Assembly (NCBI RefSeq): GCF_024346315.1
Contig: NZ_JAGQCS010000004.1
Span: forward strand, 62,001 to 126,000
Source: Cyanobium sp. ATX 6F1
Lineage (GTDB): Bacteria > Cyanobacteriota > Cyanobacteriia > PCC-6307 > Cyanobiaceae
Length of the DNA: 64,000 bases
Reading direction: 5' to 3'
In this document: one piece after another, positions 1 to 64,000 of the stretch
How positions within the stretch are numbered: position 1 is the first letter of the stretch
Layout of the letters: every line of letters begins with the position of its first letter
The notes under the pieces: generated by a model
What the model saw: the letters and a program-made list of their open reading frames with translations, nothing else
Database searches by the model: none
Told to the model about the DNA's origin: nothing
Translations under genes and position numbers: made by a program

Positions 1-1983
1 GCCGATCCGCCAGTCGGCGAGCAGGGCCTGGGGATTCGCCCGGCGGCCGCTCACCAGCACCGAGCTGAGGCTGCCGGCGGAGGTGTCGGCCCAGGCCTCA
101 CGTTTGAGGTAGCGCCAGGCGGCGCGCCGGCCGCTGATCACCCGCTCCGGCGCCAGGCGCAGCAGCGCCCGCGGCGCCATCGACTGCACCACCAGCCGGC
201 CCTCGCCATCGCTCACCCCGGCGACATACCAGCCCTCGCGGTTCGGCGGCAGTTGGTTCAGGTCGGTGCTGGTGGAGGGCCGCAGGCCTTCGCTGTTGGC
301 GATGGGCTCCGGCAAACGCAGCTCCAGGGCGGCGCCACTGAAGCTGCGCCGCAGGGGGTCGAAGGCCACGGCTTGCCAGAGGTCGCCGCCCAGGGGTTTC
401 TGGAACTGCACCAGGGCCATCCCGCTGGTCTGGCGCGGCTCGGCGACGATCTGCAACTCTGGCACAGCGCCGGTCGTCTCGATCCGCACCGGCTCCGGCA
501 GGGCCACGAACTGGTCGTCATAGGGACGCGCCCCGGCCAGGGATTCCAGCGGCGTCACCTGGCGCCAGCCCTCCAGACGCACCGGGTGCACCCCACCCTG
601 GCGGAGGCTGTGGCGCGCCTCCTCGCTGAAGTGCACATCGAACACGATCGCGGCCAGGTGGGGGTCGTCCCAGTGCAGGCGCAGGGTGCGGCCCACCAGG
701 TCCGCCGCCTCGGCCGGCGCTCGGAACACCTCGAAGTCCACGCTGCCGTCGCGCTGCTCAGGGGAAGGCAGGATCAGGCGGCCGAGCCAGCGGTCCAGGG
801 GCCGGAAGGGGCCGGGGGTGGGCTCCAGCTGCCCGGTGTCACGGGCCCGATCGAGCTGGTGCCAGCGGTTGGCCCGGGCCAGGCCGTAGCTGCTGCCCTC
901 CGGGAGCGCCAGGGGCGGCACCACCGGCCGCTCGCCCAGGATCGCGGCCACCAGATCCAAGGTCTGCTGAAGAGGGCTGCGGCCATCGGGGAGCAGCGCT
1001 TCGCCATCGAGGATGCCGCCGGGGAGCTCATGGCCCACGGGGCCCAGGGGGATCAGGCTCACCTTGCCCCGCCGCCTGGCCCGGTTCCAGTAGGAGAGCG
1101 CCACCAGGGGCCAGCGCCGGGGGAAGACGATCCGCCCGAAGCGCTCGACGCGATCGCGATCCCCCACCAGGTGGTAGAGGTGCTGGACCTGGAGAAAGGG
1201 GTTGCCGCCGGCGAACACGCCCCCCAGGGAGATCACCTCGATCGGGGCCTCCAGGGCGCGGCGCAGGTAGGGCAAGGCCCCCAGGGAAATCTGGCCGCCG
1301 CCGCTGAAGCCCAGCAGGGTGATCGGCAGGCCCGTGCCGAGGGGGTAGCCGTTGGCCACCAGGCTGTCGACGATCACCTGGGCAATGCCCTGGTTGTAGA
1401 TCGGCCCGTAGCGCTCGTCGGCGGAGACCGCCACCACGGTGACGTTGCGCAGGTTGATGATCAGCCCCAGCAGGCTGCGGGGGTTCTTGAGGCGCAGGCG
1501 ATCCACCCAACGCCAGAACACCGCCAGCCAGCCCATTTCGGTCAGCGGCACGTTGACCACCGAGTAGGGCATGATTCCGCGCACGATCGGCGTGTCATCC
1601 GGCAACCGCTGGGCGAGGCGGCGCAGGAAGTCTTCGCCTTCGGGCAGGGCCTCGGCGGAGGCCTGGCCGATGCCATCGAGGTAGACGACCATGCGCGCCA
1701 GGGGCTGTTCGCCGCGCCGCGGTGTGGCCAGCACCCCCGTCGCCGGGTGGCCCTCCACACCTCCGCCATACCAGCCCGCCCACCAGCCCAGGGCTTCGAG
1801 CGGAGCGAGCAAGGCGGCGATCAGGAACAGCAGCGCCCCGATCGTGACCAGCTCGATCGCGACGCCGAACGTGCGATGCAGCAGCGCATAGAGCGGTGCC
1901 AGGGCCAGGCCGGCGCCCGGCAGCAGCACCAGGGCCAGGGCGACCAGCAGCCACCAGCGGCGGGAGAAGGGGGGCAGCTTCAT
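1..1983 (-). CDS. Membrane-anchored alpha/beta-hydrolase-like protein (3' end outside window)
   Basis: An open frame of 661 codons starts with ATG at 1983 and runs off the left edge without a stop, so the C-terminus is missing. The first ~70 residues hold two hydrophobic segments (about residues 10-35 and 40-68), which suggests a membrane anchor. Around residue 225 is a GFSGGG motif after a short hydrophobic strand, which resembles the nucleophile elbow of alpha/beta hydrolases. The rest is soluble-looking and not recognised. The start codon overlaps the stop of the upstream Yip1-like gene by 4 bases (ATGA), so the two are probably translationally coupled. The substrate is unknown, and the hydrolase call rests on one motif. 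Confidence 0.7.
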   Translation of the reverse strand, partial: MKLPPFSRRWWLLVALALVLLPGAGLALAPLYALLHRTFGVAIELVTIGALLFLIAALLAPLEALGWWAGWYGGGVEGHPATGVLATPRRGEQPLARMVVYLDGIGQASAEALPEGEDFLRRLAQRLPDDTPIVRGIMPYSVVNVPLTEMGWLAVFWRWVDRLRLKNPRSLLGLIINLRNVTVVAVSADERYGPIYNQGIAQVIVDSLVANGYPLGTGLPITLLGFSGGGQISLGALPYLRRALEAPIEVISLGGVFAGGNPFLQVQHLYHLVGDRDRVERFGRIVFPRRWPLVALSYWNRARRRGKVSLIPLGPVGHELPGGILDGEALLPDGRSPLQQTLDLVAAILGERPVVPPLALPEGSSYGLARANRWHQLDRARDTGQLEPTPGPFRPLDRWLGRLILPSPEQRDGSVDFEVFRAPAEAADLVGRTLRLHWDDPHLAAIVFDVHFSEEARHSLRQGGVHPVRLEGWRQVTPLESLAGARPYDDQFVALPEPVRIETTGAVPELQIVAEPRQTSGMALVQFQKPLGGDLWQAVAFDPLRRSFSGAALELRLPEPIANSEGLRPSTSTDLNQLPPNREGWYVAGVSDGEGRLVVQSMAPRALLRLAPERVISGRRAAWRYLKREAWADTSAGSLSSVLVSGRRANPQALLADWRIG

Positions 1984-2591
1984 CGCCGCCCCGAGCGCAG
2001 CAGGGCCTGCAATTGCGGCCGGTCGCTGACCACAGCCACACCGGCGGCCCGATCCAGAAGTTGCTGGCCCAGGGCGATCACGGGCTGACCGGCGGTGCGT
2101 TCCAGCAGCTGGCTCAGCAACCAGCCGCCGATCAGACAGGCGAAGGCGCTCCAGGACCCCAGACCCGTGACCGCGTGCAGACCGACCACGAAGGCGATCG
2201 CGGTCCAGAGCGAGAGCAGCGACAGCAGCGGCACCCCCAGGTAGGGCAGCACCCCCAGGAAGCTCAGCAGCTGGGGGGCGTAGGCCAGGGCGAGGGCGCG
2301 CACCACCAGGGCCAGGGGCACGGGGTTGCGGAACACCAGCTGCGCCACCAACGCCGTGCTCAAGGCCCAGACCAGGAACCCGAAGGCGAACAGCAGCGTC
2401 TGCACCAGCAGCGTGAGCAGGAAACGCAGGGGCGTGACCCGGTTGATGAACAGGATGAAGCCCTGGGCGATCTCCCGGCTCAGCCCCGCCGCCAGCACCA
2501 GCGGCAGCCCCAGCCCCGGCAGCTCCCGCATGGCGCGGAAGCTGGCCGGATCGAGGGCCAGGGCCCCGGGGATCACCTCGCTGAAGCCCAC
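1980..2591 (-). CDS. Yip1-like multi-pass membrane protein
   Basis: The 203-residue product is dominated by hydrophobic stretches (about residues 45-75, 78-100, 103-130 and 137-160), giving four or five membrane segments of the kind seen in Yip1-domain proteins. The GTG start at 2591 is the first usable start; no ATG lies upstream in frame before the divergent arsM gene at 2609. The stop overlaps the start of the hydrolase-like gene by 4 bases, so the two form an operon. The function is unknown and the family assignment is by overall appearance only. Confidence 0.65.
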   Translation of the reverse strand: MGFSEVIPGALALDPASFRAMRELPGLGLPLVLAAGLSREIAQGFILFINRVTPLRFLLTLLVQTLLFAFGFLVWALSTALVAQLVFRNPVPLALVVRALALAYAPQLLSFLGVLPYLGVPLLSLLSLWTAIAFVVGLHAVTGLGSWSAFACLIGGWLLSQLLERTAGQPVIALGQQLLDRAAGVAVVSDRPQLQALLRSGRR

Positions 2592-2608
2592 CAGAGCTGG
2601 ATCCGGGG

Positions 2609-3697
2609 ATGCAGTCGTTGTACTCCCCCGGCGCCAGACTGGCTGTTCCTTTCCCCCTGCCCCCCGTGCATAGCGCCGTTCAGGAGTACTACGGCAGCAC
2701 CCTGGCGGGCACGGCTGACCTGCGCACGGATGCCTGCTGCGACGCCAGCGCCCTGCCCGAGTCGCTGAAGCCCCTGTTGGCAGGCCTCCACCCCGAAGTG
2801 CTGGAGCGCTACTACGGCTGCGGCCTGGTGGCGCCGCCGGTGCTGGAAGGCACGCGGCTGCTGGATCTGGGCTGCGGCAGCGGCCGGGATGTGTACCTGC
2901 TCGCCCAGCTGGTGGGAGCCACGGGCGAGGTGATCGGCGTCGACATGACCCCCGAGCAGCTGGCGGTGGCCGAAGCCCACCGCGCCTTCCAGGCCGAGGC
3001 CTTCGGCTACGCCAACGTGCGCTTCCTTTCGGGCCTGATCGAGCAGCTCGAGGCCTTGCCCCTGGAGCCCGCCAGCTTCGATGTGGTGGTCTCCAACTGC
3101 GTGGTCAACCTCAGCACCGACAAGCTGGCCGTGCTGCGGGGTGTGCGGCGGTTGCTGAAACCCGGGGGTGAGCTGTACTTCGCTGATGTCTACGCCGACC
3201 GGCGGGTGCCGATCGAGCTGCAGGGCGATCCGGTGCTCTACGGCGAATGCCTGAGTGGGGCGCTCTATGGCCCCGATTTCGTGCGGCTGGCGCGCCAGGC
3301 GGGTTTCGCCGATCCGCGTCTGGTGGAGCAGCGGCCCCTGGCCGTCACCGATCCGGAGCTGGCGGTGAAGCTGGGGGAGCTGCGCTTCCGCTCGGCCACC
3401 TACCGGCTGTTCGCGCTCGATGATCTGGAGGAAACCCGAGAGGATTACGGCCAGACGGCGACCTATCTCGGCACGGTGACCGACCGTCCCGAGACGTTCA
3501 GCTTCGATCAGGAGCTGGGCTTTGCGCGCGGGGTGGCCCAGCCGGTGGATGGCAACACGGCGCGGATGCTCAGCGAGAGCCGCCTTGCCCCCCACTTCGA
3601 GCTGCACGGCGATCGCTCCCGCCACCGGGGCCAATTTCTGGCCGCAGCCGCGGCGGCTGAAGCGGATCCTGCTCCCGCGCCAGCCTGTTGTGGCTGA
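2609..3697 (+). CDS. arsM: Arsenite S-adenosylmethionine methyltransferase
   Basis: ArsM methylates trivalent arsenic, using SAM and thiols, to give methylated and finally volatile arsenicals. The 362-residue protein has the SAM-binding motif LDLGCGSGRD at residues 84-93 and a downstream acidic residue in GVDMTPEQL. The cysteines expected for As(III) binding are visible: C43/C44 in the N-terminal DACC motif, C71, C164 in the SNCVVN motif and C214 in the GECLSG motif. The C-terminus carries another Cys pair (CCG-stop), typical of longer ArsM proteins. The ATG at 2609 lies 17 bases from the divergent Yip1-like gene. The following phosphoesterase gene overlaps its end by 8 bases. No arsR or arsenic pump is visible nearby. 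Confidence 0.92.
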   Translation: MQSLYSPGARLAVPFPLPPVHSAVQEYYGSTLAGTADLRTDACCDASALPESLKPLLAGLHPEVLERYYGCGLVAPPVLEGTRLLDLGCGSGRDVYLLAQLVGATGEVIGVDMTPEQLAVAEAHRAFQAEAFGYANVRFLSGLIEQLEALPLEPASFDVVVSNCVVNLSTDKLAVLRGVRRLLKPGGELYFADVYADRRVPIELQGDPVLYGECLSGALYGPDFVRLARQAGFADPRLVEQRPLAVTDPELAVKLGELRFRSATYRLFALDDLEETREDYGQTATYLGTVTDRPETFSFDQELGFARGVAQPVDGNTARMLSESRLAPHFELHGDRSRHRGQFLAAAAAAEADPAPAPACCG

Positions 3698-4244
3698 AGC
3701 CGCCGGGCCCTATGCCCTCTGGCTGCTGCCGGCGCCGGAGCAGGCCCAAGTTCTGCAGGCGTTGATCGAGCGCCTGGCCGAGCGTTACGAGGCGCCGGCC
3801 TTTGCCCCCCATGTGACCCTCTGTGCTGGCGATCGGTCGGGGGCTTTGGAGCCTTGGCTGGAGGCCACGGCCACGCTGGCCAGCCGCCTGGCGCCCCTGG
3901 AGCTGGCCACGGCGGGACCCGCCTGGTGCGATGACTTTTTCACGTTCTTTTATCTGCTGCTGCCGGATCCAGCCGCCGCCGAGCTGCTGGAGCGTGCTCG
4001 CTTGGCTTTCCCAGGCAGCGACGGGCCGCCGCTGGGGCCCCACCTGAGCCTGCTCTACGCCGAGCCGGAGCAAGGGCAACCCGGCGCTGCGATCGACCGG
4101 GCGGCCCTGGCCCGGGAGCTGGCGCCGGAGCTGCCGGCGCGCCTCAGCTTCGATTCCCTGGCGCTGGTGCGGCCGGGGCCCGGCGGTTGGCGCCATGGCT
4201 GGCCCTGGCGGGTTGAGGGTCGTTTCAGGTTGGGAGCGGCGTAG
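3690..4244 (+). CDS. 2H phosphoesterase (cyclic phosphodiesterase-like)
   Basis: The 184-residue protein carries two HxT/S motifs, H41-V-T and H118-L-S, spaced as in the 2H phosphoesterase fold shared by plant cyclic phosphodiesterases and RNA ligase-like 2',3'-cyclic phosphodiesterases. Members hydrolyse cyclic phosphates or related phosphodiesters; the substrate here cannot be read from sequence. The chosen start is GTG at 3690, which overlaps the arsM stop by 8 bases. An upstream start in this frame (3522) would lie deep inside arsM and adds residues unlike the family. The tight overlap implies co-translation with arsM, but a role in arsenic metabolism is unproven. Confidence 0.8.
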   Translation: MAEAAGPYALWLLPAPEQAQVLQALIERLAERYEAPAFAPHVTLCAGDRSGALEPWLEATATLASRLAPLELATAGPAWCDDFFTFFYLLLPDPAAAELLERARLAFPGSDGPPLGPHLSLLYAEPEQGQPGAAIDRAALARELAPELPARLSFDSLALVRPGPGGWRHGWPWRVEGRFRLGAA

Positions 4245-4285
4245 GCGGCCCCTGCCGATAACTTGCTTCTTTGCCCGTGCTCGCC

Positions 4286-5374
4286 ATGGCTGGGATGGTG
4301 GCCGCCGCGGAGGAGGGCCGGCTTGAGGCCCTGACGAAGGAATTCGAGCGGGAGGCCAGCTTCAACCAGGTGTTCGTCGTGCTCACGGTGGGCGCCAGCC
4401 TGATCGCCACCCTGGGTCTGCTGGCCAACAGCCCGGGTGTGGTGATCGGCGCCATGGTGGTGGCCCCGTGGATCATGCCCCTGCAGGCGATGGCCTTCGA
4501 GATCCTGCGGGGGCGGGTGGGGATGCTGCTGCGGGCGTTCCGCACCCTGATGCTCGGGGTGGTGATCTGTGTGGCGCTTTCGATGGGGTTGGGAGCCCTG
4601 GTGGCGTTCCCCAGCTTCGGAACGGAGGTGATCAACCGAACGAGCCCGAACCTGCTCGATCTGGGCGTGGCCCTGGCGGCCGGAGCGGTGGCGATGTACG
4701 CCAAGTTGCGTAAGGAGGCGATCTCCGCCCTGGCCGGCCTGGCGATCGCCGTGGCGCTGGTGCCGCCGATGTGCGTGGTGGGGCTCTTGCTTTCAGCCGG
4801 CCAGAGGACCGAGGCCTACGGAGCGCTGTTGCTGTTCGCCACCAACCTGCTTGGGATCATGGTGGGCGCCATGGCGGCGCTGGCCACCCTCGAGCGCGTC
4901 TACCGGGCCAGGCTGTTCCACAGCCGGCTCGGCCTGATCAGCGTGGGCCTCACCGCCTTGCTCGTGATTCCCCTGGGCAGCAGCTTTTTTCGGCTGGTGG
5001 GCAGCTACCGCCAGCAGGCGGCGGCGCAGCGGGTGGAGGCCCTGATCGAGCAGCGGCTGCGGAGCAGCACGATCACCCTGGGCAGTGACCCGGCCATCGA
5101 TCTGGTGGGGATCAGCATCGACTGGCAGAAGAATCCACCCCAGATCGACGCCCGGGTCCGCGTCACCGACCCCGATCTGCCCACCCCCAAGCAGGTGGCG
5201 GCGGTGCAGGAGTTCATCAATCAGCAACAGGCCCCGATGCGCTTCCGGCTGCTGGTGCAGCGCACCGCGGTGGATCTGATCGGACCGGAAACCCCACCCA
5301 ATCCAGCCGCCATGGGGGGGCCAGCTCTCCTGGGGCTGCCGCTGCCGGGAGCCGTTCCACAGGACGTCGACTAG
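4286..5374 (+). CDS. DUF389 (TIGR00341-like) membrane protein
   Basis: A multi-pass membrane protein of about 362 residues. The N-terminal two-thirds contains about six hydrophobic helices with the small-residue-rich motifs of DUF389, such as NSPGVVIGAMVVAPWIMP. The last ~130 residues form a soluble tail. The family is widespread in cyanobacteria and has no established function. ATG 4286 is preferred; an in-frame TTG at 4271 and GTG at 4277 are alternatives, and no clear ribosome binding site separates them. It follows the 2H phosphoesterase by about 40 bases on the same strand, so it may be the last gene of the arsM transcript. Confidence 0.85.
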   Translation: MAGMVAAAEEGRLEALTKEFEREASFNQVFVVLTVGASLIATLGLLANSPGVVIGAMVVAPWIMPLQAMAFEILRGRVGMLLRAFRTLMLGVVICVALSMGLGALVAFPSFGTEVINRTSPNLLDLGVALAAGAVAMYAKLRKEAISALAGLAIAVALVPPMCVVGLLLSAGQRTEAYGALLLFATNLLGIMVGAMAALATLERVYRARLFHSRLGLISVGLTALLVIPLGSSFFRLVGSYRQQAAAQRVEALIEQRLRSSTITLGSDPAIDLVGISIDWQKNPPQIDARVRVTDPDLPTPKQVAAVQEFINQQQAPMRFRLLVQRTAVDLIGPETPPNPAAMGGPALLGLPLPGAVPQDVD

Positions 5375-5595
5375 CTCTCCGTTGTCATGGCCGTTGCCGT
5401 GCCCGTTGCCGATGGCTCCACGGCCGGTGCCGTTGGCAGCTCGGGTGCGGCGGCAGCGGCAGGCCGAGCAGATCGGCGACCACGTTGTGCCCGGCGAAGC
5501 GGCCCCTTGGCCCAAGCCACCGCGATCGCTGATGACATCGCCCAACCCAGCAGGACCAAGGGGACCAGGCAGAGGGTGGGCATTTGGCGGGTCAA
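5371..5595 (-). CDS. Small predicted membrane or exported protein
   Basis: A 74-residue frame with one hydrophobic segment near the N-terminus (about residues 6-29), then a basic stretch and a Pro/Ala/Thr-rich tail. A second in-frame ATG at codon 5 is an alternative start. It converges on the DUF389 gene and overlaps its stop by 4 bases. I do not recognise it. The hydrophobic start followed by a basic patch argues for a real single-span protein, but in DNA this rich in GC a chance frame is possible. Confidence 0.4.
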   Translation of the reverse strand: MTRQMPTLCLVPLVLLGWAMSSAIAVAWAKGPLRRAQRGRRSARPAAAAAPELPTAPAVEPSATGTATAMTTES

Positions 5596-5686
5596 GGTTT
5601 GTTGTGCCTTGTCTTGCCATCACACCAACCACAGGCCAGAGAGCCCACGGGCGTGCTCAACCTGGTCGTTCTCCAGGCGACATGGC

Positions 5687-5926
5687 TCAGGGCAGGGTGA
5701 AGCCTGATTGCAGGTTCCTGAGGTCGAGCATCACCCAGGTGACCCAGATCACGAGCGCCACCAGGCCGGAGATCGCCGCCACTTTTGCGCTGGCTCTCAG
5801 AACCACCTCCAGAAGGCTGATTTCTTTCATGGGCCGATCCAGCGGGCCCTCCATCTTGCTACCGCCGGGTTCGCCGGGGCTCAAAGCTTGCCGTTGAACG
5901 CCTGGTTCAGCTGGGATGGTTTCCAT
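5687..5926 (-). CDS. Small single-span membrane protein
   Basis: The 79-residue product starts at ATG 5926. The frame stays open further upstream to 6163, but that extension is Arg/Ser-rich and looks like a shadow of the next gene. Residues ~50-70 form one strongly hydrophobic helix (VAAISGLVALVIWVTWVML), and the N-terminal half is polar. No family is recognised. It lies between two other small minus-strand genes for exported or membrane proteins. Confidence 0.55.
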   Translation of the reverse strand: METIPAEPGVQRQALSPGEPGGSKMEGPLDRPMKEISLLEVVLRASAKVAAISGLVALVIWVTWVMLDLRNLQSGFTLP

Positions 5927-6002
5927 GGCGCCAGGGATCTGTCGTGGGTTGAACGGATTGAGACAACTTGTACCCCCCGCAGCGCAAAACTCCCACTCCC
6001 GT

Positions 6003-6491
6003 TCAGCGATCAGCTTGGGCACTGGCTTTCGCCAGCGACTCCCGCAGGGCGGCGAGCTGGGGGCCCAACGCCTCCGCCTGGGCGGGGTAGCGGTGGTACT
6101 GGAACACGATGCGTCGTTTGGCCCCGCTCTGGCGCACCAGTTCGATCCATTCCGAGCCGCCATCGTCGCAATCGGGGCAGCCGATCACGACCTGGGGCTT
6201 CGTGAGTTGAAGGCTGTCCGCCAGGCGAACGAGCGTCCGCCAGGTCTGCGGGGGAAGGCTGGTGAGCTGGATTTTCGGCGCCAGCGTTGTGCCGTTCGGA
6301 GTGCGCCAGGCCCGGCGCTCATAGCGCCCGCGGGTTCCCAGCAGCTCCAGTTCCTCCTCGCAGTAGCCCACGCAATGGCCGAAGCTGCTGCCGCTGCGGA
6401 GGACGACCAGGGGATCACGGGGCGCCGCGATTCCCGCAGGCAGCGCCGCCAGCCCCAGGCAGGCGATCCACAGGGGGATGGTGGTTGTCAT
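6003..6491 (-). CDS. Exported protein with two paired-cysteine motifs
   Basis: The 162-residue protein begins with a signal-peptide-like segment (residues 1-22, ending near AGIAA) and so is probably exported to the periplasm. The mature part has the Cys pairs FGHCVGYC (about residues 37-44) and GCPDCDDGG (about 104-112). They could form disulfides or bind metal, and resemble small DUF6438-type secreted proteins. Function is unknown. It lies 39 bases downstream of the VIT1-like transporter gene on the same strand and may be co-transcribed with it. Confidence 0.65.
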   Translation of the reverse strand: MTTTIPLWIACLGLAALPAGIAAPRDPLVVLRSGSSFGHCVGYCEEELELLGTRGRYERRAWRTPNGTTLAPKIQLTSLPPQTWRTLVRLADSLQLTKPQVVIGCPDCDDGGSEWIELVRQSGAKRRIVFQYHRYPAQAEALGPQLAALRESLAKASAQADR

Positions 6492-6530
6492 GCGGCTCCA
6501 GAATTGACCATCAGCGGGCTGGCCCGTGCC

Positions 6531-7232
6531 TCAACCGATCCGGTTCAGCCACAGGCCGATCGCCACCCCGGCCAGGGCGGCACAACCGGCGATCGACACC
6601 GTGGTCAGCACCGTGGGCAGCACCGCGCGCTCGCCGATCCGGGCACGGCCGTAGCCCAGCAGCACCAGTAGTACCAGGGTCATCAGCAGCGACACCGGCC
6701 GGGCCTGCTCCAGCGGCAACAGGGCGAAGGCCATCACCGGCGTCAGCCCCGCGAACAGATCCGACACGAGCATCCACAGTGCATGGGCCCAGGGCTGCTG
6801 GCGACTGGAGGCAGAGGGCACCGCGGCGCGGCGCTCCAGTTCCGGCAGCGTCGCCGGCCGCTGCTGCAGGTCGCTCTCAATGGCCGCCAGGGTGGCCGGC
6901 TGCAGGCCCGTGCGGCCCAGGCGGCCCATCAGCGCGGCGATCTCGCCGGTGGGATCGGCCCCCACGGCCTTGAGGCGGCGGCGGCTGTCCACCCGCTCCT
7001 GGTCCTGCTCTGACTGCAGGTCGAGGAACACCCCCGCCATCATCGAGACGGCGGCGGCCACGGCTCCGGAGGCACCCGCGATCAGCACGCTCTTGCCGGA
7101 GCTGGCTGTGAGTGCCACCCCGGCCACCAGGCCGAAGATCGACACGGTGCCGTCCTCCATCCCGAAGACGACATCGCCGATCGAGGCCTCAAACGAGGAT
7201 CTCAGTGAATGGAGCAGGTTCTGGCGTGGCAT
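6531..7232 (-). CDS. VIT1/CCC1-family Fe2+/Mn2+ transporter
   Basis: The 233-residue membrane protein begins with the family signature SIGDVVFGMEDGTVSIFGLVAG (in two parts, residues ~17-38), part of the first transmembrane helix of VIT1/CCC1 proteins. It has hydrophobic helices at about 27-50, 52-70, 150-172, 178-195 and 205-228 with an acidic, helical cytoplasmic domain between. Family members move Fe2+ or Mn2+ out of the cytosol; which metal is used here is not readable. The length is normal for the family. The start at ATG 7232 fits the conserved N-terminus. Confidence 0.88.
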   Translation of the reverse strand: MPRQNLLHSLRSSFEASIGDVVFGMEDGTVSIFGLVAGVALTASSGKSVLIAGASGAVAAAVSMMAGVFLDLQSEQDQERVDSRRRLKAVGADPTGEIAALMGRLGRTGLQPATLAAIESDLQQRPATLPELERRAAVPSASSRQQPWAHALWMLVSDLFAGLTPVMAFALLPLEQARPVSLLMTLVLLVLLGYGRARIGERAVLPTVLTTVSIAGCAALAGVAIGLWLNRIG

Positions 7233-7435
7233 GGAGGGGGGGATTCAGCCGGATCGCCTGTGAGACGCGAGAGGAAGGCGAGATCTGCGTACAAGTCTGC
7301 CTCGGCAAGTGAGGCGCAGACCGTGTACAGCTTGCGATTCATTCACGCGTCGGACGTTGCCACCCATCGGCAGTCATTGCTGTCCATCAGGGTCCCTTCT
7401 CGATGACGGGCCCAACCACCGCGCCGCTGAAACTG

Positions 7436-7915
7436 TCATTCCTGAAGGGCGGCTTCGATCGTGGCGATGTCGATCTTCGTCATCTCCATCATCGCCGCAA
7501 AGGCACGCTTTGCGGCCTTGGGTTCGGGATGCGCCAGGGCTGCTGTGAGCACCCGCGGGGTGATCTGCCACGACACTCCCCAGCGGTCTTTGCACCAGCC
7601 ACAGGAACTCTCCTGGCCTCCGTTCGCCGTGATGGCGTGCCAGAGACGATCCGTTTCTTCCTGGTCGTCGGTGGCGATCTGGAAGGAAAAGGCTTCGCTG
7701 GGGCGGAAGGCGGGGCCCCCATTGAGGCCCAGGCAGGGGATTTCGCAGACCGTGAACAACACCGTCAGCACATCGCCCTGCTTCCCGGAGGGGTAATCAC
7801 TCGGGGCATGAAATATGGCACCCAGCTCGCTATCCGGGAACGTTGAGGTGTAGAACGTGGCCGCCTCGAGCGCTGCGCCGTCGTACCACAGGCAGATCGT
7901 GTTTTTTGCCACCAT
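7436..7915 (-). CDS. PhnB-like VOC-superfamily protein
   Basis: The 159-residue protein matches the PhnB/3-demethylubiquinone methyltransferase-like subgroup of the VOC (glyoxalase/dioxygenase) fold. Features are the ICLWYDGAALEAATFYTSTF start, the LGLNGGP strand, and the GWCKDRWGVSWQI and P-R-V-L end typical of the group. Proteins of this type are cytosolic and mostly of unknown substrate; the methyltransferase name is historical. ATG 7915 is preferred over the in-frame GTG at 7933. It sits alone with roughly 200 bases of apparently non-coding DNA on its 3' side. Confidence 0.85.
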   Translation of the reverse strand: MVAKNTICLWYDGAALEAATFYTSTFPDSELGAIFHAPSDYPSGKQGDVLTVLFTVCEIPCLGLNGGPAFRPSEAFSFQIATDDQEETDRLWHAITANGGQESSCGWCKDRWGVSWQITPRVLTAALAHPEPKAAKRAFAAMMEMTKIDIATIEAALQE

Positions 7916-8419
7916 CGTGTTTCTGCGGTGCACTGGAAAGACGTAGGTAAGGGTAAGGCGATGATGCGAGGTTGATCTGGGCTTGCTATGGGGCTGTTGG
8001 GAACTCCGTGGCGCTCAAGGGTTTTCGGTTCAGGCGGGTTGGGTGTTGCGGGTGGTGGAGTTCCATCGCTGCAAGTTATGTCGAATGCTCATGCTCCGCC
8101 GACGACGGCAATGTCTGGTGCGGGGCCTGCGAGCCAGAGGGCTGACGCGACCTCAGGGATGGGAGCCTGGCCTCCATCCGACCCAGCGCGCCGGCGAGCA
8201 GGTGCGACAGGAAGACGCCAGTCCGGCGCCTTGTCATCGCGGCCCAACGGCGCCGATCAGCTCTCAAGAAGAAGCCCTCTCGCCATGGGCAGAGAGCTCA
8301 GAGGGCACTTCTACGGATGAAGAGGCCCTCTTAGGCGGCGTTTTGATTGGCCCAGGTTGATCTCACCGGGATTCAAGAAGGCAGGTGCGAACTGCCTTAG
8401 CCAGGCGGCTCATGGGCGG
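7916..8419. other. About 500 bases with no convincing gene
   Basis: Short frames exist on both strands, but they have Arg/Ser/Pro-rich compositions typical of chance frames in GC-rich DNA. I recognise no domain or transposase remnant. Two imperfect hairpins are visible, one around 8276-8295 (CTCTC-GCC-ATG-GGC-AGAGAG) and one at about 8298-8333 (AGAGGGC...GCCCTCT). Their role is unknown. Confidence 0.5.
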
Positions 8420-9220
8420 CTACTTGGCGCCAGCGTTGTACTGGTAGTTGCCTTCGAACTGGTCGAGAACGACGGTGTTGGGTGGGTTGGAGTCGGCGGC
8501 GGCCGTCAGAACCATCTCCTTGTCCAGTTGGCGTGATCTGAACTGCCATCCCTTCGGCAAGGTCAGGCGCTGGCCCAGGGTTGGCAGGTTATCGATGGTG
8601 TTCTTGGGGTCCGCTTTCAGGGACAGGCTGAACATGGTGTAAACGGCGCCCTCGGGAGTGATCAGTTCATATACCGTTTCGCCCGCATTGAAGATCATGC
8701 GACTGTCACGTTTGGAGACCAACGGCTTGTAGGCCACGGGCGGTCCGGAAACGAACTTGTCGAAACTCGGGACTTCGAAGGTGCCGTCCACGTTCAAGGG
8801 GATCGTGCCGATCACTCTCTGCTTGCAGCCATCCCAGGACATCGCCGTTAGGCTATTCGCCACGAAACGCCGTGGGCCATTGAAGAAGATCCCGTCGCCC
8901 CCGAACGTCTTCTTCAAGGTCTCCGTATTCAGAGCTCGGAAGCGCGCGTCCATCTCGTCGTTGGGCGCTGGAAGGGCGTTGCTGAGAGAGTTGAAGTAGT
9001 TGCCGATCCCGCCACCGTTGGGCTGGCGGAACATGAACAGAATCTCGTAGAAGGCCTTGCCGCGCCAGTTCTCAGCCTTGATCGGGCAGGGATCCGTCAG
9101 TTTGACGATCGGTCCGGCTGCCGGTTTGGCTTGGGCTTGTGCCGTGGGGTGCCAGCCCACCGAAGCGACCAGCGCGGCAGCGGTGAAGAAGGTAGGCAAG
9201 ACGTAAAGAATCAACTTCAT
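8420..9220 (-). CDS. Exported protein of unknown function
   Basis: The 266-residue product from ATG 9220 starts with a signal-peptide-like segment (KLILYVLPTFFTAAALVASV), with a likely cleavage near AQAQA at ~residue 30. The start at 9274 would put 18 polar residues before the signal and is less likely. The mature part is beta-rich with two cysteines, one in LTDPCPIKAENW and one in WDGCKQRV, which could form a disulfide. I recognise no family. It lies about 90 bases after the DUF1254 gene on the same strand, so the two exported proteins may act together. Base composition of this pair looks less GC-rich than the flanks. Confidence 0.75.
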   Translation of the reverse strand: MKLILYVLPTFFTAAALVASVGWHPTAQAQAKPAAGPIVKLTDPCPIKAENWRGKAFYEILFMFRQPNGGGIGNYFNSLSNALPAPNDEMDARFRALNTETLKKTFGGDGIFFNGPRRFVANSLTAMSWDGCKQRVIGTIPLNVDGTFEVPSFDKFVSGPPVAYKPLVSKRDSRMIFNAGETVYELITPEGAVYTMFSLSLKADPKNTIDNLPTLGQRLTLPKGWQFRSRQLDKEMVLTAAADSNPPNTVVLDQFEGNYQYNAGAK

Positions 9221-9309
9221 GATCGAAACGTTCGATGGGTTGGTTGAGGGTGAATCGAGAGAGCGAATGGCCATGAGCGCTGATCAGAGACCGAGATTGA
9301 TGAATCCGA

Positions 9310-10800
9310 TCATTGCGCCTGCATCACCGCCGGCGGCTTCCAACTGCCTGTGCCGGGGGGCAGGATCGACGGTGGGGTGGCCTTCGGCCAGTACAGGCGC
9401 ATCACCATGTAGATCGGGCCATCAGGCGCGGGCAGCCAGTTGGCTTCCTTACCTTTGCCAGGCGAATCCTTCTGGATGTAGAGGGTGAGCGACCCGTCGG
9501 CGTTCTTCTTCAGCTGGGGCAGCATCGGCGAGTTGATCAGGTAGCGGTTGATCGGGTTTTTGATCAGGAGCTGCGTCGTGCCGTTGTACATGGTCATCGA
9601 CCAGAAGGCGTTGACAGGAGGGAGCTGATCCTTGGGGAAAGTCAGCTTGTATTTGTGCTTGGCTCCGTCGAGTCTCTCGCCGCTGGCGAGCGTCTTGGTC
9701 AACGGATACATGGCTTCAACGGCATCGTTGCCGAAGATTCCGCCTTTGGCGCCAGCGGCTCGCTTCAGCCAGTCGCCGTTATAAAACTCTCGGTTGCCAA
9801 ACAACGAGCCGACCTTCCAGCCATTGATGTTCTTCTGTCCGGCTTCCAGGTAGCTTTCGATCCTGGCGCCGCCTTCCTTAATCGCAAGCACGATGGCGGC
9901 CTGGCGCTCAGGCGGCAGATCCTTGATGCTGAACATCTTGCCCGGGCCGATGCCGATGCTGGCGAGCTTGGCGCGGATGGCTATTTCCTCAGGACCAGGC
10001 GGCGCAAACTGCAGCGCGAAGGCCAGGTAGTCGAAGAAGTTAGTCTTCACCAGCTCCTTGTCGATCTTCGGAAAATTGATCGGAGGTGCGGCTGGCGGGG
10101 GCGGCTGCTTGAGGTAAGCCGACAGCGGCTGTGTCCTGTAGCCCGCCTGCACTTTCTCAACGTTGGGCAGGTCCTTGGGGTCGAAAAGCTGGGTCCGGAA
10201 AATCGCCAGCGAGAAGTCGGTGCCCGAGCGGAACACCTGCTTGATGCCCGGCGGTTGTTCACCCTTCCAACGGGGGCCGACGATCAGGTAGTCGCCGGCT
10301 TCATGGCCAGTGGCGCGGCTGCCGATATAGCCGTAATTGAAGGTGTTGCCGTCAATCAATTGCACCGAGTAGTAACGCTTGTTCTCCACCAACGGGACTG
10401 ACACCACTTGCGGCTCGGCGCGAAGGTCCATCCAGAGAAGCGAATAAGGCGTGTCACTGTTCGGCGTCGGGATCGCCGTATCCTGGTAGGTGAAGACGCG
10501 AGCCTCGTTGAAAATCTGGTTGAAGGGCGCCTTCCACTGGCCAGAATTCTTGTTCAAGATGTACTCGTTCATCACCGCATAATTCATCACGATTGGCAGA
10601 CCGTAGATGAAACCCTCCTGTGCGATGGTCTTGACTTCCGCGATGCCGGGCACCGGCAGACCGGCGACCGCATCCATCTTCGCTGCTTGAGCAACGGGGA
10701 CGGCGGGTTTGCCGTAGCCGGCGAGCGCCATCAGAGGGAGCGACCCGCATACAAAGCACGACACCAACGCCTGTCTTTGTTTGACCACCGTCATCACCAT
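9310..10800 (-). CDS. Exported DUF1254/DUF1214-domain protein
   Basis: The 496-residue protein starts at ATG 10800 (or 10794) with a signal-like hydrophobic segment (residues ~10-27). The DUF1254 domain follows (about 55-190), recognisable by EGFIYGLPIVMNYAV and TPNSDTPYSLLWMDLR. The C-terminal DUF1214 domain (about 390-480) contains NAFWSMTMYN, YLINSP and LYIQKDSPG. Such proteins are exported or membrane-associated and found sporadically in bacteria; their function is not established. The frame stays open up to 10905, but that part does not look like protein. The gene is followed by a second exported protein and lies just downstream of hsdR, at the edge of the defence island. Confidence 0.88.
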   Translation of the reverse strand: MVMTVVKQRQALVSCFVCGSLPLMALAGYGKPAVPVAQAAKMDAVAGLPVPGIAEVKTIAQEGFIYGLPIVMNYAVMNEYILNKNSGQWKAPFNQIFNEARVFTYQDTAIPTPNSDTPYSLLWMDLRAEPQVVSVPLVENKRYYSVQLIDGNTFNYGYIGSRATGHEAGDYLIVGPRWKGEQPPGIKQVFRSGTDFSLAIFRTQLFDPKDLPNVEKVQAGYRTQPLSAYLKQPPPPAAPPINFPKIDKELVKTNFFDYLAFALQFAPPGPEEIAIRAKLASIGIGPGKMFSIKDLPPERQAAIVLAIKEGGARIESYLEAGQKNINGWKVGSLFGNREFYNGDWLKRAAGAKGGIFGNDAVEAMYPLTKTLASGERLDGAKHKYKLTFPKDQLPPVNAFWSMTMYNGTTQLLIKNPINRYLINSPMLPQLKKNADGSLTLYIQKDSPGKGKEANWLPAPDGPIYMVMRLYWPKATPPSILPPGTGSWKPPAVMQAQ

Positions 10801-10982
10801 GGGCTGAATGAGAAGCCCACCGTAGCCTTGGGATCTCACGCTTGGTAGAGCCCGCCCAACGTCTCCGATCACCTGCCCGCTCGGAGCTGGTGGGTGTTCC
10901 AGCAAGTCTGCGATGGCGAGTCAGGAGCATCAGGCTCTGAGCCACGATCTGTTCGCGCTGCCGGGATTTAGCGAAGCCGCCC

Positions 10983-13328
10983 TCATCGGGCGGTGGCTTC
11001 ATAAAGATATCTCTGGAAGCCTGAAAAGAGCTGACCGATGTCTTCGGGCCTGCCCAGATCGGCCACGGCATCGGCAATGGAGTTCTGGTAGCGAAGGCAG
11101 AGCAACGGCGTGAGTTTCTCTTGAGCGAGCTCCTGCACGCCCATCGTCACGTAGTGCTGGAGCACGAAATCCAGGAAGAGCTGTTGCTTGCTGGTGAATC
11201 TGGAATGGATGTACAGACGGGCCTGCTGGGCGCGCGCCTCGCGGGGGATGGGCTGCAGGGCATAGGCCACATGGGCCAGCACATCAAACAGATCGCTGTT
11301 GCCTGCATCAATAATCGACTGCATCTCGGCCAGCTGCGCTGCACCGAAACCCTTCTCCGCGAGGCCTTGGAGCAACTTGCTGCGGGTGTCTGGTGCACTC
11401 CAGAGCGCTCGCAGCTCGGCTTCATCCTTCACGAACTCCGGCAACTGGCCATAGAGCAGTTCCAGGAACTGCTGAGAACTCATCGGCCTGCCATCGGGGT
11501 GCCAGAAGCTGGTCACCGTCATGTGCTGGATGGAGCGTTCCTTGCCGTCACCCAACTTGATCCGGGCTCTGGTGCGGCTGGGCTGGCCGCTGGTGTCATC
11601 CTCGTCGCCTGGATCCTTGGGGTCAGGGGGATCGATGCGCTGCTCCGGTGCCCGAGGCACAACCTCTTCCGGCTCCGTGGGTTCACCGTCCCACTCCGGA
11701 TCACTGAAGTGATGGTGCGCCTTCACGAAGTCGTAGATCGTGAAGTACTCCTTGCCGTCAAACAGGCGGGTGCCACGGCCGATGATCTGCTTGAACTCGA
11801 TCATCGAGTTCACCGGCCGCAGCAGCACGATGTTGCGCACATTGCGGGCGTCCACGCCGGTGGAGAGCTTCTGGGAGGTGGTGAGGATGGTGGGGATGGT
11901 CTTCTCGTTGTCCTGGAAGGCGCGAAGGGCCTGGTTGCCCAGTTCGCCGTCGTTCGCCGTCACGCGCTGGCAGTAGTTGGGATCGGGGCTGGCCTTGAGC
12001 TGGTTGATCAGATCACGGATCGCCAGGGCGTGGTCCTGGGTGGCGCAGAACACCAGGGTTTTCTGGCGCTGATCGATCTGAGCCATGAAGATCTCGACCC
12101 GCTGCTGCTCGCGCTGTTTGATCTCGATGATCCTGTTGAAGTCGGCTTCCTTGTAGAGCTTGCCGGCTTCGATCTCCCCTTCCACCACCGTGTCATCGGG
12201 GGTGTAGACGTACTCATCGAGGGTGGTGGTGACCTGCTTGACCCGAAAGGGGGTGAGGAAGCCGTCGTTGATGCCCTCCTTGAGGGAATAGGTGAACACC
12301 GGTTCGCCGAAGTAGGCGTAGGTGTCGGTGTTGTCCTTGCGGCGCGGGGTGGCGGTGAGCCCGAGTTGCACGGCGGGGGCGAAGTATTCGAGGATGCCGC
12401 GCCAGGTGGATTCGTTGTTGGCGCCGCCGCGGTGGCATTCATCGATCACGATGAAGTCGAAGAAATCCGGCGGGTACTGGCCGAACCAGGGGGAGCGCTT
12501 GCCGTCGCGCAGCGGCCCGCTCATGAAGGTCTGGAAGATGGTGAGGAACACGCTGGCGTTGGTGGGCACCCGGCCTTTCTTGCGCAGGGCATCCGGCTCC
12601 AGGCGGGCCAGGGCGCCCTCTTCGAAGTCGGCGAAGGCGGTGAAGTCGTTGAAGGCCTGATCGGCGAGGTTGTTGCGATCGGCCAGAAACAGGAGGCGGG
12701 GCCGGCGGCTGGGTTGGCCCGAGAGGTTCCAGCGGGCCGCAAACAGCTTCCAGATGATCTGAAACGCGATCGAAGTTTTGCCGGTGCCGGTGGCCAGCGT
12801 CAGCAGGATGCGGCTGCTGCCGGAGGCGATGGCCTCAAGCACGCGGGTCACGGCGATGTCCTGATAGAAGCGGATCTGCCAGCTGCCGCCCTTGTCTGGG
12901 TAAGGGATGGCGGCGAAGCGATCACGCCAGGCGTTCTCTTCGGCAAAGGTGCGGTCCCATAGCTCCTGGGGGCTGTGGAAAGCGTCGAGCTCCGCCTCCT
13001 CGCCCGTGGCCCGATCGATGGCGTAGACGCCCTTGCCATTGCTGGCGTAGGTGAAGCGGATCTGCAGTTTGGTGGCGTAATCCTTGGCCTGGCCCACCCC
13101 CTCGCTGAGTGGCAGGCTGTCGGCCTTGGCCTCCACCACCGCCAGCTGGGTGTTGCGGTAGGTGAGCACGTAGTCGGCGATCAGTGGCTTACCGCGGCGG
13201 CCGCCGCCCTCGATCCGGCCCGGGGTGATCGAGTATTCGCGGCGGATGCGGCTGCCCTCCACCACGCCCCAGCCGGCCGCCGTGAGCAGCGGATCAATCA
13301 GCTCGGCGCGGGTTTCGGCCTCGTTCAT
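10983..13328 (-). CDS. hsdR: Type I restriction endonuclease subunit R
   Basis: HsdR is the ATP-dependent translocating and cleaving subunit of type I restriction enzymes and needs HsdM2S to act. The 781-residue protein has an N-terminal nuclease region (about 1-90) with the R.DEAD-type IADYVL...AVVEAKA signature, which supplies the D...ExK catalytic residues. Two helicase domains follow: Walker A in LATGTGKTS (~180) and the DECH box in VIDECHRGG (~297), then motif VI in IIGRGTR (~513). The tail after ~590 is the HsdR C-terminal domain. No frameshift or internal stop is seen. Its start overlaps the HEPN gene stop by 4 bases, so it is translated together with the toxin-antitoxin pair rather than with hsdM/hsdS, which lie 3 kb upstream. 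Confidence 0.95.
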   Translation of the reverse strand: MNEAETRAELIDPLLTAAGWGVVEGSRIRREYSITPGRIEGGGRRGKPLIADYVLTYRNTQLAVVEAKADSLPLSEGVGQAKDYATKLQIRFTYASNGKGVYAIDRATGEEAELDAFHSPQELWDRTFAEENAWRDRFAAIPYPDKGGSWQIRFYQDIAVTRVLEAIASGSSRILLTLATGTGKTSIAFQIIWKLFAARWNLSGQPSRRPRLLFLADRNNLADQAFNDFTAFADFEEGALARLEPDALRKKGRVPTNASVFLTIFQTFMSGPLRDGKRSPWFGQYPPDFFDFIVIDECHRGGANNESTWRGILEYFAPAVQLGLTATPRRKDNTDTYAYFGEPVFTYSLKEGINDGFLTPFRVKQVTTTLDEYVYTPDDTVVEGEIEAGKLYKEADFNRIIEIKQREQQRVEIFMAQIDQRQKTLVFCATQDHALAIRDLINQLKASPDPNYCQRVTANDGELGNQALRAFQDNEKTIPTILTTSQKLSTGVDARNVRNIVLLRPVNSMIEFKQIIGRGTRLFDGKEYFTIYDFVKAHHHFSDPEWDGEPTEPEEVVPRAPEQRIDPPDPKDPGDEDDTSGQPSRTRARIKLGDGKERSIQHMTVTSFWHPDGRPMSSQQFLELLYGQLPEFVKDEAELRALWSAPDTRSKLLQGLAEKGFGAAQLAEMQSIIDAGNSDLFDVLAHVAYALQPIPREARAQQARLYIHSRFTSKQQLFLDFVLQHYVTMGVQELAQEKLTPLLCLRYQNSIADAVADLGRPEDIGQLFSGFQRYLYEATAR

Positions 13329-13708
13329 GCGATCAGGGCATCCACGTGGGCGAGCAGCTCAGCACATCGTTGGTTCCAGGCGACGCGATCGAGGTTTTCC
13401 AACTCCGGTTCTTCGTCGTAGCGGCGCAGGACGGCAAAGAGAGTGAACCGGCTGAGAGCCATGAAGGGCTCGATCGCAACACCTTGATCCCGCAGCATCT
13501 GGAACAGCAGCCGGAGATTGTGCGTGAAGGGTGGTTGTTCTGGAGCCAGAACCAACAGCCAGGCTTTGAGGGATTTTTCTGTGGCCTGTTGGAGATAGAA
13601 CCCCCAGGTGTCCTCCTCGAAGACGGAGGAGTCCGCCATGGCCATGGCGGCACGCAGATCGCGGTGGGCGATGCGCAGAAAAGCGGCCGACGTCTCAGCT
13701 GGCGCCAT
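13325..13708 (-). CDS. HEPN-domain protein (toxin partner of MNT pair)
   Basis: The 127-residue protein from ATG 13708 is a HEPN-domain protein: an all-helical fold with EDTWGFYLQQATEKSLKAWLL (in part) as the first conserved helix pair. Stand-alone HEPN proteins next to a MNT nucleotidyltransferase form the HEPN/MNT toxin-antitoxin systems, in which HEPN is an RNase and MNT modifies it. The typical RNase motif R-x4-6-H is not obvious here, and the protein may be a non-catalytic HEPN. It overlaps the MNT gene upstream by 14 bases and hsdR downstream by 4 bases. Confidence 0.8.
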   Translation of the reverse strand: MAPAETSAAFLRIAHRDLRAAMAMADSSVFEEDTWGFYLQQATEKSLKAWLLVLAPEQPPFTHNLRLLFQMLRDQGVAIEPFMALSRFTLFAVLRRYDEEPELENLDRVAWNQRCAELLAHVDALIA

Positions 13709-14078
13709 GCGGAGACTCCTCTGGGTCCAGCCGCCGTCCGTAGCGGAAGGCCTCGGCAATCACATTCTGACGACCATGACGCCGCTCCTCCACCTCACTG
13801 GCGGAGTAGAGCAACAGCTCGATCGGCAGGCGGTGATGGGCCAGCTTCCAGCCCAGGGCATCCGTCTCTTCGAAGCGCGAGTGCGTGGCCAGCCAGTCGT
13901 CAGGCACCGTCACCAGCAGGTCGATGTCGGAGTCGGGCCGTTCGGTGCCACGGGCGCGGGAGCCGAACAGGCGCACCTCGGCGCCGGGGATCGCCGCCTG
14001 GATCTCGGCCGCGATGGTGCCCAGCAGCGGCTCATCCACCACGTAGTGATAGCTGGAGGGGCGGGCCGAGGCGGTCAT
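13695..14078 (-). CDS. MNT-type nucleotidyltransferase (antitoxin of HEPN pair)
   Basis: The 127-residue protein is a minimal nucleotidyltransferase. It contains the signature LFGSRARGTERPDSDIDLLV (residues ~37-56): GSxARG plus the D-x-D metal-binding pair. In characterised MNT/HEPN systems, the antitoxin transfers AMP onto the HEPN toxin. Here it precedes and overlaps the HEPN gene, the usual antitoxin-first order. The start at ATG 14078 gives a normal family length. Confidence 0.85.
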   Translation of the reverse strand: MTASARPSSYHYVVDEPLLGTIAAEIQAAIPGAEVRLFGSRARGTERPDSDIDLLVTVPDDWLATHSRFEETDALGWKLAHHRLPIELLLYSASEVEERRHGRQNVIAEAFRYGRRLDPEESPHGAS

Positions 14079-14167
14079 GGGGAGAAGTCTGAACCAGAAC
14101 TGGGCATGGTGGTGGTTGTCAGCGTTGCCGGCCCATGGTTGTCAGCTGGACCCTTGCCAGATGCGAA

Positions 14168-14368
14168 TCACCGCAAGGCATCGAAGGCATGGGCCTCCAG
14201 CACGGAGTCTTCGGGCTCGGCGTGGAGCACACCGGATCCGCGCAAGGCCGCCCAGGGAGAGGGGTTAGTGGCGGCACCCATGGAGGGTGGCGTCTGGCAT
14301 GCCACTGATTTGCCGCACCGGATAAACTCCAGATAGTGGGCGAGGAGCTTGGTCACGGAAATGTCCAT
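14168..14368 (-). pseudogene. Phd/YefM-like antitoxin with an apparent internal deletion, no toxin
   Basis: The 66-residue frame starts like a Phd-family antitoxin (MDISVTKLLAHYLEFIR) and ends like one (PWAALRGSGVLHAEPEDSVLEAHAF). The middle strand that normally reads like RRGRVVARL is missing, so it is about 15-20 residues short. No PIN, Doc or Fic toxin follows; the next genes are the MNT/HEPN pair. I infer a solitary antitoxin that lost its toxin and part of its DNA-binding domain. It could still be translated as a short protein. Confidence 0.5.
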
Positions 14369-14412
14369 CCCGACAACGAAAGAGGCATTTTGATCGAGGC
14401 CCTGCTTTCTGC

Positions 14413-14748
14413 TCAGGGCCGATCCCCACGCCGGTAGAACACCACCCCCGCTCGCTGGATGTGATCGATCAGCTCGGGGGACTGGAGCGCGGCCAGGAGC
14501 GAGAGGTCGAAGCGCCAGGGCAGCAGCAGATCGTCGAGGGCGACATCGAGGCGGGCAAGGGTGCGGTGATCGAGGTCGACGCCGGAGAGGGTGAGGTCGA
14601 TGTCGGAGCCGGGACGGTGGCGCCCGAGGGCCCTTGAGCCATAGAGGGTGGCCTGCTCGATGGCCGGAAAGGCGGCGAGGGTGGCCTGGATCCTGGCCAC
14701 GGCGGCGATGGGCAATCCGTAGCGGGTGGCGGAAGCCTGGGAGGTCAT
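14413..14748 (-). CDS. MNT-type nucleotidyltransferase
   Basis: The 111-residue protein carries the motif LYGSRALGRHRPGSDIDLTL (about residues 35-54), the GS-x10-D-x-D core of minimal nucleotidyltransferases of the HI0073 type. Its start overlaps the end of the HI0074-like gene by 4 bases, the normal arrangement of HI0073/HI0074 pairs. It is only distantly similar to the other MNT in this island and was probably acquired separately. The target is unknown but is likely the HI0074-like partner. Confidence 0.85.
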   Translation of the reverse strand: MTSQASATRYGLPIAAVARIQATLAAFPAIEQATLYGSRALGRHRPGSDIDLTLSGVDLDHRTLARLDVALDDLLLPWRFDLSLLAALQSPELIDHIQRAGVVFYRRGDRP

Positions 14749-15050
14749 GGCCGGGCCTCCTCTGCCTGGAGGAGTGATTTCAGCACCGTCGCTTCGTCGT
14801 AGGTGTGGGCGCTGAGGTTGCGATGGCGGATCATCTCCATCCAGATCTCGCCATCGTTGATCAACCCCTGGGCAAAGGCTTCACGGGTGGTGTCGCGGGA
14901 ACCGAAGAGGTCGGACACACCGCGGGAGACCAGGAAATCCTTGAGGGTTTTCCAGCTGAGTTCATGGGTGAACTCGAAGGCCTTGATCAACCCCTGCCGT
15001 TCCAGGTCACTGAGGCTGCGCTGCTGGGAGAGCTCCACCGCTTCCCTCAA
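14745..15050 (-). CDS. HI0074-family nucleotidyltransferase partner (HEPN-like), start codon uncertain
   Basis: The 101 residues from the TTG at 15050 are a HI0074-type helical protein with FEFTHELSWKTLKDFLVSRG, the RDTTREAF turn and MIRHRNLSAHTYDE, including the RN..H motif near the end. The usual N-terminus (DIRWQQRFGNFRQALARL) is coded in the same frame from 15101 to 15051, but no ATG, GTG or TTG is present there before the stop upstream. A GTG at 15106 is in another frame. A small deletion near 15100 may have removed the true start. It pairs with the MNT gene downstream (4-base overlap). Confidence 0.7.
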   Translation of the reverse strand: MREAVELSQQRSLSDLERQGLIKAFEFTHELSWKTLKDFLVSRGVSDLFGSRDTTREAFAQGLINDGEIWMEMIRHRNLSAHTYDEATVLKSLLQAEEARP

Positions 15051-15847
15051 ACGCGCCAGTGCCTGGCGGAAGTTGCCGAAGCGTTGCTGCCAGCGGATGT
15101 CGACACCTGTCCTGGGTTCAAGGTAGGGAATGGCGCCCGTTCATGCCCCCTCGGCACCACGATCAACCCCGTCTGCGGCTCCCCGTAGCCAACGCACGCG
15201 CCACCCATCGCGAGCTGCTGGGCGGCGACGGCACAGAGGGCCGCATCGATCCAGTCGATGTTGGTGAGCTCGCGGCAATCGAGGCCGAGCCGTTGCAGCA
15301 GAGCCCAGCGCTCCTGGACTTTGCGGCGCGCCTGGGGAGGGGGAAGTCCGAGGGCCCGGTGCAGGTGCCAGGTGATGGCGTGGGGAAAGGTTTCGAAGCA
15401 GCAGCGCTGTTCTCCTGCTGGCAGGGCGCCTGCGGGCAGCTCGGCTGTGGGCAAAGCGGTGAGCAGGGGATGGCTGGGCTCCAGGGCTTGGTAGAGCGCT
15501 TCGCCGCGCAGCATCCAGCCGAAGTAGTCCGTTGGGTGCTCGATGGCCCGCTGGCGGCTGGGGCTGGAGAAGCATGGGATCCGCTCGGCCATCAACGCGC
15601 GTTCGGCGAGGCGGCTGCGGCCATCCGCGCTCCAGCGGCAGGGGGCATCAATGGCGATCACGCTGGCGCGCACCACCGAGCGGCACCAATGGGCCAGGGC
15701 CGCTGCATCGCTGCTGGTGAAGCGGGAGTGATAGGCACCACCGCAGAGGGCCACGGCATGGAAGCCCTTGCGGGCGCCGCCCACATCAATGCCGACGGTG
15801 GCGTCAACCAAGACGCTGACGCGTCCAGAGAGCATCCCTTCGGGCAT
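15047..15847 (-). CDS. DUF429-domain protein with a read-through tail
   Basis: The 266-residue frame holds a DUF429 domain, an RNase H-like fold of unknown function. Visible features are VGIDVGGARKGFHAVAL near residue 18, IAIDAPCRW near 64, and the later FETFPHAITWHL and DWIDAALCAVAA. The domain ends at about VVPRG (residue 235). The last ~30 residues, rich in Ser/Ala, are the HI0074 N-terminal coding region read in another frame, so the original stop was probably lost. The start at ATG 15847 overlaps the remnant ParE toxin gene by 44 bases. Confidence 0.7.
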   Translation of the reverse strand: MPEGMLSGRVSVLVDATVGIDVGGARKGFHAVALCGGAYHSRFTSSDAAALAHWCRSVVRASVIAIDAPCRWSADGRSRLAERALMAERIPCFSSPSRQRAIEHPTDYFGWMLRGEALYQALEPSHPLLTALPTAELPAGALPAGEQRCCFETFPHAITWHLHRALGLPPPQARRKVQERWALLQRLGLDCRELTNIDWIDAALCAVAAQQLAMGGACVGYGEPQTGLIVVPRGHERAPFPTLNPGQVSTSAGSNASATSARHWRV

Positions 15848-16092
15848 CGAGAACGGCGACCACAGTCAAGTCGTCGACGTCAAACGTGTAGTAGATGCAA
15901 AAAGGAAATCGCTTCGACAGCGCTCGATAAACCATGGGCAAGCCCGTGAATCCCTCCGTAGTAGGCCAGAGATTCGCTATCGGCCAGCAAACAGCTACGG
16001 AAATAGCCCCCAAGACCCGGAGCCTGCTGCTCGTCAAACCAGAATCCCTCCTCCAGATCTTTCAGAGCATCTGAAGAGATGTTGATGATCAT
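15804..16092 (-). pseudogene. ParE/RelE-type toxin, frameshifted
   Basis: Two overlapping frames make one toxin. The first starts at ATG 16092 and gives ISSDALKDLEEGFWFDEQQ through AYYGGIHG. The second, ending at 15804, gives YRALSKRFPFCIYYTF, VVAVLDARRD and WTRQRLG. The switch falls near 15935-15950. The full length, 289 bases, is one base over a multiple of three, so two lost bases or one gained base would restore a ~96-residue protein, the usual toxin size. It overlaps its antitoxin by 4 bases. As read it codes for an inactive toxin, unless the shift is a sequencing error. Confidence 0.75.
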
Positions 16093-16340
16093 CCACCGAG
16101 TTGCTGAAGCTGGGCCTTGGCCTCAGCCCATGGGATCCGCGTAGCCCTGCCATCGGTCAGTCTCTCGCTGCGTTCCCGCAGCACCTCAGCGTGCCATTCA
16201 GGTGAGGAGACATCCGCCGGGTGGCTGCAGAGGCTTTGCCAGACCTGCTCAAGAAGACGAACCTTTTCCTGCACAGTGAGCGCATCAAGCACGTCGCCGG
16301 AAAGATCAATCGACATGCGCTCCCCCTGTGTTGTGGCCAT
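16089..16340 (-). CDS. Addiction-module antitoxin (TIGR02574-like)
   Basis: The 83-residue protein has the addiction-module component pattern: a short N-terminal part, then LTVQEKVRLLEQVWQSL and a C-terminal SPEWHAEVLRERSERL followed by WAEAKAQLQQL. Such proteins neutralise ParE/RelE toxins, and the toxin gene follows with a 4-base overlap. An internal ATG at codon 9 is an alternative start. With the toxin broken, the antitoxin may be a relic, though it appears intact. Confidence 0.8.
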   Translation of the reverse strand: MATTQGERMSIDLSGDVLDALTVQEKVRLLEQVWQSLCSHPADVSSPEWHAEVLRERSERLTDGRATRIPWAEAKAQLQQLGG

Positions 16341-16466
16341 TCTAGAACCGGTTGGCTGGATTCACCGTGACACCTCCGCCCCGCTATCACTGCGCTTCTG
16401 AAGTGGTTGGGCAGTCAGGGCATCAGTGACGGCGGCGAAGGAGAAGCTGAGGCCGCTCGCCATGGC
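16341..16466. other. Short spacer between hsdS and the addiction module
   Basis: A 126-base gap between the hsdS stop and the antitoxin start. I see no gene or clear terminator in it. The downstream toxin-antitoxin genes probably have their own promoter here. Confidence 0.4.
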
Positions 16467-17039
16467 TCAGAGCTCGCCGCTGAAGGCCTGGTGCAGCAGG
16501 GATTTTTTCAGGGCCTCCAGCGCGGCGAGTTTGCGTTCGTAGATTTGGGTGAGGCGTTGGGTTTCGGTGGCGAGGGCGTCGAGCAGGCTGACGATCCGCT
16601 GCTGTTCGGCCAGCGAAGGAAGCGCGATTGACAACCCAAGGACTTGCTCACGGGAGATGCCGGGGATTGCGGCACCCGTGGAGAGCGCCTGGAAGTCGTC
16701 AAATTTCGAACTTAAAAATGCGTAGACAAAGCTCGGCACAGCTCTGGTTACTCGAACGGCCATCAACTGACGACTAATCGCAACTTCGTCTTCGTCGAGC
16801 AGATTGACTTTGCCGACGCCCGAGCCCTTGACTGTTATGAGGACATCGCCTCGATTCGCAAGTATCTTTGGATACTCCGTCCACTTTGTGATTACCGGAT
16901 TAAGTGGCCCAAAGTCGGAGGGTCCAGTGAGATAACCGATGCCCCGAGACTCCGTATTGTAGTCCTTCGCGTCAATGTGCTGTCCAGAAATGAGTTGACA
17001 AACGTCACCAAGTGTTTTCGTTTCCCACCCCTTCTTCAT
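16467..17039 (-). CDS. hsdS: Type I specificity subunit, half length (one target domain)
   Basis: HsdS recognises the DNA target for the type I methylase and nuclease. Ordinary HsdS has ~400 residues with two target-recognition domains. This one has 190 residues: one target domain (1-~145) with the usual start WETKTLGDVCQLISG, followed by one conserved coiled-coil (about 145-190) starting at SLAEQQRIVSLLDAL. Half-length HsdS proteins are known and can dimerise to recognise a palindromic site, so it may be intact. Its start overlaps the hsdM stop by 4 bases. Its codon and base use look less GC-rich than in hsdM, in the target domain especially. Confidence 0.85.
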   Translation of the reverse strand: MKKGWETKTLGDVCQLISGQHIDAKDYNTESRGIGYLTGPSDFGPLNPVITKWTEYPKILANRGDVLITVKGSGVGKVNLLDEDEVAISRQLMAVRVTRAVPSFVYAFLSSKFDDFQALSTGAAIPGISREQVLGLSIALPSLAEQQRIVSLLDALATETQRLTQIYERKLAALEALKKSLLHQAFSGEL

Positions 17040-18809
17040 AACAGCGCCCTGATGTTCCCCAGCACTTCCGCACTCTCAGCATCCAGCGCCGCAATCTCCT
17101 CCATGATCTCTTGCGGACTGCGGTGCGCGATGGCCTCGCCGCCGTTGGGGTTCTTCACCGACAGATCAAAGGTGTACGGGTCGATGGCCGCCACGTCCAC
17201 GCTCCAGCTCTTGGGCGAGTCGGCTTTGGTCTTCTGCAGGTCGATGAACTCGGCGAGGTCGGCGTCGTTGAGCGGGTTGGTCTTGCCCAGGTTGCGGCCG
17301 GGGTCGAGCTGGTAGAACCACACCTTGCGGGTGGGCGAGCCTTTTTCGAAGAACAGCACCACGGTCTTTACGCCCGCCCCTTGAAAGGTGCCGCCGGGGC
17401 AGTCGAGCACGGTGTGGAGGTTGCACTCCTCGAGCAGCTTCTGGCGCAGGGCCACCGACGCGTTGTCGGTGTTGGAGAGGAAGGTGTTCTTGATCACGAT
17501 GCCGGCGCGGCCGCCCGCCTTGAGCACGCGGATGAAGTGCTGGAGGAAGAGGAAGGCGGTTTCGCCGGTGCGGACCGGGAAGTTCTGCTGCACTTCCTTG
17601 CGCTCCTTGCCGCCGAAGGGCGGATTGGCAACGATCACATCGAAGCGGTCTTTCTCCTCCACATCGGCGAGGTTCTCGGCGAGGGTGTTGGTGTGGAGGA
17701 TGTTCGGCGCCTCGATGCCGTGCAGGATCATGTTCATGATCGCGATCACATAGGCGAGGCTCTTCTTTTCCTTGCCGGTGAAGGTGCGGCTCTGAAGGGT
17801 TTCCAGATCAGCGGTGGACAGCTCCCCGCGGCGGCGCATGAAATCAAAGGCCTCGCAGAGAAAACCAGCTGAGCCCACCGCTGGATCGCAGACCGTTTCC
17901 CCGATCGTTGGATGGACCACCTGGATCACGGCGCGGATCAGCGGCCTTGGGGTGTAGTACTCGCCGCCGTTGCGGCCGGCATTGCCCATCCGCTTGATCT
18001 TTTCCTCATAGAGCATCGAGAGCTCATGCTTCTCGGCCTGGGAGCGGAAGCGCAGGCCATCGATCACATCGATGATCTCGCGCAGGTTGTAGCCGCTGCT
18101 GATCTTGTTGCGCAGTTCGCCGAAGATCTCGCCGATCTTGTATTCGATCGTGTTCGGCCCGCTGGCGCTCTGCTTGAAGCGCTCCAGGTAGGGGAACAGG
18201 CGCTGGTTCACGAAGTCGCGCAGGTCGTCGCCCGTGAGGGCGGCGTGGTGGTCGAGCTGGCCGCTGGCGTTCTTCGGTGCCGCCCAGCTGTTCCAGCGGT
18301 AGGGCTCATCGAGGATCGGCGTGGTGCTGCGGCCCTCCAGGGCGGCCACGGTGGCTTTGTCGTCTTCGAGTCCGTCGAGGTACTTGAGGAACAGCAGCCA
18401 GGAGGTCTGCTCGGTAATCGAGCTCGGTGCCGCAGCCGGCCTCCTTGCGCAGGCAGTCGTCGATGGCGCGGAACGCCTGCTCAAACGAGCTGGGGGCAGC
18501 GGCGCGGGCACCGTTCGGGGCGCGGTTGGAGGGGGCAGAGCTGAATTCCTGGCCATGGCCGGGGGCTTCTTCCGCCGAACCATCCGCCAGTGCCACCGAA
18601 CCGCCTCGGCCACGGCCGGGCACGATCAGCCGGCGGCTCAGCAGGTCGCCCTTCACCGCTTCGTAGCTGGCTTCGTCCCACTCCAGCATTTCCCGCAGGC
18701 GGCCGTTACCCGCTGATCCACCCAGGGCTTCGAGGGCGCCGAGGAACTCGTCGTGGAGGTCATCCTGGGTGTTTGCAGGGGTCAGAGCGTGATCAGGCGC
18801 GGTGGTCAA
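17036..18809 (-). pseudogene. hsdM: Type I DNA methylase subunit M, disrupted by a 2-base frameshift
   Basis: The N-terminal part starts at ATG 18809. It contains a winged-helix-like extension (about residues 15-75), then SFEQAFRAIDDCLRKEAGCG. The frame then fails: after GCGTELDY the conserved TEQTSWLLFLKYLDGLE continues in another frame. The DNA at 18412-18417 reads TTACCG on the coding strand where TTACACCG would keep the frame, so one AC was lost. The remainder is a normal HsdM with the SAM motif DPAVGSAGFL and the catalytic NPPF in IVANPPFGGKE. Adding two bases gives a 591-residue protein. As read, methylation and restriction by this system should be off, unless the sequence is wrong here. 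Confidence 0.85.
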
Positions 18810-18987
18810 GGGGAGAAGGAGGGCTGAAGGCTAAGGATGGCAGGGTCAGAGAGTTGGGGGGAAGGTTGGGGGGAGTTTGTGGATGAGGGATAAAGCTGGT
18901 ATGGCATGGACGGGTTTATTTGCATTTAACTCTTGTCATCATCAGGCCGAATATTAAAATGCAGGAGAAGGATCTTGCTGGAGGTAG

Positions 18988-19119
18988 CTAGTGCAAGGTG
19001 ATGCTGGTTGATCCTTGACGGGACGCAACTATTGGAGTAAATTCTATACTTAAATTGAAAATATTGTCCAATGCGATCTGCTTCTGTTGCCCGTCTTCCG
19101 AGCAGGTAATCTGCAGCAT
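18988..19119 (-). CDS. Possible small protein of 43 residues
   Basis: An ATG at 19119 lies four bases after the stop of the 85-residue gene and opens a 43-residue frame (MLQITCSEDGQQKQIALDN...). The composition is not that of a shadow frame in GC-rich DNA, and the spacing suggests an operon. A longer version from 19179 would overlap the previous gene by 56 bases. No family is recognised. Confidence 0.3.
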   Translation of the reverse strand: MLQITCSEDGQQKQIALDNIFNLSIEFTPIVASRQGSTSITLH

Positions 19120-19123
19120 CTGA

Positions 19124-19381
19124 TCAGTCCGAGAAGATCTGCTGAAAGTCAACCTCTGAGATAGTAGTACGCAAATCACGCTTTAGTTCTTCGTACAAGT
19201 CTTTGTCTTGTCGCGCGACAGATCTAGCCATCGCTTTGGCAAGCTCAATCTCCTTTTGTGCAATATGAATTGTTATTTTGTTAATGATCATCTTAGGTAC
19301 TCCGTGACGGCGCGAGAAAATGTCTTTTGAAACCACGGTACCTAGGATCTGGGCTACGACAACTGGATTTATTCCCCACAT
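19124..19381 (-). CDS. Small protein of unknown function, AbiTii/TerB cassette
   Basis: An 85-residue protein with an N-terminal part of ~30 residues and a charged helical C-terminal half (about 42-75), rich in Lys, Glu and Arg. An in-frame ATG at 19291 would give a 55-residue form. It starts 8 bases after the stop of the upstream small gene, so the two are co-transcribed. The base composition is lower in GC than the flanks. I recognise no domain. Confidence 0.6.
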   Translation of the reverse strand: MWGINPVVVAQILGTVVSKDIFSRRHGVPKMIINKITIHIAQKEIELAKAMARSVARQDKDLYEELKRDLRTTISEVDFQQIFSD

Positions 19382-19389
19382 GATTCGGC

Positions 19390-19737
19390 TCAGCGATTCA
19401 TGAAGTCAGAAAAAGTATTAGACTGGCGAGAGCGATCTGCAAAAAGATCGAAGAGGCTGCGAATCATCTCCCTAAACATGACCTTTGTCTCTTCGTCGGC
19501 AGATTCGTTTTTCGACAGCTCTGTGAGGGAGGCTACCAGGATGCTGAAGTTTTGGCTATTGATCTGAAGTTCAGTACACCGAGCCTGAAGAGCTGCCCGG
19601 AATGCCTCTTCTTTTGACCTCAAGGCATAGACATCTCTGAATCCATCTATTATTACGGGCAGATTATCAATAAGCCCCTTTGCAAGCACTCCACCTGTAT
19701 TCATAGCTGAAACATGGGGAATTGATGAGTCACTCAT
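19390..19737 (-). CDS. Helical protein of unknown function, AbiTii/TerB cassette
   Basis: A 115-residue, mostly helical protein from ATG 19737 (an in-frame start at 19749 adds four residues). Residues ~20-60 are amphipathic, followed by SFDLFADRSR-like polar helix near the end (actual stretch SLFDLFADRSRQ). No catalytic motif is visible. It follows the TerB-like gene by 39 bases and precedes the 85-residue gene by 8 bases, so it belongs to the same transcript. It has no close look-alike I can name. Confidence 0.65.
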   Translation of the reverse strand: MSDSSIPHVSAMNTGGVLAKGLIDNLPVIIDGFRDVYALRSKEEAFRAALQARCTELQINSQNFSILVASLTELSKNESADEETKVMFREMIRSLFDLFADRSRQSNTFSDFMNR

Positions 19738-19776
19738 GATGATATCCAAAGAGGAAGGATGAAGAATGGCAATATG

Positions 19777-20466
19777 TTAGTTATCTTTGGCTATGAGGTC
19801 AACAAGTACCTTTACACCCCAGATTGAGCCTGCGGCAATAACAGGTACCACCAAGACAGTGCCAGCAAGCATGCCTCCTCCGACGAGAGCGCCTAATGCC
19901 GCCAGGCCAGAGGTAATGCCCGCAGCGCTAAGGCCGAAGACAGAGCCAGATGCAGCGACGGCTGCAACAGGAACGCCGACACCAGCGAGGCTTGCGGCAC
20001 ATTCCTTGATCAGATTGTTAAAGGAGTCTGAATCACTTGGGGTATTGCGAATCTGCCAAAGATTAAATTGAACCTGCTTAATCGCCTGAATCTGATCATC
20101 TTTAAGCTCCAGGTGACGTCCAAGACGGATGACATGCTCCTGCTCTTCAACTGAGATGTAGCCATTGGCAAGAGACATTAAGAATAGATCTGAAATCAAT
20201 GTGAAACGGAGATCCGAGCTGCCAAGAGCCTTAATCCCAGCGAGGATTGCTTCGCGATGCGAATCCTTTAAATCGTAAACAGCAGCATAAACCCTTGCTT
20301 TGCCTTGGTCAGAAATGTCAAGCTTGGAAAGCTCAGTATCTAGGTGTTTACGCTCTTGTTCGTCAAAGATGCGATCTATAAAGCATAGTTCGGCAAGAAG
20401 TGACAGATAAGCAATCCTTGCCTCTTCGGGGTGGGCGAGAAGGGGGTGCTTCGGTGCCTCAGTCAT
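19777..20466 (-). CDS. TerB-like protein with a hydrophobic C-terminal tail
   Basis: The 229-residue protein has a TerB-like helical domain (about residues 15-135), with the typical repeat of LLAELCFIDRIFDEQE and LFLMSLANGYISVEEQEH, where acidic residues can bind metal. The last ~75 residues form a Gly/Ala/Val-rich hydrophobic region (about 155-222) able to span a membrane two or three times. TerB domains occur in stress and anti-phage systems, often as membrane-linked sensors. The gene has its own possible promoter upstream (20543-20571) and leads two or three small genes. Confidence 0.75.
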   Translation of the reverse strand: MTEAPKHPLLAHPEEARIAYLSLLAELCFIDRIFDEQERKHLDTELSKLDISDQGKARVYAAVYDLKDSHREAILAGIKALGSSDLRFTLISDLFLMSLANGYISVEEQEHVIRLGRHLELKDDQIQAIKQVQFNLWQIRNTPSDSDSFNNLIKECAASLAGVGVPVAAVAASGSVFGLSAAGITSGLAALGALVGGGMLAGTVLVVPVIAAGSIWGVKVLVDLIAKDN

Positions 20467-20653
20467 TATGCTAATCCAAGCAATGCAACAAGCTTACATC
20501 GGAAGGCGTGTGTCGTCAGCGTTTTTGATGCGTTATGCAGTTATTGTATATTTTATGCCTCGGATGGCTAACGCTAAGATCAGAAGCTGGCATATCTCTC
20601 TGCACTTATAATGTACCACGCACCCGTCTTCTGAATCTTGATGTTAGAGGGGT
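20467..20653. other. AT-rich spacer between AbiTii and TerB genes
   Basis: A 187-base spacer with clearly lower GC than the rest of the window. It holds the candidate promoter listed at 20543-20571. No gene is seen. Confidence 0.5.
20543..20571 (-). promoter_or_regulatory. Candidate sigma70-type promoter for the TerB operon
   Basis: On the minus strand, TTAGCC is followed after 17 bases by TACAAT, a good -10 element. The -35 match is weak (three of six). It lies about 77 bases upstream of the TerB-like start in an AT-rich spacer. Prediction only. Confidence 0.35.
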
Positions 20654-21562
20654 CTACTCAGGCAGTCCATAGTATTTAGCAATGAGTTTAGGTAGCACCG
20701 TCGTCGCCGTGGCTGTCGCGACTGTCCAAGTGCCAGCCATAGCCTTTGCGATCATGCCTCCGACCCAGCCCGCGACGCGAGCGCCTAGCTTCTCCCCTTT
20801 GGGCTGGCCATCTTCTGCAATTGCCTCCCTTAAGTCGCCTGAATCATTAGGGCTAACGCCAAGCCTTGAAAGCTCGCGAATAAGACACTCTAAGTCCCCG
20901 GGAGCTACGCCTGCTGACTGAGTGACTTGTGTGCTTGCTTGTGCGATATTACCAATGTTTCCATACACCACCGTATGAAAGACCTGAGATAATGCGGCAC
21001 TTGAGTTCGGCAGGTCGATTCCATCAAGCTCAATCACTGATTCGGCCTCAAGTGCGAAAGTAAGAATCCGATTCCGAACCGACTCGATCGCTCCGATAAT
21101 CGTGCTCTTGGAAATGCTCAGCCATGCTTGGGCAAGTGCCATGTTTTCGTAGAAGTCCCTCTGAACCATGGCGATGAGATCTCCTGGCCATGCACAGAGA
21201 AGATGATCATCTTTGCGACGAGCGATTTCTTCGAGAGTTGCAATCGGATGACGGAATTTCGCCTCGCGCGCCCAGTGTCTTAATTCATCTGGAAGATTGC
21301 TTGCAGGGAGTACACTGTTCCGAATAGCGCTACCGAATGGCCCCATGAAGTCACCCATCGCAAGCCCGGAAAGAACACGATAGTTAGGCAGTTCGGCATC
21401 TTCGGGATATCCATTGAGCTCGTTTTGAACCCACATGCCTAGGTCGGGTATCTTTTGGCGCGCCGCGAGGACTTGACAACGTCGAAGTAATTCGCCAACA
21501 GGCATGTCTGCAGATACTGCGCCATCTTGAATTGTCCGTAGCAAATCAGCGTTGGTAGTCAT
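20654..21562 (-). CDS. AbiTii-domain protein (candidate abortive-infection protein)
   Basis: The N-terminal ~100 residues match the AbiTii pattern: LLRRCQVLAARQKIPDLGMW followed by VQNELNGYPEDAELPNYRVL, with the NELNGY and LPxYRV signatures. AbiTii was named from abortive-infection genes, and its action is not known. The middle (about 130-240) is helical. The C-terminal ~50 residues are Gly/Ala/Thr-rich and hydrophobic (VAGWVGGMIAKAMAGTW and on), and may insert in a membrane. The ATG at 21562 fits the domain. It is the first gene of a minus-strand, lower-GC cassette with a TerB-like protein and small proteins downstream, next to a type I restriction locus. Confidence 0.75.
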   Translation of the reverse strand: MTTNADLLRTIQDGAVSADMPVGELLRRCQVLAARQKIPDLGMWVQNELNGYPEDAELPNYRVLSGLAMGDFMGPFGSAIRNSVLPASNLPDELRHWAREAKFRHPIATLEEIARRKDDHLLCAWPGDLIAMVQRDFYENMALAQAWLSISKSTIIGAIESVRNRILTFALEAESVIELDGIDLPNSSAALSQVFHTVVYGNIGNIAQASTQVTQSAGVAPGDLECLIRELSRLGVSPNDSGDLREAIAEDGQPKGEKLGARVAGWVGGMIAKAMAGTWTVATATATTVLPKLIAKYYGLPE

Positions 21563-22074
21563 ATTGGCTTTATTCGCAGGCTAGCTAGATCTTCGCCGTT
21601 TCCCAGAACAACGCTAGCCACTGAGCGTTTGCCCGTCCAACTCGCAGGAAGCCTTAGGCCCACTTAGCGCGAACGTCTGCGCCCCGATGGATCTGCGCCT
21701 GCTTGGTTCCAAACGAACCACTGTTTCGCGAACCCGCTGAGCCCTTTTCGCGACACTACAAAACGGCGATCGGGAGGTCGATGCACGGAGGCTCATCGAC
21801 AAACCCCTGGGCCCGGGCCTGCAGTGGTGCTGGGTGTCCTTGAGCTGACCTGACGTCGTGGGCACCCCAGCTCCAACGTCCCTCCCCATCGACACGCCAG
21901 ACCGCAGACATTGCGTCACTGGGGGATGGGCCAGGCCCAGCCGTTCGGCATCGGCCGCCCCTGCCGGTCTTTCCAACCGCCCAGCGCGCTACAAAGATGG
22001 AGCGTCCCCCGCCGTTGCCCCATGGCCGTGTGGATTCAGGTTCCCTCGGCGGCCCGGCGCACGGCTGAGGCGCC
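21563..22074. other. About 500 bases without a gene between the defence island and cbpA
   Basis: Divergent spacer carrying the promoters of the AbiTii gene and of cbpA by position. I found no tRNA that could have served as an integration site. A short palindrome TGGGCC-A-GGCCCA is at 21927-21939; its role is unknown. GC rises from left to right, so the island edge probably lies within this stretch. Confidence 0.5.
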
Positions 22075-23046
22075 ATGAACTACGTCGACTACTACGCCGC
22101 CCTGGAGGTGGAGCGGGGCGCATCGGCCGAGGAGATCCGCAAGGCCTACCGGCGCCTGGCGCGGTGCTACCACCCGGATGTCTCCAAGGAGCCCGACGCC
22201 GAGGAGCGCTTCAAGGCGATCAGCGAGGCCAACGAGACCCTCTCTGATCCCCAGAAGCGCGAGGCCTACGACCAGCTCGGCCGCCACCGCCCGGGCGAGA
22301 ACGTGCAGCCCAGCGCCGAATGGGACAGCCGCTTCTGGCAGGGTGCCCCCGGCGAGGACATCGACCTGGCCGAACTGCTCGAGCGCATCGGCTTCCATGG
22401 GAGCGTCCCGCGCGGGGCGGGCGGCCCCCAGCGACCGGGGGGTGGCGGGCGGGCCCCCCGCCGCGGCCAGGATTTCGAGATCGCCACCAGCCTCAGCCTC
22501 GAGGACGCCGCCACGGGCACCGAGGTGAGCGTGGAGTTCAGCGTCGCCGAGCTGGGGGACGACGGCCGGGTGCAGCGCCGCCCCCACACCGCCCGGGTGC
22601 GCGTGCCCAAGGGGGTCAGCGATGGCGAGCGCCTGCGCGTGCCGGGCAAGGGTGGCCCGGGGCTGGGGGGCGGCAAGCCGGGGGATCTCTACATCGACAT
22701 CCGCCTGGAGCGCCATCCCCGCTTCGAAGTGGCTGGCCACGATCTTTATTTGCAGGTGCCGATCGCCCCCTGGGAGGCGGTGCTCGGCGCCGAGATCGAG
22801 CTGCCCACCCTTGATGGGCGCCTGAAGCTGACCGTGAAGCCCGGCGCCCGCGGCGGCCAGAAGCTGCGCCTGGCCGGCAAGGGTCTGCCCCGGCGCGGCG
22901 AGGGGGCGGGTGATCTCTTCGCCGTGCTCCAGATCGTCACCCCCAGCGTGATCAGCGACAAGGAGAAGCAGCTGTTCGAAGAGCTCGCCGCCAGCTCCAG
23001 CTTCGATCCCCGTGCCCACCTCACCGGAGAACCCAGCCATGTCTGA
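22075..23046 (+). CDS. cbpA: DnaJ-class co-chaperone CbpA
   Basis: The 323-residue protein has a J domain (residues 4-67) with the HPD motif in CYHPDVSKE, which stimulates DnaK ATPase. A Gly-rich linker (about 108-137) follows, then two beta-rich C-terminal substrate-binding domains (about 138-310). There is no cysteine-rich zinc domain, so it is the CbpA (type II) class and not canonical DnaJ. The next gene, a CbpM-like modulator, overlaps its end by 8 bases, which matches the cbpA-cbpM operon of other bacteria. Confidence 0.9.
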
Positions 23047-23347
23047 ATTCGCCTTGAACCCGTCGAGTCCCGAGGAGGCGATCGACCTCGACGATCTGAT
23101 CGCGAGCACCGGCCTGGTGCAGGCCGAGGTGATCGAGCTGGTCGAGCTGGGCGTGCTTGAAACCTGCAGCGGCCTCACGGGTTATGCCTTCTACTCGCGC
23201 ACCGTGGTCCAGGCCCGCCGCGCCGCCCGCCTGCGCGACGACTTCGGCCTCAACACCCCCGGCATGGCCCTGGCGCTCACCTACCTGGAGCGGATCGAGC
23301 AGCTGGAACGGCGCTTGCGGGTGCTGGAAGCCAGCCAGCCCCACTGA
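23039..23347 (+). CDS. cbpM: CbpM-like chaperone modulator
   Basis: The 102-residue protein from ATG 23039 has a MerR-like fold pattern: [44 protein letters not shown], and a closing helix [18 protein letters not shown]. CbpM binds the J domain of CbpA and limits its activity. The overlap with cbpA by 8 bases supports co-translation. The frame is open from 23012, but ATG 23039 gives the family length. Confidence 0.85.
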
Positions 23348-23659
23348 GGGGATCAGCCCGTTGGCCTCTGCCGCAGCCTGGGCCTCGCCGGCGCCCTGCT
23401 GCTGGATCTGCCCCTGAATCACTCTGCCCTGGAGATCGTGCTGGGGGTGCATTCCTTTATTTCTGCATCGTGATCATTCGGGTTGTTGTTTGTTGTCCGG
23501 CCGCCACGAAACGGCCATGTCGCTGCGCAGGGATGAGTTCAGCCGCGCAAGTTCTCTTCAGGGGCGCAAGATTGCGTGCTCAAGGCAAACTCCCTTCTCC
23601 GGCATCCGCCCTGGGGCCAGTGCAGGCCCTCTAGGGTGAACGATCGCTGCATCCCGGTC
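23348..23659. other. Spacer of about 310 bases without a recognised gene
   Basis: No convincing coding frame. An AT-rich patch around 23450-23490 could hold the promoter of the next genes. The frame of the next gene is open from 23576, but the signal peptide begins at ATG 23660. Confidence 0.4.
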
Positions 23660-23923
23660 ATGTCGATCGCCTGGATCCGCCGGATGTGTCTTCTGCGCCA
23701 TCTCGTTATCTCCCTCCTGCTGATCGCCAGCCTCGATCTAAGTCCTGACCAACTGTTGGCTGGGGATCTGTCTCCCTCCGATGGCACCGGTGGCCTGGAT
23801 TTACCCCCCGCAGCCAATGAGGAGTTGCAGGAGTCGATGCCGGAATTGCAGATGTTCCCGTCCCAGGAACCAGCACCATTTTTGCCCCCACTGGGGGATT
23901 CGCCTGACGCTCCTCAGATCTGA
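23660..23923 (+). CDS. Small exported Pro-rich protein
   Basis: The 87-residue product has a signal-peptide-like N-terminus (basic start IRRMCLLRH, then LVISLLLIASL) and a short acidic, Pro-rich mature part. Its stop codon and the ATG of the FecR-CAP gene share one base (TGATG), so both are translated together. No family is recognised. It may be a partner or substrate of the FecR-CAP protein. Confidence 0.55.
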   Translation: MSIAWIRRMCLLRHLVISLLLIASLDLSPDQLLAGDLSPSDGTGGLDLPPAANEELQESMPELQMFPSQEPAPFLPPLGDSPDAPQI

Positions 23924-25026
23924 TGACGGCGAACACCCCAGCGTCGATCCGCCGCGGCCTGCGGGCGCTGGTTCCTGCCCTGGCGTTGCTGTGGGCCGTC
24001 CCCACCGTCGCCGCTCCTTCCACGGCTCCCACTTCAACGGCCTCCTCTTCAACAGCAACGGTCCAGGAAATCCTCGATGGCCGCCAGGTCGCCATCGAGG
24101 AGCGCCAGGTGCGGGTGGGGGCCAGGGCCCAGAGCCCCCAGCAGGTGAGCACCGGGGACAGCCGCGCCCAGCTCGCCTTCTCCAGCGGCGCCTCCGGCCG
24201 CCTCAACCGTTTCTCCAGGCTGCGCCTGGGCAGCGATTGCTTCCTGCTCGGGGCCGGCCAGGTGTTGGTGTCGGGTAAGCAGAACGCCTGCACGCGCTCC
24301 AGCCGAATGAGTGTGCGCGGCACCAACTACGTGCTCGATCTGCTCGCTTCTGGCGAGTTGGAGCTCAGCGTGTTGGAGGGGACGGTGGCGGTGCAAACCC
24401 TGCGCGAGGGCGTCCCCACGGGTGAGCCGCCTGTGGCCGTGCTGGCGGGAGAGCGGGTGCGGCTCTCAGCCAGTGGCGCCCTGCTCAGCCGCCAGTTGCT
24501 CAGCGCCGCCGCCCTGCGGGAGATCCTCGAGGGCCCCTTGGTTCAGGGGTTCCGTTCACCCTTGCCCGATGGAGAGGCCCTGGCGCGCCTGGCCCGCTCC
24601 CTGGCCTCCAGCGCCCCGGCGCCGTCCAGCGATCCCATCGTCAGCCTGATCAATGGCGTCCGCACCGGCAACGGCCGCGCCCCGCTGCAGTCCTTGCCGG
24701 TCACCCTGGCGGCCGCCAACACCGCCTACGCCGAGCCCGTGCTGCGGCAGCTGATCGCGACGGGTTCCTGCGACCACGACCTGGGGGCCTGGCAGGCGTT
24801 CCAGGCCCGTTCCGCCGCTGGCCGGTTGCGACCGGTGAGCGAGGTGCTCGGTTGCCCGGTGCCCAGTGGCCGCTGGAACCCCGAGCGCGTGCTCAACCTC
24901 TGGCTCAGCTCCTCCCATCACACCGACGTCCTGCTCAACCGGCCACGCACCAGCCACGCCGCCTGCGTTCAGCTGAGCGACGGTGGCCGCACCGGAGCTC
25001 TCTGCACGTTCTGGGTGCCCCAGTGA
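23923..25026 (+). CDS. Exported FecR-like and CAP-like two-domain protein
   Basis: The 367-residue protein has a signal peptide (residues ~12-31, ending AVPTVAAP). Residues ~55-185 form a FecR-like beta domain with the typical STGDSRAQLAFSSGASGRLN, LGSDCFLLGAGQVLVSG and RGTNYVLDLL pattern. A linker leads to a C-terminal part (about 230-367) resembling a CAP/SCP domain, with SLINGVRTGNGRAPL and WLSSSHHTDVLLNRPRTSHA. Four or five cysteines in the mature part could form disulfides. The combination suggests an extracytoplasmic protein binding cell wall or surface material. Function is unknown. Confidence 0.75.
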   Translation: MTANTPASIRRGLRALVPALALLWAVPTVAAPSTAPTSTASSSTATVQEILDGRQVAIEERQVRVGARAQSPQQVSTGDSRAQLAFSSGASGRLNRFSRLRLGSDCFLLGAGQVLVSGKQNACTRSSRMSVRGTNYVLDLLASGELELSVLEGTVAVQTLREGVPTGEPPVAVLAGERVRLSASGALLSRQLLSAAALREILEGPLVQGFRSPLPDGEALARLARSLASSAPAPSSDPIVSLINGVRTGNGRAPLQSLPVTLAAANTAYAEPVLRQLIATGSCDHDLGAWQAFQARSAAGRLRPVSEVLGCPVPSGRWNPERVLNLWLSSSHHTDVLLNRPRTSHAACVQLSDGGRTGALCTFWVPQ

Positions 25027-25090
25027 GCAGCGGCCATGGGCCCCGCCGCCGGAGCCCTCCCTAGGGTCGGGGCAACCTCTGGTGTTTGCC

Positions 25091-25711
25091 GTGGTCACGC
25101 TCTATTACCGCCCCGGCTCCTGCGCCCTCGCTCCCCACATCCTGTTGGAGTGGATCGGTGCGCCCTACGAGGCGATCAACGCCCCTCGGGATGCGAGCTA
25201 CCGCGCCATCAATGCCTCCGGGGCGGTGCCGGCCCTGAAGCTTGCCGATGGCCAGGTGATCACCCAGGCGGGGGCGGTGCTGCAGCATCTGGCCCAGAGC
25301 GCCGGCCGCGGGGATCTGCTCGGGGGGCCTGAACCGGCCAACCAGGCCAGGGTGTTGCAGTGGTCGTGCTTCTTCACCGGCGATTTCCACCCGGCCTTCT
25401 TCCCCCTGTTCGTCCCCGGCCGCTACACCACCGATCCTTCCGTAGCGGCCCAAGCGGCGGTGAAGGCGGCGGCCGTGGAGCTGGTGAAGGGCCACCTGGC
25501 CACCCTGGACGCCCACCTGAGCGAACGCACCACCTTCGTGGGCGAGCAGCTCACCCTGGTGGATGCCTACGCGGTGCCGATGCTGCGTTGGGTGGGACGC
25601 GTGATCGAGGGGGGCCTCGCCCCCTGGCCTGCCGTGGATCGCTTCTACGCCCGCATGGTCTCGGATCCCGGCGTGCAGGCGGCCTTGGCCGTGCACGGCA
25701 TCGAGCCCTAG
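25091..25711 (+). CDS. Glutathione S-transferase family protein
   Basis: The 206-residue protein starts at GTG 25091, giving VTLYYRPGSCALAPHILLEW, the thioredoxin-fold N-terminal domain of beta-class GSTs with the conserved SCA. The cis-proline region SGAVPALKL and the QAGAVLQHLA segment follow (about 50-75), then the all-helical C-terminal domain with LTLVDAYAVPMLRWVG. GSTs conjugate glutathione or reduce peroxides in the cytoplasm; the substrate is unknown. The gene converges on dnaB and overlaps its stop by 4 bases. Confidence 0.9.
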   Translation: MVTLYYRPGSCALAPHILLEWIGAPYEAINAPRDASYRAINASGAVPALKLADGQVITQAGAVLQHLAQSAGRGDLLGGPEPANQARVLQWSCFFTGDFHPAFFPLFVPGRYTTDPSVAAQAAVKAAAVELVKGHLATLDAHLSERTTFVGEQLTLVDAYAVPMLRWVGRVIEGGLAPWPAVDRFYARMVSDPGVQAALAVHGIEP

Positions 25712-27150
25712 TGCCCCACGGGGGCGGCCAGGTTGCGGAAGCGCGTGAACTGGGGCTCGAACAGCAACTTGCAGGTGCCCACCGGCCCGTTGCGGTGCTT
25801 GGTCACGATCACCTCGGTGATGCCGCGATCGGCCGTTTCCGGGTTGTAGTACTCGTCGCGGTAGATCATCAGCACCAGGTCGGCGTCCTGCTCGATCGAG
25901 CCCGATTCGCGCAGGTCGCTGAGCATCGGCCGCTTGTTGGTGCGTGATTCCACCCCGCGGCTGAGCTGGGAGAGGGCCATCACCGGCACGTTCAGCTCGC
26001 GGGCCATGGCCTTGAGCCCCCGGGTGATCCGCGAGATCTCCTGCACCCGGTTGTCGGGGCTGGAGCCCTCCATCAGCTGCAGGTAGTCGATCACGATCAG
26101 CCCCAGCTCCTTGCCCTGCTCCGCCATCAGCCGCCGGCAGAGGGAGCGCATCTCCAGCACCCCGGAGTTGGGCTTGTCGTCGATGAACAGCGGCAGCTGG
26201 CCCAGGGTGTTGATGCCCTGGCCCAGCAGCGGCCATTCCTCCTGGTGCAGGCGTCCGGTGCGCAGCCGGCCGCTCTCAATCCCGACCTCCATCGACAGCA
26301 GCCGGTAGGTGAGCTGCTCCTTGCTCATCTCCAGCGAGAACACGCACACGGGCAGCTGGTGCAGCTGGGCGACGTTCTTGGCCATGTTGAGCACGATCGA
26401 GGTTTTTCCCATCGCCGGCCGCCCGGCCACGATGATCAGATCGCTGCGCTGCAGCCCCTGGGTGATCGCGTCGAGGTCGTAGAAGTTCACCGGGATGCCG
26501 GCCACCGCGGTGCCGAGCGAACGGCTCTCGATTTCGTTGAAGGTGCTGGTGAGGATCTCGGCGGTGGGGGTCAGGCCCACCGAGGGTTTCTCGTTGCTGA
26601 TCGCGAAGATCTGCTGCTCGGCCTCATCGAGCACCTGCTCCATCGGCTTGCTCTGATCAAAGCCGAGGCGGATCACCTCGTTGCCGGAGCGGATCAGCTG
26701 CCGCCGCAAATACTTGTCCATCACCAGGCGGGCCACCTGGTCGATCGAGGCGGTGGAGAGGGTGCGCTCCACCAGCTCCACCAGCCGGCTGGTGCCACCC
26801 ACCTTCTCCAGCACACCGGTATCCGCCAGCCAGGCGGCCATGGCGGTGAGGTCGGTGGGCTTGCCCTGGCCGTGCAGCATCAAGGCGGTGCGGTAGATCT
26901 CGCGGTGGGCGCTGAGATAGAAGGCCTCCGGCCGCAGCACGTCGGCGATGCGGCCGAGGGCGTCGGGGTCGAGCAACAGGCCCCCGAGCACCGCCTCTTC
27001 GGCTTCCAGGTTCTGGGGCGGCACCGAATCGGGCAGGGCCTCGAACCGTGCCTCGTCCCCACCCTGGTTGCGCCGCCGGAAGGCGGGCGTCACGGTGTTG
27101 CCGCCCAGGGGTTCTGGGCCGTCTGGATCGTGGAGAGGAGCGTGCGCCAT
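25708..27150 (-). CDS. dnaB: Replicative DNA helicase
   Basis: DnaB unwinds DNA at the replication fork as a hexamer. The 480-residue protein has the N-terminal helical domain (about 40-145, starting at PPQNLEAEEAVLGGLLLD) and a RecA-like ATPase domain with Walker A in AGRPAMGKTS and Walker B in LIVIDYLQLM. The conserved SQLSRGVE and DLRESGSIEQDAD motifs follow. Length is normal and no intein is present, unlike some cyanobacterial dnaB genes. It lies downstream of rplI on the same strand, a classic order, with a terminator between. Confidence 0.97.
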   Translation of the reverse strand: MAHAPLHDPDGPEPLGGNTVTPAFRRRNQGGDEARFEALPDSVPPQNLEAEEAVLGGLLLDPDALGRIADVLRPEAFYLSAHREIYRTALMLHGQGKPTDLTAMAAWLADTGVLEKVGGTSRLVELVERTLSTASIDQVARLVMDKYLRRQLIRSGNEVIRLGFDQSKPMEQVLDEAEQQIFAISNEKPSVGLTPTAEILTSTFNEIESRSLGTAVAGIPVNFYDLDAITQGLQRSDLIIVAGRPAMGKTSIVLNMAKNVAQLHQLPVCVFSLEMSKEQLTYRLLSMEVGIESGRLRTGRLHQEEWPLLGQGINTLGQLPLFIDDKPNSGVLEMRSLCRRLMAEQGKELGLIVIDYLQLMEGSSPDNRVQEISRITRGLKAMARELNVPVMALSQLSRGVESRTNKRPMLSDLRESGSIEQDADLVLMIYRDEYYNPETADRGITEVIVTKHRNGPVGTCKLLFEPQFTRFRNLAAPVGH

Positions 27151-27266
27151 CGGCTCAACCTAGGGCCGATGGCCCCTGGATCCTGTCGCCCCAGACGCCA
27201 ATCCCCCGCCAATCCCACGCCATCCCAAAGGGCCACCGGAGCGCCGCCCTAGCGGCTTCTTGCCGC

Positions 27267-27295
27267 AAAAAAACCGGACCCCCAACGGAGCCCGG
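27267..27295 (-). terminator. Rho-independent terminator of rplI
   Basis: On the minus strand, CCGGGCTCC pairs with GGGGTCCGG (nine pairs, two G-U) around a short loop, followed by seven T. It lies 38 bases after the rplI stop and before dnaB, so rplI is mostly terminated here. Confidence 0.85.
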
Positions 27296-27333
27296 ATCTT
27301 CTGCTTCAACCCATCGAGGGCCCCTGTGGGGCC

Positions 27334-27792
27334 TCAGTGGCTGACGACTTCGAGGTTGATTTCGGCGACCACTTCGGGGTGGAGCTTGATTTGCACCTTG
27401 TAGGTGCCGGTGCGGTGGATTTCGGGCACGGTGATGTCGCGGCGTTCGACGTCCTTTTTGGTGGCGGCTTCGATCGCTTCGGCCACGTCGCCGTTGGTGA
27501 CGGTGCCGAAGAGCACGTCATCGCCGCCGGTCTGCTTTTTGACCGTGAAGCGACCGATGGTGTCGAGGGCGGTGCGGAAATCGATGGCGGTCTGCTTGAG
27601 GGCGGCCTGCTTCTCGGCTTCCTTGGCGCGGCGGTGCTGCACCTGGCGCAGCACCGCTGGGGTGACGGCGAGGGCCTTGCCGGTGGGGAGCAGGAAGTTG
27701 CGGGCGTAGCCGGGGGCTACCTCCACCAGATCGCCGTCTTTCCCGAGGCTCAGGACGTCTTCGCTGAGGACGACGGATACGCGCTTGGCCAT
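27334..27792 (-). CDS. rplI: Large ribosomal subunit protein bL9
   Basis: The 152-residue protein starts at ATG 27792 with the bL9 N-terminal domain that binds 23S r[33 protein letters not shown] (in part), with the G-x-GYARN-FL signature. A central helix (about 42-75) connects to the C-terminal domain (TVKKQTGG to VVSH). Length is normal. The frame is open upstream to 28059, but that part overlaps the desaturase gene and is a shadow. A terminator lies 38 bases downstream. Confidence 0.96.
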
Positions 27793-27835
27793 GGATCTTC
27801 CTGCGGAACGTGCTGCGGTGAGGCGATTGGCAACC

Positions 27836-28771
27836 TTAAGCCACGACCCGAACGGCCCTCTCGCCGGCGGGCCCTTCGGCGGGCAGGCGCACCGCGGTGG
27901 CCAGACCGAGGCGCTGCAGCGCTCGGATGTGCAGCCAGGTGAGGTCGAGCTGGCTGGGCTTGAGGCCGTGGCGGGCTGAATGGGGGAAGGTGTGGTGGTT
28001 GTTGTGCCAGCCCTCGCCGAAGGTGAGCGCCGCCACCCAGGGGTTGTTGCGGGAGCCATCGCCGCTCTCGTAGGTCACCTTGCCCCACTTATGGGTGGCG
28101 CTGTTCACCAGCCAGGTGCATTGGTAGACCACCACCAGGCGCAGGGGAATGCCCCAGAGCACCAGGGCCCAGCCGCCGGTGCCGGTGAGGGTGCCGATGG
28201 TGAACAGCAGTAGGCCCAGGGGCACTTGCAGCAGCAGGAAATTCTTGTTCAGCCAGCGGTGGTAGGGATCGCGGGCCAGGTCGCCCGTGAGCCGGGGCAC
28301 GGCCGCCATGGCCGGGATCTCATGGAACATCCAGCCCATGTGGCTCCACCAGAAGCCCTTGTGGCTGTTGTGGTGATCCGCTTCCGTATCAGAGAATTTG
28401 TGGTGATGGCGGTGCATCCCCACCCAGTCGATCGGACCGTGCTGGCAGCTGAGGGCGCCGCAGGTGGCGAAGAAACGCTCCAGCCAGCGGGGCACCTTGA
28501 AGGAGCGGTGGCTGAGCAGGCGGTGGTAGCCGATGGTCACGCCGAGGCAGGCGGTGAGCCAATAGAGCACCAGGAAGCTGGCCGCGGCGGGCACACTCCA
28601 GAACTGGGGCAGCAGCGCCACCAGCGCCAGAACATGGATCACCAGCATGAAGCCGATGGTGACCCAGTGGGCGCCCTTGGGCACCAGGGGCTGGGGTTCG
28701 CCGCGGCGGGGCTGGTGCAGGGCACGGGCCTGGCGCAGGGCGGTGGGCGGTAGGGCGACGGAGGCCGTCAT
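27836..28771 (-). CDS. desC: Acyl-lipid delta-9-type fatty acid desaturase
   Basis: The 311-residue membrane enzyme inserts a cis double bond in lipid-bound acyl chains, using ferredoxin and O2. The three His boxes are present: HRLLSHRS (~84), HRHHHKFSD (~121) and HNNHHTFPH (~256). Membrane segments are at about 37-57, 60-80 and 172-210. Residue order fits the DesC type. The gene is followed 43 bases later by rplI and is divergent from a conserved hypothetical gene. It resembles the second desaturase at 29573-30514 but is clearly a separate paralogue. Confidence 0.9.
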
Positions 28772-28823
28772 GGGCCGACTCCTGATCGATCGATAAAATA
28801 GTAACAGTACGAATCCGTATCGC

Positions 28824-29621
28824 GTGGGATATCAAGACCAACTCGCATCAGGGCGCGAGGCATTTGCCCATCTGATCAGGGCCTGGCATGAGCGCAACGG
28901 CTGGTCCCACCGTGTGCTGCCCGGCCTCGCTGAGGTCTTTGACCTGGGCCGGATCCACAACTCCCAGCTCTCGAATCTGCGCAACCGCAAGCTCGCCTCC
29001 CCCGGCCCGGAGGTGTTCCTGGCCCTCGGCGGCGTCAACCGGCTGCTGGCCGAGCAGGTGCGCTCCGGGGCGCTCAGCCCGGCGCTGGCCGATCCGCTCG
29101 CGCGCCATCCCGATCTGCTCGCGGCCCTGCAGACCTCCGCCCTGGCCCTGGCCGGCGAGGACGCTCAGGTGCTCGGTCCTGCCGAGCTGTTCGCGATCTT
29201 CGTGGGCCTTGAGCCCCTGCCCGCCGCCTTCGACCTGCGCATCGCCGAGGCCGAGGCCGCGCCCTTAAGCGCCGCCCTGGCCCAGTTGCTCACCGCCGGC
29301 CGCCCCTGGCGGGCCTGCAAGGAGCAGCTGCTGGCGGCCTATCCGGCCGAGAAACGCCAGCGGCGCGAGCGCTTCGCCGCCGTGATCGCCGGCCAGGGCG
29401 ACTACACCGCCGCCGAACTCGACGGCGAACTGCTGGACCTGCACCGCACCCTCACCGCCCTGGGGGTCGCGGCCGAGCAGGAGCTCAGCGCCGATCTGTT
29501 CCTGGAGTTATTGCGCCAAAAAGCCCGCCTGCTGGAGCAGACGGGCGGCGGTGATCTGGCGGCGGCGATCCGTCAGGAGTTGGCGGTCGCCCCGACCTTG
29601 GCCCCGAAGGCGGGGCTGTAA
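28824..29621 (+). CDS. Conserved-looking cytosolic protein of unknown function
   Basis: The 265-residue protein starts at GTG 28824. It begins with a helical region, FAHLIRAWHERNGWSHRVLPGLAEV and FDLGRIHNSQLSNLRNRK (in parts), which may be a helix-turn-helix DNA-binding unit. The rest is Ala/Leu-rich and helical. It lies between two desaturase genes, divergent from one and convergent with the other, and overlaps the 3' end of the second by 49 bases. A regulatory link to the desaturases is a guess. No family is recognised. Confidence 0.65.
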   Translation: MGYQDQLASGREAFAHLIRAWHERNGWSHRVLPGLAEVFDLGRIHNSQLSNLRNRKLASPGPEVFLALGGVNRLLAEQVRSGALSPALADPLARHPDLLAALQTSALALAGEDAQVLGPAELFAIFVGLEPLPAAFDLRIAEAEAAPLSAALAQLLTAGRPWRACKEQLLAAYPAEKRQRRERFAAVIAGQGDYTAAELDGELLDLHRTLTALGVAAEQELSADLFLELLRQKARLLEQTGGGDLAAAIRQELAVAPTLAPKAGL

Positions 29622-30514
29622 CGGGCTTCGCGGATGCGCTTGGCCCAGCCCAGGGCCCGCAGCAGCTTGATGTGCTGCCAGGTGATGTCGAATTCGAACC
29701 AGCGCAGGCCGTGGCGGGCGCTCGATGGGTGGGCGTGGTGGTTGTTGTGCCAGCCCTCACCGAAGGAGAGGATCGCCACCCACCAGCAGTTGCGTGACAG
29801 ATCCGGGCAGTCGAAATTGCGGTAGCCGACGGCGTGGGTGGCTGAGTTCACCAGCCAGGTGACGTGATAGACGATGGCCAGGCGCAGGGGGATCGCCCAG
29901 AGCACCAGCCCCAGGCCGCCGCCATGGACATTGGCGTGCTGGCCGTACCAGTAGAGGGCCAGGCCGATGGGCACCTGCAGCAGCAGGAACCAGCGGTCGA
30001 GCCAGATGTAGAAGCCGTCCTGCTGCAGGTCGCCGGTGAAGCGCTCCACCTGCTGCACCGCCGGGATCTCGTGCAGCATCCAGTCGCTGTGGGCCCACCA
30101 CAGGCCCCGGGCGGCGTCGTGGTGGTCGTTGGGCTGGTCTGAATACTTGTGGTGGTGGCGGTGCAGCCCCACCCATTCGATCGGACCGCTCTGGCAGGCC
30201 AGGGTGCCCATCACCACGAGGACGCGCTCCACCCACTTGGGGGCCACGAAGCTGCGGTGGGCCACCAGCCGGTGCAACCCCAGCGTCACCCCGATCACTG
30301 TGACCCAGTAGAGAACCGCCAGCGCGGCCACCCCCTGCCAGCTCCAGAACATCGGCAGCAGCGCCGCCACGGCTCCCACGTGGATCGCCAGCATGAACCC
30401 GGTGGTGCCCAGCTTGTAGATCCGCTGATCCCGGGGCAGCCGCTCTCTCGGGGCGTTAACGGCGGCGCGCATCCGGGCCTCCTGGGCCTCGGAAAGGCGG
30501 CTGCCTTCATTCAT
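29573..30514 (-). CDS. Second acyl-lipid desaturase (DesC-type paralogue)
   Basis: The 313-residue protein from ATG 30514 has the same His boxes as the first: HRLVAHRS, HRHHHKYSD and HNNHHAHPS. It has the same membrane layout, with extra loop residues (QPNDHHDAARGLWW). The frame is open to 30754, but ATG 30514 gives the family length. It probably desaturates a different position or chain, as two DesC-like enzymes are common in picocyanobacteria. The 3' end overlaps the convergent hypothetical gene by 49 bases. Confidence 0.88.
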   Translation of the reverse strand: MNEGSRLSEAQEARMRAAVNAPRERLPRDQRIYKLGTTGFMLAIHVGAVAALLPMFWSWQGVAALAVLYWVTVIGVTLGLHRLVAHRSFVAPKWVERVLVVMGTLACQSGPIEWVGLHRHHHKYSDQPNDHHDAARGLWWAHSDWMLHEIPAVQQVERFTGDLQQDGFYIWLDRWFLLLQVPIGLALYWYGQHANVHGGGLGLVLWAIPLRLAIVYHVTWLVNSATHAVGYRNFDCPDLSRNCWWVAILSFGEGWHNNHHAHPSSARHGLRWFEFDITWQHIKLLRALGWAKRIREARYSPAFGAKVGATANS

Positions 30515-30608
30515 GACGGCGACCAAATGAACTCTCTGCCGAGGGCTATGGCGCAGAAATCTACCGGTGCGACTCTCCCTGGCGCGGCACCATGGCCGCG
30601 GTTGAGAC

Positions 30609-31886
30609 ATGGAGTTCATGGGCACGGGCTGGGCGGCCGAGCGGGTGGCCGCGGCGATCGAGCGGGTCGCGCCCCTGGCGGCGCAGCGCACGGCGGCGGT
30701 GCGGCCGCGGCTGGAGCGGGTGCTGGCGGCCTTCGCCGCTGAGCGCCTGGGCACCCACCATTTCGCCTCCGTGAGCGGCTATGGCCATGGCGATCTGGGC
30801 CGAGACACCCTCGATCGGGTCTTCGCCCGCGTGCTGCAGGCCGAGGCCGCCGCCGTGCGCCTGCAGTTCGTCAGCGGCACCCACGCCATCGCCGCCGCCC
30901 TGTTCGGCGTGCTGCGCCCGGGGGATCGGCTGCTGTCGATCACAGGCCGCCCCTACGACACCCTTGAGGAGGTGATCGGCCTGCGGGGCTCGGGCCAGGG
31001 GTCCCTGGCCGAATTCGGCATCACCTATGACGAACTGCCGCTCAGCGCCAGCGGTGCCGTGGATGGGGCCGGCCTGGCGGATGCCCTCTCCGTGCCGACG
31101 CGGATGGTGTTGATCCAGCGCAGCTGCGGCTACAGCTGGCGGCCATCGCTGGCGGTGGCGGAGATCGGCCGGCTGATCGAGTGGGTCAAGGCCCTGCAAC
31201 CGGGCTGCGTCTGCTTCGTCGACAACTGCTACGGCGAGCTGGTGGAGGAGCGGGAGCCCACCGCCGTGGGGGCCGACCTGATCGCGGGCTCGCTGATCAA
31301 GAACCTGGGGGGCACGATCGCCCCCACCGGCGGCTATGTGGCCGGCCGCGCCGAGCTGGTGGAGCAGGCCTGTTGCCGCCTCACCGCCCCGGGCATCGGC
31401 AGCGAGGGGGGAACGGGCTTCGACCTGCACCGGCTGCTGTTCCAGGGGCTGTTCCTGGCGCCCCAGATGGTGGCCGAGGCCCTGATCAGCGCCGAGCTGG
31501 TGGCGGCGGTGTTCAGCGACCTGGGCTATGCCGTCCATCCGCTGCCGGCCGGGAACCGCAGCGATCTGATCCAGGCGGTGCGCTTCGGGGCCCCCGAGCC
31601 GCTCATCGCCGTCTGCCGTGCCTTTCAGGCCTGCTCCCCCGTGGGCTCCTACCTCGACCCGGTGCCCGCCCCGATGCCTGGCTATGCCAGCGAGCTGGTG
31701 ATGGCCGGCGGCACCTTCATCGACGGCAGCACCAGCGAGTTCTCCGCCGATGGGCCCCTGCGGGAGCCCTACGTGCTCTTCGCCCAGGGGGGCACCCACC
31801 GCAGCCATGCCGAGCTCGCCCTGGAGCGGGCGCTCGTTGCCCTGGAGCCCCTGAGGGCTGCGTCGGTCACACTGGGGGGCACCTGA
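30609..31886 (+). CDS. Methionine gamma-lyase family (YnbB-like) PLP enzyme
   Basis: The 425-residue protein belongs to the fold-type I PLP family historically called aluminium-resistance proteins or YnbB. Recognisable features are the HHFASVSGYGHGDLGRDTLD start, QFVSGTHAIAAALFG, and the Lys in GSLIKNLGGTIAP that should bind PLP. The substrate is not established; methionine or related sulfur amino acids are assumed from the family name. It lies 13 bases before gcvH on the same strand, so it may be co-transcribed with the glycine cleavage genes. Confidence 0.88.
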   Translation: MEFMGTGWAAERVAAAIERVAPLAAQRTAAVRPRLERVLAAFAAERLGTHHFASVSGYGHGDLGRDTLDRVFARVLQAEAAAVRLQFVSGTHAIAAALFGVLRPGDRLLSITGRPYDTLEEVIGLRGSGQGSLAEFGITYDELPLSASGAVDGAGLADALSVPTRMVLIQRSCGYSWRPSLAVAEIGRLIEWVKALQPGCVCFVDNCYGELVEEREPTAVGADLIAGSLIKNLGGTIAPTGGYVAGRAELVEQACCRLTAPGIGSEGGTGFDLHRLLFQGLFLAPQMVAEALISAELVAAVFSDLGYAVHPLPAGNRSDLIQAVRFGAPEPLIAVCRAFQACSPVGSYLDPVPAPMPGYASELVMAGGTFIDGSTSEFSADGPLREPYVLFAQGGTHRSHAELALERALVALEPLRAASVTLGGT

Positions 31887-31899
31887 TCGCCTCACCGCG

Positions 31900-32289
31900 A
31901 TGGCCCCCAGCTTCCCCGACGACCTCCGCTACGCCGACAGCCACGAATTCGTGCGCCCCGAAGGCGAGCTGATGCGCATCGGCATCAGCGCCTTTGCCGT
32001 CGATCAACTGGGCGACATCGTTTTCGTGGAGTTGCCCGAGGTGGGCAGCGCCCTGGAGCGGGGCAGCAGCTTCGGCACGGTGGAATCGGTGAAGGCGGTG
32101 GAGGAGATGTACGCCCCGATCAGCGGGACGGTGGAGGCCCGCAACGAGTCGGTGCTCGCCAGCCCCGAAGAGCTCCAGAACGACCCCTACGGCGAGGGCT
32201 GGTTGCTGGTGGTGCGTCCCAGCGATGCCGCCCAGCTGGAGGATCTGCTCGATGGCCCCAGCTACCGCGCCAAGGTGGAAGGCGCCTGA
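31900..32289 (+). CDS. gcvH: Glycine cleavage system H protein
   Basis: The 129-residue lipoyl carrier shuttles the aminomethyl group between the P, T and L proteins. The lipoylation site is the Lys in GTVESVKAVEEMYAPISG (~residue 66). The preceding IGISAFAVDQLGDIVFVELP and the following NDPYGEGWLLVVRPSD are typical. The length is normal. gcvP follows 45 bases downstream. In phototrophs the pathway recycles glycine formed in photorespiration. gcvT is not in the window. Confidence 0.97.
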   Translation: MAPSFPDDLRYADSHEFVRPEGELMRIGISAFAVDQLGDIVFVELPEVGSALERGSSFGTVESVKAVEEMYAPISGTVEARNESVLASPEELQNDPYGEGWLLVVRPSDAAQLEDLLDGPSYRAKVEGA

Positions 32290-32334
32290 CCCCCTGGAGA
32301 TTCCTTAGGATCCCGCCACCTTTGATCCTGCGGT

Positions 32335-35241
<2,907 letters not shown>

Positions 35242-35348
35242 GTCGCCGTTGCGCCCGTGCGTTCTTGCCGAAAGGCGCTACATTCCGGCCTAATGGCCAT
35301 GAATCAGCCCCATCTTTCGGGTTGATTTCACATTCCAACAGTTCATCG

Positions 35349-35663
35349 ATGGGGATCATGAACGGCGACGACACAACCACAACCGATGGGGCCAAAGCCG
35401 CCAGCGATCACGCTGGCGGTGCAACCATCAACGGCAGCCGATTTCCGTCCCGTTCGGTGGATCTTCCGCCCTTGATGGCGGCGTTTCAGCAATCCGCCAG
35501 CCGTGGAGAAATCCACCAGGTGGAAGGAACCAATGTGATCCGGGTGCCCTTCGGTGTGCGTCAGGCCCGTCGGGTGCGGCCCGAGCGCCCCGAGCACTGG
35601 GCCACCCTGGTGCTGCCGTTCCAACTGAACGGGCCCAACCCCACCCCGCCTCAGGCGGCCTGA
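35349..35663 (+). CDS. Small protein of unknown function
   Basis: The 104-residue frame from ATG 35349 (or ATG 35358) has a polar, Thr/Gly-rich N-terminus. It then has SRSVDLPPLMAAFQQSASRG and a compact, beta-like end with VEGTNVIRVPFGVRQARR. The composition is unlike a chance frame. It lies after gcvP and converges on the next gene with a 13-base overlap. No family is recognised. Confidence 0.5.
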   Translation: MGIMNGDDTTTTDGAKAASDHAGGATINGSRFPSRSVDLPPLMAAFQQSASRGEIHQVEGTNVIRVPFGVRQARRVRPERPEHWATLVLPFQLNGPNPTPPQAA

Positions 35664-35899
35664 ACCGTTTCCAGGCGCCAGTCCACCAGGGCCTTCACAT
35701 CGTCGATGGAGCTGGCCGGCGCCCGAAACGGCAGCATTCGCATCGGACTGCGTTCCGGGCGCACCAGCCAGGTGAGGTCGTCCTGGGGGATGAGCACGAA
35801 GCCCCTATAGCGCACCACCCAGCGCTGGGGCGCCGCCGGCCGTGGCCCACTCAGGGTTTGCTGGCTCCGATTGTTCAGCAGCTCACGTCGCTCCGCCAT
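35651..35899 (-). CDS. Small conserved-looking cyanobacterial protein
   Basis: An 82-residue protein with QRWVVRYRGFVLIPQDDLTWLVRPE, a beta-rich stretch, followed by SSIDDVKALVDWRLE, an amphipathic helix. No enzymatic motif. It probably starts at ATG 35899 and overlaps the convergent small gene by 13 bases. The pattern of a short beta sheet plus helix recurs in small cyanobacterial hypothetical proteins, but I cannot name a family. Confidence 0.6.
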   Translation of the reverse strand: MAERRELLNNRSQQTLSGPRPAAPQRWVVRYRGFVLIPQDDLTWLVRPERSPMRMLPFRAPASSIDDVKALVDWRLETVQAA

Positions 35900-35965
35900 C
35901 GATCCGATCAGGTGGTGATCCTTCCTGTGTAACTGGGTGGCCGCGGGCGTGTTGCATCCTTCGCT

Positions 35966-36709
35966 TCAATCCAGCTCGAACAGCAACAGATCCGCCCCCT
36001 GATCCAAGGCGCTGAGCGTGGAGGGGGTGCCCCCTGCGTCGTCAGCGAAGCCGTAGCCATCGCCCCGCTCCAGGCTTGGCGGGGCCGAGGCGGCGGCACT
36101 GTTCTCCAGGCGCACGGCCCCGTCGATCATCTGCAGCCAATAGCGGCGGCCGGCGATGCGGGGCAGCTCCAGCCGTTGCCCCGCGCCGGGCTGCGCCCGC
36201 CAGAGCCGCAGCGGCCGGTCGATCGCCATGGCGCCGCCCTGCTGGTCGGGATCGATCAGCAGAATCCAGTCGTCGCCGATGCTGAACGCTTGTTGCCCAT
36301 AGGCCGGCGGGATGCCTCGGTGGCTGGGCTCGATCCAGACCTGCAGCAGCCGGCAGGGGCGATCGCTCTGGTTGATCTCGCTGTGCACCACCCCGGTGCC
36401 GGCGCTCATGCGCTGCACCTCGCCGGCGTGGAGCACTTCGCCGTTGCCCATCGAATCGCGGTGGCTGAGTTCCCCGTCCACCATCACCGTGATGATCTCC
36501 ATGTCGCTATGGGGATGCATCCCGAAGCCGCGGCCGGCGGCGATGGTGTCGTCGTTGATCACCCGCAGGGGGCCGAAGCCCATCCAGGCGGGGTCGTAGT
36601 GGCTCGAAAACGAGAAGCTGTGCCAGCTGTCGAGCCAGTCGAGCTGGCTGTGGAAGCGCTCGGCGGCCGGGCGGAAGACAGGGCGGGTGCCGTTGCTGGT
36701 GGTGGTCAT
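35966..36709 (-). CDS. Pirin family protein
   Basis: The 247-residue protein has two cupin domains. The N-terminal one has metal ligands in GMHPHSDMEIITVMVDGEL and SHRDSMGN, and QRMSAGTGVVHSE gives the later His and Glu. The C-terminal domain is shorter. Some bacterial pirins oxidise quercetin, but the role here is not known. Its start overlaps the stop of the upstream old-yellow-enzyme gene by 4 bases, so the two are in one operon. Confidence 0.88.
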   Translation of the reverse strand: MTTTSNGTRPVFRPAAERFHSQLDWLDSWHSFSFSSHYDPAWMGFGPLRVINDDTIAAGRGFGMHPHSDMEIITVMVDGELSHRDSMGNGEVLHAGEVQRMSAGTGVVHSEINQSDRPCRLLQVWIEPSHRGIPPAYGQQAFSIGDDWILLIDPDQQGGAMAIDRPLRLWRAQPGAGQRLELPRIAGRRYWLQMIDGAVRLENSAAASAPPSLERGDGYGFADDAGGTPSTLSALDQGADLLLFELD

Positions 36710-37767
36710 GGCAGGAAGGGGTAATCGGTGTAGCCCGCGGGGCCTGGGCTGTAGAAGCTGGCGGGATCGGGGGCGTTGAGCGGGGCGCCGCGCCGCAGGC
36801 GCTCGGGCAGGTCGGGGTTAGCCAGGAACGCTGAACCGAAGGCCACCGCATCGATGGCGCCGGCGCCGATGGCGGCGTTGGCCTCAGCAGCGTCGTAGCC
36901 CATGTTGGCCACCAGCACCCCGTTGAAGTGCTCCCGGATCGGGGTGAGCACATCGCCGTGCTGCTGCTGGGCGAAATCGCTGCGCATCACGTGCATGTAG
37001 GCCAGGCCGCTGTCGTTCAGGCGCCTGGCCAGCCAGCTGGAAAGACCCAGCGGATCGCTGTCGAGCATCGAGTTGAAGCTGTTCAGGGGTGAGATGCGCA
37101 GCCCCACCAGCTCGCTTTCCTGGCGCACCGCGTCGATCACCTCCAGCAGCAGCCGCGCCCGGTTCTCAATCGGGCCGCCGTAGGCACCGCTGCGCTGGTT
37201 GCTGCCGTCGCGCAGGAACTGATCGAGCAGGTAGCCATTGGCGCCGTGCACTTCCACGCCGTCAAAGCCGGCGGCGATGGCGTTGCGGGCCGCCAGCCGG
37301 AAACCCTCCACGATTCCGGGCAGTTCCCCGTCGGCCAGCTCCCGGGGCAGCACGTAGGGCTGCTTGCCCTCGGGGGTGTGCACGCCGTCATCGGTGATGG
37401 CGAGTGCGCTGGGGGCCACCGGCTGGCGGCCGCCGTTGAGCAGGGGGTGGCAGGCGCGGCCCCCGTGCCAGAGCTGCAGCACGATCCGGCCGCCGCGCCC
37501 GTGCACGGCATCGGTGCTCAGGCGCCAACCCGCCACCTGGGCCGCCGAATGGATGCCGGGCTCGCTGATGAAGGACGAGTTCCCCTCCATCACCATCGTG
37601 GCCTCGGCGATCTCCAGGCCGGCGCTGGCCCGCTGGCCGTAGTACTCCGCCATCAGCGGCCCGGGGATGTGGTCCGCCTCGGCGCGGCAGCGGGTGAGCG
37701 GCGCCAGCCACACCCGGTTGGGCAGCTCCAGGGAGCCGAGGCGCAGGGGGCTGAACAGGTCGGTCAT
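36706..37767 (-). CDS. Old yellow enzyme (alkene reductase)
   Basis: The 353-residue FMN enzyme reduces activated C=C bonds with NAD(P)H. Features are LPNRVWLAPLTRCRA at the N-terminus, GGRIVLQLWHGGRACHP (~95-112), GFDGVEVHGANGYLLDQFL with the substrate-binding His and Asn, and RSGAYGGPIENRARLL. The C-terminal phosphate-binding region is GVLVANMGYD. It leads the two-gene operon with pirin (4-base overlap). A role in handling reactive carbonyls or electrophiles is likely but inferred. Confidence 0.93.
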   Translation of the reverse strand: MTDLFSPLRLGSLELPNRVWLAPLTRCRAEADHIPGPLMAEYYGQRASAGLEIAEATMVMEGNSSFISEPGIHSAAQVAGWRLSTDAVHGRGGRIVLQLWHGGRACHPLLNGGRQPVAPSALAITDDGVHTPEGKQPYVLPRELADGELPGIVEGFRLAARNAIAAGFDGVEVHGANGYLLDQFLRDGSNQRSGAYGGPIENRARLLLEVIDAVRQESELVGLRISPLNSFNSMLDSDPLGLSSWLARRLNDSGLAYMHVMRSDFAQQQHGDVLTPIREHFNGVLVANMGYDAAEANAAIGAGAIDAVAFGSAFLANPDLPERLRRGAPLNAPDPASFYSPGPAGYTDYPFLP

Positions 37768-37965
37768 GGGGGAAGCGGCTGGAGGAGTTGGCGAGAGTGG
37801 GGGAATGGTTTTGCTCGGATGTCGGCCATGATCTCAGCTCAGTGGCTCACAGGAGCGCACCGAACCTTGTTGTCCTTCCTGCCGCGAATCAATGGGTCAG
37901 CTAAACGGGTTCGTTGACCAGAGCGCTCAGGCAGGCGTGCCCAAGCCAACAGTCTCTGAGCCCTG
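37768..37965. other. Divergent spacer before the K+ channel gene
   Basis: A 198-base spacer holding the promoters of the old-yellow-enzyme operon (minus) and of the Kir-like gene (plus). I see no clear operator or further gene. Confidence 0.4.
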
Positions 37966-38925
37966 ATGGTCTGGTTTCTTAAGCCGCGCCGTTCCACTCC
38001 CAGGGTCCCCGTGTTGCGGTCCCTGCGGCTGCGCAAGCAGGACGGGGTGTTCCGGGCCGAGAAGCTCGATGACTGGCGCCACCACTGGCGTGAGCCCTAC
38101 CACCTGATGCTGGCCATCCCCTGGCCGGGCTTCGTGGGGCTGATCGCGGCCAGTTATCTGGCCCTCAATCTCGCCTTCGCCCTGCTCTATCTGCTGGACC
38201 CGGGCGGCATCGGTGGGGTTCCCGGTGGAGGCCCGGCCGGGTTCGCCGAGGCCTTCTTCTTCAGCGTCCAGACCCTGGGCTCGATCGGCTACGGCGTCCT
38301 CCATCCCGCCAGCCTCTGGGTGAATCTGGTGGTGACCCTTGAGGCCCTGGGGGGACTGATCTTCATCGCCGTGACCACGGGCCTGGCCTTCGCCCGTTTT
38401 TCCCGCAGCCGGGCGCGCATCCTGTTCAGCGAAGTGGCCACGATCGAGCCCTGGAATGGCGTGCCCACGCTCACCTTCCGGATCGCCAACGTGCGCCGCA
38501 ACGGCATCCTCGATGGGCGCATGCGGCTCTACCTGGCCCTGGAGGAGCTCAGCAGCGAGGGGTTCAGGCTGCGGCGCCTGGTGCCCCTGACCCTGCTGCG
38601 GGAGCAGTCGATCCATTTCCAACTGATGTGGACGCTGATGCACACGATCGATGATCAAAGTCCGCTCCAAGGTCACACCGCCGAAAGCCTGGCCGCCCGC
38701 CATGGGGAGCTGCTGGTGGCCTTCCAGGGGGTGGACGAGACCCTGCAGAGTCCCGTCCACGCCCGCTGGACCTACCGGCCCGGCGATCTGAGGCTGAATG
38801 CGCGGTTTGCCGACATCGTCGTGGACGACGAGGACAGCCGGGTGCTCGACTTCAGCCGCTTCAACGAGACGGTGCCCTGCAGCGACTGCGGCGATCAGGC
38901 GGCCACCAGTTCAGGCTCCCGATAG
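37966..38925 (+). CDS. Kir-type (KirBac-like) potassium channel
   Basis: The 319-residue protein has two membrane helices (about 52-77 and 115-140) flanking a pore loop with SIGYG at residues 106-110. The usual filter is T-I/V-GYG, so the first Thr is replaced by Ser. The C-terminal ~175 residues form the beta-rich cytoplasmic Kir domain with [21 protein letters not shown]. The usual slide helix ([13 protein letters not shown]) is present before the first helix. It should pass K+ inward. The Kir domain is of normal length. The 3' end overlaps the convergent rubrerythrin gene by 31 bases. Confidence 0.88.
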
Positions 38926-39605
38926 GGGATGAAATTGGCCTTGCGGGTGCCGCAGAGCGGGCAACTCCAGTCATCGGGGATGGCCTCAAACGGGGTGCCG
39001 GCGGCGAGGCCGGAATCGGGGTCGCCGAGTTCGGGGTCGTAGATCACCGAGCAGACCTTGCAGATCCACTTGCCGGCCACAGGGGCGGTTTCCCCGGCCG
39101 TGCCGGCGCCCATGAGCGCTTCAAGGGCGACGCTGTAGCGATCGGCGTGGTGGTGCTCGATGGGGGTGAGCAGGCCGAAGTTGCTGGCGGCCTTGCGGAA
39201 GATGCCGGCGTGCTCAGCGGATTCGGCGATCTGCTCGTTGAACTCGGCTTCGGCGCCGCCATCGCGGTCGCTGCGGGCCTGCTCGGCGAACTCCGGGTAC
39301 ATCGTTGTGTACTCATAGGTTTCCCCTTCGATTGCCAACTCCAGGCAACGGCTGAGCACGGCCTGCTTCTCGGCATCGCCCAGGGTGGCGGGGTCGGCCA
39401 CGACGAGCTCGGGGTGGAGCAGGCGGAAGTGGGCGAAGGCGTGCTCGGTTTCCTGGGCGGCGGTGTCGCGGAAGAGTTTGGCCAGCTCGGAGTTGCCGAG
39501 CTGCTTGGCCACATCCGCGAAGAAGAGGTATTTGCGGTTGGCCATGCTCTCACCGCCGAAGGCGGCTTCGAGGTTGGCTGTGGTGCTGGGCTTGGAGAGG
39601 TCCAT
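38895..39605 (-). CDS. rbr: Rubrerythrin
   Basis: The 236-residue protein joins a ferritin-like di-iron domain (1-~165, with Glu/His ligands in [18 protein letters not shown] and ESAEHAGIF) to a C-terminal rubredoxin domain (about 175-225), which binds Fe through CKVC and CPLC. Rubrerythrins reduce peroxide. Being close to two flavodiiron genes on the same strand, 69 bases after flv1, it may belong to the same oxygen/peroxide defence. A start at 39605 gives the normal length. Confidence 0.95.
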
Positions 39606-39674
39606 GGGGGAGCCATCGTGGATGCCAGGAAGCTTACACGAAGTCGGACTGACTCCGCATAAGGCCGTGGAGGG

Positions 39675-41516
39675 TCAGTAAAAGGCGCCGCTGCGCCGTT
39701 GGTGCACCGCCGGGGTGGCGCCCGCATCGAGCAGGCCGCCATGGTCGACCTGGGCATACACCAGCCAGTGGTCGCCGCACTCCATCCGCTGGGTGATGCG
39801 CGCCTCCAGCCAGGCCACGGCCTCCGGCAGCACAGGCTGGCCGCCGGGGGTTTCCTCCAGCTCCAGGCCCGCGAAGCGGTCGGCGCCGGGGGGGAAGGGC
39901 TGCAGAAACTGCTTCATCGGGCCGCTGGAGCGACCTTCGGCCAGCACGTTGAGGGCGAAGACGCCGCCCACATGCATCAGCTCCTCCACGGCCCGGTCCT
40001 TGGCCACCGCCACGGTCAGCCCCGGCGGCGAGAAGCTGGCCTGGGACACCCAGCTGGCCACCATGGCGCCGCTGATCCGATCGGCACCTTCGCCTTTGGC
40101 GGCGGTGAGCACGCACAGGGGCCCGACCACGCGCCCGAGCGCCAGCACCGCCGGGTTGCTGAGGCTCTCCCCCAGGCCGCCGCTGCGCAGCTGCTGCTTG
40201 CGCTGGCCCTTGAGCAGCTCCCGGGCCAGGGCGGTGCCCGTCTCCTCCAGGCGCTTGAGGGTGGGGCCGTCGGGGCTGAACTTGACCCGGATCGGCTCGA
40301 AGGCGAAGCGGAAGCCGCCATCGCGCAGCTTGCTCTCGAGCAGATCGATCGCTTCGCCGCTCCAGCCGAAGCTGCCGAACACCCCCACGGGCTTGTCCCG
40401 GTCGCCCTCCGCCAGCAGGCTGCCCAGGGCCGAAACGATCGGGGTGGGGGCATGGCCCCCGAGGGTGGGGGAGCCGATCAGCACCGCGTCGCAGCCGCGG
40501 ATCGCCGCCAGCAGCTGCTCGGTGGGGGCGAACTCGCAGTTGATGCTCTCCACCCGCACCCCCGAGCGCGACACCCCCTGGGCGAGGGCGTCGGCGATGG
40601 TGGCCGTGTTGCCGTAGGCGCTGGCATAGAGCAGGGCGACCGCCAGCTTGGCCTTCTCCTGGCTGGCGCCCCAGCGGCGGTAGTCCGCCAGCAGGCTGCG
40701 CCAGCTCTGCTCGATCGCCGGCCCGTGGCCGGGGGCGATGGTGCGGATCGGCAGCGCCTCGAGCCGGTCCACCACCGACTCCACCTGGCGCGCCATCGGC
40801 GCCATCAGGCAGTCGTAGAAGTAGCGCCGGTCTTCCTCGCTGCTGCTGGAGTTGGCCTCGGCGAAGGTCTCGGTGCAGAGGTGGGCGGCGAAGAACTTGC
40901 CGCTCATCAGCAGACCGGTCTTGGCTTCGAACGCCACCAGGGCCCCGGGCCAACGCGGTGTGGGCACGGGGATCAAGCTGAGGCGGTGGCCAGCGGCCAG
41001 GTCACGGCTCACCTCCTGCTTGACCACATCGATCGGCGGCAGGGGAGGCAGGGGCTCCTGCGCTTCACCCTCTGGGCTGGGTTTGCGCTGCCCCCAGAGC
41101 TCTTCCACGAGCCGGGCGCCGGCGTTGGAGGCCACCAGCATCAGCTCAGGCCAGCGCTGGGCCAGCTGGCGCAGCAGTCCCACCCGGTTGGGGTTGGTGT
41201 GGCCGACCACCACCTTCAGGGCTTCGCCTGGTCCCACCAGTTCGGCCAGCTGTTCCAGGAACGGCGCGGCGAAGGATTCACCGGGTGGATGGACCAGCAC
41301 CGGCGGCACCGGTTGGCCGGCTGGGTTGGTGCCGGCGCTGAACAGGAAACTGTTGGCGCTGGTGCCGCGCTCCAGGCCGTATTCCACCTCGAAGCGCAGC
41401 CGCTTCGGGCTCAGCCCCCTCAGACAGAGCAACCCGTCATCGACAGGAAGGACGATCACGCGGCGGTCGCTGCTCTCGGCCGGCGAGGCGGGGGCCTTGA
41501 AGCTGGTGTCCGCCAT
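39675..41516 (-). CDS. flv1: Flavodiiron protein Flv1-type
   Basis: Cyanobacterial Flv1 and Flv3 form a complex that reduces O2 to water with photosynthetic electrons. The 613-residue chain has a lactamase-like domain, a flavodoxin domain (about 288-430) and a C-terminal flavin-reductase domain (about 450-600). The di-iron motif of Flv3 (H-x-E-x-D-H) is here H106-T-N-P-N-R, so several metal ligands are replaced by Asn and Arg; this is the mark of Flv1. The start overlaps the flv3 stop (TGATG). The gene order is flv3-flv1 on the minus strand. Confidence 0.92.
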   Translation of the reverse strand: MADTSFKAPASPAESSDRRVIVLPVDDGLLCLRGLSPKRLRFEVEYGLERGTSANSFLFSAGTNPAGQPVPPVLVHPPGESFAAPFLEQLAELVGPGEALKVVVGHTNPNRVGLLRQLAQRWPELMLVASNAGARLVEELWGQRKPSPEGEAQEPLPPLPPIDVVKQEVSRDLAAGHRLSLIPVPTPRWPGALVAFEAKTGLLMSGKFFAAHLCTETFAEANSSSSEEDRRYFYDCLMAPMARQVESVVDRLEALPIRTIAPGHGPAIEQSWRSLLADYRRWGASQEKAKLAVALLYASAYGNTATIADALAQGVSRSGVRVESINCEFAPTEQLLAAIRGCDAVLIGSPTLGGHAPTPIVSALGSLLAEGDRDKPVGVFGSFGWSGEAIDLLESKLRDGGFRFAFEPIRVKFSPDGPTLKRLEETGTALARELLKGQRKQQLRSGGLGESLSNPAVLALGRVVGPLCVLTAAKGEGADRISGAMVASWVSQASFSPPGLTVAVAKDRAVEELMHVGGVFALNVLAEGRSSGPMKQFLQPFPPGADRFAGLELEETPGGQPVLPEAVAWLEARITQRMECGDHWLVYAQVDHGGLLDAGATPAVHQRRSGAFY

Positions 41517-43273
41517 CAGTAGTGGTTGCCCACCTTGCGGTGGTGCACGGCGGTGGCGGCCTCACTGTCGGCCACGGTGCCCTCCTCCACCTCGGCATAG
41601 ATGATCCAGTGGTCGGGGCCCTCCATGCGCTGGACCACCCGGCAGCCCAGGAAGGCCAGGGCCTCGCTCAGCACCGGCCCGCCGGCGGCGGCCCCCTCCA
41701 GGGTGGCCACACCGGCGAAGCGGTCGGCCCCCGGCGGGAAGCGCTTGAGGAAATGGCGCAGCAGGGCCTGGTGGTTGTCCTCCCGCAGGATGTTGAGCAC
41801 GAAGCGGTCGCCCACCTGCATCAACGCCTCGATCGCCCGGTCCTTGGCCACGGCGATCGAGATCCCCGGCGGATCGAAGCTGGCCTGGTTCACCCAGCTG
41901 GCCACCATGGCGCTGCTGCGCTCCTCCTGCTGGGCGGTCACGATGTAGAGCCCGCCGCTGATCCGGCCCAGGGCCTTGTCCAGGTCGCCGTCGAGGCTCT
42001 TCATCGCCGCGATGGTTTTGTCGCGGGTGAGCAGCTGGCCCAGGTCGGTGCCGGCCTCCTCGCCGCGCTGGTAGTCGGTGGCATCGGGTACCTGGCGCAC
42101 CCGCAGGGGGCTGAAGGCCTCCTTGAGCCCCAGGCCCCGCAGCTGGGTGGCGATGCTGTCGATCGGCTCATCGTTGCCGCCGTAGGCGTCGTAGACGGCC
42201 ACGAACTGCTTGGCCTTGAGGGCCGCCAGCAGGGTGCCGATCGACTGCTGGATGTCGGCGTCGGGGCTGATCGGCCAGGTGGGCACCACCACCGCTGCCG
42301 CACCCCCCACCAGCGCCGCCAGCTCCTGGGGATCGGTGGCGCGCAGGTCCACCAGTTGCACCTCGGCCTCGGTCTTGCCGATGCCCCGGGCGATCGCCTG
42401 GCTGAGCCGGTCGCAGAAGCCGTACTGGCTGATGTAGCAGACGGCCGCGTAGGTCTCATTGGCGCTGCGCTGGCTGCTCCAGTCGCGGTAGTCGCCCACC
42501 CAGAGGTTGAGGTGCTCCCTGAGCAGGGGGCCGTGGCCGGTGGCGATCGTGGTGATCTCCGGCAGGGCGTCCATGCGCTTGAGGGCCTGCAGCACGCTGC
42601 GGGCGTTGGGGCCCATCAGGCAGTCGTAGTAGAAGCGGAAATCGGGGGCGATCGCGCCGGGATCGATGTCGAAGACGTCATCGCCGCAGTAGTGCAGGCC
42701 GAAGGCGTCGCAGGTGTAGAGGATGCCGGTGCCGTGGTCGAAGGAGAAGATCGTGTCGGGCCAGTGCAGGTTCGGGGCGCTCAGAAATTCGAAGCGGTGC
42801 TGCACGCCGCTCCCGGGGTTGGTGCCCAGATCGAGCTCCTCGCCGCTCTTCACCGCCCGGCTGCGGAAGGGCCGGTGCACCTGGTCGGCCAGGTAGGCGA
42901 TCGCCACCTTGGAGGCGACGATTTCGATCTCGGGATTGAGCTCCAGCAGATCACCGATCAGGCCCGAGTGGTCGGGTTCGGTGTGCGAAACAATCAGATA
43001 GTCGATCGTGGCCGGATCGATCTGCTCGGCCAGTAATGGTAGCCAGGTGTCACGGAATTTGGCATGGCTGGTGTCCACCAGGGCGGTGCGCTCGCCGCGG
43101 ATCAGGAAGGCGTTGTAGGTGGTGCCGTTGCGCAGGCCGAACTCGATGTCGAAGCGGCTGCGGTCCCAGTCGAGCGACCGGATCGTGGTGGTGTCGGGTC
43201 CGATCGCTTCGCACTGGAGCGAGAGGCGGCCGGGGGCGGCGGGAGCGGTCGTGGGGGCGGCGAGCTGTGTCAT
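41516..43273 (-). CDS. flv3: Flavodiiron protein Flv3-type
   Basis: The 585-residue protein has the canonical di-iron motif H97-T-E-P-D-H (residues 97-102). The further ligands are expected near PNLHWPDTI and CDAFGLHYCG, and the GHGPLL His is later. The flavodoxin-like domain (about 270-410) and the C-terminal flavin-reductase domain follow. With Flv1 it makes the Mehler-like O2-reducing complex that protects photosystem I in changing light. The two genes overlap by one base, so they are co-translated. Confidence 0.94.
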   Translation of the reverse strand: MTQLAAPTTAPAAPGRLSLQCEAIGPDTTTIRSLDWDRSRFDIEFGLRNGTTYNAFLIRGERTALVDTSHAKFRDTWLPLLAEQIDPATIDYLIVSHTEPDHSGLIGDLLELNPEIEIVASKVAIAYLADQVHRPFRSRAVKSGEELDLGTNPGSGVQHRFEFLSAPNLHWPDTIFSFDHGTGILYTCDAFGLHYCGDDVFDIDPGAIAPDFRFYYDCLMGPNARSVLQALKRMDALPEITTIATGHGPLLREHLNLWVGDYRDWSSQRSANETYAAVCYISQYGFCDRLSQAIARGIGKTEAEVQLVDLRATDPQELAALVGGAAAVVVPTWPISPDADIQQSIGTLLAALKAKQFVAVYDAYGGNDEPIDSIATQLRGLGLKEAFSPLRVRQVPDATDYQRGEEAGTDLGQLLTRDKTIAAMKSLDGDLDKALGRISGGLYIVTAQQEERSSAMVASWVNQASFDPPGISIAVAKDRAIEALMQVGDRFVLNILREDNHQALLRHFLKRFPPGADRFAGVATLEGAAAGGPVLSEALAFLGCRVVQRMEGPDHWIIYAEVEEGTVADSEAATAVHHRKVGNHY

Positions 43274-44120
43274 GGCGTCGGGGGCTCAGGGTTGCATCGC
43301 GTGGAAGCAACTTAGGAACAGCCGCCTGTTGCCTGGCTGACCCATCCATGGGTCTTGCTGATGGGACTGATCGGACTCGGGCTCCTTGCGCTGCCGTGCG
43401 GCTGGGATGGGCTGTGACCTCAAAGGTTGCAGGCGCCGCAATCGGCCGGCTCGTGGCCAGGCGGGTGGGGTTGCGGTGGGCGCGCATGTCCGTTGTCCGT
43501 TTCGACCACGGCCACTCCATCGGAAGCGGCCTCGCTGCAGCGTTCGATCGCCGCCACCCGTTGCTCGCGCGTGCTGAGTTCTTTGAAGCAGAAAGGATCC
43601 CCGGCCTGCTGGGGAAGCTCACCCGCCTGAGCCAGGGCTCCAGATCGTCTCCGGGCCGCACCTCTGGAAGAAAGCAGCCACAGAGCTGGGTGTGCCCGCC
43701 AAGGCCATCCCCAAGGGCTCCAGCCGTGGCACCGAGTGGTTCTTCGACGGCAGCGTTTACGACCCCGCCAAGCCCCAGGCCTACCTCGACAGCCTCAAGA
43801 TCAAGCGCTGATCGGGCGACCGTGATCCCTGGGGCCCCGGCCCCCCGCCCCGGCAGCCGCCTGAGCGCCCATTGATCGCCTCTGCTTATCACTTCTATTC
43901 ACAATCCTTCGCAAAATTCACACCCAATCGCCAGGGACGGCCATTAGGGTCCGCCGACCAATGACGAATTTCGTTTCAGATGCTTTTTTGAACGCCCGTT
44001 GATTGATCCCTGGGACCCAGTTGGATCCCTTTAATTTGAGCGTTTTCCGGTACTTCTGTTTCTCCCAGTCCGGTTTCGTTGACTTGTACCAAGTTTTCCT
44101 TTTTTGCAGGAACTTTTTCC
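43274..44120. other. Long spacer between flv3 and nrtA, with remnants
   Basis: About 850 bases hold the promoter of flv3 (minus) and that of nrtABCD (plus). A 3' fragment of a second nrtA is at 43659-43811. On the minus strand, 43640-43420 reads as a protein-like frame without a start. The last 300 bases before nrtA are less GC-rich and contain the inverted repeat ACTTG-TAC-CAAGT at 44082-44094. I found no good GTA-N8-TAC site for NtcA here. Confidence 0.6.
43659..43811 (+). pseudogene. 3' fragment of a second nrtA-like gene
   Basis: About 50 codons ending at TGA 43811 match the C-terminus of the intact NrtA 1.6 kb further on: LWKKAATELGVPAKAIP aligns with LWLLAAKELGLPAAQIP, GSSRGTEWFFDGSVYDP with GSSRGKETFFDGVVYDP, and QAYLDSLKIKR with QAYLDGLKIRK. 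The homology starts abruptly at the Leu-Trp pair. No upstream part of such a gene is present. I infer the left-over end of a duplicated, deleted nitrate/nitrite-binding protein gene. Confidence 0.85.
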
Positions 44121-45461
44121 ATGTCTAAGCGTCGTCAATTTCTCGCGCTGATGGGTGCTGCCATGGCCAGCAGCGTTGTGCTCACGGGTTGCCTCGGTAA
44201 TCCTCCCGAACCCGGTGGTGGCTCCGCCGGAAGCGGCGCCCCGCCGACCGCTGTCGCGCCTTCCAACCTCGAGACCAAGACCATCAGCCTGGGCTTCATC
44301 CCCATTCTTGAGGCCGCGCCGTTGGTGGTGGCGGTGGAGAAGGGCTTCTTCGCCAAACATGGCCTGGAGGTGAACCTCACCAAGCAGGCCAGCTGGCCCT
44401 CCGCCCGCGACAACGTCGTGCTCGGTTCCGCCGGTGGCGGCATCGACGGCGGCCAGTGGCAGATGCCGATGCCCCAGATGATCAGCGAAGGCGCGATCAC
44501 CGATGGCAAGAAGGTGCCGATGGTTGTGCTGGCGATGCTGATGAGCCAGGGCAATGGCATCGCGGCCGCCAACGCCGTCAAGGATGGCAACCTCAGCGTT
44601 GATCTCAAGAAGACGTCGCCGGGTTTCTTTGATTCGTTCGCCCAGAAGACGGGCAACAAGTTCAAGGCCTCCTACACATTCCCGAAGGCCAACCAGGAGA
44701 TCTGGATCCGTTACTGGCTCGCCGCTGGCGGCGTCGATCCCGACAAGCAGGTGGAACTGTTGACGGTGCCCGCCACCGAAACCCTCCAGGGGATGAAGAA
44801 CGGCACGATGCAGGCCTTCTCCACTGGCGATCCCTGGCCCTCGCGCATCGTCAAGGACAAGGTGGGCTATCTGGCGGCCACCACCGCCCAGATCTGGAAG
44901 GCGCACCCCGAGGAATACCTGGCGGTGCGCTCCGATTGGGTCGACAAGCACCCCAAAGCTGCCGTGGCTCTGATCAAGGGGGTGATCGAGGCCCAGCAGT
45001 GGCTCGACAAGCCTGAAAACAAGGCCGAGGCCGCCAAGATCCTCAGCTCGCGCAAGTGGTACAACATCCCGGCCCCGGTGCTGGAGCAGTCGCTCAAGGG
45101 TGAGTACCTGATGGGCGCCTCCGGCAAGCCCGAGACCGACCTGGCCATGGGACCGCTCTATTGGGCGAGCGATCGGGGTGTGATCTCCTACCCCTACAAG
45201 AGCCTCACCCTCTGGTTCCTGCTCGAAGCCCTGCGCTGGAAGTTCTACCCCGGCATCCTCGACACGGTTGACCAGGCCAAGGCAATCAACGACAAGGTGA
45301 CCCGCGAGGATCTCTGGCTCCTGGCGGCCAAGGAACTGGGCCTGCCCGCCGCCCAGATCCCCACCGGCTCCAGCCGAGGCAAGGAGACCTTCTTCGATGG
45401 CGTCGTTTACGACCCGGAGAATCCCCAGGCCTATCTCGATGGCCTGAAGATCAGGAAATAA
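44121..45461 (+). CDS. nrtA: Nitrate/nitrite-binding lipoprotein of ABC transporter
   Basis: NrtA binds nitrate and nitrite at the membrane surface and delivers them to NrtB. The 446-residue protein starts at ATG 44121, preceded by AGGA. It has a lipoprotein signal with KRRQFLALM and the lipobox VLTGC (about residues 18-22). After a Gly/Ser/Pro-rich linker comes the periplasmic binding domain of the NrtA/SsuA type with SLGFIPILEAAPLVVAVEKGFF. Other typical motifs are SAGGGIDGGQWQMPMP and WYNIPAPVLE. It heads nrtABCD; a hairpin follows it. Confidence 0.95.
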   Translation: MSKRRQFLALMGAAMASSVVLTGCLGNPPEPGGGSAGSGAPPTAVAPSNLETKTISLGFIPILEAAPLVVAVEKGFFAKHGLEVNLTKQASWPSARDNVVLGSAGGGIDGGQWQMPMPQMISEGAITDGKKVPMVVLAMLMSQGNGIAAANAVKDGNLSVDLKKTSPGFFDSFAQKTGNKFKASYTFPKANQEIWIRYWLAAGGVDPDKQVELLTVPATETLQGMKNGTMQAFSTGDPWPSRIVKDKVGYLAATTAQIWKAHPEEYLAVRSDWVDKHPKAAVALIKGVIEAQQWLDKPENKAEAAKILSSRKWYNIPAPVLEQSLKGEYLMGASGKPETDLAMGPLYWASDRGVISYPYKSLTLWFLLEALRWKFYPGILDTVDQAKAINDKVTREDLWLLAAKELGLPAAQIPTGSSRGKETFFDGVVYDPENPQAYLDGLKIRK

Positions 45462-45469
45462 CGGCCAAC

Positions 45470-45493
45470 TGCCGAGATCGAAACGCCTCGGCA
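45470..45493 (+). other. Stem-loop between nrtA and nrtB
   Basis: TGCCGAG and CTCGGCA form a perfect 7-bp stem with a 10-base loop, starting 9 bases after the nrtA stop. No T run follows, so it is not a terminator by itself. It may stabilise the nrtA part of the message, as intercistronic hairpins do after other binding-protein genes (inference). Confidence 0.6.
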
Positions 45494-45527
45494 ATAGATA
45501 CACGCTCCATCACCACTAACACACGTC

Positions 45528-46361
45528 ATGGCTCCGATTCCAATGCCCCGTAAAGGCAACAACTCCAGCCCCCTGAGCTGGCTCACGCGCAGCTCAGGAC
45601 AGTGGCTGCCGCCCCTGCTGGGCACCGGCGGCTTCCTGCTGCTCTGGCAGCTGCTCTCGATGAGCGGGGTGATCGCTCTGCCGGCCCCCACCAGCCTGTT
45701 CACCGAAGAGCGCACCCGCATCCTGATCCTCTACCCCTTCTATGACCGCGGTGGCCTTGATAAAGGCCTGTTCTGGCAAACCCTGGCCAGCCTCACCAGG
45801 GTGGCCCAGGGCTACACCCTCGCCGCCCTGGTGGGCATCGCTGTGGGCATCACGATCGGCCTGAAGCCCACGATCAACCGCGCCTTCGATCCCCTGTTCC
45901 AGTTCCTGCGCATGGTGGCGCCCCTGGCCTGGGTGCCGATCGCACTGGTGCTGTTTCAGAAGAACCAGCCCGCCGCCATCTTCGTGATCTTCATCACGGC
46001 GATCTGGCCGATCCTGATCAACACCGCCGAGGGCGTGCGCCAGATCCCCCAGGACTACCGCAATGTGGCCCTGGTGCTGCAGATGTCGAACCGGCGCTTC
46101 TTCATCAAGGTGCTGATCCCTTCGGCCCTCCCCTACATCTTCACGGGTCTGCGCATCTCGATCGGTCTGGCCTGGCTGGCGATCATCGCGGCCGAGATCG
46201 TGATGCCCGGCACCCTCGGCATCGGCTTCTTCATCTGGGATGCCTACCAGCAGAACTACGTGGGCGAGATCGTGCTCGGCGTGATCTGGATCGGCGCCAT
46301 CGGTCTGATTCTCGATCGCCTGATGGCCTGGTTGCAGACCCGCATCTCCCCAGGTCAGTGA
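45528..46361 (+). CDS. nrtB: Nitrate ABC transporter permease
   Basis: The 277-residue integral membrane protein makes the channel for nitrate. It has about six hydrophobic helices. The family signature for docking to the ATPase is in AEGVRQIPQDYRNVALVLQ (the EAA-type loop, about 170-190), with the usual motifs LASLTRVAQGYTLAALVGI and GLAWLAIIAAEIV. ATG 45528 or ATG 45543 may be used. It lies between nrtA and nrtC on one transcript. Confidence 0.95.
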   Translation: MAPIPMPRKGNNSSPLSWLTRSSGQWLPPLLGTGGFLLLWQLLSMSGVIALPAPTSLFTEERTRILILYPFYDRGGLDKGLFWQTLASLTRVAQGYTLAALVGIAVGITIGLKPTINRAFDPLFQFLRMVAPLAWVPIALVLFQKNQPAAIFVIFITAIWPILINTAEGVRQIPQDYRNVALVLQMSNRRFFIKVLIPSALPYIFTGLRISIGLAWLAIIAAEIVMPGTLGIGFFIWDAYQQNYVGEIVLGVIWIGAIGLILDRLMAWLQTRISPGQ

Positions 46362-46413
46362 TGGTTTCCTGTTTCCGCTTCCGTTGTTTCACCATCCCAC
46401 AGGAGCCCCAACC

Positions 46414-48414
46414 ATGACCGCACTGGTAGATGTCCAATCGATCGAGAAGAGCTTCGATCTCCGTGGCGGCGGCACCTATCTGGCCCTTCAAGGCATCGAT
46501 CTGGAGATCCGCAAGGGTGAATTCATTTCCCTGATCGGCCACTCGGGCTGTGGCAAGTCCACCTTGCTCAACATGATCGCTGGCCTCGATCTGCCCACTG
46601 AGGGCACCGTGCTACTCGACGGCGAAGCCGTCAAGCGCCCCGGTCCCGACAAGATGGTGGTGTTCCAGAACTACTCGCTGCTGCCCTGGCTCACGGTGCG
46701 GGAGAACATCGCCCTGGCAGTCGATGAGGTGATGGGGACGTTGCCCACCGCCGAGCGTGATGCCCTGGTCCAGGAGCACATCGACATGGTGGGCCTGGGC
46801 CCGGCGGCCACCAAGTTGCCCCTGCAGCTCTCCGGTGGCATGCGCCAGCGGGTGGCGATCGCCCGGGCCCTGGCGATCCGCCCCAAACTGCTGCTGCTCG
46901 ATGAGCCCTTCGGCGCCCTCGACGCCCTCACCCGGGGCAATCTGCAGGAGAAGCTGATGCAGATCTGCAACGAGCACGAGCTCACTGCGGTGATGGTCAC
47001 CCACGACGTGGACGAGGCGGTGCTGCTCTCCGACCGCATCGTGATGCTCACCAACGGCCCGGGCTCGAACATCGGCGGCATCCTCGAGGTCGACATCCCC
47101 CGGCCACGGCAGCGCCTGGAGGTGGTGCATCACCCCAGCTACTACAGCCTGCGCTCGGAGATCATCTACTTCCTCAACCGCCAGAAGCGGGTGAAGCAGT
47201 GGCGCGCCCGGCCCCACCAGACGGTGGCCCGCCACGGACTGGAGAAGGTGAACCTGGATCTGGGCTTCCTGCCCCTGGCGGCCAGTGCGCCGATGGCGGT
47301 GGCCGAGGCCCATGGCCTGTTCGCCAAGCACGGCCTCGATGAGGTGAGCCTGATCCGGGAAACCAGCTGGCGCGGCATCGTCGACGGGCTGGTGGACGGC
47401 ACCCTCGACGCCTCGCTGATGCCGGCGGGGATGCCCACCTGGATGACCGCCGGTGGCCACGGCGGTACGCCCTTGCCGATCGTGACGGCGCTCACCCTCA
47501 GCCGCAACGGCAACGGCATCACCCTGGGCCGCCGCCTGGCGGAGCAGGGGGTGCGCACGGTGGAGGATTACCGCGCCTATCTCAAGAGCCACGAGCGCGA
47601 GCCCCACACGATGGGGATCGTGCACGAGGCCTCGATGCACAACCTGCTGCTGCGCTACTGGCTGGCGGCCAACGACATCGACCCCGACAAGGACGTGCAC
47701 CTGCAGGCCCTGCCGCCGGCCCAGATGCTCGCCGACCTCAAGGACGGCAGCATCGACGGCTACTGCGTGGGCGCCCCCTGGCTCGATCGGGCGATCCGCG
47801 ACGGCCACGGGATTCCTGTGGCGGGCGACCTGGCGATCTGGCCCGGCCATCCCGGCAAGGTGCTCGGCGTGCGTGAAGACTGGGCGATCGCCTACCCCAA
47901 CACCCACATCGCCCTTACCAAGGCGCTGCTCGAGGCCTGCCGCTACTGCGCCGATCCCGCCCACTGGGGCGAACTGAGTGAACTGCTCAGCGATCGCCGC
48001 TACCTGGGCATCAAGCCGGAAATGATCCGCTTCAGTGAGGCCAGCGCCGATGTGGACCGGGGCGGACCGGAGAGCGAAGAAGCCGTGCCGCACCACCTCT
48101 TCTTCGGGGAAGGCCTGAACCGGCCCAGCCGCACCGAGCACCTCTGGATGATGACCCAGATGGCCCGCTGGGGGGAGATTCCCCTGCCGCGCAACTGGGT
48201 GGAAATCCTTGAGCGCGTCTGCCAGGTGGGGGTGTTCAGCACCGCGGCCCGCGAACTCGGTCTCGATGCGATCAGCTACCAGCGCCAGGGCATCGAGCTC
48301 TTCGACGGCCAGCCGTTCAATGCCGACGATCCGATCGGATATCTCAACGCGCAGACGATCAAGCGCGATTTCAGCATCGCCGAGATCCCCCTGGCCCCGC
48401 CCCGGCGCGGCTGA
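46414..48414 (+). CDS. nrtC: Nitrate transporter ATPase with NrtA-like regulatory domain
   Basis: The 666-residue protein joins an ABC ATPase (about 1-255) to an NrtA-like domain (about 272-650). The ATPase has Walker A GHSGCGKST, the LSGGMRQRVAIARAL signature and Walker B LLLLDEPFG. The C-terminal domain, which begins at LDLGFLPLAASAPMAVAEAHG, binds ligands and is known in other cyanobacteria to mediate ammonium inhibition of uptake. ATG 46414 follows AGGAG at 46401; the upstream in-frame start at 46384 is less likely. Only cyanobacterial nitrate systems usually have this fusion. Confidence 0.96.
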   Translation: MTALVDVQSIEKSFDLRGGGTYLALQGIDLEIRKGEFISLIGHSGCGKSTLLNMIAGLDLPTEGTVLLDGEAVKRPGPDKMVVFQNYSLLPWLTVRENIALAVDEVMGTLPTAERDALVQEHIDMVGLGPAATKLPLQLSGGMRQRVAIARALAIRPKLLLLDEPFGALDALTRGNLQEKLMQICNEHELTAVMVTHDVDEAVLLSDRIVMLTNGPGSNIGGILEVDIPRPRQRLEVVHHPSYYSLRSEIIYFLNRQKRVKQWRARPHQTVARHGLEKVNLDLGFLPLAASAPMAVAEAHGLFAKHGLDEVSLIRETSWRGIVDGLVDGTLDASLMPAGMPTWMTAGGHGGTPLPIVTALTLSRNGNGITLGRRLAEQGVRTVEDYRAYLKSHEREPHTMGIVHEASMHNLLLRYWLAANDIDPDKDVHLQALPPAQMLADLKDGSIDGYCVGAPWLDRAIRDGHGIPVAGDLAIWPGHPGKVLGVREDWAIAYPNTHIALTKALLEACRYCADPAHWGELSELLSDRRYLGIKPEMIRFSEASADVDRGGPESEEAVPHHLFFGEGLNRPSRTEHLWMMTQMARWGEIPLPRNWVEILERVCQVGVFSTAARELGLDAISYQRQGIELFDGQPFNADDPIGYLNAQTIKRDFSIAEIPLAPPRRG

Positions 48415-48475
48415 GAAGGGCCGTCTGGCCCACACGCTTTGTTTCCCGCTTCGCCTCCCATCAGCGAGATTCTTG

Positions 48476-49318
48476 ATGTCCACATTGCTTCAGTCCACCC
48501 CGGCGGGCCCCACCAGCCCCCCCAGCGAGGCTTTCCTGCGTTTCGAGAACGTCAGCAAGGTGTATCCCACCGCCACTGGCCCTTACACGGTGCTCGATGG
48601 CATCGACATGGCCGTGAACCAGGGGGAGTTCATGTGCGTGATCGGCCACTCCGGTTGCGGCAAGTCCACCCTGCTGAACATGGTCTCGGGCTTCTCCACC
48701 CCCACCGAGGGCCAGGTGGTGCTGCACGGCAACAGGATCACCAAGCCTGGTCCCGACCGCATGGTGGTGTTCCAGGGCTATGCCCTGCTGCCCTGGTTCA
48801 CCGCCTACGAAAACGTGTATCTGGCGGTTGATTCGGTGAAGCCGGATCTGCCGGAGCGTGAGAAGAAGGAGATCACCCGGGAGCACCTGGCGATGGTGGG
48901 GCTCACCGAGGCGGCCGAGAAGAAGATCCTGCAGCTCTCCGGTGGCATGAAGCAGCGGGTGGCGATCGCCCGGGCCCTGGCGATCCGGCCGGAAGTGCTG
49001 ATTCTCGATGAACCCTTCGGGGCCCTCGATGCGATCACCAAGGAGGAGTTGCAGGAGGAGCTGCTCACCATCTGGAACACCCAGAAGTGCACGGTGCTGA
49101 TGATCACCCACGACATCGACGAGGCCCTGTTTCTCGCTGATCGGCTGGTGATGATGACCAACGGCCCGTCCGCCAAGATCGGCGAAATCATGGACATCAA
49201 GTTTCCGCGCCCCCGCAACCGCGAGGAAATCATGGAGGATCCGATCTACTACGACCTGCGCAACCAGGCGCTGGACTTCCTCTACAGCCGTTTCGCCCAC
49301 GACGACACGGCGGACTGA
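48476..49318 (+). CDS. nrtD: Nitrate transporter ATPase
   Basis: The 280-residue ABC ATPase pairs with NrtC. Walker A is GHSGCGKST, the signature is LSGGMKQRVAIARAL, and Walker B is LILDEPFGALDA. It starts at ATG 48476, about 60 bases after nrtC. It lacks the extra NrtA-like domain. It is the last gene of nrtABCD and ends about 110 bases before the convergent small heat-shock gene. Confidence 0.95.
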   Translation: MSTLLQSTPAGPTSPPSEAFLRFENVSKVYPTATGPYTVLDGIDMAVNQGEFMCVIGHSGCGKSTLLNMVSGFSTPTEGQVVLHGNRITKPGPDRMVVFQGYALLPWFTAYENVYLAVDSVKPDLPEREKKEITREHLAMVGLTEAAEKKILQLSGGMKQRVAIARALAIRPEVLILDEPFGALDAITKEELQEELLTIWNTQKCTVLMITHDIDEALFLADRLVMMTNGPSAKIGEIMDIKFPRPRNREEIMEDPIYYDLRNQALDFLYSRFAHDDTAD

Positions 49319-49346
49319 GTCGACGGGCCCTTGTGATCGTTGCCAG

Positions 49347-49373
49347 CAAAAAGCCCCGGCCGAAGCCGGGGCT
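49347..49373 (-). terminator. Rho-independent terminator for the hsp20 gene
   Basis: On the minus strand AGCCCCGGC and GCCGGGGCT form a perfect 9-bp stem around a four-base loop, followed by TTTTT. The direction matches the hsp20 gene. On the plus strand no T run follows the stem, so it is a poorer terminator for nrtD, though the hairpin could still stop decay. Confidence 0.88.
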
Positions 49374-49431
49374 GGTGCCTAACAATCGTCCTCTCGTGTG
49401 ACCGGGTATCACCCCAGCGCGCCTAAGCGCT

Positions 49432-49836
49432 TCAGTCCTCCACCTTCACCGACACCGTGGTGCTGGTCTGGGCCTTGGGGGCGATGACGGTGAGCAGACC
49501 ATCCCGGTAACGGGCCTCCAGATGTTCCCGATCCAGGCCGCCTGGGAAGCGGAAGCTGCGGCTCCAGGTGCCGTAGCGGAATTCGCTGTGCAGCGGGCCC
49601 GCCGGGGCGCCTTCAGCGCTCTGGGGTGCTTCGGATTTGCGCTCGGCGCTGATCACCAGGGAGCGGTCGGTGGCTTTGACGTCGATGGAGGCCTTGTCCA
49701 CGCCGGGCAGTTCCAGCACGATCGTGTAGGCCGCTTCGCCTTCGTGCACTTCGGCGGCAGGCACGCGCTCGGCCTGGACCACCTGTTGCTCGAGACGCTC
49801 AAAGAGATCGAAGGGGGATTGGCGCAGGGTCAGCAT
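49432..49836 (-). CDS. hspA: Small heat-shock protein (HSP20 family)
   Basis: The 134-residue chaperone starts at ATG 49836 with LTLRQSPFDLFERLEQ. The alpha-crystallin domain (about 27-125) contains EAAYTIVLELPGVDKASIDV and FRYGTWSRSFRFPGGLD. The conserved LEARYRDGLLTVIAPKA is near the end. HspA binds unfolding proteins and supports thylakoid stability in cyanobacteria. The frame is open to 49893, but that extension is polar and unlikely. A possible hairpin (GGGTGA-GAACGCT-TCACCC) lies at 49865-49883 in the leader; no CIRCE repeat is seen. Confidence 0.93.
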   Translation of the reverse strand: MLTLRQSPFDLFERLEQQVVQAERVPAAEVHEGEAAYTIVLELPGVDKASIDVKATDRSLVISAERKSEAPQSAEGAPAGPLHSEFRYGTWSRSFRFPGGLDREHLEARYRDGLLTVIAPKAQTSTTVSVKVED

Positions 49837-50006
49837 GATGTGTCCTCGGTTTGATGATTGATGGGGGTGAGAACGCTTCACCCGTGATGTCACTGTGCCC
49901 CGAGTGTTTGGGGCCTCCGAGGGGGAGAACCGGCCCGTCCGGTACGGCGCTCACGCATCAGTTCGGGCCCCACCCCAGGCCGGTCGAAAGAACCGTCCGA
50001 TCCGCC

Positions 50007-50483
50007 TCAGATCCACCACCAGCGGCTGAAGGCGGCCGCCTGGCCGCAGCCCCGGCCCTCCTCGTCGCGCAGGGTCCAGAGGCGGGCGTTGTCGATCACG
50101 AAGCGGCGCCCGTGGCTGTTGATGCGCACCCCGGTGTAGCCGCGGATCGCCTCCAGCTGGAGGGCGCTCTCCAGGAGCCGTTGGCGGGCGCTGCGCTCCT
50201 GGGGCTCCGCCGTCAGCCGCGAGGGCAGCCCCACCATCGCGGCCCAGGGGCGACGCCACAGGCGCAGGGCCGCCCCATTGGCGTAGATCAGCTGGGGATC
50301 GCGGCCGCCGCCGTGGGCCAGCACCACCTCCGCGCCGGCGAACAGTTCCTGGGCCGCCAGCCGCCGGGAGCGGCCGGGTCCGTCGCCCGCCAGCAGCGGT
50401 CGCCCGAAGGCGCGCAAGTGGGAGTCGAGCAGCAGGGCGGTGAGTCCCAGGCACTCCGGCGTCAGCCAGGGGGCCTCAGCCAC
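50007..50483 (-). CDS. MEKHLA-domain protein
   Basis: The 158-residue protein matches the MEKHLA domain, a PAS-like fold also found at the end of plant HD-ZIP III regulators. It shows the typical LIYANGAALRLWRRPW, GLPSRLTAEPQERSAR, and IRGYTGVRINSHGRRFVI motifs, ending with GQAAAFSRWWWI. In cyanobacteria and algae such stand-alone proteins have no established role; ligand or redox sensing is a guess. The start overlaps the stop of the SWIM protein gene by 8 bases, so they are co-translated. Confidence 0.85.
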   Translation of the reverse strand: MAEAPWLTPECLGLTALLLDSHLRAFGRPLLAGDGPGRSRRLAAQELFAGAEVVLAHGGGRDPQLIYANGAALRLWRRPWAAMVGLPSRLTAEPQERSARQRLLESALQLEAIRGYTGVRINSHGRRFVIDNARLWTLRDEEGRGCGQAAAFSRWWWI

Positions 50484-51321
50484 CCCCCATGGCCTGTGCC
50501 ATCGCCTGCTGGCCCAGCAGGGTTCCCTGCTGCCGCAGCCGCTCGAGGAACAGCTGGTTGGCCTCGGGGAAGCGGGGTTCGGCGGCCAGGGGCAGATCGC
50601 CCGCCTCGTCGAGCCCGGTGTCGCCCTCCAGGGCCGGGGTGACCACCACCAGATCGGGATCGAGGGGGGCGTCGTAGCGCCACCAGCGCCCGGGATCGGT
50701 GATAGCCGGGTGGGGCGGATGGGGGGCGGCCGGGGCGGTGGCCTTGGCGCTCAGCAGCTGGCGGCGTTGCTCCGCCAGGTTCGCGAGCAGCTGGTTGCGG
50801 CTGCGGCCCCGCAACTGGAACAGCACGAAGGGGTCTTCGCTGAAGCGGTCCCCCATCAGGTAGTAGACGGCGCTGGTGTGCTTGCAGGGGTTGGCCTTGT
50901 CGGGACAGGTGCATTCGCTGCGCACCTCCTGCAACTTGAACGGAAACAGCCGGCGGCCGCTGGCGGCGAAGGCGCGCTCGATGTCGGCGGGCATGATTCC
51001 CGCCAGCAGCTGCGCCGACCAGCGGGCCTTCTGCCCCAGGGCTTCGAGCACGTAGCCCCAGTCTTCGTCGCTGAGGGTGTCGAGCCAGAGCTTCACCTTG
51101 TAGGGCTCCTCTTCGGTGCCCTGCACCCTGGCGTGCACGCGGCGCCCCTCGAAGCGGATCGAGAGCACGTTGCCGGAACGGGCGTAGGTCCAGGCGCGCT
51201 CCAGCCGTTTCTTGTAGCGGTAGGAGTTGATCAGCTCCATCCACTGCTCCACCCACCAGGGCTGCTGCCCGAGGCCTTCGTCGCCCAGGGTGGTGGTGAG
51301 GCTGGCGGGGGTGACCGTCAT
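50476..51321 (-). CDS. SWIM zinc-finger protein
   Basis: The 281-residue protein from ATG 51321 has a SWIM zinc finger (CxCx_nCxH) with ECTCPDKANPCKHTSAVYYLM (in part) at about residues 138-158, which binds zinc and often DNA. The N-terminal part WWVEQWMELINSYRYKKRL is typical of bacterial SWIM proteins. In bacteria these genes are often linked to SNF2-type helicases, and one lies about 2.7 kb away at 53997-57110. The frame is open to 51675, but that part does not look like protein. Confidence 0.9.
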   Translation of the reverse strand: MTVTPASLTTTLGDEGLGQQPWWVEQWMELINSYRYKKRLERAWTYARSGNVLSIRFEGRRVHARVQGTEEEPYKVKLWLDTLSDEDWGYVLEALGQKARWSAQLLAGIMPADIERAFAASGRRLFPFKLQEVRSECTCPDKANPCKHTSAVYYLMGDRFSEDPFVLFQLRGRSRNQLLANLAEQRRQLLSAKATAPAAPHPPHPAITDPGRWWRYDAPLDPDLVVVTPALEGDTGLDEAGDLPLAAEPRFPEANQLFLERLRQQGTLLGQQAMAQAMGGG

Positions 51322-51474
51322 GGTTCGGGCCGCTTGGGTCGGGTCGTGCTGGCCATGGCCGTGCTGGGCCAAGTATGCAGGCCCGGTGGGCGATCGCCCT
51401 AGCCGGGCCTTCGCTACTGGAGAGTGGGGCCGGGAGCTGAGCCGGCTCCTCGACTCCCTGGACTCCTGATCTAG

Positions 51475-52863
51475 ATGCTGGCCCAGGCCCCCCTCGACTT
51501 CCTGCCCCAGCGGCTGTTGCCCTGGCTGCCGCAGCTGATGCGGCCAGTGCTGCCGTTGCTGCTGCGCCTGCAGGCGGGCCTGGTGGGGGTGGAGGCCGAT
51601 CACCTGGAGCGCCTGGTGGCGGCGATCGGGCGCTTTCAGCGGGGTGAGGCGCGACTGTTGGTCGCTTTTCGCCATCCCCAGACCAGCGATCCCTTCTGCT
51701 ACTCCGCCCTGCTCTGGGATCTGCTGCCCCGTTCAGCGCGGGCCCAGGGCCAGCCCCTGCGGACGTTCGTCCATTCCCATTTCCTCTACGACCGCGGCAT
51801 TCCCCTGTGGGCCGGCTCCACCGTGGCCTGGTTGTTCACCCGTCTGGGGGGTAGCTCGATCCAGCGGGGCAAGCTCGATCTCAAGGGCCTGCGGGCCGCT
51901 CGGCAGTTGATGCTCGACGGGGAGTATCCGCTGGCGGCGGCGCCGGAGGGGGCCACCAATGGCCTCAGCGACGTGCTCAGCCCCCTGGAGCCGGGTGTGG
52001 CCCAGATCGCCTTCTGGGCGGTCGAAGACCTGGCCCAGGCCGGGCGCACCGAGGCGGTGGAGCTGGTGCCGCTTGGCATTCGTTACCACTACGTCGAGCC
52101 GATCGGCCCCGCCGCGGATCGGGTGCTCTCAGGCCTGGAGCGGGCCTGCGGACTGCCCGTTCCGCCCCCGGGTCCAGCCGCTGCTTCAGCCCCTGGCGTG
52201 GCCGGCGCTGAGGAGGCCCAGCTGGCTGCCCTTTACCCGCGGCTGGCGGCCGTGGCCGATTGGCTGTTGCAGCGCCTGGAGCGCTTCTACCGGCAGGCCC
52301 ACCGGGCTCTCCTGGAGGGCGAGGGGCCGATCACGCCCGAGAACCGGGGCGAGCGGCTGCGGCACTTGCTGGAGGCGGCACTGGCGGTGAGCGAGACCCA
52401 GCTCGGTCTGATCGCGAAGGGCAGCCTCAACGACCGCTGCCGACGCATCGAGCAGGCGGGCTGGGACTGCATCTACCGCCCCGAAACCCGCGACCGCCAG
52501 GCTCTTTCAGCCGTGGAGCTGGGGCTGGCGGACCGCCTCGCCACCGATGCCGAGCGCGCCCTCTGGCACATGCGGCTGGTGGAGTCGTTCGTGGCCGTCA
52601 GCGGCACCCATGTGCGCGAGAAACCCTGCGCCGACCGCTTCGGCGAAACCCTGCAGATTCTCTTCTCGTTGGTGCACCGGCTCACAGGAGATGGAGCCAT
52701 GCTGAAGGTGCCTCGGCTGGGGCTGCGCCGGGCCCAGATCAGCGTGGGTGAACCGATCGATGTGAGCGCGCGCCGGGACGCCTACCGGGCCGGGCGCCAG
52801 GGGGCTGTGGCGTCCCTCACCCAGGATCTTTCGGTTGCTCTGCAGGGCCTGATGGAGCCGTGA
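51475..52863 (+). CDS. Acyltransferase of the PlsC type
   Basis: The 462-residue protein has the lysophosphatidate-type acyltransferase motifs: HPQTSDP (H-x4-D, near residue 66) and the PEG motif in AAPEGATNG (near 160). The C-terminal half, after ~250, is an extra helical region I do not recognise. It probably acts in membrane lipid synthesis or remodelling. ATG 51475 is the first start. The GNAT gene follows with a 4-base overlap. Confidence 0.83.
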   Translation: MLAQAPLDFLPQRLLPWLPQLMRPVLPLLLRLQAGLVGVEADHLERLVAAIGRFQRGEARLLVAFRHPQTSDPFCYSALLWDLLPRSARAQGQPLRTFVHSHFLYDRGIPLWAGSTVAWLFTRLGGSSIQRGKLDLKGLRAARQLMLDGEYPLAAAPEGATNGLSDVLSPLEPGVAQIAFWAVEDLAQAGRTEAVELVPLGIRYHYVEPIGPAADRVLSGLERACGLPVPPPGPAAASAPGVAGAEEAQLAALYPRLAAVADWLLQRLERFYRQAHRALLEGEGPITPENRGERLRHLLEAALAVSETQLGLIAKGSLNDRCRRIEQAGWDCIYRPETRDRQALSAVELGLADRLATDAERALWHMRLVESFVAVSGTHVREKPCADRFGETLQILFSLVHRLTGDGAMLKVPRLGLRRAQISVGEPIDVSARRDAYRAGRQGAVASLTQDLSVALQGLMEP

Positions 52864-53348
52864 TCGGCCGGAGGCCGGAGCCGGTGGTGCGCTTCGCCAC
52901 CGCTGCAGATGCCCCTGGGGTGACGGCCCTGGTGGGAGCGTTGCTGATGGAGATCATGGCGGAGATTGACGAGCCCGCGTTTCGGGTCGATCCCGCTGCC
53001 ATCGAGCGGCGCCTGCGGGAGGCCCTGGCGGCGGATCGCTACCGGGTGCTACTGGCAGAGACGGCTCCAGGTGACCTGATTGGTTTTCTGGCGCTGCTGG
53101 AGGGGTTCGCTCTTTACACGGAGGGCGCGTTCGGCCTCATCCCTGAGTTCTATGTGGCACCGGGCCACCGCGGCGCTGGTGTGGGCCTGGGGTTGCTGGC
53201 GGCGGCCGTCGCCCATGGCCGCTCCCGGGGCTGGAGCCGTCTGGAGGTGACCACCCCGCCGCTGCCGGCGTTCGAGCGCACCCTGGCCTTCTACGAGCGG
53301 GAAGGGTTCAGCGTCAGTGGCGGTCTGAAGCTGAAACTGGAGCTTTGA
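52860..53348 (+). CDS. GNAT-family acetyltransferase
   Basis: The 162-residue protein carries the GNAT fold with the acetyl-CoA-binding motif in YVAPGHRGAGVGLGLLAAA (about 98-116), where the R/Q-x-x-G-x-G/A pattern is RGAGVG. Substrate unknown. It starts with GTG at 52860, overlapping the acyltransferase stop by 4 bases (GTGA). Confidence 0.9.
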   Translation: MIGRRPEPVVRFATAADAPGVTALVGALLMEIMAEIDEPAFRVDPAAIERRLREALAADRYRVLLAETAPGDLIGFLALLEGFALYTEGAFGLIPEFYVAPGHRGAGVGLGLLAAAVAHGRSRGWSRLEVTTPPLPAFERTLAFYEREGFSVSGGLKLKLEL

Positions 53349-53419
53349 ATCCGCCTGGTGGTGTTGGCCAGCGCCCCTAGATTTCTGCCCCAAGACCGCC
53401 GCAGCGGAGCGCACCACCT

Positions 53420-54028
<609 letters not shown>

Positions 54029-57000
54029 GCTGGCCAGGGTCGAGGCCCCCCAGCCACTCCTCGCCGCTGCCGATGATGTCTTCGGCGAGCTTGGCCTTCT
54101 CGCGGATCATGCGGTCGATCTTTTCTTCCACTGAGCCGCTGGTGATGAACTTGTGCACCAGCACCCGGTTGATCTGGCCGATGCGGTAGGCCCGGTCGGT
54201 GGCCTGGTTCTCCACCGCCGGGTTCCACCAGCGGTCGATGTGGAACACATGGCTGGCCCGGGTGAGGTTGAGGCCCACACCACCCGCCTTGAGCGAGAGC
54301 AGGAAAAGCTGGGGGCCGCGCGGATCCTCCTGGAAGCGATCCACCATCGCCTGGCGTTCGGCCTTGCTGGTGTTGCCGTAGAGGAAGGGCACCTCCTGGT
54401 GGAAGCGCTTCTGGAGATGGGTCTGCAACAGCAGCCCCCATTCGGCGAACTGGGTGAACAGCAGCGCCCGATCACCGGCTTCGATCACCTCCTCGACGAT
54501 CTCATCGAGCCGCTGCAACTTGGCGGAGCGGGCGGCGAACCCTTCGCCGACGGTTGCTTCCTTGAGCGCCAGCGCCGGGTGGTTGCAGATCTGCTTGAGC
54601 TTGGTGAGCAGGGCCAGCACCTGGCCGTGCTTCTGGCCCAGGGGGGCGCGGGCGATCGCGTCAAGGGTCTCATCGACGGTCTTGCGGTAGAGCTTCACCT
54701 GCTCAGGGCTCAGGCCCACCCACTCGTTGAGCTCCACCTTCTCGGGCAGGTCGTTGATGATCGATTTGTCGGTCTTGAGGCGCCGCAGGATGAACGGACC
54801 CACCCGGGCCTTGAGGTCTTTCAGCGAGCTCATGTCGCCGTAGCGCTCGATCGGCAACCGGTAGCGCTGGCGGAAGAATCCCTCCTCCCCCAGCACCTTG
54901 GGGTTGAGGAAATCCATCAGCGCCCACAGCTCGCTCACCCGGTTCTCCACCGGGGTGCCGGTGAGGGCAATGCGGAAGCGGCTGTGCTTGGCGGAGCGGG
55001 CCAGCTCCCGGGCGGCCTGGCTCTGCTTGGCGCTGGGGTTCTTGATCGCCTGGGCCTCGTCGATCACCACCCCCTGCCAGTCGGCGCCGCCGAGCAGGTC
55101 GATGTCCCGCTGCAGCAGCCCGTAGCTGGTGAGCATGAGATCGACGCCGTCGAGTGCCTTTTTCAGGGCGGCAGAGTTGGCGGCCCGGCGGGGCCCGTAG
55201 TGCTCCAGCACCCGCAGCTCGGGGGTGAACCCGGCCGCTTCCCGCTTCCAGTTGGTGAGCACCGAGGTGGGGGCCACCAGCAGCACCGGGCGCTTGAGTT
55301 CGTTCTCCGCCTTGAGGTGTTGCAGGAAGGCCAGCAGCTGGATCGTCTTGCCCAGGCCCATGTCGTCCGCCAGGCAGGCCCCCTGGTCGAAGCGGTGCAG
55401 GAAGGCCAGCCAGCCCAGGCCCCGTTCCTGGTAGGGCCGCAGCTGGCCGGAGAAACCCTCGGGGGCCGGCAGGGGGTCGGGGGCCTTCTGCTGGTGGTAT
55501 TGCTCCAGCACCGCCTGCAGCCTGGGCCCCGCCGTGAACCGGTGCACCGGCAACCGCTGCAGGGTTTCCCCCTCGTTGCCCGTGAGCCGCAGGGCGTCAT
55601 CGAGGCTGAGGGCGGGATCGAGGGCGCAGAACTTTTCGGCGTTGCGCAGATCGCCAGGGCGCAGCTCAATCCAGGCCCCCTTGTGCTGCACCAGCGGGCT
55701 GCGCTTGCCCGCCAGCCGCTCCAGATCCTTGAGGGTCAAGGTGACCCCGCCGATCATCAGCTCCCAGCTCCACTCCAGGGTCTCGCCGAGGCTGAAACCT
55801 CTGGATCGGGCCGGGAGTTCGGCCTGAATCGCCAAGCCCAGCCGGCTGGCCAGGCCGCCACTGAGGCTGGGGGGCAGCAGCACCCCCACGCCCACGTCCC
55901 GGAGTTTGGAGGTGATGGTTCGCACCAGCACGAAGGCCTCGGCCGGCGTCAGCTGCATGCCCTCGGGGGCGGAGGAATCCAGCCCCCTGCCGATCGGCTC
56001 GAACACCTGCAGGGCGCGGCCCATCCCCTCCAGCAGCACCTCGCCGGGCTGCTCCACTTCGATCTCTCCGAGCATCAGCTGGCGCTCGGTGGTGGCCCAG
56101 ACCACCGCCGCGCTCACCCGCAGGGCGGGATCCGCCTCCGCCTGCAGGCTGAAGCGCAGGTCCCAGAGATCCTGGCCCTCCTCCGGGGTGGAGAGCTCCA
56201 GGCAGGCCCGGGCCGGGGCCACCCGCCCCGCCACCGCTTCGCGCCAGTGGTGGGTGGCCACCTCCAGCCGCTCGGCGTCCTCGACGCCCAGGTTCAGCTT
56301 GCCCGTGCCGGGCCCCAGGGCCTGTTGCCAGGCTGCCAGCAGCGGATCGAGGTCGGTGCTGTCGGGGCGGAAGCCCGCCCGCAGCTGGCCATCGACCAGA
56401 TCGTTAAGCAGGTTGACCACCACCAGGCGGCTGGAGCCGGGCCGCCGGCAGGCCATCTCGGCCACCGGCGGCAGCCCCAGCGGGGTGGCCACCCCCGAGG
56501 CCGCCATGGCCACCTGGGGCAGGCGCGCCGCCAGGTCTTCGAGGCGGCGGCGGTCGTCTTCGCGGTTGAGCAGGGGGCGCCAGCGGGCCACTCGCCCATC
56601 GCCGCTGCTCTCCACCTGGGGCAGCCAGCGGCCGCGGGCGATCAGGCTCAACACCCAGCGCTGCAGGTGGCTCCACCAGCGCAGTTCATCCGCCAGGCCG
56701 AGCTCATCGCCGGAGAGGGGGAGCTGGCCCAGCCAGGCCCCGGCCGCAGCCGGCTCCAGCCACAGCCCTTCCAGTTGCCAGGGCCACCACTCCACGGTTT
56801 TGGGGATCGGTTCGCCCGCCTGCAGGGGCAGGCCGCTCCAGGCGGCCCCTTCGCTGGCCTTCTTGCCTCGGGCGCTCTGGCTGCGGCTGGGCAGGGTGAG
56901 GGTGGCCACGGTCGGGCGGAAGGCCTCCGACCAGAGCTCGTGCTCCTCCAGCCAGGCCCCGAGCTCGTCCTGGTCCAGGCTCAGGGGGTGAACCGGCACC

Positions 57001-57138
57001 TTCGCGCCGGGCGTGACCGGCGCCGCCACCCGCCAGGTGTCGGCCCAGAGCAACAGGCCGGGTCGGCCGGCGGTGTGGGACCGGAGCCAGGTGGCGTGCA
57101 GCAGGCTCATGGGTACGGGATACGTCCGCGCCGGGGGG

Positions 57139-57393
57139 TCATGGCCGCAGGACGCTCAAGGAGCGTTGGCCGGCGTGCAGCACCAGGGCGGCACCGATCA
57201 ACGGCAGCCAGGCGCGCAGCAGCGCCATCATCAACCCTGGCAGGACCTCCGCCGCTGGGCCATTCCATTCCAGGGGCAAGGCCAGGCTGTGGATGCCGCA
57301 CACCGCCCCCACCAGGCCCGCCAGCAGGGCCCAGCCAAGCGATCGCAGCCGCAGGCGCGCGCGGGCCTCAGGGGGAGCGGGGGGCTCAAGCAA
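57139..57393 (-). CDS. Small hydrophobic protein
   Basis: An 84-residue frame with two membrane segments (about residues 18-38 and 50-72) and an N-terminal basic, Pro-rich part. The start is TTG at 57393, in the divergent space before alaS. It precedes the SNF2 gene by 28 bases on the same strand. The two hydrophobic segments make it likely to be real; the function is unknown. Confidence 0.5.
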
Positions 57394-57482
57394 GGGGGCT
57401 CAACCAGGGGACGGTGGCGGGGCGCTGGACCTGTGCTGGGCGATCATGCCCGTTCCAGGGTGTTGTTTGCACGTTCGAGGCC

Positions 57483-60194
<2,712 letters not shown>

Positions 60195-60223
60195 GGCGGG
60201 GCGGCCGGGATCCCCAATGGGTG

Positions 60224-60237
60224 GTAGCGATCGCTAC
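60224..60237. promoter_or_regulatory. GTA-N8-TAC palindrome, NtcA-like site with HIP1 core
   Basis: GTAGCGATCGCTAC is a perfect 14-bp palindrome in the alaS-glsA spacer. It matches the consensus of NtcA, the global nitrogen regulator of cyanobacteria, and its N8 is exactly GCGATCGC (HIP1). It lies 42 bases before the glutaminase start. No strong -10 element is found at the usual distance, so binding is unproven. Confidence 0.5.
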
Positions 60238-60278
60238 AGAGGTGGTCCCCGTTAGGCAGTGGGATCGCCGGGTGATTG

Positions 60279-62156
60279 ATGAGCGAGTGCCTCTCGGCGA
60301 TGGTTGCCATTTCACAGGTCAACGCGATTCAGGGCCTCATCGATGAACTTCATCAACGCTATTCATCGTTGAATGATGGTGCGCCGGCTGATTACATTCC
60401 TGAGCTAGCCAAGGCCGATCCCAACGATTTCGGCATCGTCATCGCCACCGTCGATGGACGGCTTTATCAGGCTGGCGATGTCAGCAAGCCATTCACGATT
60501 CAGTCGATCTCCAAGCCCTTCGTGTATGGCCTGGCCCTGGGCCTGCTCACGCCTGAGCACATGGTGGCCAAGGTGGGGGTGGAGCCTTCGGGCGAGGCCT
60601 TCAACGCCATCAGCCTGGATCCGGCGTCTGGGCGGCCGCGCAACCCGATGATCAACGCCGGGGCCATTGCCACCACCGCCCAGATCGCTTCCCACGATCC
60701 TGAGCACGGCGAAGCCACCGTTCTCGATTTCTTCGCCCAGCTGGCGGGCCGCCGTCTGGGCGTGGATGAGGCGGTGTTTCGCTCGGAGCGGGAAACGGGC
60801 CACCGCAACCGCTCGATCGGCCATCTGCTGCGCAATTTCGAGATCATCGAAACAGATCCGGAGCCCTCGCTGGATCTCTATTTCCGGCAGTGCTCGATTC
60901 AGGTCACCTGCCGGGATCTGGCGATCATGGCGGCCACCCTTGCCTGCCAGGGCCGCAACCCCTTCACCGGTGCCAGGCCCCTCAGCTCGGACATCACCAA
61001 GCGGGTGCTGGCGCTGATGGCCAGCTGCGGCACCTACGACTTTGCCGGCCAGTGGCTCCACGACGTGGGCATGCCGGCCAAGAGCGGAGTGGGTGGCGGG
61101 ATCCTGGCGGTGGTGCCCGGCCGCCTCGGCATCGCTGTCTATTCCCCGCCCCTCGACAGCCTCGGCAACAGCGTGCGCGGCATCGCCGTCTGCTCGGAGC
61201 TCTCCGAGCGCCTCGGCCTGAGCCTGTTCAACCAGTACCCCCAGAGCTCCTCCACCGTCCGCCGCTCCTACACCGCCGCCCTGCGTCAATCCCGCCGTTG
61301 GCGTTCCTCCGCCGACCGGGAGGCCCTGCGTGCCTCCGGCCACCGCATCCGCATCGTGCATGTCCAGGGGATCCTCGATTTCGCCGCCCTGGAACGATTG
61401 GTGGCGGAACTGGCGGCGAGCCTGGCTGAGGCGAAGGTGTTGGTCCTTGATCTGGCCCATGTGGTCGAGCTTCCGGCGGAGTCGGCGGGCCTGCTGGCCC
61501 AGCAGTTGACCCTGTTGCGTGACCGGGGCCTGGCGATCCTGTTGTCGCGCTCCGCCCATCTCGATCTCGAGGGGGTGCGCCTGGCCCTGGGCCTGGAGGC
61601 GGAGACCCTCTTCTGCGTTGATCTCGACCAGTCGATTGAGCGGGCTGAGAACCTCTACCTCGACATCTGGAACGGAGACCCTGACCAGGGGGCTTCCAGC
61701 GCCAAGGACGAAGCGTCCCTGGGCTTTCTCGCCCACCTCGATCCCGACTACCGCCAGCGGGTGGCGGCCTGTCTGCGGCGACGGGATTTTGCAGCCGGCG
61801 ATCAGGTGATTCGCCGTGGTGATCCCGGAGATGAACTGTTTCTGGTGCGGGAGGGCCGCTTCACCGCCACGATCCAACTCACGGATGGCTACGGCCGGGC
61901 GCTGGAATCACGGCTGGCCACCTTCGGGCCGGAGATGTGCTTTGGGGAGATCGCCTTCCTCTCCGGTCAGCGGCGCAGCGCCAGCATTCACTGCGACCAG
62001 GCCGGCAGCTGCCTGGTGCTCAGCCGCGCTGATTTCGATCAGCTCCGCCGCAGTGACCCCGAGGCGATGAACGAACTGTTGCTGGCCCTGATCCGCGACG
62101 TCGGTCAGAAGCTTTCGCTCACCAGCCATCAGCTCACGCAGATGGAGCACCTCTGA
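60279..62156 (+). CDS. glsA: Glutaminase fused to STAS and cyclic-nucleotide-binding domains
   Basis: The N-terminal ~310 residues are a beta-lactamase-fold glutaminase that converts glutamine to glutamate and ammonia. The catalytic Ser-Lys pair is in SISKPF (about residues 76-79), and PMINAGAIATTA and KSGVGGGILAVVPG are typical. A STAS domain (about 350-450) with VLDLAHVVELPAESAGLL and a cyclic-nucleotide-binding domain (about 480-610) follow. The last holds GDQVIRRGDPGDELFLVREG and FGEIAFLSGQRRSASIH. Binding of cAMP or cGMP could tune the enzyme. ATG 60279 is chosen; ATG 60300 is possible. Confidence 0.92.
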   Translation: MSECLSAMVAISQVNAIQGLIDELHQRYSSLNDGAPADYIPELAKADPNDFGIVIATVDGRLYQAGDVSKPFTIQSISKPFVYGLALGLLTPEHMVAKVGVEPSGEAFNAISLDPASGRPRNPMINAGAIATTAQIASHDPEHGEATVLDFFAQLAGRRLGVDEAVFRSERETGHRNRSIGHLLRNFEIIETDPEPSLDLYFRQCSIQVTCRDLAIMAATLACQGRNPFTGARPLSSDITKRVLALMASCGTYDFAGQWLHDVGMPAKSGVGGGILAVVPGRLGIAVYSPPLDSLGNSVRGIAVCSELSERLGLSLFNQYPQSSSTVRRSYTAALRQSRRWRSSADREALRASGHRIRIVHVQGILDFAALERLVAELAASLAEAKVLVLDLAHVVELPAESAGLLAQQLTLLRDRGLAILLSRSAHLDLEGVRLALGLEAETLFCVDLDQSIERAENLYLDIWNGDPDQGASSAKDEASLGFLAHLDPDYRQRVAACLRRRDFAAGDQVIRRGDPGDELFLVREGRFTATIQLTDGYGRALESRLATFGPEMCFGEIAFLSGQRRSASIHCDQAGSCLVLSRADFDQLRRSDPEAMNELLLALIRDVGQKLSLTSHQLTQMEHL

Positions 62157-62255
62157 TCTTTTGCCTGCGCGCGGTGAGGATCCGTGTCGGGGCTTGGTTG
62201 GAAGGAACCACGCTCCATAGGGTGGACCTCTCCGTGCCCCATGCCGCAGACAGCC

Positions 62256-62684
62256 ATGGCCATCCAACTGATCTCATCGAAACGCCTCTGGGTCTCCGGC
62301 CTGGCGGCCCTCGCTGTTCTGCTCAGCGCCACAGCCGCCTTCGCCACCCCGGCCGGCACCCTGCTCAAGGGCCTCAAGTTGCCGGGCGGGCTCACCACGC
62401 TGTTCGCGGCCAATGCCGTGGGTCAGACCAGCCTCAACGGCCAGCTGGGCGGCACTCCAGAATCACTCCTGGTGAAGGCCAAGGCCTTGCTCAGTGTTCA
62501 GGGCTACAAGGAACGCACCATCAACACCGTGGTCGGGCCGTGGGGGTTCAACCTGGTGCTCGATCCCCCGGCCGGCACCACCGTGGATGGCACCCCGTCC
62601 GGCAAGACGGCGGCCCTGGTGCTGCAGTCCACTGCTCTGGGCCCCGGCAAGCTCAACCTCAACGTGCGTTTCGAAGCCCTGTAG
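62256..62684 (+). CDS. Exported protein of unknown function
   Basis: The 142-residue product has a signal-peptide-like start, LISSKRLWVSGLAALAVLLS, with cleavage likely near AFA. The mature part is Gly/Leu/Thr-rich and beta-like with VVGPWGFNLVLDPPAG. ATG 62256 is preferred over the upstream in-frame starts. No family is recognised. It stands about 100 bases after the glutaminase gene. Confidence 0.6.
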   Translation: MAIQLISSKRLWVSGLAALAVLLSATAAFATPAGTLLKGLKLPGGLTTLFAANAVGQTSLNGQLGGTPESLLVKAKALLSVQGYKERTINTVVGPWGFNLVLDPPAGTTVDGTPSGKTAALVLQSTALGPGKLNLNVRFEAL

Positions 62685-62723
62685 GCCGCCAGCCATAGCG
62701 TGGGAAGCGGTTGCCCCCTGCCG

Positions 62724-63449
62724 ATGCCCCGCCCCCGTAACGCTCCTCTCCTGGTTGGCTCGCTGACGGGCCTGCTGGCGCTGCCAACACTGATCGCCCT
62801 GGCGCCGGCTGCGGCCCGCGCCGAGGGCCAGGTGCAGCTGCGCTGCGACGGCACCTTGGTGGAGGCGCGGGGCTCGGCCGAAGGCAAGCGCCCCACCCAG
62901 CGCCTGCGCGTTTCCCTGGGGATCGAGGCCGAGGGCCTCAACGCCGATGCTGCCCTCGGTTTGCTGCAGGAGCGCCTGGCGGCCGTGCGCCAGGGCCTGC
63001 AGCGCCTGGGGGTGCAGGAATTGGAGGTCACCTCCCCCAACACCTGGGATCGCCCTTCTGCGCCGCGCATGCCCGCCCAGGTGACGGCGAACGTGCAGGT
63101 GAGCGGTCGCTTGGCCCCCGACAACCTGCAGGCGCTGATCCGTGGGGTGGGGGCACTGCCGGGGGTGCGCTTGGCACCGGTGGCCGCCGAGGCCGATCCC
63201 CGTGGTGATGCCGCCAGCCGCGGCGTGTTGCTGCGGGCGGCCTACCAGGACGCCCTGACCCAGGCGCGGGAGTTGGCGGCCGCCATCGGCCTGGCCCGGC
63301 TCACACCGTTGGAGGTGCAGGTGGAGGGTGGGTTTCGGCCGGTGATGATGAAGGCCATGGCCGCCGACAGCGCCGCCCCCTTTGACCCAGCCGAATTGCC
63401 CAAGCCCACTGAGCGCACCAGCCTCCTGGCCCGTTTCTGCGCTCGCTGA
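62724..63449 (+). CDS. SIMPL-domain (DUF541) exported protein
   Basis: The 241-residue protein starts with a signal-peptide-like segment (about 9-33, ending AAARAEG) at ATG 62724. The mature part has the SIMPL/DUF541 features: repeated beta strands (LRCDGTLVEARGSAEGK), a central helix region with ALGLLQERLAAVRQGLQRLGV, and AAYQDALTQARELAAAIGL. Such proteins are periplasmic or outer-membrane-linked; the role is not well known. It follows the small exported protein by about 40 bases. Confidence 0.8.
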   Translation: MPRPRNAPLLVGSLTGLLALPTLIALAPAAARAEGQVQLRCDGTLVEARGSAEGKRPTQRLRVSLGIEAEGLNADAALGLLQERLAAVRQGLQRLGVQELEVTSPNTWDRPSAPRMPAQVTANVQVSGRLAPDNLQALIRGVGALPGVRLAPVAAEADPRGDAASRGVLLRAAYQDALTQARELAAAIGLARLTPLEVQVEGGFRPVMMKAMAADSAAPFDPAELPKPTERTSLLARFCAR

Positions 63450-63469
63450 GGCCTCAGCGGGTAGGCAAG

Positions 63470-64000
63470 TCAGCCGAGCAGCGAACTGAACAGCTCACGC
63501 ATGCGCTCGAACAGCTGCTTGTCATGGAGGGGTGTCGCTTCGTTTTCGAGGCGTTCGAGCTGGGCCCGGCGGGCATTCACCAGGCCCGCCAGCTCCTCCA
63601 GCAGGGCGGTGTCGTCGGCCAGTAAGGGCTGCAGCGCTGCACGACTCACCTCCAGCAGCAGGCATTCCTCGAGGGTGCGCACGGTGGCACTGCGGGGGGC
63701 ATCGAGGCAGAGGGTCATCTCCCCGAAGATCTCCCCCGCTCCGAGCCGGGCGACGGAGGTGGGGCTGCCGTCGGCGTTTGCTTTGAGCACTTCCACCTGG
63801 CCTTGCACCAGTTGATACAGCGAGTCCCCGGCATCGCCCTCGCGCACGATCGTTTCGCCGGGACCAAAGCGCCGCGTCAGGCTCAGGGAGGCCAGGGTGC
63901 TCAGCTGCTCTTCCCCCAGAAGCGCGAACAGGTGGTTGGAGCGCAGCAACCGCTGCCGCTGCTCCAGCGATGTGAGCGAGGGATCCGCGTCGGCGCTCGC
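63470..64000 (-). CDS. Cyclic-nucleotide-binding protein (5' end outside window)
   Basis: The frame is open from the right edge (64000) to its stop at 63470 and contains no clear ATG near the edge, so the start lies outside. The visible 176 residues hold a cyclic-nucleotide-binding domain with FGPGETIVREGDAGDSLYQLVQG and FGEMTLCLDAPRSATVR, followed by a helical tail. The leading LEQRQRLLRSNHLFALL is typical of the C-terminal domain of mechanosensitive-channel fusions. The true N-terminal domain is unknown. Confidence 0.75.
   Translation of the reverse strand, partial: ASADADPSLTSLEQRQRLLRSNHLFALLGEEQLSTLASLSLTRRFGPGETIVREGDAGDSLYQLVQGQVEVLKANADGSPTSVARLGAGEIFGEMTLCLDAPRSATVRTLEECLLLEVSRAALQPLLADDTALLEELAGLVNARRAQLERLENEATPLHDKQLFERMRELFSSLLG

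Follow-up and report, generated by a model that had tools for sequence, protein, structure and literature searches.

A candidate accessory defence cassette of a TerB-tail protein and two small proteins in restriction-type loci of Cyanobium sp. ATX 6F1 and its relatives

Between dnaJ and a type I restriction locus, Cyanobium sp. ATX 6F1 carries minus-strand genes for an AbiTii-domain protein, a TerB protein that ends in a hydrophobic tail (TerB-tail protein) and two small proteins of 115 and 85 aa. A first-pass annotation of the window (the whole 64,000-nucleotide stretch analysed) had proposed that these genes, perhaps with a fifth, work together as an undescribed defence system. The locus thus raises the question of which genes form a unit and what that unit might do.

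Gene content of the locus and extent of the conserved set

The features of the locus are listed in Table 1. The intergenic gaps from the AbiTii gene through the 43-aa ORF were 187, 39, 8 and 4 bases. The GC content was 0.44–0.50 for the TerB-tail, 115-aa and 85-aa genes and 0.52 for the AbiTii gene, against 0.67 for the window. Four or five low-GC genes on the minus strand had been counted from the sequence. Four of them were confirmed. The fifth, the 43-aa ORF, was rejected as a gene: family searches gave no match, and by eye none of the four other loci described below had a counterpart behind its 85-aa gene. The AbiTii and TerB domain assignments were correct, both scores exceeding the Pfam cut-offs (27.6 bits for AbiTii; 32.8 against 24.4 bits for TerB). 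The neighbouring type I restriction locus was also recovered, with hsdR, hsdS and hsdM, nucleotidyltransferase genes with a substrate-binding partner, and an addiction-module gene. The hsdM frame was broken near 18,420, a break that could reflect either an error in the sequence or genuine decay of the gene. Six promoter-like sites were observed on the two strands of 18600–22100, against 2.2 expected. A search of 16000–23000 against Rfam gave no match.

Table 1. Features of the locus in the window (positions count from the first letter of the window)
Feature	Position	Strand	Remarks
hsdR (type I)	10986-13328	-	PADLOC REase_I 1.6e-133
Addiction-module gene	16089-16340		same island
hsdS	16467-17039	-	190 aa, single target-recognition domain; Methylase_S 2.1e-16
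hsdM	17036-18613, first residues in ORF 18306-18809	-	N6_Mtase 2.9e-60
43-aa ORF	18988-19119, inside ORF 18988-19179	-	probably no gene
85-aa protein	19124-19381	-	starts MWGIN; no Pfam family; last cassette gene
115-aa protein	19390-19737	-	no Pfam family; middle gene of cassette
TerB-tail protein	19777-20466	-	229 aa; Pfam TerB PF05099, 9.2e-8
Promoter-like site, AbiTii-TerB gap	20543-20570	-	consensus match only, 9/12 positions
AbiTii-domain protein	20654-21562	-	302 aa; PF18864 125.5 bits, 3.9e-36
dnaJ	22075-23046		named by eye

The distribution of the genes was investigated in 400 genomes of the window's family. The 115-aa profile matched six genomes, five of them strongly; the sixth match (G150, E 0.002, one stop) was dropped when a renewed search of its locus gave no match. 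The TerB-tail profile matched 12 genomes, five at full length. The remaining seven matches, being partial or weak, were left uncounted; five of these came from one genus and had stops inside. The genomes with a full-length TerB-tail protein were the same as those with a strong 115-aa match: the window genome (G000), G083, G089, Cyanobium usitatum Tous (G125) and Microcystis elabens FACHB-917 (G291). The gene order TerB, 115, 85 was kept in all five, with gaps of 30–43 and 5–8 bases. The second gap was 5 bases in Tous and FACHB-917, the two Hma loci, and 8 bases in the other three genomes.

Six genome pairs among the four genomes other than FACHB-917 gave pS of 0.68–0.88, with synonymous change near saturation, and pN of 0.12–0.42 (0.12–0.28 for TerB and 115; 0.18–0.42 for 85). 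This pattern indicates that all three genes are under purifying selection, and together with the ordered recurrence in four other genomes it argues that the two small ORFs are real genes. The inter-genome distances of the three proteins correlated with r of 0.98–0.99 over ten genome pairs, a modest test in which two of the five genomes are near-identical. The conserved unit is a co-inherited three-gene cassette of TerB-tail, 115 and 85.

Outside these genomes the cassette was scarce. The 115-aa protein occurred in 3 of 386 genomes of the phylum samples, all of the window's family. The TerB-tail profile had 14 matches in a phylum sample of 292 genomes, of which, besides the window's, only that of G532 spanned most of the profile. 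Three contigs of the viral collection carried the 115-aa protein or its end, and the plasmid records held no match to any of the three proteins. A scan of genome contigs detected two loci but not the ones in G083 and G089, and its count is therefore incomplete. In the samples examined, the cassette family is narrow (5/400 genomes of one family).

The AbiTii gene behaved differently. It adjoined the cassette in one of the five cassette genomes, that of the window; it was absent from G083, G125 and G291, and in G089 it lay at 3.26 Mb of the contig that carries the cassette at 0.24 Mb. Homologues of the small proteins thus recurred with TerB in 5/5 genomes and with AbiTii in 1/5. The grouping of the genes as one set therefore holds for TerB, 115 and 85 and fails for AbiTii. 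AbiTii genes were also found without TerB nearby (G139 and G089, among other genes). AbiTii relatives were present on 36 plasmid records, and none was found in the viral collection. Matches to the AbiTii C-terminus in several Cyanobiaceae-like genomes were judged to be chance; the five that were read were CbiD-like proteins of about 400 aa (by eye).

Joint action of AbiTii and the three cassette genes as a single system would be consistent with their shared strand and similarly low GC, and also with the sister genome G051 (dnaJ 97% identical; 32 kb compared), whose matching site lacked 11269–21968 as one block. However, that block spans nearly the whole restriction-modification locus, which points to turnover of an island rather than to partnership. 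G051 kept a 326-base stretch covering the 3′ end of hsdR, and a 94-base piece of the hsdM start matched elsewhere within the compared 32 kb. Turnover of the site as an island accounts for AbiTii and the cassette sharing it. In addition, AbiTii is separated from TerB by the 187-base gap with its own promoter-like site. With the distribution given above, these results make a single system of all four genes very improbable. AbiTii, clearly of its family by profile, is on this sequence evidence an independent passenger of the same island, outside the cassette. In the part of PMC3710099 available, AbiTii is described as an alpha+beta domain that stands without HEPN in the original protein, from Lactococcus, and is joined to HEPN domains in other proteins, a description that fits an independent abortive-infection gene.

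Relation of the cassette proteins to named systems

The TerB domain occupied residues 18–131 of the TerB-tail protein and was followed by a Gly/Ala-rich hydrophobic tail at about 158–226. Gly/Ala-rich hydrophobic ends had been noted in both large proteins. This was accurate for the TerB tail, whose best 19-residue mean hydropathy was 2.19. The C-terminus of AbiTii was Gly/Ala-rich but not membrane-like (best value in the whole protein 1.21). In the proteins of four cassette genomes and of G532, the five for which this was determined, the tail held the strongest hydrophobic stretches and showed repeated GxxxG spacing. The AF2 model contained a helical TerB domain and a helical tail of low confidence, with pLDDT <50 from residue 195. 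A Foldseek search with this model gave nothing under E 0.001; the uncharacterised PG1108 (2h5n) was hit with probability 0.80 but E 1.9, a weak match. A sequence search of solved structures gave a weak match of the tail to ATP-synthase c subunits (E 0.6, only a lead) and nothing else informative. The phage collection contained a single weak TerB match of 27% identity.

The closest named relative of the TerB-tail protein was BnzA of the Bunzi system. The two share the core of a TerB domain and a Gly-rich tail (PADLOC BnzA E 1.9e-27). The window protein, however, covers only positions 159–376 of the 544 in the BnzA profile, lacking about 158 N-terminal and 168 C-terminal positions, and the cassette has two small unrelated proteins and no BnzB. 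BnzB was not found in any of the five cassette genomes or in G279, whereas the same search found the BnzB of G532. G532 belongs to another family of the class. Its protein, 34% identical over 213 aligned positions (BnzA 7.3e-43), is directly followed by BnzB (1.4e-82); this is a genuine Bunzi pair, and it lacks 115 and 85. The small proteins were also considered as split, divergent or remnant BnzB, and this was rejected: comparison with one BnzB sequence, that of G532, gave hhalign probabilities of 0.3% and 0.5%. A more distant protein with the BnzA core (2.2e-23) was found in G279 behind McrC (McrBC 1.3e-18) and an AAA protein that we take for McrB; a DUF4145-like neighbour scored just under the Pfam cut-off. 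We think that the cassette may work like Bunzi but, lacking BnzB, is not Bunzi.

Other named systems also have TerB proteins. Shango also has a TerB-like protein in a defence locus (available part of PMC10250203), but it comprises a TerB protein, an ATPase and a helicase, and the cassette has neither of the latter two. The PADLOC matches of the TerB-tail protein up to E 1 were BnzA and PDC-S48, and no Shango model was among them. For Dionysus (van den Berg et al. 2025), the likeness is one of description: the accessible part of the review PMC12926258 presents it as a defence system that includes a TerB homologue. A table in PMC10952713, as far as that source was available, gives no function for the TerB proteins of Shango and Bunzi. 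Within the accessible part of the literature and the defence libraries searched, no description of the three-gene cassette was found, which agrees with its having been called undescribed. The TerB/BnzA-type kind of effector is known, and the partners and contexts are what is new here.

The small proteins had been said to match nothing known. This was largely right: neither had a Pfam family above cut-off, and apart from weak PADLOC matches the defence library had no counterpart. The AF2 model of the 115-aa protein was a helical bundle (pLDDT 71), and its best structural matches were unrelated helical proteins (Z 5.5). No similarity was found between 115 and 85, or between 115 and the small neighbour of the TerB-tail-type protein of G279. 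The PADLOC matches of 115 were HEC-01B (0.002, one of five members), DitA (0.0087, three of five), Csx21 (0.0066, one) and PDC-M15A (0.035, one). Those of 85 were PDC-M61A (8.3e-6, two of five, both near-identical Hma versions), ZorA (0.024, two), AbiEi (0.0019, one), PbeC (0.0039, one) and ApeA (0.0068, one). These were not taken as kinship because they involve short helical stretches and because the window's proteins and most members lack the better ones among them. Of these matches, PDC-M61A could yet be a true relative of 85. Within these bounds, the cassette adds two protein families outside Pfam and, except for the weak matches, outside the defence library.

A small tight operon that is mobile and encodes a hydrophobic tail could also be a toxin-antitoxin type addiction module, with the TerB-tail protein as membrane toxin and 115 and/or 85 as antitoxin, kept for stabilising defence islands and not for phage sensing. 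The addiction-module gene of the same island would be in keeping with this. On the other side, the presumed toxin gene precedes the others and exceeds the usual size, its nearest named relative, BnzA, is a defence protein, and the absence of any Pfam match over cut-off leaves 115 and 85 with no antitoxin-like domain. An addiction module is thus rather unlikely.

Restriction-type contexts of the cassette

All five cassette loci sit in restriction-type islands, of three kinds. In the window this is the type I restriction-modification locus, with 314 bases between the end of the cassette and the hsdM reading frame downstream of it. In G083 and G089, genes for an SNF2 helicase (profile-scanned in G089 only; the G083 copy was matched by eye), a type IIG-like methyltransferase and a GmrSD-type protein come before the cassette, and two genes read by eye as an Xre/RES pair come after it. 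A DruE-like helicase was found further along the G083 locus. In Tous the order was HmaA, HmaB, HmaC, a 104-aa gene and the cassette, the three Hma proteins having been scanned on this locus only. The Hma-type context of FACHB-917 was assigned from ORF reading, its 104- and 187-aa genes being 90% identical to those of Tous. According to the available part of PMC8565338, Hma is a candidate system made up of a helicase, a methyltransferase and an ATPase.

The window genome had three N6_Mtase matches in 2.96 Mb, and G291 had 18. By rough arithmetic, the chance of such closeness in the window genome is of the order of a percent. Closeness to restriction genes does not prove cooperation, since defence genes cluster.

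The contexts bear on two further explanations. The first is a non-killing helper of the restriction enzymes, for example one that tethers or gates them at the membrane close to incoming DNA. The TerB start codon in the Hma loci overlaps the 3′ end of the 104-aa gene before it, so TerB may be co-translated with the enzymes, which would suit a helper. The same cassette, however, accompanies three unrelated enzyme sets, and a dedicated interface to all of them is hard to envisage; in the window, moreover, its distance from hsdM places it outside a tight operon. We regard a helper as unlikely. The second is a Ter-type gene set for envelope or metal stress that is in islands only by chance. The TerB domain itself speaks for it, as do the tail-like segments that other cyanobacteria have in LRAT proteins and in stand-alone proteins. 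It is quite improbable, given that 5/5 loci are in restriction-type islands, that no other Ter family was detected among the part of the neighbours scanned with Pfam, and that BnzA, the named protein closest to the TerB-tail protein, acts in defence.

Proposed working and exchange between loci

We assign about even chances to the following proposal, which is drawn from sequence comparison: the three genes would be an accessory defence cassette that moves between restriction-type loci and acts through a membrane effector. The TerB-tail protein would be this effector, built like the BnzA core, with the TerB domain as a putative cytosolic sensor or switch. The glycine-rich hydrophobic hairpin of the tail may insert in the inner membrane or permeabilise it. 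The helical 115 and 85 proteins would keep the TerB-tail protein silent, in place of BnzB, and a phage cue would cause them to release it. Membrane integrity would then be lost, and the infected cell would be arrested or killed once the neighbouring restriction system has failed.

On our best reading, the TerB-tail protein is a membrane effector of BnzA type whose two small partners are new, and the cassette serves as an exchangeable back-up beside restriction systems. A wider version, possible but more doubtful than even, is that the BnzA-type protein and its two small regulators form a plug-in slotted into unrelated restriction loci as a common fail-safe. It would then belong to a larger group of effectors that have the TerB-tail core in common and can exchange their partners (BnzB; 115 and 85; McrBC-type genes with a DUF4145-like protein). 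The cassette offers a test case for exchangeable last-resort effectors in restriction loci. Being compact, with three genes and three restriction types as neighbours, it is also a small test case for the function of TerB with a tail. Its interest would grow if the TerB-tail core were an exchangeable effector of restriction loci generally.

Exchange was investigated at two kinds of locus. A match to HmaC was obtained on 63 plasmid records. Four of these loci were read and had no cassette; the gene next to HmaC encoded a NACHT protein (opposite strand), a 531-aa protein, a UvrD helicase and a TIR protein, respectively. The differing next gene in 4/4 loci indicates that the position behind HmaC takes exchangeable genes. 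A G083-type locus without the cassette was sought in 47 genomes of the family; the GmrSD-type protein was found in five, the only close one being that of G083 itself. The GmrSD-type protein was also present on 18 plasmid records, and the one that was read had no cassette.

Among the four plasmid HmaC loci that were read, the one from Thermus had no annotated methylase between the helicase and HmaC. In each of the four cassette loci for which GC content was determined, the cassette was poorer in GC than the DNA around it. HmaB and the 187-aa gene of the Hma locus were about as GC-poor as the cassette.

Genomic island and type I restriction-modification locus

The block that holds most of the restriction-modification locus, the cassette and the AbiTii gene was absent at the matching site of the sister genome (G051). 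G051 retained a 326-base stretch with the 3' end of hsdR, adjoining dnaJ. The hsdM gene of the window had a frame break near 18,420, and its hsdS was a half-size form with one domain and 190 aa. The C-terminal part of the neighbouring AbiTii protein resembled phrog_16090 (E 1.5e-5, 123 positions), a family annotated as of unknown function.

Coordinates of the features
Feature	Sequence	Positions
Block absent in G051	window	11269-21968
Two nucleotidyltransferase genes, substrate-binding partner and addiction-module gene, between hsdR and hsdS	window	13695-15050 and 15880-16340
hsdM	window	17036-18809
AbiTii C-terminal part (residues 192-300)	window	20657-20986
Bunzi pair	L049 (G532)	10230-12696
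McrBC-type, BnzA-core and DUF4145-like genes	L078	5285-10585
DUF1156-type methylase	L022 (FACHB-917)	35-1921
Type IIG-like methyltransferase	L016 (G089)	4171-9122

BnzA relatives and the tail segment

The cyanobacterial genome G532 carried a true Bunzi pair, BnzA and BnzB. Locus L078 had McrBC-type genes and, behind them, genes for a 290-aa protein with the BnzA core and for a DUF4145-like protein of 131 aa. The tail segment of the TerB protein was found again in other cyanobacterial proteins, often as a tandem pair. The carriers were LRAT-domain proteins (L027, L028 and L032) and short stand-alone proteins (L029-L031, L035 and L036); the LRAT domain was scanned in L028 and judged by eye in L027 and L032.

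Hma and type IIG contexts and viral-collection contigs

The position behind HmaC varied by locus (L090-L093), with NACHT, a 531-aa protein, UvrD and TIR found there. At the Hma locus of Microcystis elabens FACHB-917, the DUF1156-type methylase lay at the beginning of the sequence read and was seen there as a pair of separate ORFs. The type IIG-like methyltransferase of cassette genome G083 was unbroken (1639 aa), whereas that of cassette genome G089 was divided between two ORFs that overlap.

Three viral-collection contigs (L023, L024 and L072) carried the cassette or the end of it, and HmaC was visible among them in L023 only. Farther downstream in L023, collagen-like, phage-tail-like genes were noted by eye, as at locus L017.
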